Of a stretch of 64,000 bases of DNA, positions 1 through 64,000 are shown piece by piece; the stretch's first letter is position 1; every line of letters starts with the position of its first letter. The notes below the pieces were generated by a model. It searched no databases, had not been told where the DNA came from, and saw only the letters and a program-made list of their open reading frames with translations. Both the position numbers and the translations under genes were made by a program. The stretch is from Roseivirga seohaensis (GTDB taxonomy: Bacteria; Bacteroidota; Bacteroidia; Cytophagales; Cyclobacteriaceae): positions 248,001 to 312,000 of the forward strand of contig NZ_LRPB01000048.1 in the NCBI RefSeq assembly GCF_001592945.1. Direction: 5' to 3'.

Positions 1-1184
1 TCGGCCAAATTTCTAGTACCCAATAAATTACATTCAATTGCCTCAGGAACATTAATTTCCATCATAGGCACATGCTTATATGCAGCAGCATGAAATACGA
101 ACTCAGGCTTATACTGACTAAACAATCGCCTAACGCGCTCTCGATTGGTAACATCAGCCACATAGCAAACGAGCGATTCACCCAATGACCTTAACTCTCT
201 AATCTCATTTTCAATTTCAAAAAGCCCCGACTCAGACTGATCTAATAAAATAAGCTTAGCAGGGTTGTAGCGAACAATTTGCCTAACCAATTCTGAACCA
301 ATAGAACCTGCCGCACCAGTAATCAAAATACTTCTTCCCGATAATTCCTGATTTACAAACTTATTCTTTAAACTAATCGGGTTTCTTCCTAGAAGGTCTT
401 CAATCTTCACTTCATGAATTTGATCAATACCAAACTCTCCTCCTATCCATTGATCTGCTGAAGGAACAGTTGACACTTTAATCCCAAACTCTAAGCATTG
501 ATCTACAAGCTCATTTTTCCTGTCTAGTGACATGCTTGTTGTAGCAATGATTAATTCACTAGGGTTATTTTTAATCACCACTTTTTCAAAATCGTTTCGT
601 GCAGAGTAGATACGCACACCACTCAGTACATTACCAATTTTTCTTGGGTTATCCTCCAAAAAGCCAATGACTTTAACATTAGTTGAAGTATCATTATCTA
701 ACAATTGTTTGGTAATCATACCCGACTGGCCAGCACCGAAAATAACAATCTTCTTACTGACCTTAGGAATCGTTCTGTAAAACGAAAACAGCTCTTTTAC
801 GAGAAGCCGATAACTCGTGAGCGCCACAACGGAGACAAAAAAAGCAATTGCCGCAATGGAATATGGAATGGCATTTTCCGAAATGGAGTTAATTCCCAGA
901 GCAATTGCTAAGGTTAATAAGCTGGCATACAGCACTCTCAGTGTATCTTGTATACCTGTGTATCGAATGATGCCTGCAAAGCTCCTAGTGACTAGAGAAC
1001 TAATTAGACCTGCAAGGGTGAAAATAATTATACCTTGTAAAAAATTATAGGCATATAGACTCTCAACATTAAAGTTAAGGCGAAGCAAATACCCCACTAA
1101 GGCTGCCAATGAATAAATGACTAAGTCAATTAAAACAATTATCCACCTCGGTAAAACGTTTAATGTGCTAATGCTTCTTTTCAT
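1..1184 (-). CDS. NDP-sugar 4,6-dehydratase, PglF/CapD/WbpM-like (C-terminus outside window)
   Basis: Membrane-anchored short-chain dehydrogenase that probably converts UDP-GlcNAc to the 4-keto-6-deoxy sugar, the first step of di-N-acetylbacillosamine synthesis. About 394 residues are visible. Four hydrophobic segments occupy roughly residues 14-125. A first Rossmann-like domain follows (GAGQSG motif), then a second with the motif TGAAGSIGSE that binds NAD(P). The catalytic Ser-Met-Lys region lies beyond base 1, so the gene is partial at its 3' end. The start at 1184 overlaps the stop of the upstream aminotransferase gene in an ATGA arrangement, which indicates translational coupling. The three neighbours encode the matching aminotransferase, acetyltransferase and phosphosugar transferase, which supports the pathway call. 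The family is certain; the exact substrate is inferred. Confidence 0.85.
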   Translation of the reverse strand, partial: MKRSISTLNVLPRWIIVLIDLVIYSLAALVGYLLRLNFNVESLYAYNFLQGIIIFTLAGLISSLVTRSFAGIIRYTGIQDTLRVLYASLLTLAIALGINSISENAIPYSIAAIAFFVSVVALTSYRLLVKELFSFYRTIPKVSKKIVIFGAGQSGMITKQLLDNDTSTNVKVIGFLEDNPRKIGNVLSGVRIYSARNDFEKVVIKNNPSELIIATTSMSLDRKNELVDQCLEFGIKVSTVPSADQWIGGEFGIDQIHEVKIEDLLGRNPISLKNKFVNQELSGRSILITGAAGSIGSELVRQIVRYNPAKLILLDQSESGLFEIENEIRELRSLGESLVCYVADVTNRERVRRLFSQYKPEFVFHAAAYKHVPMMEINVPEAIECNLLGTRNLA

Positions 1185-2317
1185 GATTTAGCAATGAAGC
1201 CTTTAATTGCTACTACTACTCTTTCTAATTCAGCTGTAGTTAGGTTCGAACCTGAAGGAAGACACAAGCCCTTAGTAAATAACTCATCACTGACTCCATT
1301 GCCGTAATAAGCACAATCTTTATAAAGCGGTTGTAAATGCATTGGCTTCCAAAGTGGCCTAGTCTCTATATTACTCTTCCATAACTCCAGCCTTACGTCC
1401 TCACGGTCTACTCCAAATAGCTCTGGCTCAATTTTGACTGAAGTTAACCAATAATTAGAGAAATCTTTAGCACTCATTTCAGATTGAAAACTAATACCTT
1501 CAAAACTTAAATGTTCTCGATAAAAGGCATTTACCGCACGTCTCTTTGATACATGACTATCTAATACTTCTAACTGTCCTCGTCCTACACCTGCCAAAAT
1601 ATTCGACATTCTGTAATTATAGCCCAATTCGGTATGTTCATAATGTGGGGCTTCATTACGTGCCTGAGTAGCCAGAAAGCGAGATTTCTCAATCCATTGG
1701 GTATTATTACTCACCAAAGCTCCTCCGCCTGAGGTCGTAATAATTTTATTTCCATTGAAAGACAAGATACCCATGTCACCAAAAGTTCCTGCCTTTCTTC
1801 CATCAATAGTTGAACCTAGTGCCTCAGCGGCATCTTCAATTAAAGGGATTTTATGGCGATTACATACCTCTACAATCTGCTCCATTTTAGCAGGCATTCC
1901 GTAGAGGTGAACCATAATCACCGCTTTAGGCTTTCTTCCCTTTTTAATTCTATCCAAAATTGCTTCTTCAAGCAATACAGGGTCAAGGTTCCAAGTATCA
2001 TGCTCGCTATCCACTAAAACAGGGGTAGCTCCTAAGTAGAGTATTGGGTTTGTGGTACCACAAAAAGTAAAACTTTGAGCAATTACTTCATCTCCGGCTT
2101 TAACTCCTAAAAGTATTAGAGCTAGGTGAATGGCTGCCGTTCCGCTTGAGAGAGCTGCTACATGCCTTACACCTAAATATTCTCCCAATTCTTTCTCAAA
2201 GTGATCGACATTAGGACCCAATGGAGCAATCCAATTGGTATCAAAGGCCTCCTTTACATATTTCAGCTCATTACCTCCCATATGAGGAGAAGAGAGCCAG
2301 ATTCTATCTTCAGTCAT
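1181..2317 (-). CDS. DegT/DnrJ/EryC1/StrS aminotransferase, PglE-like
   Basis: PLP-dependent sugar aminotransferase of 378 residues, the usual family length. It probably places the 4-amino group on the keto sugar made by the dehydratase encoded next to it. The Schiff-base lysine is Lys191 in an SFNGNK motif followed by a Gly-rich loop (SGGG). The substrate-binding SSGT stretch is near residue 57 and the EDAAEALGS cofactor motif near 161. It overlaps the acetyltransferase gene by 8 bases upstream and the dehydratase gene by 4 bases downstream, so it sits in a tightly coupled set. The order matches the bacillosamine pathway of Campylobacter, where PglE uses UDP-4-keto-6-deoxy-GlcNAc. Substrate and stereochemistry are inferred from context. 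Confidence 0.88.
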   Translation of the reverse strand: MTEDRIWLSSPHMGGNELKYVKEAFDTNWIAPLGPNVDHFEKELGEYLGVRHVAALSSGTAAIHLALILLGVKAGDEVIAQSFTFCGTTNPILYLGATPVLVDSEHDTWNLDPVLLEEAILDRIKKGRKPKAVIMVHLYGMPAKMEQIVEVCNRHKIPLIEDAAEALGSTIDGRKAGTFGDMGILSFNGNKIITTSGGGALVSNNTQWIEKSRFLATQARNEAPHYEHTELGYNYRMSNILAGVGRGQLEVLDSHVSKRRAVNAFYREHLSFEGISFQSEMSAKDFSNYWLTSVKIEPELFGVDREDVRLELWKSNIETRPLWKPMHLQPLYKDCAYYGNGVSDELFTKGLCLPSGSNLTTAELERVVVAIKGFIAKS

Positions 2318-2909
2318 TTGTGTATTTGATTATTTTTCCAGGATTCCCAACAACAACTGCAAAATCTGGTATATCTCTTATTATCACAGCTCCTGCCCCT
2401 ATAACAGCCCATTTTCCAATTTTGATATTAGGACTAACCACAGCACCAGCACCTATTTGAGTTCCCTCTCCTACATGAACAGTTCCACAAAGCGTGGCAT
2501 TTGGGCTAATATGTACATAATCTTCGATTATACAATCATGATCAATTGATGAGGAGGTGTTTATTATTACGTGTTTACCCACTTGTGTATCTCTATTGAT
2601 AACTACTCCAGCCATAATCACGGTACCTTCTAATGTTGTAACAGTAGTATCCAAAATAGAAGCTGGATGTATGAGTATTTCAAACCGGCATTTTAACCAT
2701 TCAGATATCTCTCTCCTAACTCGATTATCACCTATGGAAATTACCATTGAGTTTTCATTCAAAAGAATTTGATTCCTACCAAAAACAGGTAAATCGCAAA
2801 ATTTTTGTATCTTTCGATTATCATCAATAAGAAAGTCAACTTTATAACCTAATAAATTGGCTATATTCATAATTACTTTCGCATGACCTGATGCTCCAAA
2901 AAGTACCAT
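2310..2909 (-). CDS. Sugar O/N-acetyltransferase, PglD-like, left-handed beta-helix
   Basis: A 199-residue acetyltransferase of the PglD/NeuD family. Residues 1-80 form a small Rossmann-like sugar-binding domain beginning with VLFGASGHAK. Residues 85-195 carry hexapeptide repeats of the left-handed beta-helix type. His124 in SIDHDC is the expected general base. PglD acetylates the 4-amino group of UDP-4-amino-sugar with acetyl-CoA to give UDP-di-N-acetylbacillosamine. It directly follows the sugar transferase gene (no gap) and overlaps the aminotransferase gene, in keeping with one pathway. A NeuD-type O-acetyltransferase role is the main alternative, but the gene order favours PglD. Confidence 0.87.
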   Translation of the reverse strand: MVLFGASGHAKVIMNIANLLGYKVDFLIDDNRKIQKFCDLPVFGRNQILLNENSMVISIGDNRVRREISEWLKCRFEILIHPASILDTTVTTLEGTVIMAGVVINRDTQVGKHVIINTSSSIDHDCIIEDYVHISPNATLCGTVHVGEGTQIGAGAVVSPNIKIGKWAVIGAGAVIIRDIPDFAVVVGNPGKIIKYTND

Positions 2910-3512
2910 TTAATTACCCTTAAATTTCTCCATAGTTGCAGTCCCTTCTCCACTAATGCCTTCTGAGACCAGCACTTTTTTAATTGTCAAAAATAGAATT
3001 TTTAGGTCTAGCTTAAAAGACAAGTGGTCTACATACCAAACATCCATTTCGAACTTACTTTTCCAATCTACCGTATTTCTTCCATTTACTTGAGCCCATC
3101 CAGTAATTCCTGGTCGAATATCATGTCTACATTGTTGTTCTCTGGAATACAAAGGTAAATATTCGACTAAAAGTGGTCTAGGCCCAATTAACGACATATC
3201 TCCTTTCAGCACATTAATCATTTGAGGTAGTTCATCAATCGAAAATTTTCTTACAAATGCGCCTATGCGAGTTAATCTCTTTTCATCTGGCAGTAAAGCT
3301 CCATTTGCATCCCTTTTATCGTTCATGGTTTTAAACTTAACGATTCTGAAGATTTCCTCATTTTTACCCGGCCTTGACTGAAAGAAAAAAGGCTTCCCTC
3401 CATTGGCGAATAAGAGCGCTAATGCGGTAAGAAGTATTATCGGGCTTGCCAAAACAAGGACAAGCAGTGATACTATAAAATCAAAAACACGTTTGAAATA
3501 CTTAGCGTACAT
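2910..3512 (-). CDS. Monotopic phosphoglycosyl transferase (initiating sugar transferase), PglC-like
   Basis: Transfers a sugar-1-phosphate from a UDP-sugar to undecaprenyl phosphate and so starts the repeat unit on the inner face of the cytoplasmic membrane. It has 200 residues, matching the short PglC-type core without the extra domains of WbaP or WcaJ. Residues 8-36 form the re-entrant membrane helix. The catalytic Asp-Glu pair is Asp93-Glu94 in SIDELPQ. The family motifs LIGPRP and [13 protein letters not shown] follow. It overlaps the upstream GT4 gene by 11 bases and abuts the acetyltransferase gene, so the preferred substrate is probably UDP-di-N-acetylbacillosamine. The family is very secure; the substrate is inferred. 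Confidence 0.93.
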
Positions 3513-4686
3513 GTTTAGCTATTTGCTCAAGATACTCTGAATGTAAAGCTTCCCAAAGTGATTTTTGATCGTATCGGTTTACAATCATATCTCTTGCGTT
3601 GAGTTTTAATGTATCCATCATCGGCTTATCAGTCAACAGTCGCATGATGGCCGAAGTTAAAGCTTCAGCATTTTTTGGAGGAACAATCAATCCATTTTTT
3701 TCATGCACTATTATTTCATTGCAGCCATTAATGTCGGTTACAATAGACGGTAAACCCATTGCTCCCGCTTGCATAGGTACATTAGGAAACCCTTCTCTAT
3801 AGCTAGGAAACACTAAAAAATCACTAGCCAATAAGTATGCTCTAATATCATTTTGAAAGCCTACCGAATGTATACTGGGATTACTATTTATTTCCTCTAT
3901 TGTGCTGGGCGCTAAAGGGTCTAGTTCTGGTTCAAATGGCCCAACCAATATCAGTTCAAGATTGTCGAACTGCTTGAAAGCATCAATTAGTTCATTAATG
4001 CCTTTATCTCCCGTAACTCTTCCCACAAAGACCGCCACATGCTTACTGGAGGAAATCCCAAGTTTGAGCCTGATTTGCTCTGCTCTTTCAACCAACATAG
4101 GTCTAGATTGAAAATGCTTACAATTAATCCCATTACTACTGCCATTCCCTATTACTTTGATCTTTTTCTCATTAGCGTAAATGTACTGAAGTATAAAATC
4201 TTTTTGTGCAAAAGAATTTGGATACACCTTGGTTGCACAACTGTAAGTGAGACGTTCAACCCAAACCAAAATCTTTCTTTTGAAGCCTCTTGCTTCCATC
4301 AAAGGAAGTCCCGCCACAGTATGCATCCGAACTGGTACTCTACAAAACCATGCCGCCATCATCCCTATTAAACCAGCTTTGGGCGTATGAGTATGAACAA
4401 TATCGAAAGAATTAGCTCTCAAAAATCGGATTAACTGAAAAAGTGCCTGTAAGTCTTTGAGAGGAGAAATATCTCGCGTAAACAAAAAATCGTGATGCTT
4501 GACATTTTCTTCTTGAATTATAGATTCAACTTCTAGCCCATTTGCAGACCCCACTTCAACTTGAAAACCTTTGCTTTGAAAGTAAGCAAACTGGCCTTTC
4601 AAAAGAAGTGATAGAGACATCGGAACGGTTGTGAGCCGGAGTAACCTAATGGGTTTGTTATTCTGAACTTTCATCACACCACTCAA
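3502..4686 (-). CDS. Glycosyltransferase family 4, PglA-like
   Basis: A 394-residue GT-B glycosyltransferase. The N-terminal half has the acceptor-side Rossmann domain with an HTHTPKAG stretch near residue 99, as in PglA/WbpY-type enzymes that add the second sugar. The C-terminal half carries the nucleotide-sugar domain, with a VGRVTGDKG motif and an [11 protein letters not shown] motif. The usual EX7E motif reads E-X7-Q here. The start at 4686 overlaps the stop of the polymerase gene in an ATGA. An internal Met at residue 5 is an equally possible start. Its place just before the PglC-like gene suggests that it adds the sugar next to the reducing-end bacillosamine; this is inference. Confidence 0.88.
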
Positions 4687-5933
4687 GAAGCATTTTGACT
4701 AAGTACAGTTGATTGTTTAAACAGTTTCTCTTGTCGCTCTTTTTCTCTCTTCTTCATTAGGTACATTTGCATTAGTTTCATCTTATTTCGCTCAGCTCTA
4801 ATAATAGGAAACATCATTAACGCCACCCAAAAAACAGTAAATCGCAAACCCATATGTGTTACACCATAGGCAAAAAGCGGAAGCGAATACACCAAATAAA
4901 ACCAAGGAAGTTTTTTTAGTAAAGAGAAAATAAACATTATAAATAAGACTGTACCAGGTATGCCGTAGCAAAAAACTATTGTACCAAAGGATGAATGAAT
5001 TTCATGGTTTTCAATAAAAGTGTCAAAGCGGTTATAGCCCCCCTCTCCTGCACCAAAAACTAAGTATTCAGGGTGGTTGGAAATTCGGTCGTAGCCTCGG
5101 TACTGCCATTCTGTAATTTCTTCGGGTCTATCTGCTTCATTTATATTTCTAGTCTCTAAATTCTGTTGAAATCTTTTTCCAAATTCAGATTGCGTTAAAC
5201 CAAAAAAACCAAAACCTCCAACTACCACTATAGCCAGTATATTTCTAATTGAGAAAATTTTATTAGCAATTAAATAGGCTCCAAATAGAATTGCCATAGC
5301 ACCCAAGGCCGCCTTCGAAACACTAACTAGTGCTAGGTAACTAAAAAGAAAAAAACTTAAATACACCCAAATTTTAGGGATTTTAATCATAGTTTCTAGC
5401 ACCAACACAATGGCCAAACCACAAAGCGAATAATAGCCTAATTGATTGGGGTTGGTGAAAAACAAGGCACCTCTAACACCTTCGCCTCCAGTATCTAAAA
5501 CGAATGAGAGTCCTATTTGAAGCGCTGCAGCAATTAGACAACTATAAACTGATGTGTATAGAAAATTCTTTCCATATTGCTTATAAAGTGACAATGCAAA
5601 GCCCATCACTAACAAATTATAAAAATAGAATGCACTAAATACAAACCATGGTAAGCCCTTGTTTGCTTCCCCCAATAGCGAGATAAACACACCGAAATTG
5701 ACCACTGTGAGGTAAACACAAAATCTTAAGAACCTTGTAAAAGGCTCTTTTACGAACCCCTGAAGCTTGAACTTTCGGGCCATAATATACAACCCTATCA
5801 CTACGACTATTAAAATATCAGATGGCTGCGCACTTCCTGCTGGAAAAAAGTAAAAGGGAAAAGCAATTAAATAAATAGCCCACGCCCTCAGCCAGCCTTT
5901 TGCTCCTAATGTATGTTTGAAAATAGCTAACAT
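4683..5933 (-). CDS. Polysaccharide polymerase/O-antigen ligase-like membrane protein (Wzy-like)
   Basis: A 416-residue multi-spanning membrane protein with about ten hydrophobic helices, a larger periplasmic loop (roughly residues 250-300), and a basic Lys/Arg-rich C-terminus near residues 385-405. A TNPNQLGYY stretch near residue 160 resembles the O-antigen ligase/polymerase family. No other polymerase candidate lies in the locus, so it probably joins repeat units at the periplasmic face. These proteins diverge rapidly and the call rests on topology, length and context. An O-antigen-type ligase is the main alternative. It abuts its upstream neighbour (shared base at 5933) and overlaps the downstream GT gene by 4 bases. 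Confidence 0.75.
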   Translation of the reverse strand: MLAIFKHTLGAKGWLRAWAIYLIAFPFYFFPAGSAQPSDILIVVVIGLYIMARKFKLQGFVKEPFTRFLRFCVYLTVVNFGVFISLLGEANKGLPWFVFSAFYFYNLLVMGFALSLYKQYGKNFLYTSVYSCLIAAALQIGLSFVLDTGGEGVRGALFFTNPNQLGYYSLCGLAIVLVLETMIKIPKIWVYLSFFLFSYLALVSVSKAALGAMAILFGAYLIANKIFSIRNILAIVVVGGFGFFGLTQSEFGKRFQQNLETRNINEADRPEEITEWQYRGYDRISNHPEYLVFGAGEGGYNRFDTFIENHEIHSSFGTIVFCYGIPGTVLFIMFIFSLLKKLPWFYLVYSLPLFAYGVTHMGLRFTVFWVALMMFPIIRAERNKMKLMQMYLMKKREKERQEKLFKQSTVLSQNAS

Positions 5934-7045
5934 TATTCTGTTAAAACGGAAGTAATCCTTTGGGCTGCATTCCCTATGGCAATGTGTTCGTAAAAATAGG
6001 AAATTTCAGCTTGTGCTCCGAAAAGAACGGACAAATCAAAGCCTCCTTCAACTGGGATTTTTAAAACATCAGCGCTTTCATGATAATCGAAAACATATCC
6101 ATAATTAGGGATTTCCAATTGCGCAATTTTTCTTTTGGCACCCAAAAGCTCTAAACCTACAGTAGATGCCATAATTACTCCTGCATCCACAGCCAAAATG
6201 GCTTCTACAATGAATTCTGGTAATTCAATTGTAGGAAAATACTTATTGGCAACGATTAGATACTCTTGAACATCTTCCCGTGGGTGACATTTAATACCTA
6301 ACTGAATATTCATACGCTTTAATTGCGGAGTAGCTCGCATCACAAATTGCTCAAATAACTCTAGCTTAGCTTGAGGGCTACAAAAACCTTGATCATCAAT
6401 GGGGTTGGTAAAGATTCCTAGAACTTTTTGATTACTATCTCTTATTAAACGCGGTTCGATATCTGCCAGAAATTTATTAAACCTTGGTGACCCTGTAACG
6501 ACTACCTCCGTGTTTTGAGTTGCAATGGGTCGAAAATGTTTAGCGGAGCGTTCGCCCCAAGCCATCACTTTTACGGCTCCGTTCCCCCCATATTTCACCT
6601 CAGCTTCGTTGGGTAAAGGGAATCTAATCCCTTCCTGCATCAAATAAAAGGGAATTGATTTACGCTTAAGCCATTTGCAAATTTCGTCACCTGGAAAAGC
6701 CGCGTCATTCATGAGCAAGACTTTGTCAAAACCAGCAAACGATTTCTTTATAAAAGTTTTCAATTTAAGCACCCAAAAAGCTTTTCTGACCAAAGACCGT
6801 AACAAAGAGTCGCTATTACCAAGCGCTTTTTTTCCCGAACTCGGCTTCAGGTTTTCAGAAAGGTTGCCAAATTTAATATAGTCTATTCCTTCACTTTTAA
6901 GGATATCTTCTGGACTCGCCATTCTTCTAAGCTCACAAAGCGAAACATAAGTTACCTGATGTCCTTTTGCCTTAATTTGTTTCGCAGCATCAATTGTGAG
7001 TTCCAAATGGTGATTTGGATTGGTGATAAGTATGGCTAGTTTCAT
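5933..7045 (-). CDS. Probable GT-B-fold glycosyltransferase, specificity unknown
   Basis: A 370-residue soluble protein that I cannot place in a named family with certainty. It begins with a Rossmann-like strand (KLAILITNPNHH) and has a second alpha/beta half. Three features recall sialyltransferase and Kdo/polysialyltransferase GT-B enzymes: an acidic-Gly motif (MQEGIRFPL, near residue 137), an HP motif (KCHPRED, near 253), and a Ser/Thr stretch (MASTVGLE, near 293). It sits between a GT4 gene and the polymerase gene, overlapping both by 1-4 bases, so a role in extending the repeat unit is likely. A UDP-GlcNAc-2-epimerase-like fold is an alternative. Donor and acceptor are unknown. Confidence 0.6.
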   Translation of the reverse strand: MKLAILITNPNHHLELTIDAAKQIKAKGHQVTYVSLCELRRMASPEDILKSEGIDYIKFGNLSENLKPSSGKKALGNSDSLLRSLVRKAFWVLKLKTFIKKSFAGFDKVLLMNDAAFPGDEICKWLKRKSIPFYLMQEGIRFPLPNEAEVKYGGNGAVKVMAWGERSAKHFRPIATQNTEVVVTGSPRFNKFLADIEPRLIRDSNQKVLGIFTNPIDDQGFCSPQAKLELFEQFVMRATPQLKRMNIQLGIKCHPREDVQEYLIVANKYFPTIELPEFIVEAILAVDAGVIMASTVGLELLGAKRKIAQLEIPNYGYVFDYHESADVLKIPVEGGFDLSVLFGAQAEISYFYEHIAIGNAAQRITSVLTE

Positions 7046-8151
7046 TTGTCTAGAAAATCAAAATACGACTGCACTCCATTCTCTTCTGTATATGATTGTA
7101 CTGCCTTTGGTGCGGCTATAGAAAACTTGGATCTCAAATCATGGTTTTCTAATAAGTGGAGAACCCTTTCGCTCATGGCAGTATCATCTCCCACATTCAC
7201 CAAATACCCATTTTTGCCATCAGTAATCAGCTCATTGGGTCCGGTTGGGCAATCTGTAGACACACAGGGGGCACCGCAGGCTAGCGCTTGCACCAGCGTT
7301 CCAGGCATTCCTTCGTGTCGTGAACTCAAAACATAAATATCAGCAGTAGCCATATATTTAAAAGGGTTCTTATCGAAACCTGCAAAACACACCTTATCGT
7401 CTAATTGCATTTCTGAAACCATAGCCCGATAATGGCTTTCCAACGGCCCCTTGCCCAAAATAAATAGGCCAACATTGTTATTTACTCGAGTCACCTTTTG
7501 AAATGCTTTCAGAAGTGTATCGTAATCCTTCTGCCACTCAAAACGACCTGCTGCTAATATGATTTGGTCAAATTGATTAAAGAATGGATGATCAACTCTT
7601 TCTTTAGCACCCTCCAACAATGTCGTATTCACAATTGGATTATGTACTACTCGAATACGTGATGACGGTACGCCAAGAATATCTTTGCACTCTTTGGCCA
7701 CTCCTTTTGATACCGCAGTTACCCAAGTGGCTTTTTTGTAAAGAAAAGCTTTGATAAAAATCATCAACCTTCTTTTAGCCTTGCTCTTTTTAGGTGGAAA
7801 AAGAATATTCCTTTCCGAAACCACAGTGACTCCTTTGTATCCACTGAGCCAAGCGGCCAACATCATCGGCATAGAAGCGCCTCCACAGGTAGAGTAAACT
7901 ACATCATAATCACTTTCTGAAATCAACTTTTTCAGTGGCTTCCACATGGGCCAAAGTGAGCTAGATTTAAGGTCGAAGAGCTGGACATCCTTAGGGATTT
8001 GGTCGATAAACTCTCCTTCTGCCCGCATCAGGGCTAAATCACATTGAAACTTTTCTCTATCAAAGGCTTGAAGCAAGTTTACCGTTACCCTGTCGGCTCC
8101 GCCATAGCCCAAAGTAGGCCTTACAAAAAGTATCTTTAACCGTTTTGACAT
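7042..8151 (-). CDS. Glycosyltransferase family 4
   Basis: A 369-residue GT4 enzyme with the N-terminal loop GYGGADRVTVNL that contacts the donor phosphate and a C-terminal domain containing AAGRFEWQKD and SSRHEGMPGTL. The second Glu of EX7E is replaced by Gln, as in two other GT4 enzymes of this locus. It lies 6 bases from the HAD phosphatase gene upstream and overlaps the next gene by 4 bases. It most likely adds one sugar of the repeat unit at the cytoplasmic membrane. Donor and linkage cannot be read from the sequence. Confidence 0.87.
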   Translation of the reverse strand: MSKRLKILFVRPTLGYGGADRVTVNLLQAFDREKFQCDLALMRAEGEFIDQIPKDVQLFDLKSSSLWPMWKPLKKLISESDYDVVYSTCGGASMPMMLAAWLSGYKGVTVVSERNILFPPKKSKAKRRLMIFIKAFLYKKATWVTAVSKGVAKECKDILGVPSSRIRVVHNPIVNTTLLEGAKERVDHPFFNQFDQIILAAGRFEWQKDYDTLLKAFQKVTRVNNNVGLFILGKGPLESHYRAMVSEMQLDDKVCFAGFDKNPFKYMATADIYVLSSRHEGMPGTLVQALACGAPCVSTDCPTGPNELITDGKNGYLVNVGDDTAMSERVLHLLENHDLRSKFSIAAPKAVQSYTEENGVQSYFDFLDK

Positions 8152-8157
8152 GCGTAA

Positions 8158-8820
8158 TTATTGAACTTGAGAGAAATCGCTAGCGCCATACTTATAGGTA
8201 ACTTTCTCCCAATAATCGGAAAGCTCTGGAGTTAATCGAGCAAAGAAATCCATATCGATTTGTGCTGCGGCTTGATGATCGGTGCTGGCATCACCAAAAA
8301 AGAGGCAGTCTTTTGGTTGAAGACCCTTTCTCTCCATCACTTCTAATGCAATCTCAGCTTTCTTTCTTGGGCTTCCATATACTTCATCAAAGAACGGACT
8401 TAGTTTGCGATTGATCACAATACCTCTTAACTCTTCTTGTGGGGTTCCAGAAGCCACCACACAATAGATATTTTGTTGTCTAATAAAGGTGATCAATTCT
8501 CTAAATCCAGGAACAAAGGGTGCTGACAATACTTTAGCTTTTACTAATTCAGAGAAACGTTTACCCAGTTCCTCTCCCATTTCTTGGGTATGCTCTTGAT
8601 TTAAAAGGTTTTCAGAAATCCATTTGAATTTTTCATACCTGGCCACGCCCTGATGGGCCAAATGATGTGCTTTAACTTGTTCTTCAAACCCTGTGCCTGC
8701 ATAAAGCTCAACAAAAGCATCGGTTTTAATATCCCCTGACTCTAACACCACTCCGTCAAAATCGAAGAACATACATTTGTACTTTACTAAATCGGTATAT
8801 GAAATTGGTTTTTGAATCAT
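8158..8820 (-). CDS. HAD-superfamily phosphatase (beta-phosphoglucomutase/Gph-like)
   Basis: A 220-residue haloacid dehalogenase hydrolase. Motif I is FFDFDGVVLES at residues 18-28 with the nucleophile Asp. Motif II is the Ser/Thr at VVASGTP near residue 120. Motif IV is FFGDASTDHQAA near 174. A helical cap domain occupies roughly residues 30-100. It probably removes phosphate from a small sugar phosphate or sugar-acid phosphate. It is separated from the downstream SDR, hydroxyacid dehydrogenase and cytidylyltransferase genes only by a 185-base repeat-containing gap, so it may supply the dephosphorylated intermediate for that module. The family is certain; the substrate is unknown. Confidence 0.85.
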   Translation of the reverse strand: MIQKPISYTDLVKYKCMFFDFDGVVLESGDIKTDAFVELYAGTGFEEQVKAHHLAHQGVARYEKFKWISENLLNQEHTQEMGEELGKRFSELVKAKVLSAPFVPGFRELITFIRQQNIYCVVASGTPQEELRGIVINRKLSPFFDEVYGSPRKKAEIALEVMERKGLQPKDCLFFGDASTDHQAAAQIDMDFFARLTPELSDYWEKVTYKYGASDFSQVQ

Positions 8821-8857
8821 TTTTGGTTTTGTTTCTTATTCTTATTGACCTCACTTC

Positions 8858-8994
8858 ACCGTCATTCTGAGGGAATTCACTTGTGGATACACAACGTGAA
8901 TGACCGTAAGAATCTGTCCGTCTCTAGTGCTGACCCATCGAACAGACAGACGCTAGCGGTTTCGCTTTCCAAACTTCAACCTCAGCGTGACGGT
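8858..8994. repeat. Intergenic inverted-repeat element, about 137 bp
   Basis: The only long gap inside this part of the locus carries an element bounded by imperfect inverted repeats. The left arm ACCGTCATTCTGAGG (8858-8872) matches the reverse complement of the right arm CCTCAGCGTGACGGT (8980-8994) at 13 of 15 positions. The core GTCATTCTGA recurs directly at 9005-9014, running into the last codons of the SDR gene. Such GTCATTCTGA-type palindromes resemble the short dispersed intergenic repeats (REP/MITE-like) of many Bacteroidota genomes. No ORF with coding character is inside. Whether it is dispersed genome-wide cannot be seen here. Confidence 0.55.
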
Positions 8995-9005
8995 TACTTT
9001 CAACG

Positions 9006-9887
9006 TCATTCTGATAAACCTGAATCAATCTCTTCAATGACCTGAATAAGTCCTTGTCCCATGTCTACATATTCGTTTGACACTAGCTTATGACCAATCT
9101 TAGGCGTATAAGCGTAGGGCGTAATATTGTAATGTCCGTTAGTAGCGCCTTCATCGCCTAAAAACCTCACTTTCACTTCTTTACCCAGTATCTCACCAAA
9201 CATTTTATAGAGATCAGCAATTTCCAATTTATCATTACCTGTCAGTACCAAGTTTTTATTGGCATACTGGGCATCTAAAATAGAAGCACTGAGTCTAGCG
9301 GCATCGTAGGCATGAATGTAATCGCGCTTATCACTTGATTTTCCACTATGCTCCATCTCGGTTTGATCCATGAAGTTTTTCAGAAGACGATAAACTCCAT
9401 TGGCCATGTCGGTGCGTGGCCCATACAAACTCCCATAGCGGAGAATTGTATATTCTAATCCAAATTGATTGTAATACTCTTCAACATAGTTTTCGCAGGC
9501 CTGTTTGCTGCATCTGTAAAAGCTACCTTCGCGACTGTACACATAAACAGTAGAGCCAAAAACAAAGCGCTTTACATTATTCACCCTACAAGCCTCAAGC
9601 ATATTGACCGTACCTTGAATATTAATGGCAACGGTTTCAATCGGTCGTGCTTTGGCAGCATTTAAATCGGCCAATGCCGCTAAGTGATACACATAATCGA
9701 AACCCGAAAGTTGCTCGATGAGTTTTTCGGCATCGCAAACATCTCCTTTAATGAAGCTTTGGTCTTCACGTAAATAAGGTGACTCTACTTGGTCTAAAAT
9801 AGTAACCTCATGCCCGATATCAGAAAGCGCATCGGCTATATGGCTACCTAAAAATCCAGCACCTCCTGTTACTAAAACTTTGCTCAT
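9006..9887 (-). CDS. NAD-dependent epimerase/dehydratase (extended SDR)
   Basis: A 293-residue SDR with the nucleotide motif VTGGAGFLGSH at residues 6-16 and the catalytic YRCSK (Tyr124, Lys128) preceded by Ser112 in GSTVYVY. These residues are all intact, so it should be active on an NDP-sugar or sugar-acid derivative, as an epimerase, dehydratase or reductase. It overlaps the stop/start of the hydroxyacid dehydrogenase gene by 4 bases, so it belongs to the module at 8158-11552. The last few codons lie in a copy of the intergenic repeat motif GTCATTCTGA, suggesting that repeat insertion reshaped the C-terminus. The exact reaction is unknown. Confidence 0.85.
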   Translation of the reverse strand: MSKVLVTGGAGFLGSHIADALSDIGHEVTILDQVESPYLREDQSFIKGDVCDAEKLIEQLSGFDYVYHLAALADLNAAKARPIETVAINIQGTVNMLEACRVNNVKRFVFGSTVYVYSREGSFYRCSKQACENYVEEYYNQFGLEYTILRYGSLYGPRTDMANGVYRLLKNFMDQTEMEHSGKSSDKRDYIHAYDAARLSASILDAQYANKNLVLTGNDKLEIADLYKMFGEILGKEVKVRFLGDEGATNGHYNITPYAYTPKIGHKLVSNEYVDMGQGLIQVIEEIDSGLSE

Positions 9888-10813
9888 TTCTTTTTGAAGT
9901 AATTAATCACATTTTGTGCTGCTTCCATTTCCATATTAATTCTTACTTCGCTGGCATAAGAACCGATATGAGGAGTAAGCGTACAATTTTTCATTTTACT
10001 TAAAGGGCCAGAATAAGGCTCTTCTTCGAAAGTATCAAGATAAGCAGAAGCGGCAGGATTTACGCTCAAAAAGTCCAGTAATGCAGCCTCATCTACCAAA
10101 CCGCCACGTGATGCATTGACCAAGCACAAGTTGGTTTTTGCCTTGCCTAAAAATTCAGCATTAACCATATGTTTGGCTTCTGGCGAATATGGAGTATGAA
10201 TAGTTATAATATCTGATGAGCTGATCAGTTCATCCAGACTTATAAAGGATACATTATGCTTTTCAGCAAACTCGGTATTCTGGTATAAATCGAAAGCCAA
10301 TACTTTTACTTTGAAAGGGCTAAGTAACTCTACAAGCCTACAGCCTACCCTGCCCAAACCAATGATACCGACCGTTTTCCCTTTTAACAGCGTACCCATT
10401 GGCTTTTCCCAAATACCATTCGTAATATTCGTGTGAGCGTTGGCAATGCTTCTCATGCACGAAAGAATACCTCCTAAGGTAAGTTCTGCCACTCCATCCA
10501 CATGGGCACTTGGGGTGTTTTCAACTGTAATATTTAGCTTTTTAGCCGCTTCAAAATCTACATTGTCCATGCCAGCCCCTAAGCGACAAAGGTACTTTAG
10601 GTTTTCAGCCGAGCCGAGCACCTCAGCATTCAAGACTTCTGTACCCGCAATTAAACCATCATAGTCCCTTAAAATTGCTTGAGATTCCTCCACCGATAGT
10701 TTTCTTCCATAGGGATTTACGGTAACCTCAAATCCTTCTGCTTCCAATAATGCCAAAGGAGCAGGGTCTACTTTTCCATATGAAGAGGTGGTAGTGAGTA
10801 TTTTATAAGCCAT
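9884..10813 (-). CDS. D-2-hydroxyacid dehydrogenase (phosphoglycerate dehydrogenase-like)
   Basis: A 309-residue NAD-dependent 2-hydroxyacid dehydrogenase without an ACT domain. The NAD motif is GIIGLGRVG near residue 150. The catalytic set is Arg in NASRGGLVDE, Glu in the EEEPYSG stretch, and His in TPHIGSYA near the C-terminus. It would interconvert a 2-hydroxy acid and a 2-keto acid. Because a full SerA is encoded elsewhere in the window (35227-37131), this copy is more likely dedicated to the polysaccharide, for example making or reducing a sugar-acid precursor for the cytidylyltransferase encoded next to it. It overlaps that upstream gene by 11 bases. Confidence 0.87.
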   Translation of the reverse strand: MAYKILTTTSSYGKVDPAPLALLEAEGFEVTVNPYGRKLSVEESQAILRDYDGLIAGTEVLNAEVLGSAENLKYLCRLGAGMDNVDFEAAKKLNITVENTPSAHVDGVAELTLGGILSCMRSIANAHTNITNGIWEKPMGTLLKGKTVGIIGLGRVGCRLVELLSPFKVKVLAFDLYQNTEFAEKHNVSFISLDELISSSDIITIHTPYSPEAKHMVNAEFLGKAKTNLCLVNASRGGLVDEAALLDFLSVNPAASAYLDTFEEEPYSGPLSKMKNCTLTPHIGSYASEVRINMEMEAAQNVINYFKKK

Positions 10814-11552
10814 TTTCGGAAGATTTTTTTAGTGCTTCTTTGATTTTATCGAGTCCTTCTAACCACCATTCACTGATACCTACATCAAAGTAAGTGTGAA
10901 TATCACGACCCGTTACCCAAGTACGGATGATTGGTGCTGAGTTCTTGCCCATCCACCACCAAGGGTTGGGTCCATCATGGCTTTGAACTGTATATTTTCT
11001 AAAAGCCCATACGCCTTGATCGTAATAATAGGCTTTTTGATAGGATTGCCTTTCGGTAGACACATTGCGCTCTACTCCGCCATAAGGTCTTAACAATCCA
11101 TTTTCAGTAATTTCCATGGCACGCAAAGGATGATCATCCTGTGCTTCCCAAACAGTCATACAGGAATCCAATTCCTTTTCATCATCTAATTTCTGAAGGC
11201 ATTTATCGATGATGTCTCCATCCACATATACCGTATTACCCAGCAGTAAAACCACGTTTTCAAGGTTTTCATAGCGCTCGTCTACCCATTCCACTGCATG
11301 TTTAATTACATCTCCGTGGTTGATGGTGTCTCCGCCCAATTCATCAGGACGAGGAATAACGGTAGCACCGTATTTCTCTGCTGCTGCGGCAATGCCTTCT
11401 CCATCGGTAGAGACAAATACTTTGTCGATTTTTAAGGCATCGAGTGATGCCTTAATTGGATAATAGATCAACGGTTTTCCCTTGACCTCTAAAATATTCT
11501 TATTGATTATGGATTTACTGCCTGCTCGGGCAGTGATAATGGCTACGTTCAT
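10803..11552 (-). CDS. Cytidylyltransferase, acylneuraminate cytidylyltransferase family
   Basis: A 249-residue nucleotidyltransferase of the NeuA/KdsB fold. The CTP-binding motif ITARAGSKSIINKN lies at residues 6-19 and a VIPRPDELGGDT stretch near residue 65, as in CMP-sugar synthetases. It presumably activates a sugar acid or related hydroxyacid as a CMP or CDP derivative. A second, more typical NeuA-like protein is encoded at 14873-15559, so this enzyme likely activates a different compound produced by the HAD, SDR and hydroxyacid dehydrogenase module downstream. A Trp-rich stretch (NPWWWMG, near 198) is unusual. It overlaps the upstream GT4 gene by 4 bases. The donor is unknown. Confidence 0.83.
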   Translation of the reverse strand: MNVAIITARAGSKSIINKNILEVKGKPLIYYPIKASLDALKIDKVFVSTDGEGIAAAAEKYGATVIPRPDELGGDTINHGDVIKHAVEWVDERYENLENVVLLLGNTVYVDGDIIDKCLQKLDDEKELDSCMTVWEAQDDHPLRAMEITENGLLRPYGGVERNVSTERQSYQKAYYYDQGVWAFRKYTVQSHDGPNPWWWMGKNSAPIIRTWVTGRDIHTYFDVGISEWWLEGLDKIKEALKKSSENGL

Positions 11553-12652
11553 TGTTTTCCTAATTGCTCATTTATAAAAGCTAAGATACGTTCTGCTCTC
11601 TTCTCCCACGTGTAATTTTCTATGAATTTTTTATGGCCGCTTTGACCTAAGGCTTCTCGCTTGCTTACACTCATTAATGTGTTGACAGCATTTACCCAGG
11701 CCTGAATATTATCGTGCGCAGCAAAAACTGCGGTATCATCATCCAACACTTCGCGTAGTACTTCCAAATCAGAAGCAATGATAGGCTTGGAATACGACAT
11801 GTATTCAAACATTTTTAATGGAGAGGTGTATTTTCCAATATTTGACTTTTTTCCTGTTCTCACATCCGGTTGATTCGGGAGCAGGCATACATCAACATGT
11901 TGCATGTACTTCCAAATATCATCATGGTCTACAAAACCCTTTATCTCTACATTTTTTGTCTTGACTTCATTGTAAAGCTTTACTTCACTGGAATTACCTC
12001 CTATGATTATGAAGTTATGTTCGGGCAATTTGGCAGCTAATTGTAAAACCACATCAAGACCCTTTCCTTTATGAAAAGACCCGACATAAGCTATATTCAA
12101 ATATTTCTGGTCATTAAAAACAGCCTGATATTCTGGGTTGGGTAAACCAGCGGCATCCTCAATCACAACTACTCTCTTATTCAGAGCTGGATAAGCTTCA
12201 AGTAAATCATCTTTGATGGCGTGAGTAATTGTGGTGAATCCGAGACATTTTTTTTGTTTGGCTGCCTTGCTAATCGCTGCTTTGAACAGGAAACCTTTAT
12301 TCCAAGCATCATCGTGAAGCTCTATTACATAAGGAGAGGTATCCGCAATCAGTGGAAAGAGCACGAACCGTGAATAGATGGCATCATGTTGATACTTTTT
12401 GAGCCGCCTTGCAAACAACCACAGCATCCAGTACAAACCTCCCTTGATACCCGGTAACTTTATAGTAAAGTGATCAATTTTTTCAGTAAATCCGGGCCAG
12501 GCCATGCCTGTACCTTTATTACTCAGCAGCTGAACCTTAATACCGACATTGCTCAAAGCGGGCAACAGCTTTCTCACATGTACGGCACTAGCCCTGTCAG
12601 AGGGAATTCGTGTATCGGTGAGAAACAACAGTTTTTTAATCTGTTTTGTCAT
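11549..12652 (-). CDS. Glycosyltransferase family 4
   Basis: A 367-residue GT4 glycosyltransferase. The N-terminus has the DTRIPSDRASAVHV stretch common to GT4 enzymes. The C-terminal domain holds AYVGSFHKGKG and the SPLKMFEYMSYSKP motif that binds the nucleotide sugar. It is the last gene on the AT-rich side of the locus before composition changes: the next 40 bases separate it from the G+C-richer segment. It overlaps the cytidylyltransferase gene by 4 bases, which hints that it may use that enzyme's product, though GT4 enzymes seldom use CMP-sugars. Specificity is unknown. Confidence 0.87.
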   Translation of the reverse strand: MTKQIKKLLFLTDTRIPSDRASAVHVRKLLPALSNVGIKVQLLSNKGTGMAWPGFTEKIDHFTIKLPGIKGGLYWMLWLFARRLKKYQHDAIYSRFVLFPLIADTSPYVIELHDDAWNKGFLFKAAISKAAKQKKCLGFTTITHAIKDDLLEAYPALNKRVVVIEDAAGLPNPEYQAVFNDQKYLNIAYVGSFHKGKGLDVVLQLAAKLPEHNFIIIGGNSSEVKLYNEVKTKNVEIKGFVDHDDIWKYMQHVDVCLLPNQPDVRTGKKSNIGKYTSPLKMFEYMSYSKPIIASDLEVLREVLDDDTAVFAAHDNIQAWVNAVNTLMSVSKREALGQSGHKKFIENYTWEKRAERILAFINEQLGKQ

Positions 12653-12691
12653 TTATTCAATAGTCAGACAGACCTCAACTACCAAGCCTGA

Positions 12692-13768
12692 TCACTTCTT
12701 TGATTCGTTGAAATAGGCATATAATCTATCTACATTTCTGGAGACGTTGTGGTGTTCATCGATGTATTTCCTGCAGGAGGTACTTATCTTCTCATAAGTT
12801 TCATTATCTGTAACCAACGACTCTACCTGCTTAACAAACGCCTGGAAGTCTCCGTGAGAGCAATAGCCAAGATGTTCTTCTTCTATAACATCTGAAGGGT
12901 CATAGTTCATAGAAACCACAGGGCGGCCAAAAGCCCATGCCTGAAGATAGACCATGGGAAAACCTTCCGCTTCGCAGGTACTGATGAACATCCTAGAGTT
13001 TTTAATATAGCCATTGGTCATTTTCATTTCCTGCCCACCTAAAAACCTGAAATTTGGTTGCTTTTCTGCCTCTTCACCCCAACTGGCATAGTGCTCTTCC
13101 TGAGCCTTGCCTATCAGGTAAAAATCCATGTCAAGATGCTCCAGTGCTTTTGCCAAGTCGAGAAATAACTCTGGGTTTTTGACCTTTTTTATACTGGCTA
13201 CCCAAACCACATAAGGTCTGGGGGTCGGGGCAGGCTCGACATACTCGTCAAACACTCCGAAAGGGATAAAAGTCTTGTTAAAGCGCTCTGGGATAAGACC
13301 TAAGTGCTCCTTATTGATGGCAATGTAGCCATTAATCATTTTACGGGCCTGAAAGAAATGATATGCTTTGGTGACCTTCTTCAGGTTGTGCTTGAGTATA
13401 AGCCACGGACTTTTGTAGGGTTTCTTTTTAGGGTAATACTGCAAATCATTGACATGATTAACGGAAAAGAAAATCGGTATCCCAGCCTTGCGAATGTTCT
13501 TAAAATTGGGCCATATGAGTTTCTTATTATAGTTCCAGTAAAGCACATCTACCTTTTGCTTTATCAGAAAAGTGGCCAGGTCCTTTTGGTCCTGTTTGTT
13601 AATCTCAACAATCGGGTAAGGCCACTCAACAGAGTCATCATAACCATTTACTGCCCCATAAACCACATCATACCCCTTGTCCACAAAGGCCTTTGTGTTG
13701 ATATGGCAGGCTACTTCGGAACCTCCCATCACCCTTGAGAGATGTGCATTGATGATCATTACTTTCAT
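12692..13768 (-). CDS. Glycosyltransferase family 4
   Basis: A 358-residue GT4 enzyme. The N-terminal NAHLSRVMGGSEVACH stretch is the donor-phosphate loop. The C-terminal half contains VVWVASIKKVKNPE and TCEAEGFPMVYLQAW, where the second Glu of the EX7E motif is Gln. It is the last gene, in transcription order, of the G+C-richer segment and probably adds a sugar of the variable repeat unit. The spacing to its neighbours (39 and 46 bases) is looser than in the AT-rich flanks, where most genes overlap. Donor and linkage are unknown. Confidence 0.86.
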   Translation of the reverse strand: MKVMIINAHLSRVMGGSEVACHINTKAFVDKGYDVVYGAVNGYDDSVEWPYPIVEINKQDQKDLATFLIKQKVDVLYWNYNKKLIWPNFKNIRKAGIPIFFSVNHVNDLQYYPKKKPYKSPWLILKHNLKKVTKAYHFFQARKMINGYIAINKEHLGLIPERFNKTFIPFGVFDEYVEPAPTPRPYVVWVASIKKVKNPELFLDLAKALEHLDMDFYLIGKAQEEHYASWGEEAEKQPNFRFLGGQEMKMTNGYIKNSRMFISTCEAEGFPMVYLQAWAFGRPVVSMNYDPSDVIEEEHLGYCSHGDFQAFVKQVESLVTDNETYEKISTSCRKYIDEHHNVSRNVDRLYAYFNESKK

Positions 13769-13814
13769 ATACTCAACTCATTTTTTTCTACCTGTGCCAT
13801 TTCGCTCTACATGT

Positions 13815-14852
13815 TCAGTAATCCTTAACAACCTCTATTCTGTTGTGATCCAACATTTCAAAACTTCTGTATATTTTTCTGATCCGGTCATGGTGTACCA
13901 ATAAGTCTTCACTATTCAGGTAAAAGGCTTTGACCTTCAGGCGTTCTGTCGATGAAAAGATAGCGGACACATTGACCAAACCACTTGAAAAACAGGATGC
14001 AAGAATTGCCGGACGTTCTACCTGGCCATCCATGAGTATTTTTTCTGCAGGAGCATCAATGGTTAGGATTTTGAATATTTTTTCTACTTCGTCTATTTCG
14101 GCCTTGTTTTCTGTACGATGCGGAATGTAATACACATCGTGCCCTTTAAAATACTTGCTCACTCTTCGGAGCACTGTAAGGTATACGTCCGGCTTCATGT
14201 AGATTCTGCCAAGCGGTGCTCCCAGAAAATATACCTTTTCGCCAAAATTATCCAGGTTTTTAATTTTTCTCTGCTGGAGGTTGAACTGATTAATGATCAG
14301 CTGATCTCCGGGTCTGTGCAGTTTAATCCTGTAGCTGGAAAAAAAGGTGACTGCTTCCGGCAGCCTTACTTCATTGATCACTACCGGGTTATTTCCTTCG
14401 GACACTTGCTGATCAATTTTATCTGCCAGGGTTATGGTCGATGAACCATCATCAAAAAGCACCATGCGCTCAAAATCTGCTTCATTCATCAGCCTTCTCA
14501 GATAGATATCATTGGAGAGGATGTTGACGGTAAAGAGCTTTTTGATAGCTCCCCATTTCTTAATCCTTCTGAGCAGTCTGCCATAGGCAAACATATAAAG
14601 GCATCTTTTATAGATGCGCGTGTAACGTTTGGGAATGCCCCGGTCGTCAAAAAGAAAATAGAGAAAGGAATAAAAGTAGTAAACTTCCGTCCAGGAGGAT
14701 GGATCTACTTTGCCATGAAGCTGATCGTAGCAGTCGCGATAGTGACCAAATACAATCAGGTAGTTGTCATCAGCTTCACAACTGAGCTGGTGTCTGGCTT
14801 CTTCTATTTGCAGAAGGTGTGTGGCGGTGGAGATGGTGAATATATTGGCCAT
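13815..14852 (-). CDS. Sialyltransferase/polysialyltransferase-like protein
   Basis: A 345-residue protein without a close match I can name, but it carries the three short motifs of bacterial GT-B sialyltransferases: an acidic-acidic-Gly motif (LFDDGSS, near residue 135), an HP-type motif here written YYIPHRTENK (near 243), and a double Ser (ASCFSSGLVN, near 290). The gene immediately upstream is a CMP-nonulosonate synthetase gene, 20 bases away, so this protein is the best candidate to transfer the CMP-activated nine-carbon sugar. The His-Arg in place of His-Pro is a departure from the usual motif. The family assignment is a motif-level inference. Confidence 0.6.
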   Translation of the reverse strand: MANIFTISTATHLLQIEEARHQLSCEADDNYLIVFGHYRDCYDQLHGKVDPSSWTEVYYFYSFLYFLFDDRGIPKRYTRIYKRCLYMFAYGRLLRRIKKWGAIKKLFTVNILSNDIYLRRLMNEADFERMVLFDDGSSTITLADKIDQQVSEGNNPVVINEVRLPEAVTFFSSYRIKLHRPGDQLIINQFNLQQRKIKNLDNFGEKVYFLGAPLGRIYMKPDVYLTVLRRVSKYFKGHDVYYIPHRTENKAEIDEVEKIFKILTIDAPAEKILMDGQVERPAILASCFSSGLVNVSAIFSSTERLKVKAFYLNSEDLLVHHDRIRKIYRSFEMLDHNRIEVVKDY

Positions 14853-14872
14853 GAAAGAGGCTATCTATTAGG

Positions 14873-15559
14873 TCAATCTTCTTTTGAATTCAACACAAAC
14901 TCCGCGAGCTGCCAGTCGAGCCTAGTATCTATATCCATAGAAGAGTGCTCATCCATCAGGTACTTTCTCACTTTCTGGAATTTGCCAATGGGTTTTTCCT
15001 TCAGCACAGCGGCATGCATTACATAAATAGCCCCGTTTACCTCATAAACCTTGGGGCAGTCCTGTCTGCGGGTATAATTTCCGGGTTTTGACTTTTCCAG
15101 CCAGCCAGCCTCATTTTCTTCTTTCAAAACATAGTAGGGGTTGGCGTTGGTCTCTCTGACAGAGACTACCATATCACATACTGCATCGAACAGGTCGATG
15201 GCTCCCTGTATATGGGAGGCCGAACGAAACGGTGATGTTGGCTGCAACAGTATAATGGTATCGGGGGTGTAGCCCTTTTTTTCATAAAACTCCATGGCAT
15301 GCAGCAACGCACCATAAGTACCAGCTGTATCGGTGGCAAGTTCTGCAGGTCGTATAAAGGGTACCGGCAGGCCTGTCTTTTCCACCACTGACTTAATCTC
15401 AAAGCTATCGGTTGAAACACAAATGTGCTCATCAGGAAACACAGCCCTCGCTGCTTCTACGGTATAGTTGATCAGGGGCTTACCATTGAGCGGTTTGATA
15501 TTCTTACCAGGTACCCCTTTGGAGCCTCCCCTTGCCGGAATAATTACCAGTGGCTTCAT
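14873..15559 (-). CDS. CMP-nonulosonate (acylneuraminate/legionaminate) cytidylyltransferase
   Basis: Activates the free nine-carbon acid with CTP to give the CMP-sugar donor. It has 228 residues, the standard length. Motif 1 is IIPARGGSKGVPGKN at residues 5-19, with the Arg and Lys that grip CTP. VSTDSFEI and LQPTSPFRS follow, the latter typical of NeuA/LegF/PseF. The gene overlaps the stop of the LegX-like gene by 4 bases. Together with the synthase at 18736-19755 and the 2-epimerase at 17627-18739, it defines a nonulosonic acid pathway. Legionaminic-type rather than sialic acid is favoured by the 4,6-dehydratase and aminotransferase genes. LegF is the closest role. Confidence 0.88.
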   Translation of the reverse strand: MKPLVIIPARGGSKGVPGKNIKPLNGKPLINYTVEAARAVFPDEHICVSTDSFEIKSVVEKTGLPVPFIRPAELATDTAGTYGALLHAMEFYEKKGYTPDTIILLQPTSPFRSASHIQGAIDLFDAVCDMVVSVRETNANPYYVLKEENEAGWLEKSKPGNYTRRQDCPKVYEVNGAIYVMHAAVLKEKPIGKFQKVRKYLMDEHSSMDIDTRLDWQLAEFVLNSKED

Positions 15560-16602
15560 AAATCGAGGTGCTTGATATCTTCCTGGGCTTTAACAAAATC
15601 CTGTGGCTTTCCTATGTCCAGCCAATAGGTACGCATAGGGTAAGAAATGAGCTTGCCATTGTTTTTCAGCAGGTCTTCCATCAGGTCGGTACTGTTATAA
15701 AACTCATCCTTTGGTATTCGCTCCAGCACTTTCCGCTTAATCAGGTAAATGCCTCCATTGGAATAGTAAGTATAAGTGGGTTTTTCTTTGAATGAAAGCA
15801 CCTCATTGTTCTCCGTTTCCAACACAGCATAGGGCACATCTACATTGTAAGGAATAGTAGCAACAGACATATCAGCATCGCGCGAAATGAAGTCCAGAAA
15901 GAAGTCCTCATAATCCAGTGTTGTCAGAATATCTGAATTGGTCACCAATACATAGTCGTGCTGAAAGTTCTTGATTTTGCTCACGGCTCCAATGGTGCCG
16001 AGCGGTTTATCTTCCCATACGTAGTCAATAGTAATATTGTCCTGGGTGCCGTTGCCGAGGTGTTCCTCAATCTGTTCTCCCAGATATCTAATGGATATCC
16101 AGAAGTCGTCCATTCCAAAACGCTTCAAGCGATCCAGATTGTGCCTTATGATGGTTTTGTCTCCCACTTTAAGCAGCGGTTTGGGGGTGGTATCAGTCAT
16201 GGGCTGCAAGCGGCTGCCTCTCCCCCCCGCCATGATGACCACATCTACCGGCAGATAAGAGAGTAATTCTCTCAGGTTGATAATATTGACCACCTTCCTA
16301 TTGGCATCGATAATGGGGATGATCTTAAAATGCCCTTTTCTGAACTCAATTATCTGCTCCAGTCGGTAGTCGCCCTTTTCTATGTAGCGCGGGTTGGGCT
16401 GAATGATCTTCTCCACTTCATCCTGTACCGAAAAATCCTTGAGCAGCCCTCTCCTTACATCACCATCGGTCAGGCTGCCAATCAGTGTATCATTTTCATC
16501 TACAACAAACAAAATGGCATCTCTGGCCAGAATATTGAGCTGGGCCATGGCCTTTAATACAGTGGTTCCTTTCAGGATCAGGTGTTCTTTATAGTGCCTC
16601 AT
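15556..16602 (-). CDS. CBS-domain nucleotidyltransferase, LegX/PtmE-like
   Basis: A 348-residue two-part enzyme. A CBS pair fills residues about 5-115 and a sugar-phosphate nucleotidyltransferase domain residues about 117-348, with the signature MAGGRGSRLQPMT and the Lys of TPKPLLKVG. In the Campylobacter legionaminic acid pathway the enzyme of this architecture (PtmE) makes GDP-glucosamine, feeding a GDP-based rather than UDP-based route. Its presence is therefore the best hint that this nonulosonate is built on GDP-sugars. That would keep it separate from the UDP-bacillosamine route at 1-3512. The CBS pair may sense a nucleotide. GDP specificity is inferred. Confidence 0.82.
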   Translation of the reverse strand: MRHYKEHLILKGTTVLKAMAQLNILARDAILFVVDENDTLIGSLTDGDVRRGLLKDFSVQDEVEKIIQPNPRYIEKGDYRLEQIIEFRKGHFKIIPIIDANRKVVNIINLRELLSYLPVDVVIMAGGRGSRLQPMTDTTPKPLLKVGDKTIIRHNLDRLKRFGMDDFWISIRYLGEQIEEHLGNGTQDNITIDYVWEDKPLGTIGAVSKIKNFQHDYVLVTNSDILTTLDYEDFFLDFISRDADMSVATIPYNVDVPYAVLETENNEVLSFKEKPTYTYYSNGGIYLIKRKVLERIPKDEFYNSTDLMEDLLKNNGKLISYPMRTYWLDIGKPQDFVKAQEDIKHLDL

Positions 16603-16647
16603 CTTTCGTTTCCCGGTTGTTCAAAAAAATAGCGATGTTATTGACAA

Positions 16648-17586
16648 TTAACTTTCAGATTCTTCTAGGCGCTGCATGAGCCACTGATGATATTTCCTTA
16701 ACCCATCTTCCAGCGCAGTTTGTGGAGACCAACCTGTGTCTTTCCCGATTTTGTCAATGGACAACACAAACCTTTCAATAGCATTGTGGTCTGTTTCAAC
16801 CACCTTTGTCTGCAGTGCCTTACCCATCTGTTGTTCCACTGCTTTGACCAGTTGATTCACATCATGTCCCTGTCCTGAACCTACATTGTAAGCTCCTGTA
16901 CAGGCTGCATCAATGAGTTTTTGTACGGCCTCTATCAGATCTGCTATATATATATAGTCGCGCACCTGGCTGCCGCCTCCCCATAGCTGAAAGACCTTAT
17001 CGTTGATAATCGCATCAAAAATAATGGGAATCACTCCCTGAAGCCCATAAGAAATCTGCCCCGGCCCATAGGGATTTGAAGGCCTGATAATCAGGTACTC
17101 GAAGTAGTTTTTTGATGCATAAAACCTAATATAATCTTCAATGGCACACTTGACAATGCCATAAGAGCCTATAGGCTCCCGCGAATGGTCTTCTTTGACA
17201 AGGGCCGTTTTGGGCTCTCCATAAACAGTGCCTCCTGACGAAAAATAGATCAGCTTGCGGACTCTGGTTTCAGGTAAGATTTTCAGCAACCTAATGGTAT
17301 TCATCAGGTTGCTATTGAGATCAAAAACGGGGTCGGCATCGGCCGTCTTGGGTACCGTAGTAGAAATGAGATGAATCACTGTGTCTATTCCTACCAAAGA
17401 TTTTCTTAGAAGGTCTTCCTGCTCAAAGTCTCCATAAATGTATTGTACACCTGCCTGCTCCTTTGCACCAATCCGTCTTCTCTCAAATACGCTTACGGCA
17501 TTGTGCTCTTTCAGAACTTGCACGAGGTGGCTCCCGATAAAGCCGCTTCCACCCAAAACCAGCATGCGCTTTTCCGGCTGACTCAA
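16648..17586 (-). CDS. NAD-dependent epimerase/dehydratase (UDP-glucose 4-epimerase-like SDR)
   Basis: A 312-residue extended SDR. The cofactor motif VLGGSGFIGSH is at residues 10-20, the catalytic Ser-Gly region is YFSSGGTVYGE, and the Tyr-Lys pair is in GSYGIVK. A conserved RPSNPYGPGQ loop follows. It is intact and probably active as a 4-epimerase or reductase on an NDP-sugar for the repeat unit. It lies 40 bases after the 2-epimerase gene and 45 bases before the LegX-like gene. It is not a standard step of the legionaminic acid pathway, so it may make another sugar or modify the acid. The substrate is unknown. Confidence 0.85.
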   Translation of the reverse strand: MSQPEKRMLVLGGSGFIGSHLVQVLKEHNAVSVFERRRIGAKEQAGVQYIYGDFEQEDLLRKSLVGIDTVIHLISTTVPKTADADPVFDLNSNLMNTIRLLKILPETRVRKLIYFSSGGTVYGEPKTALVKEDHSREPIGSYGIVKCAIEDYIRFYASKNYFEYLIIRPSNPYGPGQISYGLQGVIPIIFDAIINDKVFQLWGGGSQVRDYIYIADLIEAVQKLIDAACTGAYNVGSGQGHDVNQLVKAVEQQMGKALQTKVVETDHNAIERFVLSIDKIGKDTGWSPQTALEDGLRKYHQWLMQRLEESES

Positions 17587-17626
17587 GACGTGGCGGTGTT
17601 TGTTGAAAGATAAGGACTGATCATAC

Positions 17627-18739
17627 TTAGCTTCTGGCAGACAAGTTCTCTTTAAAATAAGTCATTATGCGTTCCAATGCACGACCATCTCCATAAATTT
17701 CATCGCAGACAGTGGTCGGCCATCCTTGTTCGAAACCCAGATTGAGTGCTTCTTCAATGCTCTCTCTTTGGCAATCTGTATGGGTGATACTACCATCATG
17801 CTCCCTTCCCTCCTGTCGGGAACCTATGTTGATGACCTGCTTATGAAAATAGGGGGCTTCCATGAGCCCGCTGCTGCTATTGCCGATTACAAATTGACAG
17901 GCACTGAGTGCAGCATAGTAGCCTTGTGCTCCGAGGTTTTCACGAATGACCACCTTTTCGTGATCACGCCACTTTTCTATTACATCCAGAATTTGCTGAT
18001 AACCTGGATCATTATTAGGGTAAGTGATTAACACGGTGTGTCCCCTATCAGTGATGACTTTCAGACTATCATCCATCGCCTGGGCAATATCTTCATCTGA
18101 GCGGGTAACAGGGTGAAAGGTCATCAGGGCAAAAGCGCCCGGAAGTATGCCGGGCACAAAGTGAGCAATGGGTTTTGGTGAGGCCTGGAAATGCTTGATA
18201 GCATCAATGGCCAGTGATCCCGTAAATACCAGTTTTTTCTCATCCAGAACAGGCATTGCCTTCAGGCGCTCAAAGCTGCTCTTTGCTGTAGCTAGGATGA
18301 TATCTGAGAGGTTAGAGATGTTATAACGATAAATATTGTCTACTGCACCTTTAGTCAGATTGCCTCCTCCTGAATGGATGATGGTGACTCCTGCAAAATG
18401 ACAGGCTACTGCAGCGGCATAGGCTTCGGGCCGATCGCCCAGAATAAACATAGCATCCGGCCTCTTCTGCTCCAGAAGTACAGATAATTCTGAAATGAGC
18501 TGTGTGAATTCCTGCTGACCGGGCTCTGTATCTTCTCTGAAAACGTCTATGATAGCACTAATATCTAAGCCATCAGCCCTGATCTCATCAATGGTATGGC
18601 CAAAGCGCTTCAGCAGATGAAGCCCTGACACATAGATGCTGTAGTCAAAGTCTTCAGTGTTTGCTACTGCCGCTATTAACCGCTTCATAATGCCATAGTC
18701 AGACCTAGCTCCTGTAAAAAATCCTATTGTTTTTTTCAC
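17627..18739 (-). CDS. Hydrolysing NDP-sugar 2-epimerase, NeuC/LegG-like, altered active site
   Basis: A 370-residue member of the UDP-GlcNAc 2-epimerase family. It should release a 2-epimerised free sugar (a ManNAc or 2,4-diamino-6-deoxymannose derivative) from its nucleotide for condensation by the synthase encoded next to it. Family landmarks are TGARSDYG at residues 9-16, GDRPEAYAAA near 101, and GNSSSGLMEAP near 290. Two usually conserved positions differ: the expected H-x-H-G-G-E stretch reads HSGGGN (residues 122-127, Asn in place of Glu), and the R-H pair reads Arg138-Tyr139. Asp134 is kept. It overlaps the synthase gene by 4 bases. An altered mechanism or substrate is possible. Confidence 0.82.
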   Translation of the reverse strand: MKKTIGFFTGARSDYGIMKRLIAAVANTEDFDYSIYVSGLHLLKRFGHTIDEIRADGLDISAIIDVFREDTEPGQQEFTQLISELSVLLEQKRPDAMFILGDRPEAYAAAVACHFAGVTIIHSGGGNLTKGAVDNIYRYNISNLSDIILATAKSSFERLKAMPVLDEKKLVFTGSLAIDAIKHFQASPKPIAHFVPGILPGAFALMTFHPVTRSDEDIAQAMDDSLKVITDRGHTVLITYPNNDPGYQQILDVIEKWRDHEKVVIRENLGAQGYYAALSACQFVIGNSSSGLMEAPYFHKQVINIGSRQEGREHDGSITHTDCQRESIEEALNLGFEQGWPTTVCDEIYGDGRALERIMTYFKENLSARS

Positions 18740-19755
18740 GCTAGATGTTCCGGTCTTATTACCCTGTTCCCTTCAATGGTGGTGCTTACTTTTTTACCAA
18801 TTACCTGATCTTGTTCAGTGGGCAGATAGCCAAAACCCGGACGCTTATAGCAGAGGTCTTCCTGGGTAATGATATGCCCAACAGGTAAATCAGTTTTGGC
18901 TACAATACTCTTTCTAGCCACCTTTTTAATACCTATTTCCTTTTCAGTAAAGATTTTCTCGTTGGTTCCCATCAGAGTTTCCACCTTTCTGATTGCCTTT
19001 ACCAAGTCTGCAAACTCTTCAATGGTGGCTGAGGCCTGATGATCAGGGCCTTCGTCATTCTTGTCAAAGGTCACGTGCTTTTCTACCACGGTTGCTCCCA
19101 GGGCTACTGCGGCTATAGAGGCCTCATTACCCAGCATATGATCTGAGTAGCCTACATTTCTGCCAAATCTCTTTCTCAGCTCCAGCATCACATTCAGGTT
19201 GATGTCTTCCGGACTGGCCGGGTAGCTACTCACACAATGCAGGATAGTTATGTCTTTCGGACCCCGTGCTTCAAAAAGAGCAATACCTTTTTCAATCTCT
19301 TCAAAGGTAGACATGCCCGTTGAAAGTATAATCGGCAGGTCTTTCTGTGCCATGAAATCGACCATATCCAGGGTGAAAATTTCTCCTGAAGGAATTTTAA
19401 AGAAGGGCATGGGGATATTATCCCAAAGAAAGTTCAGGCTGTCCATTTCAAAAGCCGAACAGCTATAGTCTACCCCCAGCTCCTTACACTTTTCATACAG
19501 TTTGATATGATCCTGGAAGGGCAGCTGGTAGCGCTTAGACATTTCAATGGGTGACTTGGTTTTGTCCCGGCCTTCCTGGTAGTTGGCCTTGAAGGCGTCC
19601 AGTGAGTAGGAATTGAGTGGATTGCCCATTTGAAATTTCACTGCATCTACGCCTATAGCCGCGAGTGCTTCCACATATTTCAGCGCCACTTCCAGGCTCC
19701 CGTTATGGTTGGGGCCTACCTCAGCGATGATGTAACAGCCTTGCTTATCTTTCAT
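18736..19755 (-). CDS. Nonulosonic acid synthase, NeuB/LegI-like
   Basis: Condenses phosphoenolpyruvate with a six-carbon amino sugar to make a nine-carbon 2-keto acid. It has 339 residues, the standard length. The TIM barrel holds AEVGPNHNG near residue 11, KFQ near 40, the PSGE loop near 121, HCVSSYPASPEDINL near 173, and GYSDHMLG near 196. A C-terminal antifreeze-like SAF domain occupies about residues 280-339. The upstream gene is the ATP-grasp gene (11-base overlap) and the downstream one the 2-epimerase gene (4-base overlap). The presence of dehydratase and aminotransferase genes points to a legionaminic-type acid; NeuB, LegI and PseI cannot be separated with certainty by eye. Confidence 0.9.
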   Translation of the reverse strand: MKDKQGCYIIAEVGPNHNGSLEVALKYVEALAAIGVDAVKFQMGNPLNSYSLDAFKANYQEGRDKTKSPIEMSKRYQLPFQDHIKLYEKCKELGVDYSCSAFEMDSLNFLWDNIPMPFFKIPSGEIFTLDMVDFMAQKDLPIILSTGMSTFEEIEKGIALFEARGPKDITILHCVSSYPASPEDINLNVMLELRKRFGRNVGYSDHMLGNEASIAAVALGATVVEKHVTFDKNDEGPDHQASATIEEFADLVKAIRKVETLMGTNEKIFTEKEIGIKKVARKSIVAKTDLPVGHIITQEDLCYKRPGFGYLPTEQDQVIGKKVSTTIEGNRVIRPEHLA

Positions 19756-20701
19756 AGAAATATAGTTTTATCCCTTTCATGCCTACAATCTCACGTGGTG
19801 TTCCTGTCAGATTGGCTTCTTTGCCCATGGAAAGGTCAATAATTGCTTTTAAATAGTTAAGTCCTGAATTGTGGGTGAAGGGATAGCCTCCTCCAAAGCG
19901 GGGATTGAAGTCGATGAAGTACACTTCACCGGCCTCTGTTTCCATAAAGTCGATGTCCATGTTACCGGTATGCCTGAATTTTGCACTGAGCTCTCTGGCC
20001 ATTTCAACAAAGGCTTCGCTGCTAAAGGACCTTGCCTTGTCTGTTTCTCCTGCCCGCATGGCCATCTTTTCTCTGAAGTGGGCACTGAGAAATTCACCCT
20101 GATAGTTGTTGAAAATATCCATTCCTACTTCCCTGCCTTCTATCATATCCTGCAGCAGGAAGGTATCAAAATCTACCGTTTGGAGGGCTTTAGCATCTCT
20201 GATAATTTCAAGACCGACACTACCGCTTCCCAAAATGGCTTTTTTGATAACCGGGAACCTGATAATCGCTCTGGCCTCTTCTATATTCCAATAAGACCTG
20301 GGCACCCTGATATCATTGGCCAGACACCATGCGTAGCTTTTCTTTTTGTCCAGGCATTGGTTAATTACCCCGGAGTCAGAAACCCAGATGCGCGTGCCCG
20401 ACTCAAGGAACCTTGCCTTATTTTCACTCAGCACAGGTAGCTCAAAGTCCATCAGGGGAATGATCACATCGATCTGATGCTCTTTACAGATTGCCTCCAA
20501 TGCTTTGAGATAATTAGCTTCATTTCCGCTGACATAAGGAGTCAATACAGGTATCACTTTTTCAGATACACTAAATGCCGCTGTATCTCTAGACACATCT
20601 CCTGCAAAAATTGTCAGGTCATAGCCCTCTTGTTCGGCAAGCTCCAGCGCATACTCAATGAGATAGGTTCTTCTTCCGGCATTGGTGAAAAGCAGGTTCA
20701 T
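19745..20701 (-). CDS. ATP-grasp ligase, carbamoyl-phosphate synthase-like
   Basis: A 318-residue ATP-grasp protein. The N-terminal domain (residues 1-110) begins LLFTNAGRRTYL. The ATP-binding part includes the VIKKAILGSGSVG loop near 150 and LLQDMIEGREVGMDI near 181. The metal-binding end is YFIDFNPRFGGGYP near 269. Such ligases join a carboxylate to an amine or similar nucleophile with ATP. It overlaps the PLP-enzyme gene upstream by 4 bases and the synthase gene downstream by 11 bases, so it acts with the nonulosonate pathway, perhaps attaching an amino acid to an amino sugar. Substrates are unknown. This step is absent from the canonical legionaminic pathway. Confidence 0.8.
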   Translation of the reverse strand: MNLLFTNAGRRTYLIEYALELAEQEGYDLTIFAGDVSRDTAAFSVSEKVIPVLTPYVSGNEANYLKALEAICKEHQIDVIIPLMDFELPVLSENKARFLESGTRIWVSDSGVINQCLDKKKSYAWCLANDIRVPRSYWNIEEARAIIRFPVIKKAILGSGSVGLEIIRDAKALQTVDFDTFLLQDMIEGREVGMDIFNNYQGEFLSAHFREKMAMRAGETDKARSFSSEAFVEMARELSAKFRHTGNMDIDFMETEAGEVYFIDFNPRFGGGYPFTHNSGLNYLKAIIDLSMGKEANLTGTPREIVGMKGIKLYFYER

Positions 20702-21537
20702 AGCAGGTTGTTCAGCATTCCACCTGTGTTTACCACCAGGGTGTTGCTCATTTCTTTTCTGTAAAAATACTCGATGCTTTTGGCATTGTAAATAGGATCA
20801 GGCAATACGGATGTTTCTTTGAAAAACCACTGTCGGGCGGCCTCTGTTTCAGGGGTTCTGTCGTGATAGCGACCGGCATAATCATCTACAATCTCCAGCG
20901 GGCTTAACTCGGTCTCCGACCCGGCAAACTCTGCTGCTGCCTGCAGGCAGCGCTCTTTGTCTCTTGCTACTGAAACCCCAATGACCCTTGTCGGCAATTG
21001 CAAAGCTGATACCGCCTTGCAAATTCCAAAGGCCGTAGTGCCGGTACCATAGGGCAAAATGATATGCCCGACCGATCTTAGTGTCTCATTGGCCTGAAAA
21101 AGTGACTTAAAATAGGCACAATATTCTGCTGCAGCTCCGGGGGTATGCCCTCCACCGGGTATCCACAAATAGTCTTTGTATCGCTCTTTCTGCTCGTCAA
21201 TAAAAGCCGTTGCTTCCGCTCCTTTAACAAAGAGCACTTTGGCTCCAAAATCAATACTGGCTTTCAGGTGTGGAAAGTCTCTCTCGTCAACTTCGCTTTC
21301 TGCAATAATGATCAGCACCACTGGCTTGCCCAGGTAGGCTCCGTAAAAGGCGGTGGTCATACAGTGGCTTGAAAAGACAGACCCTAGTGTGATGAACCCG
21401 TTCACCTCAGGTTGCTCTTTAAGAATACCATTGAACTTACGCAGCTTGTTGCCTGATACATAGCTGTGATTCTGCCCTTCATCGAGCAGTAGGTTACCAC
21501 TGTTCAAGCTTTGAATATGATGTTGTAGTGCGATCAA
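20698..21537 (-). CDS. PLP-dependent enzyme, ACC deaminase/D-cysteine desulfhydrase-like (short)
   Basis: A 279-residue fold-type II PLP enzyme. The Schiff-base lysine is Lys31 in SGNKLRKF, followed by a GSVFSSHCMTTAF stretch and a Gly-rich phosphate-binding loop in LPYGTGTTAFG near 185. Relatives such as ACC deaminase and D-cysteine desulfhydrase are about 325-340 residues, so the N-terminal start is shorter here and the C-terminus is trimmed; catalytic motifs remain. It overlaps the ATP-grasp gene by 4 bases, which suggests that it makes or releases a small amino acid used by that ligase. This function is inference. Starts further upstream are blocked by the formyltransferase gene 7 bases away. 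Confidence 0.75.
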   Translation of the reverse strand: MIALQHHIQSLNSGNLLLDEGQNHSYVSGNKLRKFNGILKEQPEVNGFITLGSVFSSHCMTTAFYGAYLGKPVVLIIIAESEVDERDFPHLKASIDFGAKVLFVKGAEATAFIDEQKERYKDYLWIPGGGHTPGAAAEYCAYFKSLFQANETLRSVGHIILPYGTGTTAFGICKAVSALQLPTRVIGVSVARDKERCLQAAAEFAGSETELSPLEIVDDYAGRYHDRTPETEAARQWFFKETSVLPDPIYNAKSIEYFYRKEMSNTLVVNTGGMLNNLL

Positions 21538-21544
21538 AAAAAGA

Positions 21545-22333
21545 TCAGGATTTAAAAAAGGGCTGGGTAGTCATGTAGATTTTATTACCATTGATAACGG
21601 TATAGGCAGACTCGTGACCCGGAAAATCAAGGCCTCTTACCCTTCTGTCCAGCTCTTCCGGAGTAATTATGGCAAGATCAATTTCTTTTCTCTTGTCTAT
21701 CGCCTTTTTGTTAAAGTATTCCTTCTTTTCCCCGTTGGCGATGTACACTGACTGAGGAACAGCTTCAATCGTTTCATCAACGATGCTGTCAATATTATCA
21801 CTAAAGGCCTTAAAGAGAGCAAATTGTGTCTTTCGATAGACTGTGTAGGAGGTGTCTGTGGATTCCAGGTCAAAGAACTCTCTGGCCAGTAAATCTCCTG
21901 CATCAATGGCTTCATTGATGATATGCAAAGTACCGCCACTTTGAGTATCGCCTTCTATAATACAGTGATTGGCAATGTGCAATCCGCTACGGGCGGGCAA
22001 AATACCACCATGCATATTAATAAGGTATTTGGCAAACAGATTGAGGAAGGGAGGCTTGTAAATAATGGAAGCCCTGCAGCTAATACCATAGTCAAAGGCT
22101 CCTGCTTCAAATGCGTCTACTACCTCCTGCTGGCTGTGGAGTGTACGAATACCATATTTCTGTGCCTCGTCATACAGGCATGTTTTATCTTCCCAGGGAT
22201 CATTGGCAAACACCTTGGACCTGGCCAGTGTAAGCACTGCCGCCACTTCTACTTTGGGATGATTATGGAGTACCCTGAAAACCTTAGTGGCCAAAGGAAT
22301 ATCTCCGATTACCAGGAATTTTACTTTACTCAT
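21545..22333 (-). CDS. Sugar N-formyltransferase (methionyl-tRNA formyltransferase family)
   Basis: A 262-residue protein with the formyltransferase fold that uses 10-formyltetrahydrofolate. The catalytic trio is visible as Asn106 and His108 in LINMHGGILPARSG and Asp144 in IDAGD. It lacks room for the full tRNA-binding C-terminal domain of Fmt (about 315 residues), so it is a sugar-modifying type, like the N-formyltransferases of O-antigen pathways. Lying between the aminotransferase and synthase genes, it takes the place where the LegH N-acetyltransferase gene is expected. It likely formylates the 4-amino group of the sugar. It starts 3 bases from the methyltransferase stop. Confidence 0.83.
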   Translation of the reverse strand: MSKVKFLVIGDIPLATKVFRVLHNHPKVEVAAVLTLARSKVFANDPWEDKTCLYDEAQKYGIRTLHSQQEVVDAFEAGAFDYGISCRASIIYKPPFLNLFAKYLINMHGGILPARSGLHIANHCIIEGDTQSGGTLHIINEAIDAGDLLAREFFDLESTDTSYTVYRKTQFALFKAFSDNIDSIVDETIEAVPQSVYIANGEKKEYFNKKAIDKRKEIDLAIITPEELDRRVRGLDFPGHESAYTVINGNKIYMTTQPFFKS

Positions 22334-22336
22334 CTC

Positions 22337-23242
22337 TTATCGTTTTCTGCTATTCCAGATGACGTGTTTGTGCAGTGAACCATTGGCATCAAAATAGTCA
22401 AATACATTTCTTACCTGATCCTCTTTCTCTTCCAGCTCTTCCAGAGAAAACTCACCACGGCTTGTTTTTATTCTGAGTATAGAGGGCAGCAGTGACAGCC
22501 CGTGGTAGTCCAGAAACTCAAAACCGGCTGCTGCCAGGTGGCCTTTCATATCATCTTTGGTAAAGAGCCTGAACTTGAATTCTGTTTTTCCTTTTCCTTC
22601 TTTAAAACGTCTTTCCTCCAGGTTTTCCAGCAGGTCCTCGATCTCATCCAGAATCACTGACTTATAGGTAGCTCCTTCAATATCAGGCTCACTGTTCACC
22701 AGAATACCTCCTGACTTGAGCACCCGATGTGCTTCACCCAGTGCTTTTTCGAAATTTTCGTTGAGGTAATAAAACACGCCAATGGCTAGAGCCACATCTA
22801 CCAGTCCATCAGGAATGGGCAGACTGTCTGCAGAACAGTGTATTACCATCAATCGATCAGTCAGACCGTTTTTCTCTGCGTATTGGGCGAGGTCAAAAAG
22901 GGGCTGAATGTGTGCATCCAGGGCGATCACATTATAGCCTTTGTTGAGCAATAGTTCCGTGAACCTGCCATCACCACAACCAATATCAATCGCGAGTTTT
23001 CCTTCAGGGTTTTCTACTCCTTCTATGAAACCATTGATGGCTTTTTCATAGTAGGGTGTTTCCCAGTAAGACAAATGAAATTTCTGATCCCTGAGTGTTC
23101 TGAGAATGGAGCCAGTTGACATTTTATCATGATATTCTATGCCTAGATTTTTCTCCATCTCTGCGGTATAAATACCTGTCGACTCGAATTCTGAGAGCTG
23201 TGGGGCAGCTTCCAGGACTGTATTTTTCCAATGATCGTTCAT
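22337..23242 (-). CDS. SAM-dependent methyltransferase, class I
   Basis: A 301-residue methyltransferase. Motif I is AIDIGCGDGRF near residue 84, an acidic residue binding SAM ribose follows in VIALDAH, and motif post-I to IV is DVALAIGVFYYL near 149. The first 75 residues are extra N-terminal sequence. It lies 8 bases after the aminotransferase gene and 3 before the formyltransferase gene, so it probably methylates an intermediate or product of the nonulosonate pathway, on O or N. The acceptor cannot be deduced from sequence. Confidence 0.83.
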   Translation of the reverse strand: MNDHWKNTVLEAAPQLSEFESTGIYTAEMEKNLGIEYHDKMSTGSILRTLRDQKFHLSYWETPYYEKAINGFIEGVENPEGKLAIDIGCGDGRFTELLLNKGYNVIALDAHIQPLFDLAQYAEKNGLTDRLMVIHCSADSLPIPDGLVDVALAIGVFYYLNENFEKALGEAHRVLKSGGILVNSEPDIEGATYKSVILDEIEDLLENLEERRFKEGKGKTEFKFRLFTKDDMKGHLAAAGFEFLDYHGLSLLPSILRIKTSRGEFSLEELEEKEDQVRNVFDYFDANGSLHKHVIWNSRKR

Positions 23243-23250
23243 CTCCTTAA

Positions 23251-24393
23251 TTATACTTTAACACTACTTGGGATATTCACTATTCTTTCTTCCAGCCAGA
23301 TACTATTGGCAAGGCTGTCTTTCTGACATTGCTCATACATAGGCAAGCTTGAAATAAGCCTCCATATAGGCCTGGTCATCACTGCCGCATCATTAGTTTC
23401 CTGCAAAAACCGATTTCTTTCTTCAAGATTCTCCAATTCAACACTGATAAGCCAATGGTTCCAGTCAGTGCCGGCAGGAATGGGTTTAAGCCTGGCCGAC
23501 TCCCCGGTAAATACCTCTTGATATGAGGCAAGGAGCACTTTTTTAGCACTCTTTATTTCTTCTATGCGTTCCATCTGAGCACAGGCTAGTGCGGCATTTA
23601 CGTTGGGCATACGAAAATTATAGCCCAGTTCATCATGTACATACTCCCACCTATGGGGTACTTTGGCCGTAGTAGTCAGGTATTTTGCCTTCTCCGCAAA
23701 CTGCGCGTCTTTCGACACTATGGTTCCACCTCCTCCGGAGGTAATGATCTTATTACCGTTAAAGCTGAAAGCTCCGGTCTGGCCAAAGCTACCCGCAGAC
23801 TGGCCTTTGTATTTACTACCCAGGGCTTCTGCGGCATCTTCTACTACTTGGATTTTCCAGCGATCACAAATAGCAACTATCTCGTCTATGCGACACATGT
23901 ACCCAAAGGTATGCATCGGTACACAGGCGGCTATTCTCCTTCCTGTTGATTTGTTAAAACACCCTTCTTCACGCAGCTCCCCAAACTCATCCAGAAAGGC
24001 GGACAGTGCCAGAGGAGACATGCCCATGGTATCTAGGTCCACATCAATAAACACAGGCCGGGCAGAATTGTAGGCAATGGCATTGGCCGTAGCCACAAAA
24101 GTAAGTGCCTGAGTCAGTACCTCTGTACCCTTGCTCACTCCGGCCAATCGCATGCCCACCTGTAGTGCTGCCGTACCATTGACCACTGCAACAGCCTTGG
24201 CGGTTTCTGTATAGCGAGCCATCTCTGCCTCAAAGCGATCTACATAGGCGCCCACAGAAGACACAAATGTGGTATCAATTGTGTCCGCTAAGTAGTTCTT
24301 TTCATTTCCTGAAAAACAGGGTTCGTGCAATGGTGTAAAATCACGATTGCCGTTTATCTCCTTTATCTGCGCTATGGTCTTGCTATAAGTCAT
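23251..24393 (-). CDS. DegT-family sugar aminotransferase, LegC-like
   Basis: A 380-residue PLP-dependent aminotransferase. The Schiff-base lysine is Lys215 in FSFNGNK, followed by a Gly-rich SGGGG. VNGTAALQVG near 71 and VVEDAAEALGS near 183 hold PLP. It is clearly a second copy of the fold encoded at 1181-2317, but it differs in composition and detail, so it is not a recent duplicate. It follows a 4,6-dehydratase gene, as LegC follows LegB, and would put the 4-amino group on the keto sugar. LegC is the preferred role. The nucleotide (GDP or UDP) is unproven. Confidence 0.88.
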   Translation of the reverse strand: MTYSKTIAQIKEINGNRDFTPLHEPCFSGNEKNYLADTIDTTFVSSVGAYVDRFEAEMARYTETAKAVAVVNGTAALQVGMRLAGVSKGTEVLTQALTFVATANAIAYNSARPVFIDVDLDTMGMSPLALSAFLDEFGELREEGCFNKSTGRRIAACVPMHTFGYMCRIDEIVAICDRWKIQVVEDAAEALGSKYKGQSAGSFGQTGAFSFNGNKIITSGGGGTIVSKDAQFAEKAKYLTTTAKVPHRWEYVHDELGYNFRMPNVNAALACAQMERIEEIKSAKKVLLASYQEVFTGESARLKPIPAGTDWNHWLISVELENLEERNRFLQETNDAAVMTRPIWRLISSLPMYEQCQKDSLANSIWLEERIVNIPSSVKV

Positions 24394-24428
24394 TTTTAAT
24401 GGGTTTCTATCCTGCTTTATCCAGCAGT

Positions 24429-25622
24429 TTACATTTTACTATCCAAGTATTTCCCAGTCTCCAGATGACCAAAGCCCGGAATCATCTCATGAAAGAGACT
24501 AACGATTTCATCCTTCCTCCAGGCTCCTCGAGTGATCATTTGTTGAATTCGCCTCTCGAAATGATTCAGTTTTTCATCATCAAAGGATAGCTCGTTTTTG
24601 ATGATTCCCAGGTTGGCAAAGCGCTCCATATCCAGTGTTTCGCTTTCAGTAAAAAACTCTTCAAAGTCTTTTTCACCCGTTGTATCGCTTGGAGTAAACA
24701 GGCAGGGCCATTGCTTTTTGGCAGGTAATCCATGCACGAGAGACCTTGCTTCTTCTTCTGTCTCACAAAGATATGGCTCAAAGCCCCTTTGCTCTAGGTA
24801 TTTCACAGCTATGCTGGAAAAGGTGGTGAGATGAAGTGAGTCACTGAGTTTAGGAAAGAATATGTCCCTATTCTCACCAAATACACATGACATCAGACAT
24901 AGTTCTCCAGACTCCTGGGGGGTTACAAAGTAGCGTTTAATATCGTTGGGAGCCACAATAGGTTGTTGCTTGGCAATGCGCTGATTAAAACCGTGTAAAA
25001 GTGAGCCGTCAGAAAAAGCTACATTGGCAAAACGGGCTGTTGAAATATCGATCTGCTGACTTCTGCGCATCAGAAAAAGCTCCATAATGCGCTTAGATCC
25101 ACCCATCATATTTACTGGATTGGCGGCCTTATCGGTAGAAACACAGAAATACTTTTTGGCACCTTTTTCTATGGACTGGCCAATGGTCTTATCGGTATTG
25201 AAGACATTGACATTGATCATACGCATCAGCGTGAATGGATCTTTCTCGCTTCTTACATGCTTAAGTGCCGACAGGTTGAGTACATAGTCATAGACTCCAT
25301 CCTGATTAATAAAAGTATTGTATTCTGCTGAACCAATGTCCAGCGCGAAAGTCCCGAAATCACCTTCTATGTATCCGAATGAAGATCTGATATCTCTTAC
25401 CAGTTCTACAAGGTTATTCTCAGAGATGTCTACTACATGTAGCTTTCGGGGCGTACGCTTAAATATCTCCTTTACTACTGCCTGACCAATTGACCCGGCT
25501 CCTCCCAAAACCAGAAAGGTGGATTCGCTTACAATCTGGCTGAGTTCCTCTTCCGATGCTTTAATATCCGACTCAAACAAAGGGCTTTGGCGGCCAATCA
25601 GATCAAGTAGTTGTAAGTTCAT
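24429..25622 (-). CDS. NDP-GlcNAc 4,6-dehydratase, LegB-like
   Basis: A 397-residue soluble dehydratase. The NAD(P) motif LVLGGAGSIGQAVV lies near residue 37. The catalytic set is Ser in CVSTDKAANPVN and Met-x3-Lys in MMGGSK (Met in place of Tyr), the Ser-Met-Lys arrangement of CapD/WbpM/LegB enzymes. Unlike the PglF-like protein encoded at 1-1184, it has no N-terminal membrane helices. It starts the nonulosonate pathway by forming the 4-keto-6-deoxy sugar, and the aminotransferase gene follows 35 bases later. The C-terminal 110 residues form an extra helical part seen in the longer family members. LegB is the preferred role. Confidence 0.87.
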   Translation of the reverse strand: MNLQLLDLIGRQSPLFESDIKASEEELSQIVSESTFLVLGGAGSIGQAVVKEIFKRTPRKLHVVDISENNLVELVRDIRSSFGYIEGDFGTFALDIGSAEYNTFINQDGVYDYVLNLSALKHVRSEKDPFTLMRMINVNVFNTDKTIGQSIEKGAKKYFCVSTDKAANPVNMMGGSKRIMELFLMRRSQQIDISTARFANVAFSDGSLLHGFNQRIAKQQPIVAPNDIKRYFVTPQESGELCLMSCVFGENRDIFFPKLSDSLHLTTFSSIAVKYLEQRGFEPYLCETEEEARSLVHGLPAKKQWPCLFTPSDTTGEKDFEEFFTESETLDMERFANLGIIKNELSFDDEKLNHFERRIQQMITRGAWRKDEIVSLFHEMIPGFGHLETGKYLDSKM

Positions 25623-25655
25623 GTCGATGCTATTCGAAATTCGGTCTATTTAATT

Positions 25656-27455
25656 TCAGGAAAACTCCTGAAGCATTACCATTTTTTTGAAATCTTCTGA
25701 TTGAGCCATCAGCGCGTCAAAACTCCCGGCTCTTTCGATTTCTCCCCTTTTCAGCAGAATAATTTTATCCACGTTTTTGATAGTAGAAAGCCTGTGGGCG
25801 ATGATGATGATGGTGTACTTGCCTCTCAAGTCATCTATATTTTGCTGAATGGCCTTTTCCGTTTCACTGTCCAGGGCAGAGGTGGCTTCATCCATCATCA
25901 GAAAGTCCACGTCTTTGTAGAGTTCTCTGGCGATGGACAGTCTTTGCTTTTGGCCTCCACTCAGGTTGATACCGTTCTGGCCCAGCATGGTTTCTTCCTT
26001 GTCAGTCAGCTCATCTACAAAGGCATCGATAGAGGCCTTTTTCAGGGCTTCGCGGAACCGCATCAGGTTTTCTTCAGTCTTCTCCTCCCAGAAAGAGACG
26101 TTATTGAAGATGGTATCACTGAAAATCACTGGCTCCTGAGTTATGTAGCCGATGCGCTTCTGTAAAGTTCTTACATCCAGCTCACTTGCCGAAACGCCAT
26201 CAAACAGCACCCTGCCGCTATCAGGCTTGATCAACCCGGCTATCAGATTGACCAATGTTGTCTTTCCAGAGCCACTTTCACCTATCACGGCTACCGTTTC
26301 ATTTCTGTTAATGGTGAGGTCAACATTTTTCAGAATGGAGGTCTCTCCATAATTAAAGCAGAGATTCTCTACCTCAATTTTACTCTGAAACCTTTCAAAA
26401 GGCTTGTCTCCGTAGTGGTCTTCACCTGCTTTAAGCTCTTTGGAAAAGCTCTTCATATTCTGCAGTGAGCCCTCTGAACCCAGAAAGGAATTCCATTCAT
26501 TTTGTGCTGCAAGCAAGGCTGTCATAGCACGATAAAACAGTAATAAACTCACTGAAATCGTCACTATACCCTCACCAAAAAACTCCATTTGAATGATGAT
26601 CACAGCTACTACAACCAACATGGTAATAGGCTCGCGCAAAGCCTGCATTCTAGCTTTCAAAATCCCCATGCGCCTCTGTAGTAACTCTATTTCTCGAATA
26701 CGGTGTTTTAATTTCGATGAGTATTTGAAAATCAAAGAAGTGGCTTTTAAATATTTAAAATTAGATACATTCTGTAGTAAAAGTCCTTGGAAACTATGAG
26801 ATTCAGAAGTATAGGCTCTTGATGCTTTCTTGGTTGCTTTGTATAGCCCTTTGAATAGAATATTAGATAATAACCCTCCTAAAGACACTAGTAACGCGAA
26901 TTCAGCGTTTACAAAAAATGCCATACCAATATAAACTAACACTAAGACAGCTGATTGTATAGCCATGAAATAGGCTCTGAAAGCCCCATTCACCCGTTCA
27001 ACTTCACTAGTAAAAGTATTCTGGATACGTCCACTATCGCTACTGACGAAAGAATAATAACTAAAGTTAGATAAGGCGTCAGCATTACTAATCCTCAGTT
27101 TCGCTACGAAGAACTGTTGATAAACAGCCCTGTAGTATCCTGCTAAGTATTTAAAAAAACCTTTAAGACTAAAGAATATTAAAATTATGATTAGAACTGA
27201 GTAAGTAGTTAATGATATGCCAACAGACTGAAACCCTTCCACTAAGAATGACATATTGCCTAATTGGGAGTTATCAAAGTCAGAGTTATCTCCTGTCATT
27301 TGCAAGAGCGGAAAAAACATGGTTAAACCAAAACCATCAAAAATTCCCACTAAAAGACTAACCCCAATGATTAAGAAAGTACGAGATTTCAGGTACTGAT
27401 AAAAAAAAGAGAAGCTCTGAAAATACTTCTTGATTGCTTTTTTAAGGAAACTCAT
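25656..27455 (-). CDS. ABC-type lipid-linked oligosaccharide flippase, PglK/MsbA-like
   Basis: A 599-residue half-transporter with a six-helix membrane domain (residues about 20-320) fused to an ATPase. Walker A is GESGSGKTT (392-400), the signature is LSGGQKQR, and Walker B is LMMDEATSALD, all intact. No Wzx flippase is seen in the locus, so this protein is the likely translocator of the undecaprenyl-linked unit, as PglK is in the bacillosamine system. Composition changes inside the gene: bases above about 26700 (residues 1-250) are AT-rich like the flank, while the rest matches the imported segment. The gene therefore looks like a recombinant. It lies 14 bases after the Wzc-like gene. Confidence 0.87.
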   Translation of the reverse strand: MSFLKKAIKKYFQSFSFFYQYLKSRTFLIIGVSLLVGIFDGFGLTMFFPLLQMTGDNSDFDNSQLGNMSFLVEGFQSVGISLTTYSVLIIILIFFSLKGFFKYLAGYYRAVYQQFFVAKLRISNADALSNFSYYSFVSSDSGRIQNTFTSEVERVNGAFRAYFMAIQSAVLVLVYIGMAFFVNAEFALLVSLGGLLSNILFKGLYKATKKASRAYTSESHSFQGLLLQNVSNFKYLKATSLIFKYSSKLKHRIREIELLQRRMGILKARMQALREPITMLVVVAVIIIQMEFFGEGIVTISVSLLLFYRAMTALLAAQNEWNSFLGSEGSLQNMKSFSKELKAGEDHYGDKPFERFQSKIEVENLCFNYGETSILKNVDLTINRNETVAVIGESGSGKTTLVNLIAGLIKPDSGRVLFDGVSASELDVRTLQKRIGYITQEPVIFSDTIFNNVSFWEEKTEENLMRFREALKKASIDAFVDELTDKEETMLGQNGINLSGGQKQRLSIARELYKDVDFLMMDEATSALDSETEKAIQQNIDDLRGKYTIIIIAHRLSTIKNVDKIILLKRGEIERAGSFDALMAQSEDFKKMVMLQEFS

Positions 27456-27469
27456 TAACTGAAAGAGCT

Positions 27470-29878
27470 TTACTTTTTCCGTTTTAAAAAACTTGTTTTA
27501 TTGGTTACATCTTCCTCATAGTACCCTCCACCGTATTGATTTCCATAGCCGTAACCATAACCGTAACCATAACCATAGCCATAACCGTAGTTATAGCCAT
27601 AACCGTAACCCGTACGGGATTTAAAATCATTCAGGATTAGAGCCATATTTTTAATGATTCCCTTTTCCACATATTCGTTAAGAGGTTTCAAGGAATCTTG
27701 TTGGGTATAGAGGTGGCGCACTAGATAGAGGCTGACATCGGCATATTTCAGTAAATTGAAAGTATCTGCTACAATGCCAATTGGCGGGGTATCCACTATG
27801 ATGATTTCATACTTAGACTTTAAGTAAGTCATCAGCTTTTCCATTTTCTGCCCCATTAAAAGTTCAGCAGGATTGGGTGGTACTGGCCCTCCAAAAATAA
27901 CATCTAAATTATTGAATTCAGTATGGATAATGATATCCTCCATTTCAACAAAGCCACCAAGGTAATTCGAAACTCCTATATCGTTGGTTAAGCCGAAATC
28001 GTCAAAAAGTTTAGGTTTCCTTAAATCCAAACCTAGCAATACGGTTTTCTTGCCGCTAATGGCCATAATAGAAGCCAAGTTGGTAGAACAAAAAGATTTA
28101 CCCTCTCCCGATGAGCCAGAGGTAACCAAAATGGTTTGCAGCTCCTTTTCACTACTAAAATACTGAAGGTTAGAACGTAAGGATCGGAAGGTTTCTGCAA
28201 TAATAGATTTAGGCTTATCAAAAATGGCCAAATTAGATTTTTGTTCGTTATGTCCAATCACCCCTATAATAGGAATGGAAGTAATGCGTTCAATTTGGCC
28301 TCTGGTTTCTATTCGGTTGAACGTAAGTTCTCTAATTACAATAAATAATAATGGGATAATCAAACCTAATGCGCCTCCCACCAAATAGTTTAACTGGTAA
28401 TTAGGAAAGAATGGTTTTGAAGGTAAAACAGCAGGGTCTACCACTTCAGAGTTGGCCACATTCGAAGCCGATACAATAGCCGCTTCTTGCCTGCGTTGAA
28501 GCAAGTTGGTATAAATTCCATTAACAATATTAAACCTTCTCTCAATTTCCAAATAACCTTGCTCTATTACCGGGTAATCTTTAAAGTCAGATTCAACCAA
28601 TTTATTCTCATCTTGATAGGCCTTGAGTTGTCCTTCTAGCTCCTCAATCTTAAGCTTCACATAACTTTTCAAGTTCCTTTTAACCTGATTTATTTGTTCA
28701 TCTAAAGTTCGAATTGTACTGTTATATGGTTCTAGGTATTGAAGTAACCCTGATCGCTCTAAGGTAAGCTCACTAATTTGGTCTGTAAACTGATTCATGT
28801 ATACATCCTCTATACCATATAGAGACGGGGAGATCAAATCTTGAAGACCATCGTTACTTTCAATTTTATCAAGCGACTCATTTAAAAATTCAACCTGACG
28901 CTCCAACTTTCTTATCTCAAAATCGGATTCATTTATTTTTAGCAAAAGCTCTGTTCCTTTGCTCCCTAAATCTAAAAACCTGTTATCAATTCTATATTTA
29001 GACCTTTCTGCACTTAAAGTCGCCAATTGACCTTCCAAAGTATCCATTTGGCTATCGATAAATTCTATGGTTTTCTCTGCCTTACTGTTTTTCAAGGCAA
29101 GTTCCCTTTTCTGGTATACTTCCAATAGTTTATTAAGAAAGTCAACACCCTTTTGAGGCACATCTGTAGTAAGCGTAAGCACCGCAATTGAGCTAAAGGC
29201 TTTTAAATAGGTGACATTCAATCGACTCTGAAAGCTATCAATCAGGTTTTCTCTACTATGAATTTTGAAATAGTAAGTCTTACCAGCTAAATCAGTATAG
29301 TTTTTAAATTCCAGTTTGAATCGATATTGGCTGCTCTCAATCCAACCATCTGGACGGAATCTGATAGGAGATTCTTGAACCTCTTCTCCAGCTTTAGATA
29401 CACTAAACTGGTTTCCCTCGTAGAAAGTAAGTCTCCATTCCTGGTCATAGGGCTGAGGGTGACTCTTATCGTAATGTATAACAAAAGGTAGGGTTCTATA
29501 TTCTTCAATCGTTTTTATTCTACCCTTAGAATAATAAGACACATCAAAGTTAAGGCTATCTAAAGCATCCCTTGTGAGTGGTTTTGATTTTAGAATTTCA
29601 ATTTCATTTAAGAAAACTGCTCCGAAATCGAAACTAAACTGGGCTAAAATACTTTGGTCAATATCTCTATTCTGTTCAGGAATTAAAATGGTATTGCTTA
29701 CACTGAACTTCTCTGTAGTATACCTATGATAGATATATACAGTAAGTAATAGCATAAATATGGAGATGATAAAAAGAGGCCATAAGCGGATATACTTAAA
29801 AACCACCTCTTTTGGGTTAAAAGCTGCCGTTTTTGTTTTACTCTCTCCCTGACCGAAAAGGTCTTCAAAATCTTCCAT
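27470..29878 (-). CDS. Wzc-like chain-length determinant and tyrosine autokinase
   Basis: An 802-residue inner-membrane protein controlling polymer length and export. The N-terminal Wzz domain starts with a helix near residues 30-50. A long coiled-coil periplasmic part (about 260-460) follows, then a second helix near 495-515. The cytoplasmic BY-kinase domain has Walker A SGSSGEGKS near 585, Walker A' LLGLDLRKPK, and Walker B IIVDTPP. The C-terminal tail (residues 757-787) holds 14 tyrosines in 31 residues, mostly Gly-Tyr dipeptides, an exaggerated form of the Tyr cluster that is autophosphorylated in this family. It follows the Wza-like gene by 4 bases. Confidence 0.92.
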   Translation of the reverse strand: MEDFEDLFGQGESKTKTAAFNPKEVVFKYIRLWPLFIISIFMLLLTVYIYHRYTTEKFSVSNTILIPEQNRDIDQSILAQFSFDFGAVFLNEIEILKSKPLTRDALDSLNFDVSYYSKGRIKTIEEYRTLPFVIHYDKSHPQPYDQEWRLTFYEGNQFSVSKAGEEVQESPIRFRPDGWIESSQYRFKLEFKNYTDLAGKTYYFKIHSRENLIDSFQSRLNVTYLKAFSSIAVLTLTTDVPQKGVDFLNKLLEVYQKRELALKNSKAEKTIEFIDSQMDTLEGQLATLSAERSKYRIDNRFLDLGSKGTELLLKINESDFEIRKLERQVEFLNESLDKIESNDGLQDLISPSLYGIEDVYMNQFTDQISELTLERSGLLQYLEPYNSTIRTLDEQINQVKRNLKSYVKLKIEELEGQLKAYQDENKLVESDFKDYPVIEQGYLEIERRFNIVNGIYTNLLQRRQEAAIVSASNVANSEVVDPAVLPSKPFFPNYQLNYLVGGALGLIIPLLFIVIRELTFNRIETRGQIERITSIPIIGVIGHNEQKSNLAIFDKPKSIIAETFRSLRSNLQYFSSEKELQTILVTSGSSGEGKSFCSTNLASIMAISGKKTVLLGLDLRKPKLFDDFGLTNDIGVSNYLGGFVEMEDIIIHTEFNNLDVIFGGPVPPNPAELLMGQKMEKLMTYLKSKYEIIIVDTPPIGIVADTFNLLKYADVSLYLVRHLYTQQDSLKPLNEYVEKGIIKNMALILNDFKSRTGYGYGYNYGYGYGYGYGYGYGYGNQYGGGYYEEDVTNKTSFLKRKK
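27545..27610 (-). repeat. Coding hexanucleotide repeat (GGYTAY) in the Wzc tail
   Basis: Eleven consecutive six-base units, read on the minus strand as GGY-TAY with one AAC-TAC variant, encode the Gly-Tyr run. The third positions vary (GGT/GGC, TAT/TAC) rather than being identical, so the array is old enough to have drifted or is held by selection on the protein. In-frame gain or loss of units would change tyrosine number without frameshift. Confidence 0.85.
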
Positions 29879-29882
29879 GCTG

Positions 29883-30713
29883 CTAGTTACTTGTTAAACT
29901 GATAAGAAAAATTCCAGTGGAAATCAATCCAACAACCACACCCAATTGGGAAAGAAAGTTATCTCCAGCTCCAATTTCACGCAATTTTAAAGGAGGTGCA
30001 TAAATAATATCTCCAGGTTTAACGTACCAAAACTCTGTAAGCATTAAATCTCTTTGGGTTACATCTATCTCATGCCATTTCACTCCCCCCTCATAATTTC
30101 TTAACACTTGCACTTTCTGCCTGTCGGCATTAATGGTAAAACCTCCAGCATTGGCTATGGCTTCCAAAAGATTTGCCTCACTCCCTACTATTAGCTGTTG
30201 TCCTCCTCCTATTTCACCGGTGGTAGTATACCTAATACCAGCTAAACTCACATTCACAGAAATATCTCTTATACCTTTATCCACTCTAATTACAGATTCC
30301 AAACTATCCTTTAACGCTTTGGTTGTTAAACCGCTAGCTTTAAGAGGCTCTAGCGTGTTGATGAGTAAAAACCCATTATTATCAATAACAAAAGTCTGCC
30401 CTAGCGATTGACGCCCCCCTTGTTGAAATGCTTGTCCGCCTCCTTGCTGACCTTGACCTGAACCTGTAGTTGCGATAACATCCGCAGTGGATTGCCTAAA
30501 AGGCTCCACAGCTGTTTCTACATTAGAGAAGAAATTAATAGAAAGAATATCCCTCGGCTGTAAAAAGTATTCAGACCTAGGTGGGGTAATTAGAGTATCC
30601 AGTCCCAACTCATCAACTCCTCCCTTATTTTGAAAAAGAATAATCTTCTCATTCGGAATACAAGACGACACAATCGCAATTAATACAACCAAACCTAAAA
30701 TTTTCTTTACCAT
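29883..30713 (-). CDS. Polysaccharide export outer-membrane lipoprotein, Wza/SLBB family
   Basis: A 276-residue lipoprotein. The signal peptide ends in a lipobox with Cys18 (IVSSC). A polysaccharide export domain starts near residue 46 with FLQPRDILSI and is followed by an SLBB domain (about 145-225). Between residues 82 and 107 lies a Gly/Gln-rich insertion inside the export domain. The C-terminus ends with a hydrophobic helix (about 250-275) in place of the amphipathic helix of E. coli Wza, and the protein is about 100 residues shorter. It pairs with the Wzc-like protein encoded 4 bases downstream. Confidence 0.9.
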   Translation of the reverse strand: MVKKILGLVVLIAIVSSCIPNEKIILFQNKGGVDELGLDTLITPPRSEYFLQPRDILSINFFSNVETAVEPFRQSTADVIATTGSGQGQQGGGQAFQQGGRQSLGQTFVIDNNGFLLINTLEPLKASGLTTKALKDSLESVIRVDKGIRDISVNVSLAGIRYTTTGEIGGGQQLIVGSEANLLEAIANAGGFTINADRQKVQVLRNYEGGVKWHEIDVTQRDLMLTEFWYVKPGDIIYAPPLKLREIGAGDNFLSQLGVVVGLISTGIFLISLTSN

Positions 30714-30731
30714 TTGTTCAGTTTAATCAAT

Positions 30732-31577
30732 TTATAGAATGGTATTATTTAGACTATTACCGTACTCAAAGCCTGTTTTCAGCATTTGCATAAAGCCTTT
30801 CATTTTATCTAATGGAATTAAATTTGGCCCATCACTTAAGGCCTTTGAAGGATCTGGGTGAGTTTCGATAAAGAAGCCGTCTACACCTGTTGCTGCGGCA
30901 GCGCGGGCTAAATAGGGTGCAAACTCTCTTTGGCCTCCTGATTTTCCATTCATGCCTCCTGGCTGTTGTACACTATGGGTAACATCAAAAATAACAGGAG
31001 CGAATTGACGCATAACAGGAAGGGAACGCATATCTACTACAAGATTGTGATAACCGAATGAAACACCGCGTTCGGTTAAGCAAACCTTCTCATTACCAGT
31101 AGATTTCACCTTGTTCACAGCGTATTCCATATCTTCTGCAGCCATAAACTGACCTCGCTTTATTTTGACGGTTTTACCCGTTTCACCAGCCGCTACCAAT
31201 AGGTCGGTTTGTCTACACAGGTAAGCGGGAATTTGCAACGCGTCCGCCACTTCACTCACAGGAGAAGCTTGATATGATTCGTGAATATCAGTCACAATTG
31301 GTACGTGGTAATTTGCTTTGATCCTTGCTAGTACGTCTAAAGCCCCTTCGAACCCTACTGATCTAAATGAATCAACAGAAGTTCTATTGGCCTTATCAAA
31401 TGAAGCTTTGAATACGTACTGGATATCCAGTTCAGAACAAATCGCTATTAAGGTCTCCGCAATTTGTGCACAAATATCATAACTTTCAACTGCGCATGGT
31501 CCAGAGAACAGTACCATCTTGCCATTCCCTACTTCTACACTATCACTTAAGCGAAAACCTTCTTCAAACTTATTCAT
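30732..31577 (-). CDS. kdsA: 3-deoxy-8-phosphooctulonate synthase
   Basis: Condenses arabinose-5-phosphate with PEP to form Kdo-8-phosphate for lipid A core or capsule linkage. It has 281 residues, the standard length. Landmarks are LFSGPCAVES near residue 24, KASFDKANRTS near 57, TDIHES near 96, and the C-terminal IETHPDPSKALSDGPN stretch. It overlaps the start-side gene kdsC by 8 bases. The stop lies 18 bases before the Wza-like gene, so Kdo synthesis may be transcribed with the export genes. The assignment is secure. Confidence 0.96.
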   Translation of the reverse strand: MNKFEEGFRLSDSVEVGNGKMVLFSGPCAVESYDICAQIAETLIAICSELDIQYVFKASFDKANRTSVDSFRSVGFEGALDVLARIKANYHVPIVTDIHESYQASPVSEVADALQIPAYLCRQTDLLVAAGETGKTVKIKRGQFMAAEDMEYAVNKVKSTGNEKVCLTERGVSFGYHNLVVDMRSLPVMRQFAPVIFDVTHSVQQPGGMNGKSGGQREFAPYLARAAAATGVDGFFIETHPDPSKALSDGPNLIPLDKMKGFMQMLKTGFEYGNSLNNTIL

Positions 31578-32154
31578 TTCTTAACTGTCTTTCAATAATT
31601 AACTCATAAAAACCTTGAGACTCTAAAACCAAATCGGCCAGTTCTCGTAGTGCTCCTTCACCTCCTTTGGCTTGAAGCACCAAATCAACCTGTTCTTTCA
31701 CTTTGTAGTGTCCATCTGCTGGTGTGGCAGCTAACCCACACTGTATCAGTACAGGAAGATCGTTAATGTCATCACCTATAAAGGCCACTTCATCTGCATT
31801 TAACCCGAATTCCATCAAGATATCATCAAACTTTTCTCCTTTTCTTTTCACCCCATGGTAATGAAAATCAAATTTTAGCTCGTTGCATCGATTACGCACC
31901 ACCTGAGAATCGCGCCCAGTGATAACGCCTGTTAAGATTTCGTGAAGTTTTAAATGTTGGATAATCTGACCGTCTTTCACATTGAATTCTTTGGACTCCA
32001 TGCCCTCATTATTATAAATGATACGGCCATCGGTAAGTACGCCATCGACATCGAAAATAATGGCTTTTATTTTTTTTGCTTTCTCAGCAATCTCAGTGGA
32101 TATTCTCACAGCTTTAGATTTAGACAAATGTAGAAGGTTTTTTTTGTCTGACAT
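31570..32154 (-). CDS. kdsC: Kdo-8-phosphate phosphatase (HAD type C0)
   Basis: Removes phosphate from Kdo-8-phosphate. The protein is 194 residues from the Met at 32154. An upstream in-frame Met at 32199 would add 15 residues that do not fit the family, so the shorter start is preferred. Motif I is IIFDVDGVLTDG near residue 34, motif II is VITGRDS, a Lys-containing motif III region precedes, and motif IV is FIGDDINDLP. There is no cap domain, as in tetrameric KdsC. It is the first gene of the polysaccharide locus, so its promoter is expected in 32155-32442. Confidence 0.93.
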   Translation of the reverse strand: MSDKKNLLHLSKSKAVRISTEIAEKAKKIKAIIFDVDGVLTDGRIIYNNEGMESKEFNVKDGQIIQHLKLHEILTGVITGRDSQVVRNRCNELKFDFHYHGVKRKGEKFDDILMEFGLNADEVAFIGDDINDLPVLIQCGLAATPADGHYKVKEQVDLVLQAKGGEGALRELADLVLESQGFYELIIERQLRNE

Positions 32155-32280
32155 AATGCTTCGATTTTGAATAAAGCCGTAAAAACACTTTAAAACCATT
32201 GACCTACTCCTCTTCTGAATCCAGCATGAACTACTAACCTTAACTCAACTTTAAATACAGCAAGAACCGAATAGATAATC

Positions 32281-32358
32281 CCCTCCAAAAGTTCTTATTC
32301 ATAGTTCAGATGAACTCATTTATTTTTCAATAAGAATATAGCACCAACTTTTGGAGGG
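32281..32358. repeat. Nested inverted repeat in the divergent gene gap
   Basis: A perfect 13-base inverted repeat (CCCTCCAAAAGTT at 32281-32293, and its reverse complement at 32346-32358) encloses a second pair, TTCTTATT (32292-32299) and AATAAGAA (32329-32336), and a central AGTTCA-GA-TGAACT hairpin (32303-32316). The whole element is 78 bases and sits between the divergent kdsC and penicillin-acylase genes. It could be an operator, a transcribed structured leader, or a small MITE-like repeat. The pair is too far apart and lacks a U-run for a simple terminator. Confidence 0.65.
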
Positions 32359-32442
32359 TTGTTCAGCTATAATTAATTTATGGCTATTTTATTAATCGGG
32401 TTCAGGCCACTATATTTAAAGTCTACATCAATTCACTACTTT

Positions 32443-34869
32443 ATGAAGTCAGTCAAGTTTTTAGTCAGCTTACTTTTTACCCTTGGCATTTTTTACGGAC
32501 TAAACACCAAGTTTGGAGATATCCCCCCGATGGGGAAATTTCTAAGCCCGAACCAAGGTTTCTGGAAAAACGAAGTCACGGAGTCTGATGTGGCAAAAGA
32601 AACTTTAGAAATTTCTGGACTGAAAAGCCCTGTAACCGTGCATTATGATGAATCTCTGATTCCTCATGTATTCGCTCAAAATGACGAAGATTTGTACAGA
32701 GCTCAAGGTTACATCACGGCCCAACACCGACTGTGGCAACTTGAATTTCAGACCTTTGCTTCGGGCGGTAGACTTTCAGAAATAGTAGGCGAAGCGGCCA
32801 TTGAATACGACCGAGGCCAACGCAGAAAAGGAATGGGCTTTGGAGCTGACAATGCTTTAAAGGAGATGATGAAGCACCCTGAAGAAGTGAAACTACTTGA
32901 AGCTTACCGAGATGGAATTAATGCATACATCGAAAGTTTGAGTGTAGGAGAACTTCCGGTGGAGTACAAAATATTAGATTATCAGCCCGAACCTTGGACG
33001 ACCAAGAAAACTGCACTGCTACTAATGTACATGACGGATATGTTGGCTGGGCGCGATGTAGATTTGGAAAATACGAATTTCGTGAAGCTATTTGGGCAAG
33101 AAATTTTCGATTTACTCTTCCCAAATTTTTATGCTGACCAAGACCCTGTAATACCTCAAGAAAGAGACTGGAGTAGTTTTGATTTGGAAACCGTAGAAAA
33201 GCCAGACGTTGACTTTCCTAGTGATTTCATTAAAGAAACCATGGACAAGCCTAATCCGCACAACGGAAGTAACAACTGGGCTATAGCGCCATCCAAATCA
33301 GTTTCTGGCAATCCAATTTTAGCCAATGACCCGCATTTACAACTCAACTTGCCTTCGATCTGGTATGTAATGCAATTGGCCACTCCTGAGAAAAACACCT
33401 TTGGCGCTACACTTCCTGGGGCAATGGGAATCATTATTGGCTTCAACCAAAACATAGCTTGGGGCGTAACCAATGCCACCCGCGATGTAAAAGATTGGTA
33501 CAAAATCGAATTTCAAGACGAAAATAGAAAAGCGTATAAGTATGATAATGAATGGAAAGCCACTACTGAGGTAATAGAAGAGATCAAAGTAAGAGGGAAA
33601 TCTACGGTATACGACACCGTGACTTACACCCATTATGGACCTGTAACCTACGACCATACTTTTAAAGGAAATGGTGAAAAAGTAGGCTACGCCATGAAAT
33701 GGACGGGCCATTTGCCTAACAATAACCAACAGACTTTTCTGGATTTAAATAAGGCCACAAACTATGCAGAATATGCGGCAGCACTAAAGCATTTTACTGC
33801 GCCAGCACAAAACTTTGTTTTCGCTTCGCGCGAAGGCGATATTGCCCTCTGGATTCAAGGAGAATTGGCCAATAAATGGCCGGAACAAGGTAAGTTTCTG
33901 ATGGATGGGTCAGATTCTAGATATGAATGGCAATCATTCATTCCTCAAAACCAAAATGCTTATGTAAAAAATCCTGAAAGAGGTTTTGTGAGTTCTGCCA
34001 ACCAACACCCCACCGATGAAAAGTATCCTTATTATGTATATGATGACGGTTATGAAACCTATCGTAACCGCGTAATCAATAACTTTTTCAGAAGTAAGGA
34101 GAAATTCAACATTCAAGATTTTAAAGATTTACAAGCCGATAACTTTAACCTAAAGGCAGCAGAGTTAATTCCTACCATGCTCGACAGTATGGACAGAAGT
34201 TCGCTTACTGCCCATGAAGAACAGATGCTCTCTACAATAGAAGATTGGGACTTCAACAATAACATTGATGCCGAGGGCGCTTCGATTTGGGAAAAGTGGT
34301 GGGATAACTTGTACCGAATGACTTGGGACGAACTGTACAACCTCGATGTCGCTATCAATCGCCCAAGCGATTACCAAACCATATGGTTACTAAAAAATCA
34401 GCCGAACCACCCTTGGTTCGATAGGAAGGAAACGCCAGAAATAGAAACCGCTAAAGAACTTTATTTTCAATCGTTTAGAGATGCCGTGCAAGACCTGACC
34501 GTTTGGCAATCTAGAACAGGGAAGTCCTTAAAATGGGTGGATTACAAAGGCACTTTTGTTGGGCATTTGCTACAAGCGTTACCTGCATTCTCGCGTTTCA
34601 ATTTACCTATTGGAGGAAATTCAGGCATTGTAAATGCCACGAGTGAAAATCATGGTCCTTCGTGGAGAATGATTGTTGAATTAGGCAACGAGCCCAATGC
34701 TTTGGGAATTTACCCTGGAGGCCAATCAGGAAACCCTGGTAGCAAATTCTATGACAATATGATTGATCGCTGGGCAGCTGGAGAATATATTCCACTCTTC
34801 TTTATGAAGTCCGCTGACCAAGCTTCAGACCATATCATTTTTTCTCAAAACCTAAGCCCAGCCAAGTAA
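32443..34869 (+). CDS. Penicillin acylase family Ntn-hydrolase
   Basis: A periplasmic acylase of about 808 residues that should cleave itself into alpha and beta subunits. The chosen start at 32443 gives an N-terminal hydrophobic signal segment (KFLVSLLFTLGIFYGL); the longer ORF from 32380 adds 21 residues without such logic. The nucleophile Ser276 is in NPHNGSNNWA, where cleavage would occur before Ser. Further family motifs are NDPHLQL and the PGAMGIIIGFNQNIAWGVTN stretch. Substrates of the family include beta-lactams, N-acyl-homoserine lactones and other amides. The physiological substrate is unknown. The next gene overlaps the stop by one base. Confidence 0.93.
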   Translation: MKSVKFLVSLLFTLGIFYGLNTKFGDIPPMGKFLSPNQGFWKNEVTESDVAKETLEISGLKSPVTVHYDESLIPHVFAQNDEDLYRAQGYITAQHRLWQLEFQTFASGGRLSEIVGEAAIEYDRGQRRKGMGFGADNALKEMMKHPEEVKLLEAYRDGINAYIESLSVGELPVEYKILDYQPEPWTTKKTALLLMYMTDMLAGRDVDLENTNFVKLFGQEIFDLLFPNFYADQDPVIPQERDWSSFDLETVEKPDVDFPSDFIKETMDKPNPHNGSNNWAIAPSKSVSGNPILANDPHLQLNLPSIWYVMQLATPEKNTFGATLPGAMGIIIGFNQNIAWGVTNATRDVKDWYKIEFQDENRKAYKYDNEWKATTEVIEEIKVRGKSTVYDTVTYTHYGPVTYDHTFKGNGEKVGYAMKWTGHLPNNNQQTFLDLNKATNYAEYAAALKHFTAPAQNFVFASREGDIALWIQGELANKWPEQGKFLMDGSDSRYEWQSFIPQNQNAYVKNPERGFVSSANQHPTDEKYPYYVYDDGYETYRNRVINNFFRSKEKFNIQDFKDLQADNFNLKAAELIPTMLDSMDRSSLTAHEEQMLSTIEDWDFNNNIDAEGASIWEKWWDNLYRMTWDELYNLDVAINRPSDYQTIWLLKNQPNHPWFDRKETPEIETAKELYFQSFRDAVQDLTVWQSRTGKSLKWVDYKGTFVGHLLQALPAFSRFNLPIGGNSGIVNATSENHGPSWRMIVELGNEPNALGIYPGGQSGNPGSKFYDNMIDRWAAGEYIPLFFMKSADQASDHIIFSQNLSPAK

Positions 34870-35225
34870 TGAAAACGTTCATCAATATTATTCTAACTGT
34901 TCTTATTGCCTTTATTTTAGGTCTGTTCCTTCCTTGGTGGTCAGTGATGATTGCTGGCTTTATTATGGGAGCCGTTGTAGGACTAAAAAAGGCCTCTTCT
35001 TTCTTTGTTCCCTTCTTGGCAATCGCCTTACTTTGGATCGTAAACGCATGGTTTCTGGCGCAACCCAACGATTTCACCATGACCAAGAAAATAGCGGTAC
35101 TATTACCATTAGAAGGAAATACCTTTTTGCTATTTCTGATTACTGGAATTATTGGGGGAATTGCTGCTGGAGTGGCCGGTGTTTTTGGTAACCAATGCAA
35201 GCAATTAATCGCAGGGAAAAAGTAG
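34869..35225 (+). CDS. Small integral membrane protein of unknown function
   Basis: A 118-residue protein with about four hydrophobic helices: residues 3-22, 25-45, 47-67 and 85-110. There is no recognisable domain. The start codon overlaps the stop of the acylase gene (TAATG), so the two are translated together, and the SerB-SerA fusion gene begins 1 base after its stop. It could be a membrane partner of the acylase or a general envelope protein. I cannot give a function. Confidence 0.75.
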   Translation: MKTFINIILTVLIAFILGLFLPWWSVMIAGFIMGAVVGLKKASSFFVPFLAIALLWIVNAWFLAQPNDFTMTKKIAVLLPLEGNTFLLFLITGIIGGIAAGVAGVFGNQCKQLIAGKK

Positions 35226-35226
35226 G

Positions 35227-37131
35227 ATGAAAATTGAAGAGGAAGAAAAACAGTATTTTGTAATTGATTTTGATAGTACTTTCACTCAAGTAGAAGCACT
35301 TGACATTTTAGGGGAAATTTCACTTTCTAACCATCCCGAAAAGAACGCTCGACTTCAGAAAATTAAAGACATTACCGACTTAGGGATGGCTGGAGAAATG
35401 TCGCTACGTGAATCACTTATTGCTCGTATTCAGTTGTTGAATGGCAATAAAGCACACCTTCCTGAGTTAATCTCCCGCTTATCGAAGCTAGTATCAAAGT
35501 CCATTGAAAGAAATAGTGTTTTCTTTAATGAGCACCCTGAAAACACTTTTATTATTTCGAATGGCTTCAAAGAGTTTATTGTACCTGTAGTCACCAAGTT
35601 TGGCATTAAAGCCGATCATGTTTTTGCCAACGATATGGTTTTTGATGAAGATGGCAACATTATCGACCTTAACCGCAACAATGTTCTTTCCATAAATGGA
35701 GGAAAAGTAAAGCAGATTGAAGCGTTAAAATTAAAGGGTCAAATCAATATGATTGGCGATGGTTACACCGATTACGAGGTGCGCCAAGCCGGAATGGCCA
35801 ATAACTTTTATGCTTATACCGAAAATGTAGAACGCGAACCCGTAAAGAAACATGCCGATCACATTGCCCCAAGTTTTGACGAAATTTTATACCACAAGAA
35901 AATGAGCGGAGCCCTATCCTACCCCAAAAACCGAATCAAAATGCTTTTGCTAGAAAGCGTTCATCCCAATGCGCTGGCCAAATTAAAAGAAGAAGGCTTT
36001 AGTGTTGAAAGTTATCCTGCAGGTTTAGACGAAGATGAGCTTTGCGAGAAAATTAAAGGCATTCACGTTTTAGGGCTGAGGTCGAAAACACAAGTAACAG
36101 CCAAAGTAATTAGCGAAGCTGATAAGCTGATGGCCATGGGTGCTTTTTGTATTGGCACCAACCAAATTGACACTGGGGCAGCGCTAGAAGCTGGAATCCC
36201 TGTTTTTAATGCGCCTTTTAGCAATACACGCTCGGTAGTAGAATTGGCCATAGCCGAAATGATTAGCCTGATGCGTGGCATTTCTGACAAGAACAGAGAT
36301 ATGCACCAAGGCATTTGGGCTAAAACAGCTAAAAATAGCTTCGAAATTCGAGGAAAGAAATTGGGTATTATTGGTTACGGAAGTATTGGCGCACAACTTT
36401 CTGTTTTGGCCGAAAACCTTGGTATGGATGTTTATTACTACGATTTGGTTGAAAAACTAGCGCTAGGGAACGCCACAAAGTGTGATACCATAGAAGAATT
36501 ACTATCTATTGCAGATGTGGTTTCTTTACACATAGATGGCCGACCAGAAAATGGAAACTTCTTTCTAAGAGAGCATTTTCAGATGATGAAGGATGGCGTT
36601 ATTTTCTTGAACTTGGCCCGTGGCCCAGTAGTTGACATTCTCGCTTTAAAAGAAGCCATTTTGAGTGGCAAAGTAATTGGCGCAGGAGTTGACGTTTTTC
36701 CAGAAGAACCTAAAAGCAACAACGATCCTTTTACTTCGGAACTCATGGGTTTACCCAACACCATTCTTACCCCACATATTGGCGGAAGCACTTTGGAAGC
36801 TCAAGAGAACATTGCTGATTTTGTGCCGCGTAAAATCATGGACTACATCAATACTGGAAATACAGAAAACAGTGTCAACTTCCCGAATATCACCTTGCCT
36901 CCACTGAAAGATGCGCATAGACTTATTCATATCCATAAAAACCGACCGGGGGTTTTAGCTAAAATCAACAATACTTTAGCCGAATTTGAAGCCAACATTG
37001 TTGGGCAATATCTAAAAACCAATGAGTCCATCGGTTATGTGATTACTGACATTAATAAGCAGTATGGCAAAGAACTCAGCAAAGCCATGAAAAAGATTGA
37101 GCACACCATAAAATTCAGAATGCTCTATTAA
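35227..37131 (+). CDS. SerB-SerA fusion: phosphoserine phosphatase-like HAD domain plus D-3-phosphoglycerate dehydrogenase
   Basis: A 634-residue cytoplasmic fusion. Residues about 8-225 are a phosphoserine-phosphatase-type HAD domain with all motifs: nucleophile Asp14 and acid Asp16 in DFDST, Ser in IISNGF, Lys in the NGGKVKQIEAL stretch, and Asp in MIGDGYTDYE. Residues about 235-555 are phosphoglycerate dehydrogenase with LRSKT, the NAD motif GIIGYGSIG, NLARGPVVD, PEEP and TPHIGGST. Residues about 560-634 form an ACT domain, a likely serine-feedback site. Steps one and three of serine synthesis would thus be joined; SerC for step two is not in the window. A strong terminator follows. Confidence 0.9.
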   Translation: MKIEEEEKQYFVIDFDSTFTQVEALDILGEISLSNHPEKNARLQKIKDITDLGMAGEMSLRESLIARIQLLNGNKAHLPELISRLSKLVSKSIERNSVFFNEHPENTFIISNGFKEFIVPVVTKFGIKADHVFANDMVFDEDGNIIDLNRNNVLSINGGKVKQIEALKLKGQINMIGDGYTDYEVRQAGMANNFYAYTENVEREPVKKHADHIAPSFDEILYHKKMSGALSYPKNRIKMLLLESVHPNALAKLKEEGFSVESYPAGLDEDELCEKIKGIHVLGLRSKTQVTAKVISEADKLMAMGAFCIGTNQIDTGAALEAGIPVFNAPFSNTRSVVELAIAEMISLMRGISDKNRDMHQGIWAKTAKNSFEIRGKKLGIIGYGSIGAQLSVLAENLGMDVYYYDLVEKLALGNATKCDTIEELLSIADVVSLHIDGRPENGNFFLREHFQMMKDGVIFLNLARGPVVDILALKEAILSGKVIGAGVDVFPEEPKSNNDPFTSELMGLPNTILTPHIGGSTLEAQENIADFVPRKIMDYINTGNTENSVNFPNITLPPLKDAHRLIHIHKNRPGVLAKINNTLAEFEANIVGQYLKTNESIGYVITDINKQYGKELSKAMKKIEHTIKFRMLY

Positions 37132-37145
37132 ACGGATGAACTACA

Positions 37146-37181
37146 AACCAAAAAAGTCTGGCAAGCCAGACTTTTTTGGTT
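37146..37181. terminator. Bidirectional Rho-independent terminator
   Basis: A perfect 17-base stem (AACCAAAAAAGTCTGGC and its complement) with a 2-base centre lies 15 bases after the serA fusion stop. It has an A-run on one side and a T-run on the other, so it can end transcription from both convergent genes (35227-37131 and 37200-37622). Confidence 0.92.
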
Positions 37182-37199
37182 CTATTTAAAAGAGACTAA

Positions 37200-37622
37200 T
37201 TACTTAGCTCTCCAAGCTTCTTGTTTAGCATTTTCACCAACCGTTACCAACAAACGGGTTGGGCCTGGCACTAATACCAACTTCACTTCTTGGTTAGGAA
37301 AATCGTCTACCTCTACAGGCACTCCTTCACCAAATTCAACATCATATCCGTACTTACCATCTTTATCTCGTTGCAAACGAATATAATTTTTGGCAAAATA
37401 GGCGATAGGCAGAAGCACATCATTATCAGGGCAAAATTCATCGTGCACTAAAGCAATGGCTTCTTCAAGTTCAGAACCGAACTCTTCGATAAACGCATCT
37501 TCTAGATCGTGGAGCTCTTCCTCCAAGTCATCGTAGCGTTCATCACTATAATCCATGTCGTCCAACTCATTGATTTTCTCTGCAATGGCAGCAAAATCAT
37601 CATTCAGTTTCTCTACATTCAT
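37200..37622 (-). CDS. Conserved acidic protein of unknown function
   Basis: A 140-residue soluble protein, strongly acidic, without signal peptide or membrane helix. Residues 1-60 look helical with many Asp/Glu (a run such as YDDLEEELHDLEDAF), and residues 70-140 look like beta strands. No domain is recognised. It is expressed alone: it converges on the serA fusion gene across a shared terminator and diverges from the phosphoglucomutase gene. Coding character is good (codon use like its neighbours). Confidence 0.75.
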   Translation of the reverse strand: MNVEKLNDDFAAIAEKINELDDMDYSDERYDDLEEELHDLEDAFIEEFGSELEEAIALVHDEFCPDNDVLLPIAYFAKNYIRLQRDKDGKYGYDVEFGEGVPVEVDDFPNQEVKLVLVPGPTRLLVTVGENAKQEAWRAK

Positions 37623-37792
37623 ATTCTAAATACTAGGCGTAGCACAAAGAATGCAAGTTCAATTAAAACATGCAAGGCATAACAGAAAAAGGTTTACTAG
37701 AGGTCAATTTCCTTTTTAAAAGCAAGTAGAAAACCTAACTTTACCCAACGTATTTCTTAGTACCATACTATTACATCTCACCTTAATTAATT

Positions 37793-39508
37793 ATGACAAC
37801 CAACATTCAAGACAAGGTAAATACTTGGTTAAATAGTAGCATTGACGAGGCCAGCAAAGCGGCCATTCGTTCGCTTTCTGCTGAAGAATTGAACGAAGCT
37901 TTTTATAAAGATCTAGAATTTGGCACTGGAGGTTTAAGGGGGATTATGGGAGTTGGTTCTAACAGAATCAACAAATACACCATTGGAATGGCTACTCAAG
38001 GCTTGGCCAATTACTTAGTTAAAGCCTTTCCGAATGAAGCTATAAAAGTAGCCATAGCACATGATAGCCGTAATAACAGCCGATTCTTTGCAGAAACTAC
38101 CGCTGCGGTTTTCTCAGCCAATGGCATCCACGTTTACCTTTTCGAAAGCCTTCGCCCAACGCCTGAGCTTTCATTTGCCATTAGAGAATTAGGTTGTAAA
38201 AGTGGCGTGGTGCTCACAGCTTCGCATAACCCAAGAGAATACAATGGCTACAAAGCCTACTGGGACGATGGTGCGCAAGTAATTGCCCCTCACGATAAAA
38301 ATATCATAGCCGAAGTACAAGCCATAGCCGGAATTGAAGCGATTAAGTTTGAAAAAGACGACAGTAAAATTGAATTACTTGGGCACGAAATAGATGAGAA
38401 GTATCTGAATGCCATTGAGAAGTTAACCTTGGCTCCAGAAGCCATCAAAAACCAGAAAGACCTTAAAATTGTATTCTCCCCCATTCATGGAACTGGCATT
38501 ACTTTGGTGCCCGGAATACTAAAGCGAAAAGGTTTTGAAAACGTATTCGTGGTAGAAGAACAGGCCGAACCCAATGGCGATTTCCCTACTGTAGTTTACC
38601 CAAATCCTGAGGAAAAAGAAGCAATGACTTTGGCACTGACTAAAGCCAAAGAGTTAGATGCCGACCTTGTAATGGCCACCGACCCCGATGCCGATCGTGT
38701 AGGAATGGCTGCTAAAAATGATGAGGGTGAGTTTGAATTACTGAACGGAAATCAAGCTGCTAGTCTTCTGATTTACTACTTACTTAGAAAGTGGAAAGAG
38801 AATGGCAAACTCAATGGCAAGCAGATGATTATTAAAACCATTGTAACCACTGATTTGCTTACCCGAATTGCAGAAAAATTTGAGGTAGACTGCCCTGAAA
38901 CGCTCACAGGCTTTAAATACATTGCCGCACTTATAAGACAAGAAGAAGGTAAAAAGGAATTCATTGGCGGAGGCGAAGAAAGCTATGGCTACATGATTAG
39001 CGATTTTGTACGCGATAAAGACGCTGTTGCTTCTTGTGCCATGCTTGCCGAAATGTGTGCTTGGGCCAAAGATCAAGGCATGTCTGTTTTCGACCTTCTA
39101 AAACAGGTGTATATTGAAAACGGATTCTACTTAGAAACGCTAGTTTCAATGACCAAAAAAGGCATGAAAGGCGCTGATGAAATCAAACAAATGATGGTGG
39201 ATATGCGCGAAAAAACACCAACCACAATAGCAGGAAGCAAAGTAATTAAAACCATGGACTACCAGAGCTTGGTAGAAAAAGACATGATTTCAGGCTCGGA
39301 AAAAGCGATTGATCAGCCAAAATCAAATGTACTACAATTCTATTTAGAAGATGGCACTAAAATATCGGCTAGACCTTCTGGTACCGAACCAAAAATTAAA
39401 TTTTATATCAGCGTGAACGCTGCGCTCAAATCTGCTGTTGACTTTTACGAAACAAAGCAGTTTCTAGAATCCCGAATTGAAACCATCAAAAAAGATTTAA
39501 ACCTATGA
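37793..39508 (+). CDS. Phosphoglucomutase/phosphomannomutase
   Basis: A 571-residue alpha-D-phosphohexomutase of the long PgcA/PGM2 type. It interconverts hexose 1- and 6-phosphates, supplying glucose-1-phosphate or mannose-1-phosphate for nucleotide sugars. The phosphoserine is Ser144 in LTASHNPREYNG. The metal loop is ATDPDADRVG near 300, the sugar loop is GGGEESYG near 395, and the phosphate-binding loop is RPSGTEPKIKFY near the C-terminus. It overlaps the start of the DinB-like gene by 4 bases. The substrate preference (Glc or Man) is not readable. Confidence 0.93.
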   Translation: MTTNIQDKVNTWLNSSIDEASKAAIRSLSAEELNEAFYKDLEFGTGGLRGIMGVGSNRINKYTIGMATQGLANYLVKAFPNEAIKVAIAHDSRNNSRFFAETTAAVFSANGIHVYLFESLRPTPELSFAIRELGCKSGVVLTASHNPREYNGYKAYWDDGAQVIAPHDKNIIAEVQAIAGIEAIKFEKDDSKIELLGHEIDEKYLNAIEKLTLAPEAIKNQKDLKIVFSPIHGTGITLVPGILKRKGFENVFVVEEQAEPNGDFPTVVYPNPEEKEAMTLALTKAKELDADLVMATDPDADRVGMAAKNDEGEFELLNGNQAASLLIYYLLRKWKENGKLNGKQMIIKTIVTTDLLTRIAEKFEVDCPETLTGFKYIAALIRQEEGKKEFIGGGEESYGYMISDFVRDKDAVASCAMLAEMCAWAKDQGMSVFDLLKQVYIENGFYLETLVSMTKKGMKGADEIKQMMVDMREKTPTTIAGSKVIKTMDYQSLVEKDMISGSEKAIDQPKSNVLQFYLEDGTKISARPSGTEPKIKFYISVNAALKSAVDFYETKQFLESRIETIKKDLNL

Positions 39509-39960
39509 GCATTGCAGCCCAATCCATTTCAGAATTAATCAACCGTGATTTAGACCGCCTTTCAAACGAAGTAGAAGCTTACTCAAAGGAAGAAAACCTT
39601 TGGATTACAGAGGGCGAAATCACAAATACAGCCGGAAACCTAACGCTTCATCTTTGTGGAAATTTGCAGCACTTTATAGGAACCGTTCTGGGAAAAACGG
39701 GATACGAACGGAATAGAGATTTTGAGTTTGCAGCGAAAAACATAAGCCGCGCGGAACTGCTTGGCTCAATTCAAGAAACTAAAACAGCAGTGCGCGACAC
39801 GCTTCAACGTTTGCCAGAATCGGTATTGAATTACCCCTACCCGCTGCGAGTTTTTAATAATAAAGAAATGAGCACGCTGTTCTTTCTTATTCACCTTCAA
39901 GGCCATCTAAACTACCATTTAGGACAAATTAATTACCATCGCAGGATTCTAGATAAATGA
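39505..39960 (+). CDS. DinB-like/DUF1572-type protein
   Basis: A 151-residue four-helix-bundle protein of the DinB/YfiT superfamily, whose members often bind a metal through three histidines and serve as thiol-dependent transferases. Candidate ligands are His in TLHLCGNLQHF near residue 50 and His residues in HLQGHLNYHLGQ near residue 134. No DNA-damage role can be read from it. It overlaps both the phosphoglucomutase gene and murB by 4 bases, so it is co-translated with them. The biochemical function is unknown. Confidence 0.78.
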   Translation: MSIAAQSISELINRDLDRLSNEVEAYSKEENLWITEGEITNTAGNLTLHLCGNLQHFIGTVLGKTGYERNRDFEFAAKNISRAELLGSIQETKTAVRDTLQRLPESVLNYPYPLRVFNNKEMSTLFFLIHLQGHLNYHLGQINYHRRILDK

Positions 39961-40973
39961 TTAAACTAGAACAGAACGTTTCCCTCAAACCCTTCAATAC
40001 CTTTGGATTAGAGGCCAAAGCTGCCCATTTTATTGCATTCACTACGGTAAACGAGTTGCTAGAAGCACTCAAAATGATTGAGTCTGACGAACCATTAATG
40101 GTTTTAGGGGGCGGTAGCAATATTCTACTCACAAAAGATTTTGAAGGCGTTGTTCTTAAAAACGAACTTCAAGGAATAGACCTTATTGATGAAGACAGAA
40201 ACCATGTTTGGATCAAAGCCATGGCAGGTGAAAATTGGCATCAATTTGTTTTGCATTGTATTGAAAATGGCTGGGCTGGCTTAGAAAACCTTTCTCTTAT
40301 TCCTGGAACAGTGGGTGCGGCACCTATGCAGAACATTGGCGCGTACGGAGTAGAAATTAAAGATGTTTTCCACTCATTAGAAGCGGTTGAAATAGCATCA
40401 GGAAAATACCAAGAATTTACAGCCGAGGAATGTGAGTTTGGTTATCGCGAAAGCGTTTTCAAAACTTCCTTGAAAGGAAAATACATCATTACTTCCGTAG
40501 TATTTAGGTTAGATAAAACCCCAACCTTTAACACTTCCTACGGTGCTATTCAGGCTACTTTAGACGAAATGGGAGTAACCGATTTGAGTATTAAAGCCAT
40601 TAGCGATGCAGTTATCAAAATCAGGCAAAGTAAGCTTCCCGACCCTGTAGAAATTGGTAATTCTGGCAGCTTCTTTAAAAACCCTACCATCGACAATATT
40701 GACTATGAAGGCCTTAGGGCTGAATTCCCAAGTATTCCGGGGTACAAACTACCTGAACAAAAAGTAAAAATTCCAGCAGCTTGGCTCATTGAACAAGCAG
40801 GATGGAAAGGAAAAACCTTTGGTGAAATTGGTGTACACAAAAATCACCCCCTCGTTTTGGTAAATTACGGCAATGGAAAAGGAGAAGACATCAAGAAACT
40901 AGCTTTGGAAATAAAGGCTTCTGTTGCTTCTAAATTTGGAATCGAAATCACCCCTGAAGTGAATATCATTTAA
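39957..40973 (+). CDS. murB: UDP-N-acetylenolpyruvoylglucosamine reductase
   Basis: FAD-dependent reductase of peptidoglycan precursor synthesis that turns UDP-GlcNAc-enolpyruvate into UDP-MurNAc. It has 338 residues, the E. coli-like type I length. The FAD motif LGGGSNILL is near residue 50, IPGTVGAAPMQNIGAYG near 117, the catalytic Ser in GNSGSFFKNP near 236, and the C-terminal Glu in ITPEVNII. Its start overlaps the DinB-like gene by 4 bases. The assignment is secure. Confidence 0.95.
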   Translation: MIKLEQNVSLKPFNTFGLEAKAAHFIAFTTVNELLEALKMIESDEPLMVLGGGSNILLTKDFEGVVLKNELQGIDLIDEDRNHVWIKAMAGENWHQFVLHCIENGWAGLENLSLIPGTVGAAPMQNIGAYGVEIKDVFHSLEAVEIASGKYQEFTAEECEFGYRESVFKTSLKGKYIITSVVFRLDKTPTFNTSYGAIQATLDEMGVTDLSIKAISDAVIKIRQSKLPDPVEIGNSGSFFKNPTIDNIDYEGLRAEFPSIPGYKLPEQKVKIPAAWLIEQAGWKGKTFGEIGVHKNHPLVLVNYGNGKGEDIKKLALEIKASVASKFGIEITPEVNII

Positions 40974-41027
40974 TCCTTCTTCAACTGGTTTCAATTCCAT
41001 AAATTCGACCCCTCAAATTTATCCAAG

Positions 41028-42239
41028 ATGTCGAAACGTACACCCGCCATGCCGTTTATTTTGGCAACCATTCTGATTGACATTATTGGAATTGGAATTG
41101 TACTGCCCGTAGTGCCTACGCTTATTTTAGAGCTGGGAGGTGAGTCCATCAGCGAAACAGCCAAAATTGGCGGCTTGCTCGCTCTGTCTTATGCTTCAAT
41201 GCAGTTTATCTTTTCGCCTATTTTAGGAGGTTTAAGCGACAAGTATGGCAGACGCCCGATTCTTCTTATCTCATTATTTGCATTAGGCATCGACTATTTT
41301 ATTGCGGCCTTATCACCGACTTTGACTTGGCTTTTTCTGGCTAGAATTGTAGCTGGAATTGGCGGAGCAAGCATTACAACGGCCATGGCCTATATTGTCG
41401 ATGTAAGTCCACCAGAAAAACGTGCTCAAAATTTCGGTATGATTGGAGCAGCCTTTGGCGTTGGCTTTATCATTGGCCCGCTGACCGGAGGTTTACTTGG
41501 CGAAATTGGACCAAGGGTACCTTTTTTCGTAGCAGGTTGCTTAGCACTTCTCAATTGGCTGTATGGCTATTTCATCCTTCCAGAATCGTTAACTCCTGAA
41601 AATAGAAGACCTTTTTCGTGGAAACGGGCTAACCCAATTGGTTCATTAGCACAACTAAAGAAATATCCCGTCATCATGGGTTTAGTATTGTCTTTGGTAT
41701 TGATCTACATTGCCGCCCATGCCGTGCAAAGCAACTGGTCGTTTTTTGTGATTGAAGAATTTCAATGGTCAGAAGCCCAAATCGGATACTCTTTGGCATT
41801 TGTAGGACTGATGGTAGCCTTAGTACAAGGACTGCTTATTCGCGTGGCTGTACCTAAGTTAGGACAGAAACGCGCTGTCTATATTGGCATTACCTTTTAT
41901 GCTTTGGGTTTATTACTCTTCGCATTCGCTAATAAATCATGGATGATGTATGCCTTTATGATTCCCTATGCTTTGGGCGGTTTGGCTGGGCCAACACTTC
42001 AAGCCATTATGTCGTCACAAGTACCTGCCAATGAGCAAGGTGAATTACAAGGCGGTTTAACCAGCTTAATTAGTGTTACCTCAATTATAGGCCCACCTTT
42101 AATGACAGGTATTTTTGCTTACTTCACTACCGAAGGCAACTTCTATTTTGCGGGAGCCGCCTTTTTGCTTGGTGCAATTCTTACATTTCTGAGTGTAATT
42201 TTTGCTTACCGAACCCTACGCAAAACTAACTTGAGTTAG
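41028..42239 (+). CDS. MFS transporter, TetA-like drug exporter
   Basis: A 403-residue major facilitator protein with twelve predicted membrane helices. Motif A is GGLSDKYGRRPILL near residue 66, and a motif C-like GXXXGPXXGG stretch (FIIGPLTGG) is in helix five near residue 152. It resembles the TetA branch of drug:proton antiporters (DHA1), so efflux of a small molecule is likely. The actual substrate is not evident, and resistance should not be assumed. It starts 54 bases after murB. A short hairpin (42257-42284) follows the stop. Confidence 0.87.
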   Translation: MSKRTPAMPFILATILIDIIGIGIVLPVVPTLILELGGESISETAKIGGLLALSYASMQFIFSPILGGLSDKYGRRPILLISLFALGIDYFIAALSPTLTWLFLARIVAGIGGASITTAMAYIVDVSPPEKRAQNFGMIGAAFGVGFIIGPLTGGLLGEIGPRVPFFVAGCLALLNWLYGYFILPESLTPENRRPFSWKRANPIGSLAQLKKYPVIMGLVLSLVLIYIAAHAVQSNWSFFVIEEFQWSEAQIGYSLAFVGLMVALVQGLLIRVAVPKLGQKRAVYIGITFYALGLLLFAFANKSWMMYAFMIPYALGGLAGPTLQAIMSSQVPANEQGELQGGLTSLISVTSIIGPPLMTGIFAYFTTEGNFYFAGAAFLLGAILTFLSVIFAYRTLRKTNLS

Positions 42240-42343
42240 GTTTACCTTTAAAATTCATAACCAATACTGCTATTCCTTGGTTATACCTAGGGCATTAAAT
42301 CATTAATTCCGATCTTAGAATTTTATAACCAAAAGGCAGATTT

Positions 42344-43252
42344 ATGAGTGAAGTTGAGTTCACTACTTCAGAAACAGAAAGCAAATACCTTAAGTTAAAT
42401 GTTAAAAATGAAACCGACAGGCTTGAAGCCGTGGTTTTAGGCATTGGCACTGATTTAGGAGAAGAATCAGAAATAAACCCAACCAGTAAACACCATAAGG
42501 AAGAAGGAACATACCCAACGGAAGAGGATATTCAACATGAAATTTCAACTTTTGAAAAAGTGCTTAAAGCTTTCGGAGTGGAGGTGTATCGCCCAAAAAA
42601 CATCGAAGGCCTAGAGCAAGTTTTCACACGTGATATTGGGTTTGTAATAGACAACACGTATGTGGTAGCCAGTATGCAAGAAGAAGTTCGGCAATTGGAA
42701 CTTCCTGGGGTAAGGCATATCACCAATAAAATAGATCCACAAAATATTATTCACCCGCCAAAAAACGCCAATGTTGAAGGAGGTGATGTCATTCTATGGA
42801 ACGATCATATTTTTGTAGGAATTAGTGCTCGCACCAATTGGGAAGGTTATGAATTCGTTAAAGCCTCTTTCCCTCATAAACAAGTACACGCTATTCCTTT
42901 AGTGGTTTCCGAAGATCGGAAGAAGAACATTCTCCACTTGGATTGTACCTTTCAACCCATCGGAACTAAAGAGGCCATCATCTATGAAAATGGCTTTGCT
43001 GAGTACCCACAAATTATCTATGACCTTTTTAAAGAAGAGGATATGATTAAGGTAGATCAGGCTCAGATGAATAGAATGTTTCCTAATATTTTCTCGCTTT
43101 CACCAAAAGATATCGTAGTAGAAAGATCATTCAAGGCGCTGATTGCTGCTTTAAAAGAGCGAGGTTACACAGTGCATGAAGTAGACTATACTGAGAACTC
43201 AAAACTTAGCGGTTTGCTCAGGTGTTCTACCATGCCACTGAGACGTTCCTAA
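42344..43252 (+). CDS. Amidinotransferase/dimethylarginine dimethylaminohydrolase-fold enzyme
   Basis: A 302-residue protein of the guanidino-modifying superfamily (arginine deiminase, DDAH, glycine amidinotransferase). Expected active-site residues are present: the acidic region in FTRDIGFV near residue 95, the VEGGDVILW motif near 145, His in ILHLDCTFQPIG near 206, and Cys294 in LLRCSTMPLRR near the C-terminus. It probably hydrolyses or transfers an amidino group from an arginine derivative. The substrate is uncertain. A strong terminator follows 24 bases later. Confidence 0.85.
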   Translation: MSEVEFTTSETESKYLKLNVKNETDRLEAVVLGIGTDLGEESEINPTSKHHKEEGTYPTEEDIQHEISTFEKVLKAFGVEVYRPKNIEGLEQVFTRDIGFVIDNTYVVASMQEEVRQLELPGVRHITNKIDPQNIIHPPKNANVEGGDVILWNDHIFVGISARTNWEGYEFVKASFPHKQVHAIPLVVSEDRKKNILHLDCTFQPIGTKEAIIYENGFAEYPQIIYDLFKEEDMIKVDQAQMNRMFPNIFSLSPKDIVVERSFKALIAALKERGYTVHEVDYTENSKLSGLLRCSTMPLRRS

Positions 43253-43276
43253 GATTCGAGTTTATTTCCATAAATG

Positions 43277-43307
43277 AAAAGAGGCGATCAAATTGATCGC
43301 CTCTTTT
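43277..43307. terminator. Bidirectional Rho-independent terminator
   Basis: A 15-base perfect inverted repeat (AAAAGAGGCGATCAA and its complement around a single central base), with A and T ends on both sides. It lies between the convergent amidinotransferase-fold gene and the PorE-like gene and can serve both strands. Confidence 0.92.
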
Positions 43308-43333
43308 AGTTGTAGTAACCCAATATATGTATG

Positions 43334-45337
43334 TTATTTTTCAATGAATGATAGCTCCACCCTACGGTTAAAGGCCCTACCTTCTATTGTATAGTTTGTT
43401 GCAATAGGTGTGTCTTCACTAAAGGTTTTCACTTCTAGCTGACTTGGATTTACTCCTTTACTTATCAAGTAATTATATACCTCGGTGTATCGTCTGATAC
43501 CAAGCGCTACGTTATACGGGTTCGTTCCGTATTCATCAGTATGGCCAGCAACCATCACTCTCAAGTCTCTGTTTTCTACCAAAAGTGCCGCAGCCTCATT
43601 TAAGCGTTGGAAGAATTCTGATTTGATGTTATGCTTATCGAAATCGAAGAATACATTCGGAAGCTTAATTTTCTTTTCGACTGGTGCCGCAGCAATAATT
43701 TCTTTAGGCTCTTCTGCTGGAGGCGCTACTTCCTCTACTACTTCTTCTGTCACTTTAGGTTTTATGCCTTCAATCGATGGCGGGTCAACAGGCAAGTTGG
43801 TAGGGTCAAGATCGAAACCGTTAATCATTTTCACATAAATGGTTTCATCATTCTTTTCACAACCTACATAGAAATTTTGGTCTACATCAAATTGATCTCT
43901 GAAAAGCACACGAATGGTGTGTTTCTTCTCATAAATTGTTTCTCCATTCAGCACCGCTCTTAAATCGAAAGACCTTTCGATAGGCATCACCATTTTATAA
44001 ACTCCGTATTCATCTGTAGTTGTTGAAATCGGCCCATCTTCGCCTTCTACAGTAATTGTAGCATTGGCCACAGGTGTTACCCCATCGCATTCTAAAAATT
44101 TACCTTGAATCTGAGATTGATTGAACATAAGAATACGGTAAATATCTACTTGTCCATAGCCTTCAGGGCGGCTAGAAGATAGATATGCAAAACCGCCATA
44201 CATTGTAAAGAAGGTGTCGTCATTGGGCAAGTTTATTGGAGCACCCATATTTTCAGGCGTGTTAAATTTACCGGTAGCGCTATCGTATTTGGTTGAAAAA
44301 ATATCATACCCTCCCATTGAATCATGTCCTCTTGAAGAAAAATAGAATGTACCATCTTCAGCTACAAAAGGAGCATCATCATTTAAAGGTGTATTCAATT
44401 CAGTAATTGGTGCAGGTTTGCCCCATTTTCCTTTTTCATCTTTATGCATAATGTATAAATCAAGGTTTTCAACCTCATGATTAATATCTGATGCATAAAT
44501 CATTGAATTACCATTATTATAAATGAAAGCGTGTGAATCCCATCGTTTTGAGTTAATAGGCAAAGGCTCTCTTTTACTCCAAGTGCCATCCTTTTTCTTT
44601 TGCGAGATGAATAAATCTTCATCGTAGAAAGTGATTAGGGTGCTGTCATTATTAAAAAGTTGAATTGGCGCTTCGTTAGCCGTTGTGCTGGCAAATCCTT
44701 CCAATGGATTGTCTTTATCCCACTCATCAATATCATTCATGTCGGCAGTAAGTACTTGCTCATAGGCCTCTCCGTCATCAGCTACTTTAGCAGTACCCTT
44801 TCTTCTTGCTGTGAAATAAATACCTCTTTGATCGCCAGTTACTACCTGACTATATTCATTTCCGTCCGTATTGATATTCGGCCCAAGGTTCTTAATAATA
44901 ATGTCTCGAGGGTTGGGTAAATACTTTTTCGCATTTTTGATATTACTACTCACCAACAGGTAGTCTGGCCTTAAAAAATCATCCAAATCCTGCATTCTAA
45001 CTCTTTGAATGGTTTGTTCGGCTTCATCTACTTGTTCATTCAACAAGTAAGCTTTAGCAAACTTTACCCAAAAATAAGGCGAATCCTGAGCAAAGGCCGT
45101 AGACTCATTGAAGAGACCAATGGCTTCTTCTAGCCTATATCTTTCAGTATGGCATATAGCTGCCAAAAATTTCGCTTCATTGTTCTTCGGGCTCTTTTTA
45201 ATGATAGGTTCTAGCATTCCCAATGCTACTTCCCAATCGCCCTCTTCCATAGCCGCATAGGCTTTATTGAGGTTTTGTGCTTGACTCACAGTAGTCAGGC
45301 ACAATAACAGGAATGAAAAAATTATGGCACTCTTCAT
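43334..45337 (-). CDS. PorE-like type IX secretion OmpA-family protein
   Basis: A 667-residue periplasmic protein matching the domain order of Porphyromonas PorE. It has a signal peptide (residues 1-20), TPR repeats (about 24-125), a WD40/PD40-like beta-propeller (about 145-430, with SSRGHDSMGGYDIF), a carboxypeptidase-regulatory-like domain (about 445-520), a Pro/Glu-rich linker (about 540-575), and an OmpA peptidoglycan-binding domain (about 580-667, with VFFDFDKHNIK and AGHTDEYGT). In T9SS, PorE is thought to link the machinery to peptidoglycan. No lipobox Cys is evident, unlike the lipoprotein form. Transcription likely starts in 45338-45478. Confidence 0.85.
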   Translation of the reverse strand: MKSAIIFSFLLLCLTTVSQAQNLNKAYAAMEEGDWEVALGMLEPIIKKSPKNNEAKFLAAICHTERYRLEEAIGLFNESTAFAQDSPYFWVKFAKAYLLNEQVDEAEQTIQRVRMQDLDDFLRPDYLLVSSNIKNAKKYLPNPRDIIIKNLGPNINTDGNEYSQVVTGDQRGIYFTARRKGTAKVADDGEAYEQVLTADMNDIDEWDKDNPLEGFASTTANEAPIQLFNNDSTLITFYDEDLFISQKKKDGTWSKREPLPINSKRWDSHAFIYNNGNSMIYASDINHEVENLDLYIMHKDEKGKWGKPAPITELNTPLNDDAPFVAEDGTFYFSSRGHDSMGGYDIFSTKYDSATGKFNTPENMGAPINLPNDDTFFTMYGGFAYLSSSRPEGYGQVDIYRILMFNQSQIQGKFLECDGVTPVANATITVEGEDGPISTTTDEYGVYKMVMPIERSFDLRAVLNGETIYEKKHTIRVLFRDQFDVDQNFYVGCEKNDETIYVKMINGFDLDPTNLPVDPPSIEGIKPKVTEEVVEEVAPPAEEPKEIIAAAPVEKKIKLPNVFFDFDKHNIKSEFFQRLNEAAALLVENRDLRVMVAGHTDEYGTNPYNVALGIRRYTEVYNYLISKGVNPSQLEVKTFSEDTPIATNYTIEGRAFNRRVELSFIEK

Positions 45338-45478
45338 AATCTAAAGTCTATAGTTAGTTGTGTACTAGAAAAAGCAAAGTCAGTCGGAAGAATGGTGATT
45401 GGATTGAGGCAATGGCTGGTAAAACCATCGTGACGAAGTTATGAAGAATTTTCTATATTAAAAAAGAACAAGATAACT

Positions 45479-46483
45479 CTAAATGACTAAGATATTGTGA
45501 CCATCGACATAAAAGGGTAGCTTATCTCCAATTTTCAATTGATTTTTAGCAAACACATCCACCAAATGATTACCTACCTTCAACTTAATCAAATACCCAT
45601 TTCCCTTAAAAAAAGTAGCTGAAACCACCCCTTCAAGCTTTAAAGCACCAGCTTGGAATTCCGTTTCAAAACTTTCTGAACGAACAACAATTTGCTGCCC
45701 CTTTTTAATGTTCATTTTTTTATGGAAAACACTTGAAAACTCAGCTTTACTAAAAATATTGACGCTTCCGAAAAACGCTGCAATTTCAACGCTTTTTGGC
45801 TTGTTGTAAATATTCAATGGAGAATCATACTGTAGCAATTTACCGTCAGACATAAAGCCAATCTTATCTGAAAGCATTAGTGCATCTTGAGTATCATGCG
45901 TTACCATAATCAAGCTCAATTGTTGATTTCGGATAATTTCACTCACTTCAACAATAAGTTTACTCTTAACAATAGGATCTAGATTGCTAAATGGCTCATC
46001 CATTAAAAGAAGCTCAGGTTCTTCGGCAAGTGTTTTAGCCAAAGCCAAACGCTGCTGCTGGCCACCAGAGAGTTCTCGCGGTAATCTTTTTCTAAATTCT
46101 TGAAGATGACAAATCTCTAAGAGTTCTTCCACTCGATCATTTTGATAGTCTTTATCAAATAATAAGAGTGGATATTTAATATTTTCCTCCACGGTTCGAT
46201 TTGGCATTAATCGCAAATCTTGGAACACCATTTTTACTCCTTCTTGGCCAGGAATAAGCTTATCTTCTGGCTTATCCAATTCCTTTCCTTGAAAACAGAT
46301 GGTTCCGTTTTCTGGGGAAATCAATCCGCCTATCATTTTCAATAAGGTAGATTTACCTGAACCACTGGCACCTACAAAGGAAATGATTTCGCCCTTCTGC
46401 ATTGAAAAAGCCATATCGGAAACCGCAGACTTTTCACTACCCGAATAGGTTTTTGATACTTTATTTACTTTAAGAAATTTCAA
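45479..46483 (-). CDS. ABC transporter ATP-binding protein, PotA/sulfate-type, without adjacent permease
   Basis: A 334-residue ATPase. Walker A is GASGSGKST near residue 38, the signature is LSGGQQQR near 139, and Walker B is LLLMDEPFSNLD near 158, followed by VTHD. A C-terminal TOBE-like domain (about 245-334) is typical for importers of polyamines, iron, sulfate or molybdate. No permease or binding-protein gene is next to it. It may serve a permease encoded elsewhere. The substrate is unknown. Confidence 0.83.
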   Translation of the reverse strand: MKFLKVNKVSKTYSGSEKSAVSDMAFSMQKGEIISFVGASGSGKSTLLKMIGGLISPENGTICFQGKELDKPEDKLIPGQEGVKMVFQDLRLMPNRTVEENIKYPLLLFDKDYQNDRVEELLEICHLQEFRKRLPRELSGGQQQRLALAKTLAEEPELLLMDEPFSNLDPIVKSKLIVEVSEIIRNQQLSLIMVTHDTQDALMLSDKIGFMSDGKLLQYDSPLNIYNKPKSVEIAAFFGSVNIFSKAEFSSVFHKKMNIKKGQQIVVRSESFETEFQAGALKLEGVVSATFFKGNGYLIKLKVGNHLVDVFAKNQLKIGDKLPFYVDGHNILVI

Positions 46484-46515
46484 TAGCTTCTTATTTACCT
46501 TTGGTTTCCAACAGG

Positions 46516-47667
46516 TTATTTTTCATAAGAAATACGATAAATCACACCAGCAACATCATCAGAAACTAGAATAGAGCCATCAGGCATTTCTAAAATATCT
46601 ACAGGTTTTCCCCAACCCTTATTGGTTTTTTGATCTAACCAGCCAGAAGCGAAAATTTCACTACTAATTACCTTATCTCCTTCTACCTGAACAAAGCGCA
46701 ACTGGTAACCAATATGACCTGCATCTAGCGAGCGATTCCATGAACCATGTTGAGCAACAATAATATTGTTTTTATACTTGGCTGGAAACATATCTCCTTG
46801 ATAAAACCTTAGGCCTAATGGAGCAGAATGCGGTTCAAACTTATATTTTGGCTCTGTGAAATTCGTTCTTGGAAATTTATCGCCAAAGTCTGGGTCTGGA
46901 ATATCGCCTTGGTGCCAATAAGGAAACCCAAAATTCATCCCTTTTTCTGGAGCAAAATTAAGTTCACAAGCTGGAATATCATCCCCCATCATGTCTCTTC
47001 CGTTATCGGTAAACCACATTTTTTGAGTCTTTGGATCCCAAGCAAATCCTACACTATTTCTTACCCCAGTAGCATATATTTCCATGTTCGAACCATCAGG
47101 ATTCATTCTGGTAATCGATGCATAAACTTCCTTATCGCTCTCGCAAACATTGCAAGGCGCTCCTACTGGAACGTAAAGCTTGCCATCAGGACCAAAAGCA
47201 ATAAACTTCCACCCATGATGAGCATCTGTTGGGTAATCTTCGAAAATCACCTCTTGCTTTGGGTCATCCAAATTATTCATGATATCAGGAAAACGGAGGA
47301 TTCTGTTGACTTCGGCCACATATAAATCTCCGTTATGATAGGCCACACCGTTGGGCATATTCCAATCCTTACCTGTTTTTGATGCCCATTTGTACGTCTT
47401 ATCAGCTACCATGTCTCCATCAGTATCGGTAAGCGCATACACATTCTTTCTTCTTCTGTTTCCAACAAACACGGTTTTCCCATCAGGAGTACTGCTCAAT
47501 GAGCGTGCGTCTGTAATCCCTTCTGCATAAATAGAAATCTTAAACCCTTCAGGGAGTTTGATTTTCGACAAATCAATTTCGCTTTGCGCCCAAACATTGA
47601 CGTTAGCGCCCATTAGCGTGAGCAAACCAATTGAAAATATTCTTGAAATACCCTTTATCATATCCAT
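46516..47667 (-). CDS. PQQ-dependent sugar dehydrogenase-like beta-propeller protein (L-sorbosone dehydrogenase family)
   Basis: A 383-residue secreted protein with an N-terminal signal (about residues 1-27, ending ANVNVWAQ). A six-bladed propeller of the Gdh/sorbosone dehydrogenase type fills the rest: PNGVAYHNGDLYVAE near 104, HHGWKFIAFGPDGKLYVPVG near 149, WFTDNGRDMMGDD near 218, and a C-terminal LVSDDVAGVIYRISY. A CNVC pair near residue 173 may form a disulfide. Such enzymes oxidise sugars or aldehydes with PQQ in the periplasm. It lies 32 bases upstream of the solo ABC ATPase gene. The first Met may be residue 1 or 3. Confidence 0.85.
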   Translation of the reverse strand: MDMIKGISRIFSIGLLTLMGANVNVWAQSEIDLSKIKLPEGFKISIYAEGITDARSLSSTPDGKTVFVGNRRRKNVYALTDTDGDMVADKTYKWASKTGKDWNMPNGVAYHNGDLYVAEVNRILRFPDIMNNLDDPKQEVIFEDYPTDAHHGWKFIAFGPDGKLYVPVGAPCNVCESDKEVYASITRMNPDGSNMEIYATGVRNSVGFAWDPKTQKMWFTDNGRDMMGDDIPACELNFAPEKGMNFGFPYWHQGDIPDPDFGDKFPRTNFTEPKYKFEPHSAPLGLRFYQGDMFPAKYKNNIIVAQHGSWNRSLDAGHIGYQLRFVQVEGDKVISSEIFASGWLDQKTNKGWGKPVDILEMPDGSILVSDDVAGVIYRISYEK

Positions 47668-47757
47668 TTAATTTAGTCGCGAAAGGTAGACTATTAACCG
47701 CTAAGAGTTAAAAAAGATTTGACAAATGGATATATACCAATAATACTTTTATAAACG

Positions 47758-47787
47758 TTTGAATTGGCTTTACAAACACTAATTTTG
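47758..47787 (+). promoter_or_regulatory. Bacteroidota-type promoter of the ABC-F gene
   Basis: TTTG (47758-47761) and TAATTTTG (47780-47787) match the -33 TTTG and -7 TAnnTTTG elements, with an 18-base spacer. The initiation codon at 47792 lies only 4 bases after the -7 element, so the predicted transcript would have almost no leader. Confidence 0.6.
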
Positions 47788-47791
47788 CGGC

Positions 47792-49708
47792 ATGATTGCA
47801 ATCAACAACTTATCGTACCTTATTGGAGGACGAGCCCTTTACGAAAACGCCTCACTTCATATTAAGCCGAAGGATAAAATCGGTTTGATAGGCCTTAACG
47901 GAAAGGGTAAGTCAACACTATTGAGAATTATCGATGGGGAGTTCCCTCCTACTTCTGGCGATGTAAGTAAAAGTAAAGATTGCAGCATTGGGTTCTTAAA
48001 TCAAGACCTTCTCTCTTATCAGTCTGAAGAAAGTATTTTAGCCGTAGCCATGCAAGCCTTTGGCAAAGCGAATGAGCTTCAAGCTACCATAGAGCGTATT
48101 TTAAAGGAAATGGAAACCAACTATCACGATCAGTTGGTAGATGATTTGGCCAAAGCCCAAGACCAATTCGAAACGCTTGGTGGCTATTCTATGCAGTCGG
48201 ATGCCGAGGCAATTCTGGAAGGAATTGGTTTCAGAACAGAAGACTTAAACCGTCCGTTGAAAGAATTTTCGGGAGGATGGAGAATGAGGGTAATGCTGGC
48301 CAAGTTACTCCTTGAAAAGCCTTCGTTATTAATGCTCGATGAGCCTACTAACCACTTGGATTTACCTTCCATTCAATGGATAGAAAACTATTTAAAAACT
48401 TATGAAGGAGCGGTAATAGTAGTTTCTCACGACCGTTCCTTTATCGACAATGTTGCTACTTCAATTGTAGAAGTTGCTAACCAAAAACTGACGCAGTATA
48501 GCGGTAATTATTCCTTTTACATGAAGGAAAAACAAATGCGTGAAGAAATTCAAAAGAATGCATTTGAAAACCAGCAACAGCAAATTAAGCAAACCGAACA
48601 GTTTATTGAGCGTTTTCGATCTAAAGCCACAAAGGCTCGTCAGGTTCAATCTAGGGTGAAATCTTTGGAGCGAATGGATAAGATTGAAGACATTGTTGAT
48701 GATTCAATGGTGATGAATTTCAAGTTCGGTTTCAAACAAAAGTCTGGGCGATCTATCATTGAATTGGATAATATTTCGAAATCCTATGGCGACTTAACCA
48801 TTCTAAAAAATACCACCGCCAAAATTGAGCGAGGCGATAAAATTGCATTGATTGGCGCCAACGGAAAAGGTAAATCAACTTTGCTCCGTGTGATTGCTGG
48901 AACAGAAAAAGTGACTGGCGAGAGAAAGGAAGGTTTTAATGTTTTGACTACATTTTATGCGCAGCATCAGTTAGAAGCCTTAAACGTTAATAACGAAATT
49001 CTTCAGGAGCTTTCTCAGGCAGGTAGTGAAAAATCGGAAATGGAGTTAAGGGCGATTCTTGGTTGCTTTTTATTCTCGAATGACGATGTTTTTAAGAAAA
49101 TTAAAGTACTCTCTGGGGGCGAAAAATCAAGAGTGGCTTTGGCTAAAACTTTGATTTCAGAGGCCAACTTCCTGATGATGGATGAGCCTACTAACCATCT
49201 GGATTTTCTATCTGTTAACATCCTCATTCAAGCCTTACAGCAGTATGAGGGCACTTTCCTAATCGTATCTCACGACAGGCACTTTATTTCGCAAATCGCG
49301 AATAAGATTTGGTACATCGAAGACCATCAAATCAAGGAATACCCAGGTACCTATGATGAATATGTGTACTGGCAACAGAAAAAGGAAGCAGAACAAAAGC
49401 CGAAAGTTGCTGAAGTTAAAGTGCAAAAAGAAAAGCCTACTCAGCAACAAAGACCGTCAAAAGATCCAAATCTACAGGAGTTGAAGAAGCTTCAAAACCA
49501 GCTTGGGAATGTAGAAAACGAGATAGAAAAGTTAGAATCGAAAAAAGGAGCTTTAGAAGCTGAGATGGCTAAACCAGAGGTTTTTGGAGATTTTAATAAG
49601 CTGCAAGAAAAGCAATCGGAATACGATGAGTTGACTAAAAAACTAGAAACGGCTCAGAGCAGTTGGGAAGAAATTGCCGAAATGATTGATGCGATTGAGG
49701 TGAATTAA
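47792..49708 (+). CDS. ABC-F family ATPase, Uup-like
   Basis: A 638-residue cytosolic protein with two ATPase domains and no membrane part. Domain 1 has GLNGKGKST near residue 34, FSGGWRMR near 154 and LLMLDEPTNHLD near 178. Domain 2 has GANGKGKST near 354, LSGGEKSR near 444 and LMMDEPTNHLD near 465. Residues about 540-638 form the coiled-coil end typical of Uup. ABC-F proteins act on the ribosome. Uup-type proteins have been tied to DNA and ribosome-assembly roles, and antibiotic protection cannot be claimed. Its stop overlaps that of the convergent lipoprotein gene. Confidence 0.9.
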   Translation: MIAINNLSYLIGGRALYENASLHIKPKDKIGLIGLNGKGKSTLLRIIDGEFPPTSGDVSKSKDCSIGFLNQDLLSYQSEESILAVAMQAFGKANELQATIERILKEMETNYHDQLVDDLAKAQDQFETLGGYSMQSDAEAILEGIGFRTEDLNRPLKEFSGGWRMRVMLAKLLLEKPSLLMLDEPTNHLDLPSIQWIENYLKTYEGAVIVVSHDRSFIDNVATSIVEVANQKLTQYSGNYSFYMKEKQMREEIQKNAFENQQQQIKQTEQFIERFRSKATKARQVQSRVKSLERMDKIEDIVDDSMVMNFKFGFKQKSGRSIIELDNISKSYGDLTILKNTTAKIERGDKIALIGANGKGKSTLLRVIAGTEKVTGERKEGFNVLTTFYAQHQLEALNVNNEILQELSQAGSEKSEMELRAILGCFLFSNDDVFKKIKVLSGGEKSRVALAKTLISEANFLMMDEPTNHLDFLSVNILIQALQQYEGTFLIVSHDRHFISQIANKIWYIEDHQIKEYPGTYDEYVYWQQKKEAEQKPKVAEVKVQKEKPTQQQRPSKDPNLQELKKLQNQLGNVENEIEKLESKKGALEAEMAKPEVFGDFNKLQEKQSEYDELTKKLETAQSSWEEIAEMIDAIEVN

Positions 49709-50094
49709 TTTAATTCTATTTTAATCTTCACCACCTTTTCATCATTTAGGCCAGTGGTAGGGTATGGATTTACCTCAACTAAGGTGACCAAGTACTCTTC
49801 CACTTGCACATGGATGTATTCAACATCATTCAAATCAATATCATAAATTTCGTTTCTCGTCCACTTTATTTTCACGGCCGATCTGCCTTCCCATATACAA
49901 TTTGTATTTTCTGGGCAACGTGAATCTTCAACCCCCACCAATTCAAGCACCGAGCCATCAATTAATCTTTTAGGCTGATTTAACCTTAGAGAGAATTCAC
50001 CGCCTTCAAACACCTCGTACTCCTCATCGCAGGAAAAAACCATGGTGGAAATCAAGATTAAAAAAGCCACTAAAATTCTCTTATCGATCATCAT
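49705..50094 (-). CDS. Small predicted lipoprotein of unknown function
   Basis: A 129-residue protein with a signal peptide ending in a lipobox, Cys22 in MVFSCDEEYE. The mature part is mostly beta-strand-like and includes two Cys residues in SRCPENTNC near residue 60, probably a disulfide. No domain is recognised. It lies 9 bases after another small lipoprotein gene, and the two may be expressed with the ECF sigma factor genes upstream. Its stop overlaps the stop of the convergent ABC-F gene by a few bases. Confidence 0.78.
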   Translation of the reverse strand: MMIDKRILVAFLILISTMVFSCDEEYEVFEGGEFSLRLNQPKRLIDGSVLELVGVEDSRCPENTNCIWEGRSAVKIKWTRNEIYDIDLNDVEYIHVQVEEYLVTLVEVNPYPTTGLNDEKVVKIKIELN

Positions 50095-50103
50095 AACCTG
50101 AAA

Positions 50104-50511
50104 CTAAAGTTCAACTATTACACATTTACCATCCACACAAGTTACTTCTGGAACAGCCATTATGCTACAATCACTTATCAAGCCAAACCTACGATTTACT
50201 TCATCTTGCAATGCAGTGTATTCATTACTTTTCTTCTCTAAAAGAGCCTCATCAACATTGCTGCTATAAATCACATAAGTTGAAGGGCCACCGCAAGCTT
50301 TTTTTCCATAAGCTAATACTTTGCAGTCACCTCCACCATTGCATGACTTATCTGCCACCATACCTTCAATATCACTTTGAATGTCTCCTAACCTAACTAA
50401 GGCTTCCTCCAAGGTTGTATTCTTATCTAAACCAAATTCATCGATTTTAGAGCAACTTATTAGTACGTACGCCCCTAGAGCAATGCCAAAAGCAATCACT
50501 AACTTTTTCAT
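50104..50511 (-). CDS. Small predicted lipoprotein of unknown function
   Basis: A 135-residue protein with a lipobox at Cys20 (VLISCSK). The mature part has six more cysteines, including SCNGGGDCK near residue 60, that could form disulfides. No named domain. It follows the anti-sigma/beta-barrel gene by 7 bases and precedes the other lipoprotein gene, so these genes and the sigma factor may form one operon responding to envelope state. Confidence 0.78.
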   Translation of the reverse strand: MKKLVIAFGIALGAYVLISCSKIDEFGLDKNTTLEEALVRLGDIQSDIEGMVADKSCNGGGDCKVLAYGKKACGGPSTYVIYSSNVDEALLEKKSNEYTALQDEVNRRFGLISDCSIMAVPEVTCVDGKCVIVEL

Positions 50512-50518
50512 ATTAATT

Positions 50519-51856
50519 CTATTTACGATTTAAGAAATAATTTAAGCTAAAGCCTACGCCCACCACAGATGGACTAGATGGAGATGAAGTTTCTTGATTG
50601 GTAGAGTTTAAAAATTTCCTGTAATAGCCTTCGGCAGAAATGCCCCATTCTTCGCTCAACTTGTAATTTAATGCCAAAGCACTTAAGCCAGCCACATTAA
50701 AACGGTCAAACAAACCATCATTTGAAAAATTCACTTTACGAACCTCAAGCGACTCTAATTCACCTTTTATTTGATAACTCAGGAAATAATCTGCACTAAG
50801 CCCTGCCTTCATTTGCATATTGAATTTACCTAATTCTAATAACTTAAATGATGCTTGAACCGGAATAGAGATACTCTTAATGGTATTGGTTATATCATAA
50901 TTACCCGTAAAATACACTTCGCCTGCATAGCCTGCGGGAATATAAATAGGGTAAGAAACGCCATTTTCAACAGAGTAAGCATTTGATTGATTGGCAAAAC
51001 GATACTCAGAATACCGAGCCCCTAAATTCAAGCCCCATCTATCTGTTAGTTCAAAGCCTAAGCCCGCGCCAAAACCCAATGAGCCTAATTGTTTATCGCT
51101 ACCATTACTTACCGAAGATAAAGCCACATCGTTAGTACCAGTAGGAGAATCAGTCCTTGAAAACATATCTAATGAATTACGTGAAGGATTTGGGTTAAAG
51201 CTTCCTCCACTCAAACCTCCAGTTAAGGCTAAAGCTTTCGGTTCATTTTCCATGAAACCTTCAGTTTTATAATCTTTCAAATCCAATGAAGCTACCATAT
51301 GCTTCATGTCCCATAAGCCCTTTAATATATGAATACTGCGCTGCGGGGCTCTCAGTTGAGCATAATCTAGCTGCTCACTATTTCTTTTAAATTTAGAAGA
51401 TTCAACCAACGCCAATACCGTATTTTCTTCTTTCTGAAAGGGTTTTGAGCTAGGGTATAGCTCAGAATTATGGCTTGAATTTGAAGCTTGAAGCCTAGTA
51501 CTTACTTCCTCATCCAACTGGTCATTTGTTGAAGGTTTATCAATAGGTACTAAAATACCATCTTGATCCTTTGTGTTTTGTTTATCTGTATCACTTTCAG
51601 ATGATTTACTCTGTACCTCAGCTTTACTTTCCTTCGTTAGACTTTGTTCATTTCCCTTAAAGCGATCAGAAAAAAGAAAGCCAAAACTTAAAATCAAAGC
51701 TATACCAGCCGCTATACCATAAGTTTGCCAATAGAAGAACACTCCTTTCTTCTTTTTAGCTTTTAAACCAGCTTCAACACCAGCCCAAACGCGATCAGAG
51801 GGCTTAAACTCGGCCCCTTCAAACATTTCCTTTAACCCGTTCTCAAAATCGCTCAT
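50519..51856 (-). CDS. Single-pass membrane protein with C-terminal outer-membrane-beta-barrel-like domain (putative anti-sigma partner)
   Basis: A 445-residue protein. The start at 51856 (MSDFENGL) is chosen because the longer start at 51898 runs deep into the sigma gene. Residues 1-35 look like a short cytosolic part, about 40-60 a membrane helix (a GIAAGIALILSFGFLF stretch), about 65-230 a low-complexity Ser/Glu/Lys-rich region, and about 230-445 a domain of beta strands (GAGLGFELTDRWGLNLGARYSEY and following) like outer-membrane porin-type proteins. Its start overlaps the ECF sigma gene by 14 bases, the usual place of an anti-sigma factor. Anti-sigma activity is inferred from position only. 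Confidence 0.7.
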   Translation of the reverse strand: MSDFENGLKEMFEGAEFKPSDRVWAGVEAGLKAKKKKGVFFYWQTYGIAAGIALILSFGFLFSDRFKGNEQSLTKESKAEVQSKSSESDTDKQNTKDQDGILVPIDKPSTNDQLDEEVSTRLQASNSSHNSELYPSSKPFQKEENTVLALVESSKFKRNSEQLDYAQLRAPQRSIHILKGLWDMKHMVASLDLKDYKTEGFMENEPKALALTGGLSGGSFNPNPSRNSLDMFSRTDSPTGTNDVALSSVSNGSDKQLGSLGFGAGLGFELTDRWGLNLGARYSEYRFANQSNAYSVENGVSYPIYIPAGYAGEVYFTGNYDITNTIKSISIPVQASFKLLELGKFNMQMKAGLSADYFLSYQIKGELESLEVRKVNFSNDGLFDRFNVAGLSALALNYKLSEEWGISAEGYYRKFLNSTNQETSSPSSPSVVGVGFSLNYFLNRK

Positions 51857-52412
51857 CTGACAAATAATTAGTTTGAACAACTTTATTGGCATCATCAATC
51901 ATTGATCTTAAGAGCACTCGTGCTCTAGAGTATTGTGACTTAGATGTGCCTTCACTTATCTCCAACATTTCTGCAATTTCCTTATGCCCATATCCTTCAA
52001 TTGCAAACAGGTTAAAGATGGTTCTTGACCCCACCGGCAACTTCTGCATCATGGCTAGAATTTCTGTAAAATGCATGTTAGAGAGTGTCAAATCAGACTC
52101 AACATGCATAAGAGCCACTTTCTCTATATCTAGCATGGGTTGCTGATACATTTTCTTTCGGTTATGATTTATGGCCGTATTGATTACAATCCTTTTTAAC
52201 CATGTAAGAAATTGTGCTTCCTTTCTAAAAGAATCTAAACTGTTGAAAATCTTAATGAATGCATCTTGCAAAATATCCTCTGCATCTTCTTGAGACTTGG
52301 CATAGCGCATTGCCATGGGCATTAGTTTTTGCGCATACCGGTCATAGAGCTCTCGCTGAGCCTTATGATCCCCTTTTATGCTACGTTCAATTAGATTTTC
52401 GTCTAGGTTCAT
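51843..52412 (-). CDS. RNA polymerase ECF-type sigma factor
   Basis: A 189-residue sigma-70 family protein of the extracytoplasmic function group. Region 2 covers about residues 20-90 (a YAKSQEDAEDILQDAFIK stretch and FLTWLKRIVIN). Region 4 covers about 120-175, with the helix-turn-helix IAEMLEISEGTSKSQYSRA. It is likely held inactive by the membrane protein encoded by the overlapping downstream gene. The regulon is unknown. The gene starts about 150 bases from the divergent T9SS plug gene. Confidence 0.93.
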   Translation of the reverse strand: MNLDENLIERSIKGDHKAQRELYDRYAQKLMPMAMRYAKSQEDAEDILQDAFIKIFNSLDSFRKEAQFLTWLKRIVINTAINHNRKKMYQQPMLDIEKVALMHVESDLTLSNMHFTEILAMMQKLPVGSRTIFNLFAIEGYGHKEIAEMLEISEGTSKSQYSRARVLLRSMIDDANKVVQTNYLSDERF

Positions 52413-52563
52413 TTATGCAGAAGTACCGGTTTCCTTCTTCCGATTTGTTAGACACCAAACACAAAGTTAGGGTTGTAAACGTTATGTGGTTAAAGCTTAA
52501 AAATTAAGAACGGCACAATCTTCGCACCAAAATAGACAGAAACTCTAGTTCAATTAATAATTT

Positions 52564-53883
52564 ATGTTGAAAGCAAATGATATGTTAATTTGCATCAAAA
52601 GCATCACTTTGAAATTAAAATCAATCTTAGTTTTAGCATCATCTGTTCTCCTTCTGCAACCCTTAATGGGTTTTCAGGCAAAGAAGGAGTTGAGATTTGA
52701 GGACGAAACGTACGAAAGCACAATTAAAACTGTCCGGATGTATCCTGAAGGCAGCTCCATTCAAAGCAGCCTTGCTCCTGCCATTGCTGAACTAGATCAA
52801 ACCACAAAACTCTTACTTGAATTTGATGACCTAAGAGATGATGCCGATTATTACTTTGTGCAATTTATTCATTGCAATTCCGATTGGACGCCCTCTGATT
52901 TAAGACCAAATATGTATCTGAATAACTTCAATGAATTTGAAGTTGAAGATTTCGAGTTTAGTAGCGAATCCAAAATCAATTATGTCCATTATAAATATCG
53001 ATTGCCTCAATTTCAGTCTACCGGTAATTATATAGCCGTTGTTTACAGAGACAGAAATAAAGAAGACATCATTTTAAGCAAACGATTTAGAGTCTATCAA
53101 AATGAAGTGGGTGTGGGTGGAAATATATCTCGCTCTAGTTCGGTAGGCGATAGATTAACCCATCAGCGCATAGAAGTGACCATAAACTATGGCAACCTTA
53201 ACAGCATTGACCCAAGAGAAGATTTCAAAGTGATTGTTAGGCAAAATCAAAGGCCAGATATGCAATTGAAGCTTAACCCCACTTTTATTGATGAAAACAG
53301 CAAGGTAATCCGTTATCAAAACTTAGGTAGCGAAAATGATTTTCCCGGAGGAAATGAGTTTAGGTATTTTGACCTAAGTACGGTAAACTTTAAGGGTAGA
53401 AATGTGATAGATGCAGGTTTTGAAAACAATAAACCATTTGCTCAATTGGGAATAGATGAGATGAGGAAAGATGGTTATTTCCAGAATCTGGATCTTAATG
53501 GTCAATACTATATTCGTGATTTAGAAGGAGGTGGTACTTTTGCAATAACTTCGGAGTATATAGCTACCACCTTCAGTTTGAAAACCGAAAAACGGCTTAC
53601 AGATATTTACTTGCTTGGTGCCTTTAACAATTGGAAAAGAGATCGTCAATCGAAACTAAAATGGAATACCCAAAAAGAAGTTTACGAAACAGAATACCTT
53701 CTGAAACAAGGCTGGTATGACTACTCCTATTGGAGCGCAGACCCAACAGCGCCAAATGAATTTGAACAAAGCTTTTTTGAAACCGAAAATCTCTACGAGA
53801 TTTATGTTTACTTCAAACCCATTGGTGGACGTGGAGATATTTTAGTCGGATATTCTAGAATTGATTACAACGGCAGACGCTAA
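52564..53883 (+). CDS. T9SS plug-type protein (DUF5103)
   Basis: A 439-residue exported protein that I match to the family that closes the SprA translocon of the type IX system. Residues 1-38 include a hydrophobic export signal (SILVLASSVLLLQPLMG); an alternative start is Met7. The mature part has the family stretch TVRMYPEG near residue 57 and FIHCNSDWTPSDLRP near 103. An immunoglobulin-like C-terminal region near 330-430 contains YLLGAFNNWKRD. Its stop overlaps that of the convergent cas6-like gene. The assignment rests on motif recall and on the PorE gene 8 kb away. Confidence 0.8.
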   Translation: MLKANDMLICIKSITLKLKSILVLASSVLLLQPLMGFQAKKELRFEDETYESTIKTVRMYPEGSSIQSSLAPAIAELDQTTKLLLEFDDLRDDADYYFVQFIHCNSDWTPSDLRPNMYLNNFNEFEVEDFEFSSESKINYVHYKYRLPQFQSTGNYIAVVYRDRNKEDIILSKRFRVYQNEVGVGGNISRSSSVGDRLTHQRIEVTINYGNLNSIDPREDFKVIVRQNQRPDMQLKLNPTFIDENSKVIRYQNLGSENDFPGGNEFRYFDLSTVNFKGRNVIDAGFENNKPFAQLGIDEMRKDGYFQNLDLNGQYYIRDLEGGGTFAITSEYIATTFSLKTEKRLTDIYLLGAFNNWKRDRQSKLKWNTQKEVYETEYLLKQGWYDYSYWSADPTAPNEFEQSFFETENLYEIYVYFKPIGGRGDILVGYSRIDYNGRR

Positions 53884-54698
53884 TCCTGCTTGGCAGAAAT
53901 ATTCTTTGAAAAGGTATACTGTGTTGATCTATCAATCGGATTTGCATTGGCCAAGTCAACCATTCCAAAACCCTTGTAAGTATAATTTCCTATTCCGCAA
54001 TTGAATATAAATTCTTGCACTTCCTTAGCTGCATATAATTTAAAAGGCAGCGTATATCCTCTTACTTCGTACTTTACATCCATATCGAATAAAGAGTAAA
54101 TTCGAGCAAACTTCTTGTCCTTCTCCCTTAGTTTGTTCAAGTATTCTTTATCCGGAACAGCCTGAAATTTATTAAAGCCCTCAATTTGCTCAATATTATA
54201 TTGGCCCGACTCTTCCATTCTTTGTACCGTAGAGTCAAATAGAAAGTCAGAGAACTCGTCCTTCTCGGGTTCAATAAAACGCTTTCCTTCAGGACCATTG
54301 TAAGTGGCAGTAACAGGAATAATTGGGGATATACATATATACTTCATCTCTGAAGTAAACTCCGGAAGTTTCTCCAACTCCGTGTTCTGGGGAATCAATT
54401 GAAGATTACCCAATTCAAACTGGTCGAACTTAAAAATTTCGGTGAGCACATAATCGATAAATTCCTTATTAGGTGACGACAAAACAAGTGTTACCAAATT
54501 TGAAAAATAATGCAAACCTGTTCTACTTACCTTAGTTTGGCCCTTCAACCCCGAAAAACTGTAATATGGATAATCAATAAATTCCTTCGATCCACCATTC
54601 ACAATCACGCCCTTTATAAACTGAGCTAGAATGTATTGGTGATGAAATGGAAGAACTGCCCCTCTATTCTTAAGCTTAAAAATAATCCTTACTCTCAC
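53880..54698 (-). CDS. Cas6-like CRISPR endoribonuclease homologue (isolated)
   Basis: A 272-residue protein with the Cas6 pattern. The N-terminal beta-strand RVRIIFKLKNRGAVLPFHHQ is at 2-21 and the GLHYFSNLVTLVLSS stretch at 61-75. A glycine-rich loop near the C-terminus, CGIGNYTYKGFG (234-245), fits the RAMP G-rich loop. Candidate catalytic residues are His19, His20, Tyr22 and His63. Cas6 cuts pre-crRNA repeats, but no CRISPR repeats or other cas genes occur anywhere in the window, so it may work with a distant array or have another RNA target. Its stop overlaps that of the convergent plug gene. Confidence 0.75.
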   Translation of the reverse strand: MRVRIIFKLKNRGAVLPFHHQYILAQFIKGVIVNGGSKEFIDYPYYSFSGLKGQTKVSRTGLHYFSNLVTLVLSSPNKEFIDYVLTEIFKFDQFELGNLQLIPQNTELEKLPEFTSEMKYICISPIIPVTATYNGPEGKRFIEPEKDEFSDFLFDSTVQRMEESGQYNIEQIEGFNKFQAVPDKEYLNKLREKDKKFARIYSLFDMDVKYEVRGYTLPFKLYAAKEVQEFIFNCGIGNYTYKGFGMVDLANANPIDRSTQYTFSKNISAKQD

Positions 54699-54835
54699 AA
54701 CAACTCAACTTTAATTAAAAAACACCCAATGACTTATACGGCTATAAATCAATTGGGTATAGCGATAACTTAATGTCGTCAAAGTTTGTTCAATGACAAG
54801 CGAAATTTTTATTGAATTGTTTTATAGCTGCACAA

Positions 54836-55933
54836 TTAAACATTGAATCTAAAGTGCATCACATCACCATCTTTAACAATGTATTCTTTGCCTTCGATAG
54901 ACATTTTACCAGCTTCTTTTATAGCCACCTCGGTTTTATACTGCTCATAGTCAGCAATCTTAATTACCTCAGCTTTAATAAAGCCTTTTTCAAAATCGGT
55001 ATGAATTACACCTGCAGCTTGCGGTGCTGTCCAGCCTTTTTTGATGGTCCATGCCCTCACCTCTTTAACACCTGCTGTAAAGTAAGTAATTAGCTCTAAA
55101 ATTGAATATGACGCACGAATCAACTGGCTTAATCCAGATTCTGTCAATCCATATTCCTCAAGGAACATCTGTTTTTCATCTTCTTCTTCCAGTTCAGCAA
55201 TTTGAGCTTCAATAGCAGCAGAAACAATAATCACCTCAGCGTTTTCTTCCTTCACTCCTTCGCGAAGCGCATCAACAAATTTATTACCAGAGTTAACTGA
55301 CGCTTCCTCCACATTGGCTACATAAATTACTGGCTTAATGGTAAGTAATTTCAAATCACTTACTGCGGCTAAATCTTCTTTACTAGCTTCTACAGCCCTA
55401 GCGTTTTTACCGGCCTCTAGTGCTGCTTTAAATTTCTCTAAAATTGCGAGTTCTCTTTTGGCTACCGCATCTCCTGATTTCGCGATTTTCGAATTCTTAA
55501 GAATTTTCTTCTCAATCGACTCAAGGTCTTTCAGTTGTAATTCTGTATCAATTACTTCCTTGTCGAACATAGGGTCTACTGAACCGGCCACATGCACTAC
55601 GTTATCGTCTTCAAAGCAACGCACTACGTGAAGAATAGCATCTACTTCTCTAATATTGGCCAAGAATTTATTTCCTAAACCTTCACCTTTTGAAGCCCCC
55701 TTTACCAAGCCAGCAATATCTACAAACTCAATTACCGTAGGCAACACTCGTTGTGGATTTACCAATTTTTCTAACACCTTCAACCTCGGGTCTGGCACGG
55801 TAACCACCCCTACATTGGGTTCAATAGTACAAAAAGGAAAATTTGCTGCCTCTGCTTTGGCACTGGATAATGCATTAAAAAGGGTGGATTTGCCCACATT
55901 TGGCAATCCTACAATCCCACACTGAAGTCCCAT
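54836..55933 (-). CDS. ychF: Ribosome-binding ATPase YchF
   Basis: A 365-residue Obg-family P-loop NTPase that prefers ATP. G1 is GLPNVGKST near residue 8, G3 is [14 protein letters not shown] near 73, and the helical insertion occupies about 130-200. A C-terminal TGS domain (about 280-365) includes [13 protein letters not shown]. The family is universal, so the symbol is secure. It lies 9 bases after the AI-2E transporter family gene. Confidence 0.95.
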
Positions 55934-55942
55934 GGTAATTTG

Positions 55943-57028
55943 CTATGATCTGAAAATACTGTACTGTTTATATCCCCTTCTAAGTTCGACTACCGACACC
56001 CTGATAATAGTATATGCAGGAATAGCAGCGATCATTCCGGAGATGCCCGCTATAGAAGCGCCCGCAAAGATAATAACAAATATTTCTAACGGATGTACTT
56101 TAACAGATTTGGAGAAAATCAATGGCTGAAGTAGAATATTATCTGTAAGCTGAATTACAGAAAACACCGAAACAACTTTTATAATTAAGAACATATAATC
56201 ATTTGAAGTAACTAAGTCGGGTGAGGTAGAAAGCCCTACGATAATACCAAATGCCGAACCCAATAGCGGCCCTGCATAAGGGATAAGGTTAGCCAAAGCT
56301 GCAAAGAGAGCAATAGTAAGAGAGTATTTAATGCCCATAATTGTAAGCCCAATAGAAGCCATAGTAAAAATGACAATTACTTGGAAAGACAGGCCAAGAA
56401 GATAGTTTGAGAGTAGTTTTTCAATTTTATCTAAGGCTGCAATAGAAACTTCAAAATACTTATTTGGTATGGCTACAATAATGCTATTCCTTAAAAGCCC
56501 CTTTTCGTAAAGCAAAAGGAAAGTGATAAAACTTAGTGCTAGCAAGCCTACAAAAAAGCTACTCAAAAACGACAAAATAATATTGAGAATACTCTGTACC
56601 TGAATCTTACTTATAGCTTCAGTAATGGTATCGCGCAAGCCCTCCACCAAAAAACCTGGCGATTCATTCGACAACCTTTTTTCAAGCAAAAACTCTTCGA
56701 ACGACCGAATCGGCTCAAGAATGCTCTCGGTAACAGAATCGATATCTAATGTAGAAAGTAAGGATATTTGATCATCAATTAGTGGAATGAACAATATAAC
56801 GAATAAGGTAAGCACCAAAATCATAGCGCCAAAAGCCATCAGAATAGCTAGCCATCTTGGTACTTTGAGGTTGAAAAATCTAGCACCGCTAATTTTTTCA
56901 ACCAAAGGCCTTAAAATGGAAGCCAACACCAACGACAATACCAGGTAAGTAAAAATGCTGGTGAAAAAATATATGAACAGAAGCAAGGCTGCTATAATCA
57001 GAGCGATATATATGGCTGTTCTTTTCAT
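55943..57028 (-). CDS. AI-2E family transporter (PerM/YdiK-like)
   Basis: A 361-residue membrane protein with about seven to eight helices. Landmarks are the IPLIDDQISLL stretch near residue 83 and the C-terminal helices with LIPYAGPLLGSAFG near 248 and KSVKVHPLEIFVIIFAG near 310. The family was named for autoinducer-2 export, but many members transport ions or lack a known substrate, so the name should not be read as function. Separated from the upstream DUF3276 gene by a minus-strand terminator. Confidence 0.85.
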   Translation of the reverse strand: MKRTAIYIALIIAALLLFIYFFTSIFTYLVLSLVLASILRPLVEKISGARFFNLKVPRWLAILMAFGAMILVLTLFVILFIPLIDDQISLLSTLDIDSVTESILEPIRSFEEFLLEKRLSNESPGFLVEGLRDTITEAISKIQVQSILNIILSFLSSFFVGLLALSFITFLLLYEKGLLRNSIIVAIPNKYFEVSIAALDKIEKLLSNYLLGLSFQVIVIFTMASIGLTIMGIKYSLTIALFAALANLIPYAGPLLGSAFGIIVGLSTSPDLVTSNDYMFLIIKVVSVFSVIQLTDNILLQPLIFSKSVKVHPLEIFVIIFAGASIAGISGMIAAIPAYTIIRVSVVELRRGYKQYSIFRS

Positions 57029-57031
57029 ATC

Positions 57032-57065
57032 AAAAAAAAGAGCTCCTGAGAAATCAAGAACTCTT
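57032..57065 (-). terminator. Rho-independent terminator after the DUF3276 gene
   Basis: Read on the minus strand, a 12-base-pair stem with two G-U pairs (AAGAGTTCTTGA against TCAGGAGCTCTT) and a 4-base loop is followed by a run of T. It lies 24 bases past the DUF3276 stop and just before the AI-2E family gene start, so that gene must use its own promoter or readthrough. Confidence 0.8.
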
Positions 57066-57088
57066 AAGTCTTCTTATTTAAAATTTTC

Positions 57089-57433
57089 TTAATCCCACTT
57101 CAAATCCGATCCCTCAGAAGAAGACTCGACCAATGCTTCATCTTCTTCGTTATCAAACTGATCAAAGTCAAATTCGGGCATGAGCTCGGTTTTCACATGA
57201 TCCACAGCAGACCCAAATGCCTCCATGAATTTATTAAAATCTTCTTTGTAAAGGAAAATCTTATGCTTTTCATAAGTAAAACCATCGTCCTTATACTTCC
57301 TCTTGCTTTCCGTAATGGTAAGGTAATAGTCGTTTGAGCGTGTTGACTTTACATCAAAAAAATAGGTTCTCTTACCTGCCCTTACCCTCTTCGAAAAAAT
57401 CTCATTCTTGTCACTATCCTTGTTCTCTTCCAC
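57089..57433 (-). CDS. PUR-domain DNA/RNA-binding protein (DUF3276)
   Basis: A 114-residue small protein of the bacterial PUR-alpha-like family. The PUR repeat covers residues about 14-80 (KRTYFFDVKSTRSNDYYLTITESKRK, shown here by its ends KRTYFFDV and YYLTITESK). The C-terminal tail about 85-114 is acidic. Proteins of this kind bind single-stranded nucleic acids; the Borrelia homologue regulates gene expression. The role in this organism is unknown. The stop is followed by a terminator at 57032-57065. Confidence 0.85.
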   Translation of the reverse strand: MEENKDSDKNEIFSKRVRAGKRTYFFDVKSTRSNDYYLTITESKRKYKDDGFTYEKHKIFLYKEDFNKFMEAFGSAVDHVKTELMPEFDFDQFDNEEDEALVESSSEGSDLKWD

Positions 57434-57624
57434 TATTCAACATTTAGTTTGGTAAATTACCACGTAGATATAACGCTAAAAACTTATCCAATATAAGCCA
57501 ATAATAATTACTATTGCAATAGCCGAATGTATAATTCCGTAAACTTAATATATAGAAAACAGTACTCTATTTGGCATAAAGATTCGCATAAAGGCGTATT
57601 TTAGACCTTAATTCAATTTTGCTT

Positions 57625-58530
57625 ATGAAGTTTTCTCTAGATGACGTAAAACAATTCACAAACATTGAACTCCTTGCCAAACAGATGGTTGAGGGCTTTA
57701 TTACGGGACTTCACAAATCGCCATACCATGGTTTTTCGGTAGAATTTGCAGAACATAGGCTTTACAATACAGGGGAAAGTACGCGCCATGTAGATTGGAA
57801 GATTTTCGCCAAAAACGACCGTTTGTACACAAAACGATACGAAGAAGAAACCAACCTTAGATGCCAAATCGTAATAGACCAGTCGTCTTCCATGTATTAC
57901 CCTGAGCACAATTATGGAAAAATGCGATTTAGTGTGTTGGCTGGCGCGGCCCTTACTTACTTGCTACACAAACAACGAGATGCTGTTGGCTTGCATACAT
58001 TCAGTGACAAATTAGAACTAGAAACCCCAGTAAAATCGTCTGCTTCGCATATTCATAAATTGTTCATTCAGTTTAATAGTTTGCTTGAAAAGCAGAAAAT
58101 CGAAAAACGAACCAATGTCGCTACCATTCTCCACCAGTTAGCGGAAAAAGTACATAGAAGATCGCTGATCGTTATTTTCAGTGATATGTTCGACAATGAA
58201 AATAATGAGGCAGAAATATTAGCAGCGCTTCAGCATTTAAAGCACAAAAAACACGAAGTTCTGCTCTTTCATGTTACAGATCATAAAACAGAATTCGACT
58301 TTGATTTTGAAGATCGCCCTTATGAGTTTATAGATTCAGAAACCAAAGAAAGAATAAAACTCAACCCAGCCGCCATTAAAAAGGACTTCAAAATTCAAAT
58401 GGACAGCTATTACAAAGAACTCTACTTGAAGTGCGCAAAACTGAAAATCGACTTGATTGAAGCGGACATTAACTTGGGTTTCGATCAGATTTTAAATTCA
58501 TATTTGATCAAAAGAAGAAAAATGGCTTAG
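57625..58530 (+). CDS. DUF58 domain protein (von Willebrand-like, MoxR-associated type)
   Basis: A 301-residue cytoplasmic protein. The start at 57625 (MKFSLDDV) is preferred to the upstream TTG at 57619. The DUF58 core begins with FAEHRLYNTGESTRHVDWK near residue 46 and continues into a VWA-like region, IVIDQSSSMYYP near residue 86, that could bind a metal through Asp-x-Ser-x-Ser. FSDMFD is near 186. DUF58 proteins often work with MoxR AAA+ ATPases, but no moxR gene is in the window, so function is unknown. Confidence 0.87.
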   Translation: MKFSLDDVKQFTNIELLAKQMVEGFITGLHKSPYHGFSVEFAEHRLYNTGESTRHVDWKIFAKNDRLYTKRYEEETNLRCQIVIDQSSSMYYPEHNYGKMRFSVLAGAALTYLLHKQRDAVGLHTFSDKLELETPVKSSASHIHKLFIQFNSLLEKQKIEKRTNVATILHQLAEKVHRRSLIVIFSDMFDNENNEAEILAALQHLKHKKHEVLLFHVTDHKTEFDFDFEDRPYEFIDSETKERIKLNPAAIKKDFKIQMDSYYKELYLKCAKLKIDLIEADINLGFDQILNSYLIKRRKMA

Positions 58531-58557
58531 CGTTCAAAAAACAAAGCACACAAAAAA

Positions 58558-58577
58558 AGCCTTCATTACTGAAGGCT
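58558..58577 (-). terminator. Rho-independent terminator after the ferredoxin gene
   Basis: An 8-base stem AGCCTTCA and its complement with a 4-base loop is preceded on the plus strand by an A-run that becomes the T-run for minus-strand transcripts. It ends the ferredoxin transcript; for the plus strand the T-run is weak. Confidence 0.8.
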
Positions 58578-58604
58578 CTCAATATATTTTAAAGAAATAG
58601 CGAA

Positions 58605-58979
<375 letters not shown>

Positions 58980-59049
58980 TCATAAACAAAAACTATCTGA
59001 CGAAGTTTCTTCGCCAAAGGTTTTTATTTGCTGCAAAACTAATCACTAT

Positions 59050-59083
59050 TTTGACTTTGAAGTAAACATAAGGTGTATTTTTG
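59050..59083 (+). promoter_or_regulatory. Bacteroidota-type promoter of the acyl-CoA reductase gene
   Basis: TATTTTTG at 59076-59083 matches the -7 TAnnTTTG element. Two TTTG candidates for -33 lie at 59050 (spacer 22) and 59056 (spacer 16). The start codon is at 59101, giving a short leader. Confidence 0.5.
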
Positions 59084-59100
59084 CCCAAGATTTACAGAAT

Positions 59101-60111
59101 ATGATACTTAAGGAAAGAATTCAGGCCTTTGCCCAGTTAGGAGAACGAATCAAATCGCTAAGTGATGCAGAAATCGACAACTTGTGTTTTCGTGCAGGTA
59201 ATGAAAACTCGTGGTTTACAGCGGAAAGCGTTCAACAGGCGCTCAATGCTTGGAGCGAATCTCTAACAGAAGAATCACTTTCTACTTGGGTTAAGAATTA
59301 TGTACTTGAGCCCTCCACCCCGAAAAAAGTTGGTTTGGTAATGGCAGGCAATATTCCATTGGTCGGTTTTCATGACCTCCTTTCAGTACTTATTTCAGGG
59401 AATATCGCCATGGTAAAGCTGTCTTCCCAAGACAAAATCCTGATGCAGTTTATGATTTCAGAAATCAACGTCATCTCTGAAACGCTCGGGGCTAACATTA
59501 TTCATGCTGAAAGAATGAATGAAGTGGACGCCATTATTGCTACGGGTTCCGATAACAGTGCTCGCTATTTTAAACACTATTTTGCTAAACATCCGCACAT
59601 AATCAGACAAAACCGTACGGCTGTTGCAGTGATTAAGGGTGACGAAACGGCAGAAGAACTCACCAATTTTGGTAAAGATTACTTCCAATATTTTGGTTTA
59701 GGCTGCAGAAACATCTCTAAAATATATGCGCCCAAAGGTTATGATTTCGTAAAATTGATCGATGCACTTATGGGTTATGAAAAGGTGCTCGACCATCATA
59801 AATACCGTAATAATTACGATTACAATAAATCTATCTATCTCGTAAATGGCGAACCACACCTCGACTCTGGTTTCTTCTTAATGAGAGAAAGCGAAGCGTT
59901 GGTCTCTCCTATTTCAGTGCTCTATTATGAATATTACACCAGCCAAGCAGAGCTAGACCTAACCCTTGCCCAACATCACAACAAAATTCAGTGTGTGGTT
60001 TCTGCCAATGGCTGGTATGAAGGCAGTATCCCCTTAGGAAAAGCGCAACAGCCCGAACTTTCAGACTATGCCGATGGGGTTGACACCCTAGAATTCTTGA
60101 GTGACATATAA
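59101..60111 (+). CDS. Acyl-CoA reductase, LuxC family
   Basis: A 336-residue NADPH-dependent fatty-acyl reductase homologue. The substrate loop GLVMAGNIPLVGFHD lies near residue 78. The catalytic Cys202 is in YFGLGCRNISK. A C-terminal acidic end closes the protein. LuxC proteins in luminous bacteria are about 480 residues; this shorter form is common in Bacteroidota and has no luciferase neighbours, so it probably reduces an acyl thioester in lipid metabolism. The gene is divergent from a ferredoxin gene, a common pairing that suggests linked redox roles. Confidence 0.82.
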   Translation: MILKERIQAFAQLGERIKSLSDAEIDNLCFRAGNENSWFTAESVQQALNAWSESLTEESLSTWVKNYVLEPSTPKKVGLVMAGNIPLVGFHDLLSVLISGNIAMVKLSSQDKILMQFMISEINVISETLGANIIHAERMNEVDAIIATGSDNSARYFKHYFAKHPHIIRQNRTAVAVIKGDETAEELTNFGKDYFQYFGLGCRNISKIYAPKGYDFVKLIDALMGYEKVLDHHKYRNNYDYNKSIYLVNGEPHLDSGFFLMRESEALVSPISVLYYEYYTSQAELDLTLAQHHNKIQCVVSANGWYEGSIPLGKAQQPELSDYADGVDTLEFLSDI

Positions 60112-60169
60112 AGCCGTTGTAGGTTTCAAGCAAAAGGATTAGATTCATCAGCAAAATCAATTCTTAACT

Positions 60170-61888
60170 ATGAAAACCACTTCTAAACTCCTTTGCCTAG
60201 GGCTATATCTTTTGCTCACGGTACTCTCTTGCAATTCAGCCGACACGGCAGATGCCATTTATACCAATGGACACATTTACACTTCAGATATTAACAACTC
60301 TAAAGTTGAGGCGGTTGCTGTAAAAGATGGGGTGATCGTAGCCACAGGAAGTCTGACCGAAATTGAGGCTATGAAAGGTAAAGAAACCAAAGTAATAGAC
60401 CTTAATGGCAAAACCATGACTCCGGGCTTTATTGAATCTCATGGGCACTTAATGGGCATTGGCTATAACAAACTAGAACTGGATTTAATGTATGTTAAAA
60501 CCTATGATGAACTGGTGGAAAAAGTGGCAGAAGCAGTTCAGAAAGCTAAGCCAGGCGAGTGGATTACGGGCCGTGGCTGGCATCAAGATAAATGGATAGA
60601 GCGCCCCGACAATATGGTAAAAGGCTTTCAAACGCATGATAAATTAAGTGCCGTTTCACCAGACAACCCCGTTTACCTTCGCCACGCCAGTGGTCATGCC
60701 ACCTTTGCTAATGAAAAAGCGATGCAGCTGGCAGGTGTAAACCGGTTGAGTATTGAACAACTGTCAAGTCAAGTAGAAGGTGGCGAAATAATTAAGGATG
60801 ACCTAGGCAACCCAACAGGAGTATTTACAGAACGTGCCTCTGGTTTGGTAGGGCGTTTAGTGTCTGGAACTACCGAAGAAAAAGACGATCAAGCTTTAGA
60901 AATGGCCATTCAAGAATGTTTGGAAAAAGGAATTACTAGTTTTCACGATGCTGGTTCAGGCCAGAACTTTATCGATAGATTAGAGCGATTTAAGGCCGAA
61001 GGAAAGCTTGGAATCAGAATGTATGTTATGCTTACAGGAAGATCGCCAGAACTGCTTGAACAATGGTATGAAAGAGGCCCAATGATCGACCCAGATCATT
61101 ATGTAACTGTCCGCTCTATCAAATTAAATTGCGATGGCGCTTTAGGCCCTCGCGGTGCTTGGCTTTTAGAAGATTATACCGACAGAGCTGGCCATACAGG
61201 GCACGAAACACTGCCAATGGAAATGGTAACTGAAGTTTCAGAAAAAGGGCTTCAGCATGGTTTTCAGGTTTGTTCTCACGCCATTGGCGACCGTGCTAAC
61301 CGAGAAATCCTAGATCGCTATCAAGCTGCTTTTGAGAAACACCCTGATTTGGCCACAGATCACCGTTTTAGAATTGAGCATGCACAACATTTGAGTGGCG
61401 CAGACATTCCTCGTTTCGGGCAATTAGGCGTAATTCCGGCCATGCAAGCCATTCACATGAGCTCAGACCGACCTTGGGCAATTGACCGACTGGGGAAAGC
61501 TAGAATAGAAGAAGGTGCTTATGTATGGCAAGACTTACTTAAATCTGGGGCAATTATTCCAAACGGAACCGATGCACCAGTAGAGCCTGTTGATCCCATC
61601 CCTTCTTTTTATGCATCAGTTTCTCGAAAAACATTAGCAGGTTTACCCGAAGGTGGATTCGAGCCTAATCAGAAAATGACACGTGAACAAGCCTTGAAAT
61701 CATTTACCATTTTTGGGGCTTACAGCGAGTTCGAAGAAGACTTTAAAGGCAGTATTGAGGTGGGAAAAGTAGCAGACTTTACTGTTTTCGATAAAGACAT
61801 TATGACTATTCCCCAAGCAGAAATTCTAAACACCAAAGTTGCGATGACCATTGTAGGTGGAAAAATTCTTTACGAAGCCAAACAGTAA
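60170..61888 (+). CDS. Amidohydrolase, YtcJ/NfdA-like, lipoprotein
   Basis: A 572-residue metal-dependent hydrolase. The signal peptide ends in a lipobox with Cys21 (TVLSC), so it is membrane-anchored. The HxH metal motif is in GFIESHGHLMG near residue 87, a DGALGPRGAWLL stretch near 318, and further His ligands are in CSHAIGDRAN near 364 and EHAQHLSG near 400. A C-terminal beta-sandwich domain holds the end. The substrate is unknown. The next gene starts 14 bases after the stop. Confidence 0.87.
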   Translation: MKTTSKLLCLGLYLLLTVLSCNSADTADAIYTNGHIYTSDINNSKVEAVAVKDGVIVATGSLTEIEAMKGKETKVIDLNGKTMTPGFIESHGHLMGIGYNKLELDLMYVKTYDELVEKVAEAVQKAKPGEWITGRGWHQDKWIERPDNMVKGFQTHDKLSAVSPDNPVYLRHASGHATFANEKAMQLAGVNRLSIEQLSSQVEGGEIIKDDLGNPTGVFTERASGLVGRLVSGTTEEKDDQALEMAIQECLEKGITSFHDAGSGQNFIDRLERFKAEGKLGIRMYVMLTGRSPELLEQWYERGPMIDPDHYVTVRSIKLNCDGALGPRGAWLLEDYTDRAGHTGHETLPMEMVTEVSEKGLQHGFQVCSHAIGDRANREILDRYQAAFEKHPDLATDHRFRIEHAQHLSGADIPRFGQLGVIPAMQAIHMSSDRPWAIDRLGKARIEEGAYVWQDLLKSGAIIPNGTDAPVEPVDPIPSFYASVSRKTLAGLPEGGFEPNQKMTREQALKSFTIFGAYSEFEEDFKGSIEVGKVADFTVFDKDIMTIPQAEILNTKVAMTIVGGKILYEAKQ

Positions 61889-61902
61889 GCTAATCAATTA
61901 AA

Positions 61903-62385
61903 ATGGATACAGAACCTAGAATTGTAAGGATTGAGCAAAAGATAATTATTGGTAAGCGATTAGAAATGTCGCTTGCCAATAATCGAACTGGGGAACTTTG
62001 GGGCAGCTTTATGCCCAGACGAAAAGAAATAGGGAATACGCTCAACTCCAACCTCATTTCTATGCAGGTGTATTCTGAACCTTTAACTCTTGGTCGGTTT
62101 GACCAAACCTTTGAAAAATGGGCTGGGGTTGAAGTTTCTGACTTTAATACTATTCCCGAAGGAATGAAAAGTTTTATGTTAGAAGAAGGGCTTTATGCAG
62201 TATTCGACTACAAAGGCTCAAGTACAGACCACAGCATTTTTGCTTACATCTTCGGAACATGGATACCTAAATCAGATTACAATTTAGACAACAGGCCTCA
62301 CTTCGAAATTTTGGGAGCTAAGTACAAAAATGCAGACCCCAATTCTGAAGAAGAAATATGGATTCCAATTAAGCCAAAAAACTAA
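61903..62385 (+). CDS. GyrI-like effector-binding domain protein
   Basis: A 160-residue standalone domain of the AraC-effector-binding/GyrI/SOUL-like type, with no DNA-binding part. It has an alternating beta-alpha repeat (EPRIVRIEQKIIIGKRLEMSL at the start, GLYAVFDYKGSS near 104) and an acidic C-terminal part with EEIWIPIK. Such domains bind small hydrophobic or cationic molecules and may hydrolyse or sense them. It is translated after the amidohydrolase gene. Confidence 0.78.
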   Translation: MDTEPRIVRIEQKIIIGKRLEMSLANNRTGELWGSFMPRRKEIGNTLNSNLISMQVYSEPLTLGRFDQTFEKWAGVEVSDFNTIPEGMKSFMLEEGLYAVFDYKGSSTDHSIFAYIFGTWIPKSDYNLDNRPHFEILGAKYKNADPNSEEEIWIPIKPKN

Positions 62386-62407
62386 GTTATAGGCCGAGTT
62401 TGCCCTG

Positions 62408-63046
62408 TCAAATAATTCCTTTTTCCATTGAAAAGGAGATCAACTCCGCGGTGTTTTTCACTCCCAGTTTGTGCATGATGTTTCTACGATGGGTTTTAAC
62501 TGTATGCTCACTAATAAAAAGCGCTTCCGCAATGGCCTTACTGTTCATCCCCTTGCCAATACAGCCTATAATTTCCTTTTCTCTATCTGATAGTTGATCT
62601 ACCAAGTTCCCCTCGCTGGGGTTTTTATTACCTCGCAAATAGTCAAAAATTTGATTATTGATTTTTGGGTGAAAATAGTTTTCTCTTCTACTTACCTTTT
62701 CAATAGCTTCTGTCAACTCTGATTTTGAAGCGTCTTTAAGAATATAGCCTTGCGCACCTGTTTCCAATGTTCTTCTAATGTACTTCATGTCTTGGTGCAT
62801 GGTGAGCATTAATACAGGAACATCCAGACCGTTCTTTTTCATTAACTCTAAAACCCCAACGCCATCAATCAATGGCATACTAATATCCATTAGAATCATA
62901 TCAACCTCTATTTCAGAAAGTATGGCTGGAACGTTGTTGCCGTTGGTAGTAATTTTCACAATTTCAATTCCATCATTGGGATTAAACATAGAGCGAACTC
63001 CTTCACCAAATAATTGATGATCATCTACAAGCAAGGCGCGTATCAT
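62408..63046 (-). CDS. Response regulator, NarL/FixJ family
   Basis: A 212-residue two-component regulator. The receiver domain (1-120) has the acidic pair LVDDH near 6, phosphoacceptor Asp54 in LMDISMP, and Lys in the LKDASK switch region. The LuxR-type helix-turn-helix (about 145-205) contains LSDREKEIIGCIGKGMNSK near the start. It overlaps the kinase gene by 4 bases, so the two are translated together. The target genes are not shown. Confidence 0.93.
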   Translation of the reverse strand: MIRALLVDDHQLFGEGVRSMFNPNDGIEIVKITTNGNNVPAILSEIEVDMILMDISMPLIDGVGVLELMKKNGLDVPVLMLTMHQDMKYIRRTLETGAQGYILKDASKSELTEAIEKVSRRENYFHPKINNQIFDYLRGNKNPSEGNLVDQLSDREKEIIGCIGKGMNSKAIAEALFISEHTVKTHRRNIMHKLGVKNTAELISFSMEKGII

Positions 63047-64000
63047 ACTTTTAACAGGGTTTGTTCAATAGATATGGGTAAATCAATAATAACCGTAGTT
63101 CCTTTTTCAGGTCTACTGTCTACTTCAAATTCCCCATGCAATTCGGTAATTCTTTCTTGTAAACTCTTAAGCCCCATTCCTTGCGAATTCTTCATTAAAA
63201 AATCAGCATCAAAACCACGACCGTTATCTTCTACAATAATGTTGATAATATCTTCTAAGCAGGTTAATTGAATGGTAAGCTTTGTGGCCTTTGCGTGTTT
63301 CAACACATTACTTACAAGCTCTTGAATTACTCTATAAGCCGTAATTTCAATGGTAGAATCTAGTTTTTCTGCACAGTTAGAAGAATGAAATGACACTTGA
63401 ATTTTTCCTGATTGAGAAATGGAATTGGTCAAATCCTTTAACGCAGGCACCAAACCAAAGGCTTCTGAAATACCTACATGCATAGAATGAGAAAGGCTTC
63501 GAATGTCTATACAGGCTTGATCTACAAGTTTGGCCAAATGCTGCATTTGTTGCTCGCTTTCGGGTGTAATTTGCTTATTAGCCGCCACCGTAGTTAAATT
63601 CACTTTTACCGTAGCCATTAAGCTACCAAAATGATCATGTAGTTCTTTGGCGATTCGCTTACGTTCTTGCTCCTGCCCTTCTACCATTGCCTCTAGGGTT
63701 TTGGTTTGTTGTTGAATCATTAGTTGGTTCACTTCCTTGTTTCGCGATTCCTTCTCTTCATTTATCTTCAATTTAGTCAACACAAGGCGCTGCCTAAAAT
63801 AGAAGTAAAATATGAGTACCAAAACAAATAGAGCAATCGCTAAAACAATGAACACTAACTTATTTGCTGCTTCCTTTTGGGCCAATGCCGCATTTGCTTC
63901 ACTTTTTGCATTTACCACTTCGTTCTCAAGTTCCAGTTGCGAAATCTGCTTGTCCTTCTTTTCCGACTCATAGATTTCTCTGATCTCAGCCAGTTGACTC
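63043..64000 (-). CDS. Sensor histidine kinase, HisKA_3 type (N-terminus outside window)
   Basis: Only the C-terminal part, about 318 residues, lies in the window. The reading frame remains open to base 64000, so the apparent GTG start at 63918 is not real. It has a coiled-coil start (SQLAEIREIYESEKKD), a membrane helix, the phosphoacceptor region KRIAKELHDHFGSLM, an N box (QELVSNVLKHAKA), and G boxes (EDNGRGFD and GMGLKSLQER). It phosphorylates the regulator encoded by the overlapping gene. TPR repeats are likely beyond the edge, as in Bacteroidota kinases of this type, but are not visible. Confidence 0.88.
   Translation of the reverse strand, partial: SQLAEIREIYESEKKDKQISQLELENEVVNAKSEANAALAQKEAANKLVFIVLAIALFVLVLIFYFYFRQRLVLTKLKINEEKESRNKEVNQLMIQQQTKTLEAMVEGQEQERKRIAKELHDHFGSLMATVKVNLTTVAANKQITPESEQQMQHLAKLVDQACIDIRSLSHSMHVGISEAFGLVPALKDLTNSISQSGKIQVSFHSSNCAEKLDSTIEITAYRVIQELVSNVLKHAKATKLTIQLTCLEDIINIIVEDNGRGFDADFLMKNSQGMGLKSLQERITELHGEFEVDSRPEKGTTVIIDLPISIEQTLLKV

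Follow-up and report, generated by a model that had tools for sequence, protein, structure and literature searches.

Introduction

The closest described route to the one considered here is the CMP-legionaminic acid pathway of the Campylobacter/Legionella type, in which LegB, LegC, LegH, LegG, LegI and LegF act together with PtmE/LegX. In legionaminic-type pathways a substituent of the hexosamine N-4 ends up on N-7 of the nonulosonate, and how a bacterial surface is recognized by hosts, phages and lectins depends in part on the N-acyl groups that its nonulosonic acids carry. The formyltransferase PseJ, for which structures have been solved (6ci2), acts in pseudaminate synthesis. N-formyl is listed among the usual nonulosonate substituents in PMC6388019; PMC6137143 describes N-formyl-legionaminic acid in Halorubrum PV6 together with a candidate formyltransferase gene, and PMC5109656 a Geobacillus locus in which a formyltransferase takes the place of an acetyltransferase gene. 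In C. difficile the terminal peptidylamido sugar is lost when an ATP-grasp gene or an ornithine-cyclodeaminase-like gene is mutated (PMC5207246), and Fuc3N carries a cap with taurine, alanine and glycine (PMC5207245).

Here we describe an operon on the minus strand of a 64,000-nucleotide stretch of Roseivirga seohaensis DNA (the window), which, in our judgment with a chance just short of even, makes a CMP-activated legionaminic-type nonulosonic acid whose LegH-derived acetyl group would be replaced by an amino-acid-derived acyl group.

The operon and its enzymes

The operon (14873-25622) follows the chemical order of the CMP-legionaminic acid pathway, with members of the LegC, NeuC and NeuB families, a PtmE-like protein and a CMP synthetase (Table 1), but differs from it in having no LegH, a four-gene cassette in the LegH slot, an extra SDR, a dehydratase outside the TIGR04180 model and a NeuB under the equivalog cut-off. 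The genes that an earlier note on this DNA had named are all intact open reading frames. Its LegC-like aminotransferase and LegG-like 2-epimerase pass the respective models, and its PtmE/LegX-like nucleotidyltransferase and CMP synthetase contain the CBS and NTP_transferase and the cytidylyltransferase domains, the synthetase scoring 146.2 on the PseF equivalog (cut-off 205.7). The label "LegB-like" suits the dehydratase insofar as it is 72-76% identical to LegC-adjacent dehydratases in eight other genomes of the phylum, but at E ≤ 0.001 it has no match to the LegB model TIGR04180, on which two SDRs score 90.9 and 97.4 (cut-off 475). The LegI-like synthase likewise has the domain PF03102 but reaches 355.2 bits on the equivalog TIGR03569, whose cut-off is 399.65. 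The genes listed in the note are present, but it had passed over the PLP enzyme (PALP) and the ATP-grasp enzyme between formyltransferase and NeuB as well as the SDR between NeuC and PtmE; in the eight phylum clusters where both neighboring genes were found, no SDR match lies between them. On TIGR01275 (D-cysteine desulfhydrase/ACC deaminase subfamily) PALP scores 44.8 against a cut-off of 289.4.

Table 1. Genes of the operon, the gene next to it and the NeuD/PglD-family acetyltransferase gene of the window, with family-model scores (cut-offs in brackets)
Feature	Position	Strand	Basis
4,6-dehydratase, PF02719 type (LegB role)	24429-25622	-	PF02719 144.6 bits
LegC-type aminotransferase	23251-24393	-	TIGR04181 509.8 bits (420)
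SAM-dependent methyltransferase, first in LegH-slot cassette	22337-23242	-	PF08241 67.3 bits
Formyltransferase, N106/H108/D144 intact	21545-22333	-	PF00551 58.7 bits (26.1)
PLP enzyme (PALP), ACC deaminase/D-cysteine desulfhydrase-like	20698-21537	-	PF00291 49.3 bits (35)
ATP-grasp enzyme, carboxylate-amine ligase type	19745-20701	-	PF02655 47.7, PF21360 53.7 bits
Divergent NeuB-family synthase	18736-19755	-	PF03102 264.3 bits
Divergent NeuC/LegG-family hydrolysing 2-epimerase	17627-18739	-	TIGR03568 306.7 bits (235.9)
Extra SDR-family NAD-dependent epimerase/dehydratase	16648-17586	-	PF01370 139.4 bits
PtmE/LegX-like CBS + nucleotidyltransferase	15556-16602	-	PF00483 136.9, PF00571 32.8 bits
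CMP-nonulosonate synthetase	14873-15559	-	PF02348 86.1 bits (22.6)
Polysialyltransferase-like protein, candidate nonulosonate transferase	13815-14852	-	PF07388 weak, 19.8 bits (23.3)
NeuD/PglD-family acetyltransferase	2310-2909		TIGR03570 219.8 bits (160.8)

The PtmE/LegX-like gene suggests that the nonulosonate route is GDP-linked. The gaps are 7 bases between formyltransferase and PALP, −4 between PALP and ATP-grasp and −11 between ATP-grasp and NeuB, and because their reading frames overlap, translational coupling of the PALP, ATP-grasp, NeuB and NeuC genes is suggested. The polysialyltransferase-like gene follows the CMP synthetase gene after 20 bases. The cassette is kept in Roseivirga sp. 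UBA6061, with pN/pS values of 0.06-0.25 across 11 operon genes; the methyltransferase is 89% identical to the UBA6061 copy (pN/pS 0.077). Gene content and order, the intact reading frames, the slot comparison and trees reported below and this upkeep in a second species are established directly.

The LegH slot in the phylum

Ten genomes of the phylum have a LegB with 67% identity or more. The gene directly after LegC is of the NeuD/LegH type in seven of them and encodes a formyltransferase in two; in the remaining one LegC is absent there. In the window exactly this place is taken by four genes, for methyltransferase, formyltransferase, PALP and ATP-grasp enzyme. As the earlier note had stated, no LegH N-acetyltransferase is encoded in the operon, but a NeuD/PglD-family acetyltransferase lies elsewhere in the window.

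In three other genomes of the phylum (G470, G332 and G542) a formyltransferase stands alone between LegC and NeuB. This plain exchange of formyl for acetyl is an arrangement distinct from the Roseivirga cassette: the formyltransferase is the sole gene in the slot, it is of another type (299 amino acids; the G470 copy scores on the Fmt and ArnA models), and NeuB resembles that of NeuD clusters. With these genomes, PseJ, the Halorubrum compound in print (PMC6137143) and the listing of N-formyl as a usual substituent (PMC6388019), the case for novelty of a plain formyl group is weak. Weak, too, is the position 4-N-formyl given in the earlier note: a group on the hexosamine N-4 would be found on N-7 of the nonulosonate.

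The formyltransferase

Asn106, His108 and Asp144, read directly from the sequence as in the earlier note, are invariant in four aligned formyltransferases, and the methyltransferase gene is adjacent, also as noted. The protein falls into no named sugar formyltransferase equivalog (the best, NF005755, gives 58.4 against 238), and among the PDB structures that match it best are sugar N-formyltransferases, one of them for GDP-4-amino-4,6-dideoxy-mannose. In a tree of 35 rows (13 picked, 22 from 24 short loci, a weak formyltransferase match being present in 74 genomes) the enzymes of the window, UBA6061 and G546 form one clade with support 99/98, and forcing the window type together with the LegH-slot enzymes of G470, G332 and G542 is rejected (p-AU 2.68e-09).

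Among 395 genomes of the phylum only the G546 formyltransferase is near that of the window (1.2e-45; the next 5.2e-15). This nearest relative outside Roseivirga stands in a dTDP-sugar locus and is followed by PALP and ATP-grasp; since it is the one member of the subfamily found outside the genus, the link of the formyltransferase to PALP and ATP-grasp rests on two lineages. In genome contigs a single close relative turned up; three further matches were weak (29-32%), with no PALP or ATP-grasp match in their stretches; within the stretch of the Halorientalis enzyme (29%), NeuB, PALP and ATP-grasp are not annotated. Viral contigs searched with the PALP and formyltransferase alignments gave no confirmed relative, and on plasmids neither the methyltransferase nor the G546 formyltransferase found a match at E ≤ 1e-15.

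The PALP and ATP-grasp genes elsewhere

PALP matches the structures 1j0a and 7ysk and contains the motif GNKLRK, of which K31 and K34 are invariant among five aligned PALPs; at the place of SNH in the other four, the window protein has SSH. In the PALP tree it lies on one side with the cassette PALPs (weak support, 57/33), and in the ATP-grasp tree the five PALP-paired rows form one clade (100/99) against nine others, which were hand-picked. Within this clade a GNAT can take the place of the formyltransferase. The order is AT-FT-PALP-ATPgrasp in G546 and AT-GNAT-PALP-ATPgrasp on an E. coli plasmid, both behind rmlB-rfbA, and PALP-GNAT-ATPgrasp in Sphingobium and G624. All five PALP plus ATP-grasp loci examined lie amid glycan genes, and an aminotransferase adjoins four of these loci; no clear one adjoins the G624 cassette.

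PALP matches occur in 12 genomes of the phylum, and ATP-grasp stands beside PALP in only 3 of these (the window, G546 and G624). As similar DNA, the GNAT version was found in E. coli solely on plasmids (4 of 5426 genomes). ATP-grasp matches came from 36 plasmid records, of which 11 were inspected; among the annotated ones (H6 and H12 carry no annotation) PALP lies beside ATP-grasp in none but those of E. coli and Sphingobium.

Divergence of NeuB and NeuC

Identities were compared with eight of the ten LegB relatives (all but G556 and G507) and, for the other genes, also with G542; the CMP synthetase was compared in seven of these nine genomes. NeuB has a mean identity of 40% (38-42) to its nine relatives, which average 66% among themselves and each at least 60% to the others, the three genomes with a formyltransferase alone included. 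NeuC has a mean of 29% to relatives that average 53% among themselves, and no other of the 395 phylum genomes matches it at E ≤ 1e-55; its divergence is weak evidence, because NeuC also varies from one relative to another: G487, whose cluster is of the NeuD type, averages 34% and G542 42%. Judged by identity, NeuB is a clear outlier and NeuC one less uniquely, while LegB and PtmE (61-66%) are ordinary. The divergence of NeuB may have arisen through ancestry alone.

Proposed pathway and alternatives

We argue for an amino acid substituent because the PALP and ATP-grasp genes, overlooked before, are present. LegB and LegC would form nucleotide-linked 4-amino-4,6-dideoxy-GlcNAc, GDP-linked if PtmE acts as LegX. 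PALP would supply or tailor an amino acid, the carboxyl of which the ATP-grasp enzyme, as putative ligase, would join to the C-4 amine of the sugar. The formyltransferase would cap the amino acid nitrogen with 10-formyl-THF before or after coupling, at the place of the GNAT in the sister cassettes; of all these steps, the one held with least certainty is that it acts on the amino acid and not on the sugar. The methyltransferase would methylate the amino acid or the sugar, the bulkier substrate would be accepted by NeuC and, above all, by the divergent NeuB, and the aminoacyl group would finally, in all probability, be located on N-7. We know of no substrate for any enzyme of the Roseivirga cassette.

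On the reading that we favor, at a chance just short of even, a transferable cassette would replace LegH, leading to an N-formyl-(perhaps methyl-)aminoacyl nonulosonic acid. More tentatively, and with somewhat less than even confidence, we propose that an undescribed aminoacylation cassette, made up of formyltransferase or GNAT as cap, PALP and ATP-grasp and in most cases accompanied by an aminotransferase, is passed between amino-sugar pathways, and that here NeuB and perhaps NeuC have adapted to it. A description of such a cassette was not found in the titles and abstract beginnings of the literature matches listed; most subscription journals lay outside the search. If the proposal is true, there is a new way to decorate sialic-acid-like sugars, aminoacyl amino sugars become predictable from gene content, enzymes for new sialic-acid mimics become available, and capped-amino-acid chemistry is set apart from the plain formyl swap.

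The earlier note had the formyltransferase stand in for the acetyltransferase. On such a model it would formylate the nucleotide sugar at the C-4 amine, as LegH would acetylate it; a 7-N-formyl (Leg5Ac7Fo-like) acid would result, and methyltransferase, PALP and ATP-grasp would work on other parts. That the N-acylation slot is altered and holds a formyltransferase with an intact triad stands, and the three genomes with this enzyme alone in the slot, the Halorubrum and Geobacillus precedents and the sugar N-formyltransferases among the PDB matches speak in its favor. However, the window enzyme is not of the LegH-slot type, the closest enzyme to it outside the genus belongs to a dTDP-sugar cassette that also contains PALP and ATP-grasp, the three clusters keep a NeuD-cluster-like NeuB, which the window does not, and PALP and ATP-grasp between formyltransferase and NeuB are left unexplained. 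We consider direct formylation of the sugar amine unlikely. Far more improbable still is a mere co-transcription in which PALP and ATP-grasp would make a free metabolite, N-formylated or methylated, that has nothing to do with the nonulosonate: known PALP relatives are catabolic, but the glycan context of all five loci, the aminotransferase beside four of them and the overlapping frames through NeuC argue against it.

It is also rather unlikely that the NeuD-family acetyltransferase of the window, or another enzyme, acetylates N-4, and that the cassette modifies either a different sugar of the polysaccharide or another nitrogen, for example N-5 (compare Leg5GluNMe7Ac of C. botulinum). The gene passes TIGR03570 in the same locus, LegH and PglD types did not separate in a tree (p-AU 0.18), the adjoining aminotransferase nearly reaches the LegC model (391.1 vs. 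420), and a legionaminic acid bearing an amino acid and a methyl group is named in PMC13317340. By our reading, however, its neighbors on the two sides are PglC- and PglE-like and a candidate PglF-like gene lies further out; such a bacillosamine-type set would explain why it is there. Among the 13 genes compared its conservation is lowest (pN/pS 0.378), and the cassette stands in the LegH slot between LegC and NeuB, not behind the CMP synthetase.

Comparison with known systems

The replacement of LegH by an aminoacylating cassette, as we propose it, has partial counterparts. With PseJ, Halorubrum PV6 and the three phylum genomes Roseivirga has in common a formyltransferase beside nonulosonate genes. 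The C. difficile type B flagellin genes CDR20291_0244-0247 (PMC5207246), likened here by their description in that paper, also combine an aminotransferase, an amino-acid-metabolising enzyme and a CPSase-like ATP-grasp protein beside glycan genes, but there the sugar is Fuc3N, an ornithine-cyclodeaminase-like protein takes the place of PALP and a FemAB-like one that of the formyltransferase. In Shewanella oneidensis, sfmABCDE (PMC3765264) forms a separate operon, and the word "formyl" is absent from that text; its nonulosonic acid nevertheless bears a further methyl-bearing moiety, and methyltransferase and ATP-grasp genes are involved. For Pse5Ac7Ac, an isomer of Leg5Ac7Ac, that paper gives a di-N-acetyl oxonium ion of m/z 317.134. 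The plasmid loci of E. coli and Sphingobium differ in sugar context, in a GNAT instead of the formyltransferase and in that no NeuB is annotated nearby, but share with Roseivirga the PALP and ATP-grasp families and the ATP-grasp clade, and in E. coli the gene order is the same, with the GNAT at the place of the formyltransferase.

Organization of the operon

The nonulosonate operon of R. seohaensis is one tight minus-strand gene run within a polysaccharide locus (see the table), and the genes upstream of it look Wza/Wzc-like. From LegC through NeuC the intergenic gaps are, in order, 8, 3, 7, −4, −11 and −4 bases; all ORFs of the operon are intact, and the G+C content of its eleven genes is 0.43–0.48 versus 0.404 in the window. 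The genes named in the earlier note are real and the formyltransferase (FT) carries N106, H108 and D144, but the PALP and ATP-grasp genes went unmentioned there.

Features of the operon, in order of transcription from position 25622, and of its surroundings
Feature	Positions
Nonulosonate operon (minus strand)	14873-25622
PF02719 dehydratase (LegB)	
LegC aminotransferase	
Methyltransferase	
FT	
PALP-family PLP enzyme	20698-21537
ATP-grasp enzyme	19745-20701
NeuB	
NeuC	
SDR	16648-17586
PtmE-like CBS/nucleotidyltransferase	
CMP synthetase	
Beyond: weakly polysialyltransferase-like protein, then glycosyltransferases	
Downstream gene group	8158-11552
Second cytidylyltransferase (among the preceding)	10803-11552
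370-aa protein	5933-7045
NeuD-family protein	2310-2909
PglF-, PglE-, PglD-, PglC-like genes	1-3512, with 7281-11513 of stretch L012
FT of Roseivirga sp. UBA6061	34951-35733 of its contig
G487 cluster	10904-13632 of stretch L066

The SDR has no counterpart between NeuC and PtmE in the relatives' clusters read and might bring about a configuration change or a keto-group reduction. The second cytidylyltransferase lies downstream with genes for a HAD phosphatase, a 2-hydroxyacid dehydrogenase and an SDR; the whole group is kept in UBA6061 and perhaps serves a second CMP-activated compound. Neither Pfam nor NCBIfam gave a match for the 370-aa protein (E ≤ 0.001), and UBA6061 has a 371-aa ORF in the same place. 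By reading, the Pgl-like genes form a bacillosamine-type set that ends the same polysaccharide locus.

The LegH slot in relatives

With the window dehydratase as query, 17 of 395 phylum genomes gave matches at E ≤ 1e-60, the window's own included; ten others are 67–76% identical. Directly after LegC, in the LegH slot, seven of the ten (G656, G602, G487, G311, G556, G444 and G448) have a NeuD/LegH-type gene and two (G470 and G332) an FT; in G507 no LegC match was found beside the dehydratase. In the clusters of the six more distant dehydratases (38–45%) the stretch read gave no NeuB match; their neighbours are LegC- and NeuD-like in G462, and PtmE- and CMP-synthetase-like in G660. The FT search added G542, with the order LegC-FT-NeuB-PtmE-CMP synthetase and NeuC ahead of LegC. 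The LegH-slot FTs of G470, G332 and G542 have 299 aa, and the G470 copy scores on the Fmt and ArnA models. Since the FT stands alone after LegC in these three genomes, the plain formyl-for-acetyl arrangement proposed in the earlier note exists there; the window slot, unlike theirs, holds four genes, methyltransferase-FT-PALP-ATP-grasp. In G487 the slot is taken by a NeuD-type gene, NeuC is divergent, and an FT-like gene and a 223-aa ORF lie before PtmE; this may mean a second N-acyl change.

A second Roseivirga copy

A search for the FT in 291 genomes of the order, a sample without UBA6061 (G673), gave a single genome at E ≤ 1e-20, the window's own; at the same threshold the ATP-grasp enzyme is present in 2 of 19 genomes of the genus, the second being UBA6061. 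There the locus has the identical order, spread over two contigs, with identities of 83% (LegB), 77% (LegC), 89% (methyltransferase), 90% (FT), 71% (PALP, 226 residues present), 81% (ATP-grasp), 93% (NeuB), 72% (NeuC), 85% (PtmE) and 85% (CMP synthetase). With synonymous sites near saturation, pN/pS is 0.059 for NeuB, 0.076 for FT, 0.077 for the methyltransferase and 0.116–0.250 in the remaining eight of the operon genes compared; outside the operon, NeuD gave 0.378 and PglC 0.217. Judged by sequence comparison, the operon genes are maintained across both genomes.

Recurrence of the cassette

Once the window's own FT is set aside, the best match in the 395 phylum genomes is that of G546 (E = 1.2e-45, 34%; next 5.2e-15), where the order is rmlB, rfbA, a 487-aa ORF, aminotransferase, FT, PALP, ATP-grasp. 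A maximum-likelihood tree built on 35 FT rows, with long branches that include G546, groups the window, UBA6061 and G546 FTs with support 99/98. A topology uniting the two Roseivirga FTs and the three LegH-slot FTs was rejected (p-AU 2.7e-9).

An E. coli plasmid carries rmlB, rfbA, a "lipopolysaccharide biosynthesis protein", aminotransferase, GNAT, PALP and ATP-grasp, an order like that of G546 with the GNAT standing in the place of the FT. Of 5426 E. coli genomes, 4 carry this dTDP-sugar set (L021, NZ_LR890610.1), each time on a plasmid. Sphingobium and G624 have sugar transferase, PALP, GNAT and ATP-grasp; an aminotransferase comes next in Sphingobium, and in G624 the sole aminotransferase match is weak and lies at some distance.

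In a 14-row tree the five PALP-paired ATP-grasps form one side of a branch (100/99) versus nine others, six of which are annotated beside a HAD hydrolase; ATP-grasp plus HAD hydrolase is a separate conserved pair. Six stretches of polysaccharide loci (L022, L116, L119–L122) have a HAD hydrolase next after a related ATP-grasp, three of them (L116, L119, L120) with a formyltransferase-family gene nearby. By contrast, PALP matches at E ≤ 1e-12 occur in 12 phylum genomes, and 9 of these show no ATP-grasp match near the PALP. In the PALP tree the window enzyme is weakly placed (57/33), and the group of the other four cassette PALPs has support 95/92; the window enzyme reads SSH versus SNH in those four. 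This placement and the SSH are the weakest link in equating the window cassette with the others.

Divergence of NeuB and NeuC

Mean identities, window-to-relatives versus among relatives, are 74 versus 77 for LegB (eight of the ten relatives, G556 and G507 left out), with G542 added 64 versus 72 for PtmE, 59 versus 76 for LegC, 40 versus 66 for NeuB and 29 versus 53 for NeuC, and 49 versus 44 for CMP synthetase (seven of those nine). Each relative's NeuB averages 60–70% to the others, those of the plain-FT genomes G470, G332 and G542 68–70%, while the window's is 38–42% identical to them; the NeuBs of G656 and G470 pass TIGR03569 (502 and 495 bits), whereas the window's (355) does not. NeuC averages 29% in the window, 34% in G487 (a NeuD cluster) and 42% in G542, so the window is not alone in having a low NeuC identity. 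Against PDB 5xvs, NeuC of G656 scores 209 bits and that of the window 130; no other NeuC match at E ≤ 1e-55 was found in the 395 phylum genomes. NeuB must take the N-acylated hexosamine as its substrate, and an odd NeuB would be expected alongside an unusual acyl group; different ancestry alone could also account for it.

Interpretation

ATP-grasp enzymes convert a carboxylate to an acyl phosphate, which is then attacked by an amine. For formyltransferases of this fold the donor is 10-formyl-THF, and small amino acids are the substrates of this group of PALP enzymes. The likeliest reading, to which we give slightly less than an even chance, is that an aminoacylating cassette would take the place of LegH, as a new variant. 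The earlier observation is in part confirmed and its interpretation in part supported.

It is possible that the FT formylates the sugar directly, sugar N-formyltransferases being among its best PDB matches. Possible, too, is that the NeuD-family protein is the acetyltransferase for the nonulosonate: it passes TIGR03570, and its PglE-like neighbour scores near the LegC cut-off (391 versus 420), but its neighbours read PglC-, PglE- and PglF-like and would make up a bacillosamine-type gene set. Because LegH and PglD were not told apart by sequence alone, we keep this alternative beside the aminoacylating cassette. The genome has another gene of the NeuD family (C6, 175.3 bits) outside this locus, with no recognisable glycan gene in the 18 kb read.

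Comparison with known systems

Halorubrum PV6 has N-formyl-legionaminic acid, with HrrPV6_1050 as candidate formyltransferase, and also legH and neuD homologues (PMC6137143). In C. difficile the cap is a Fuc3N that bears taurine, alanine and glycine (PMC5207245); mutants in CDR20291_0245 (ATP-grasp) and 0246, whose exact roles are undetermined according to the authors, make the core trisaccharide only and lose the terminal peptidylamido sugar (PMC5207246). Among the sfm genes of Shewanella are one for a methyltransferase and one for an ATP-grasp enzyme; its flagellin carries a probable nonulosonic acid whose 236 Da moiety can bear extra methyls (PMC3765264). The C. botulinum product is Leg5GluNMe7Ac, for which the methyltransferase PtmH was suggested (PMC13317340).
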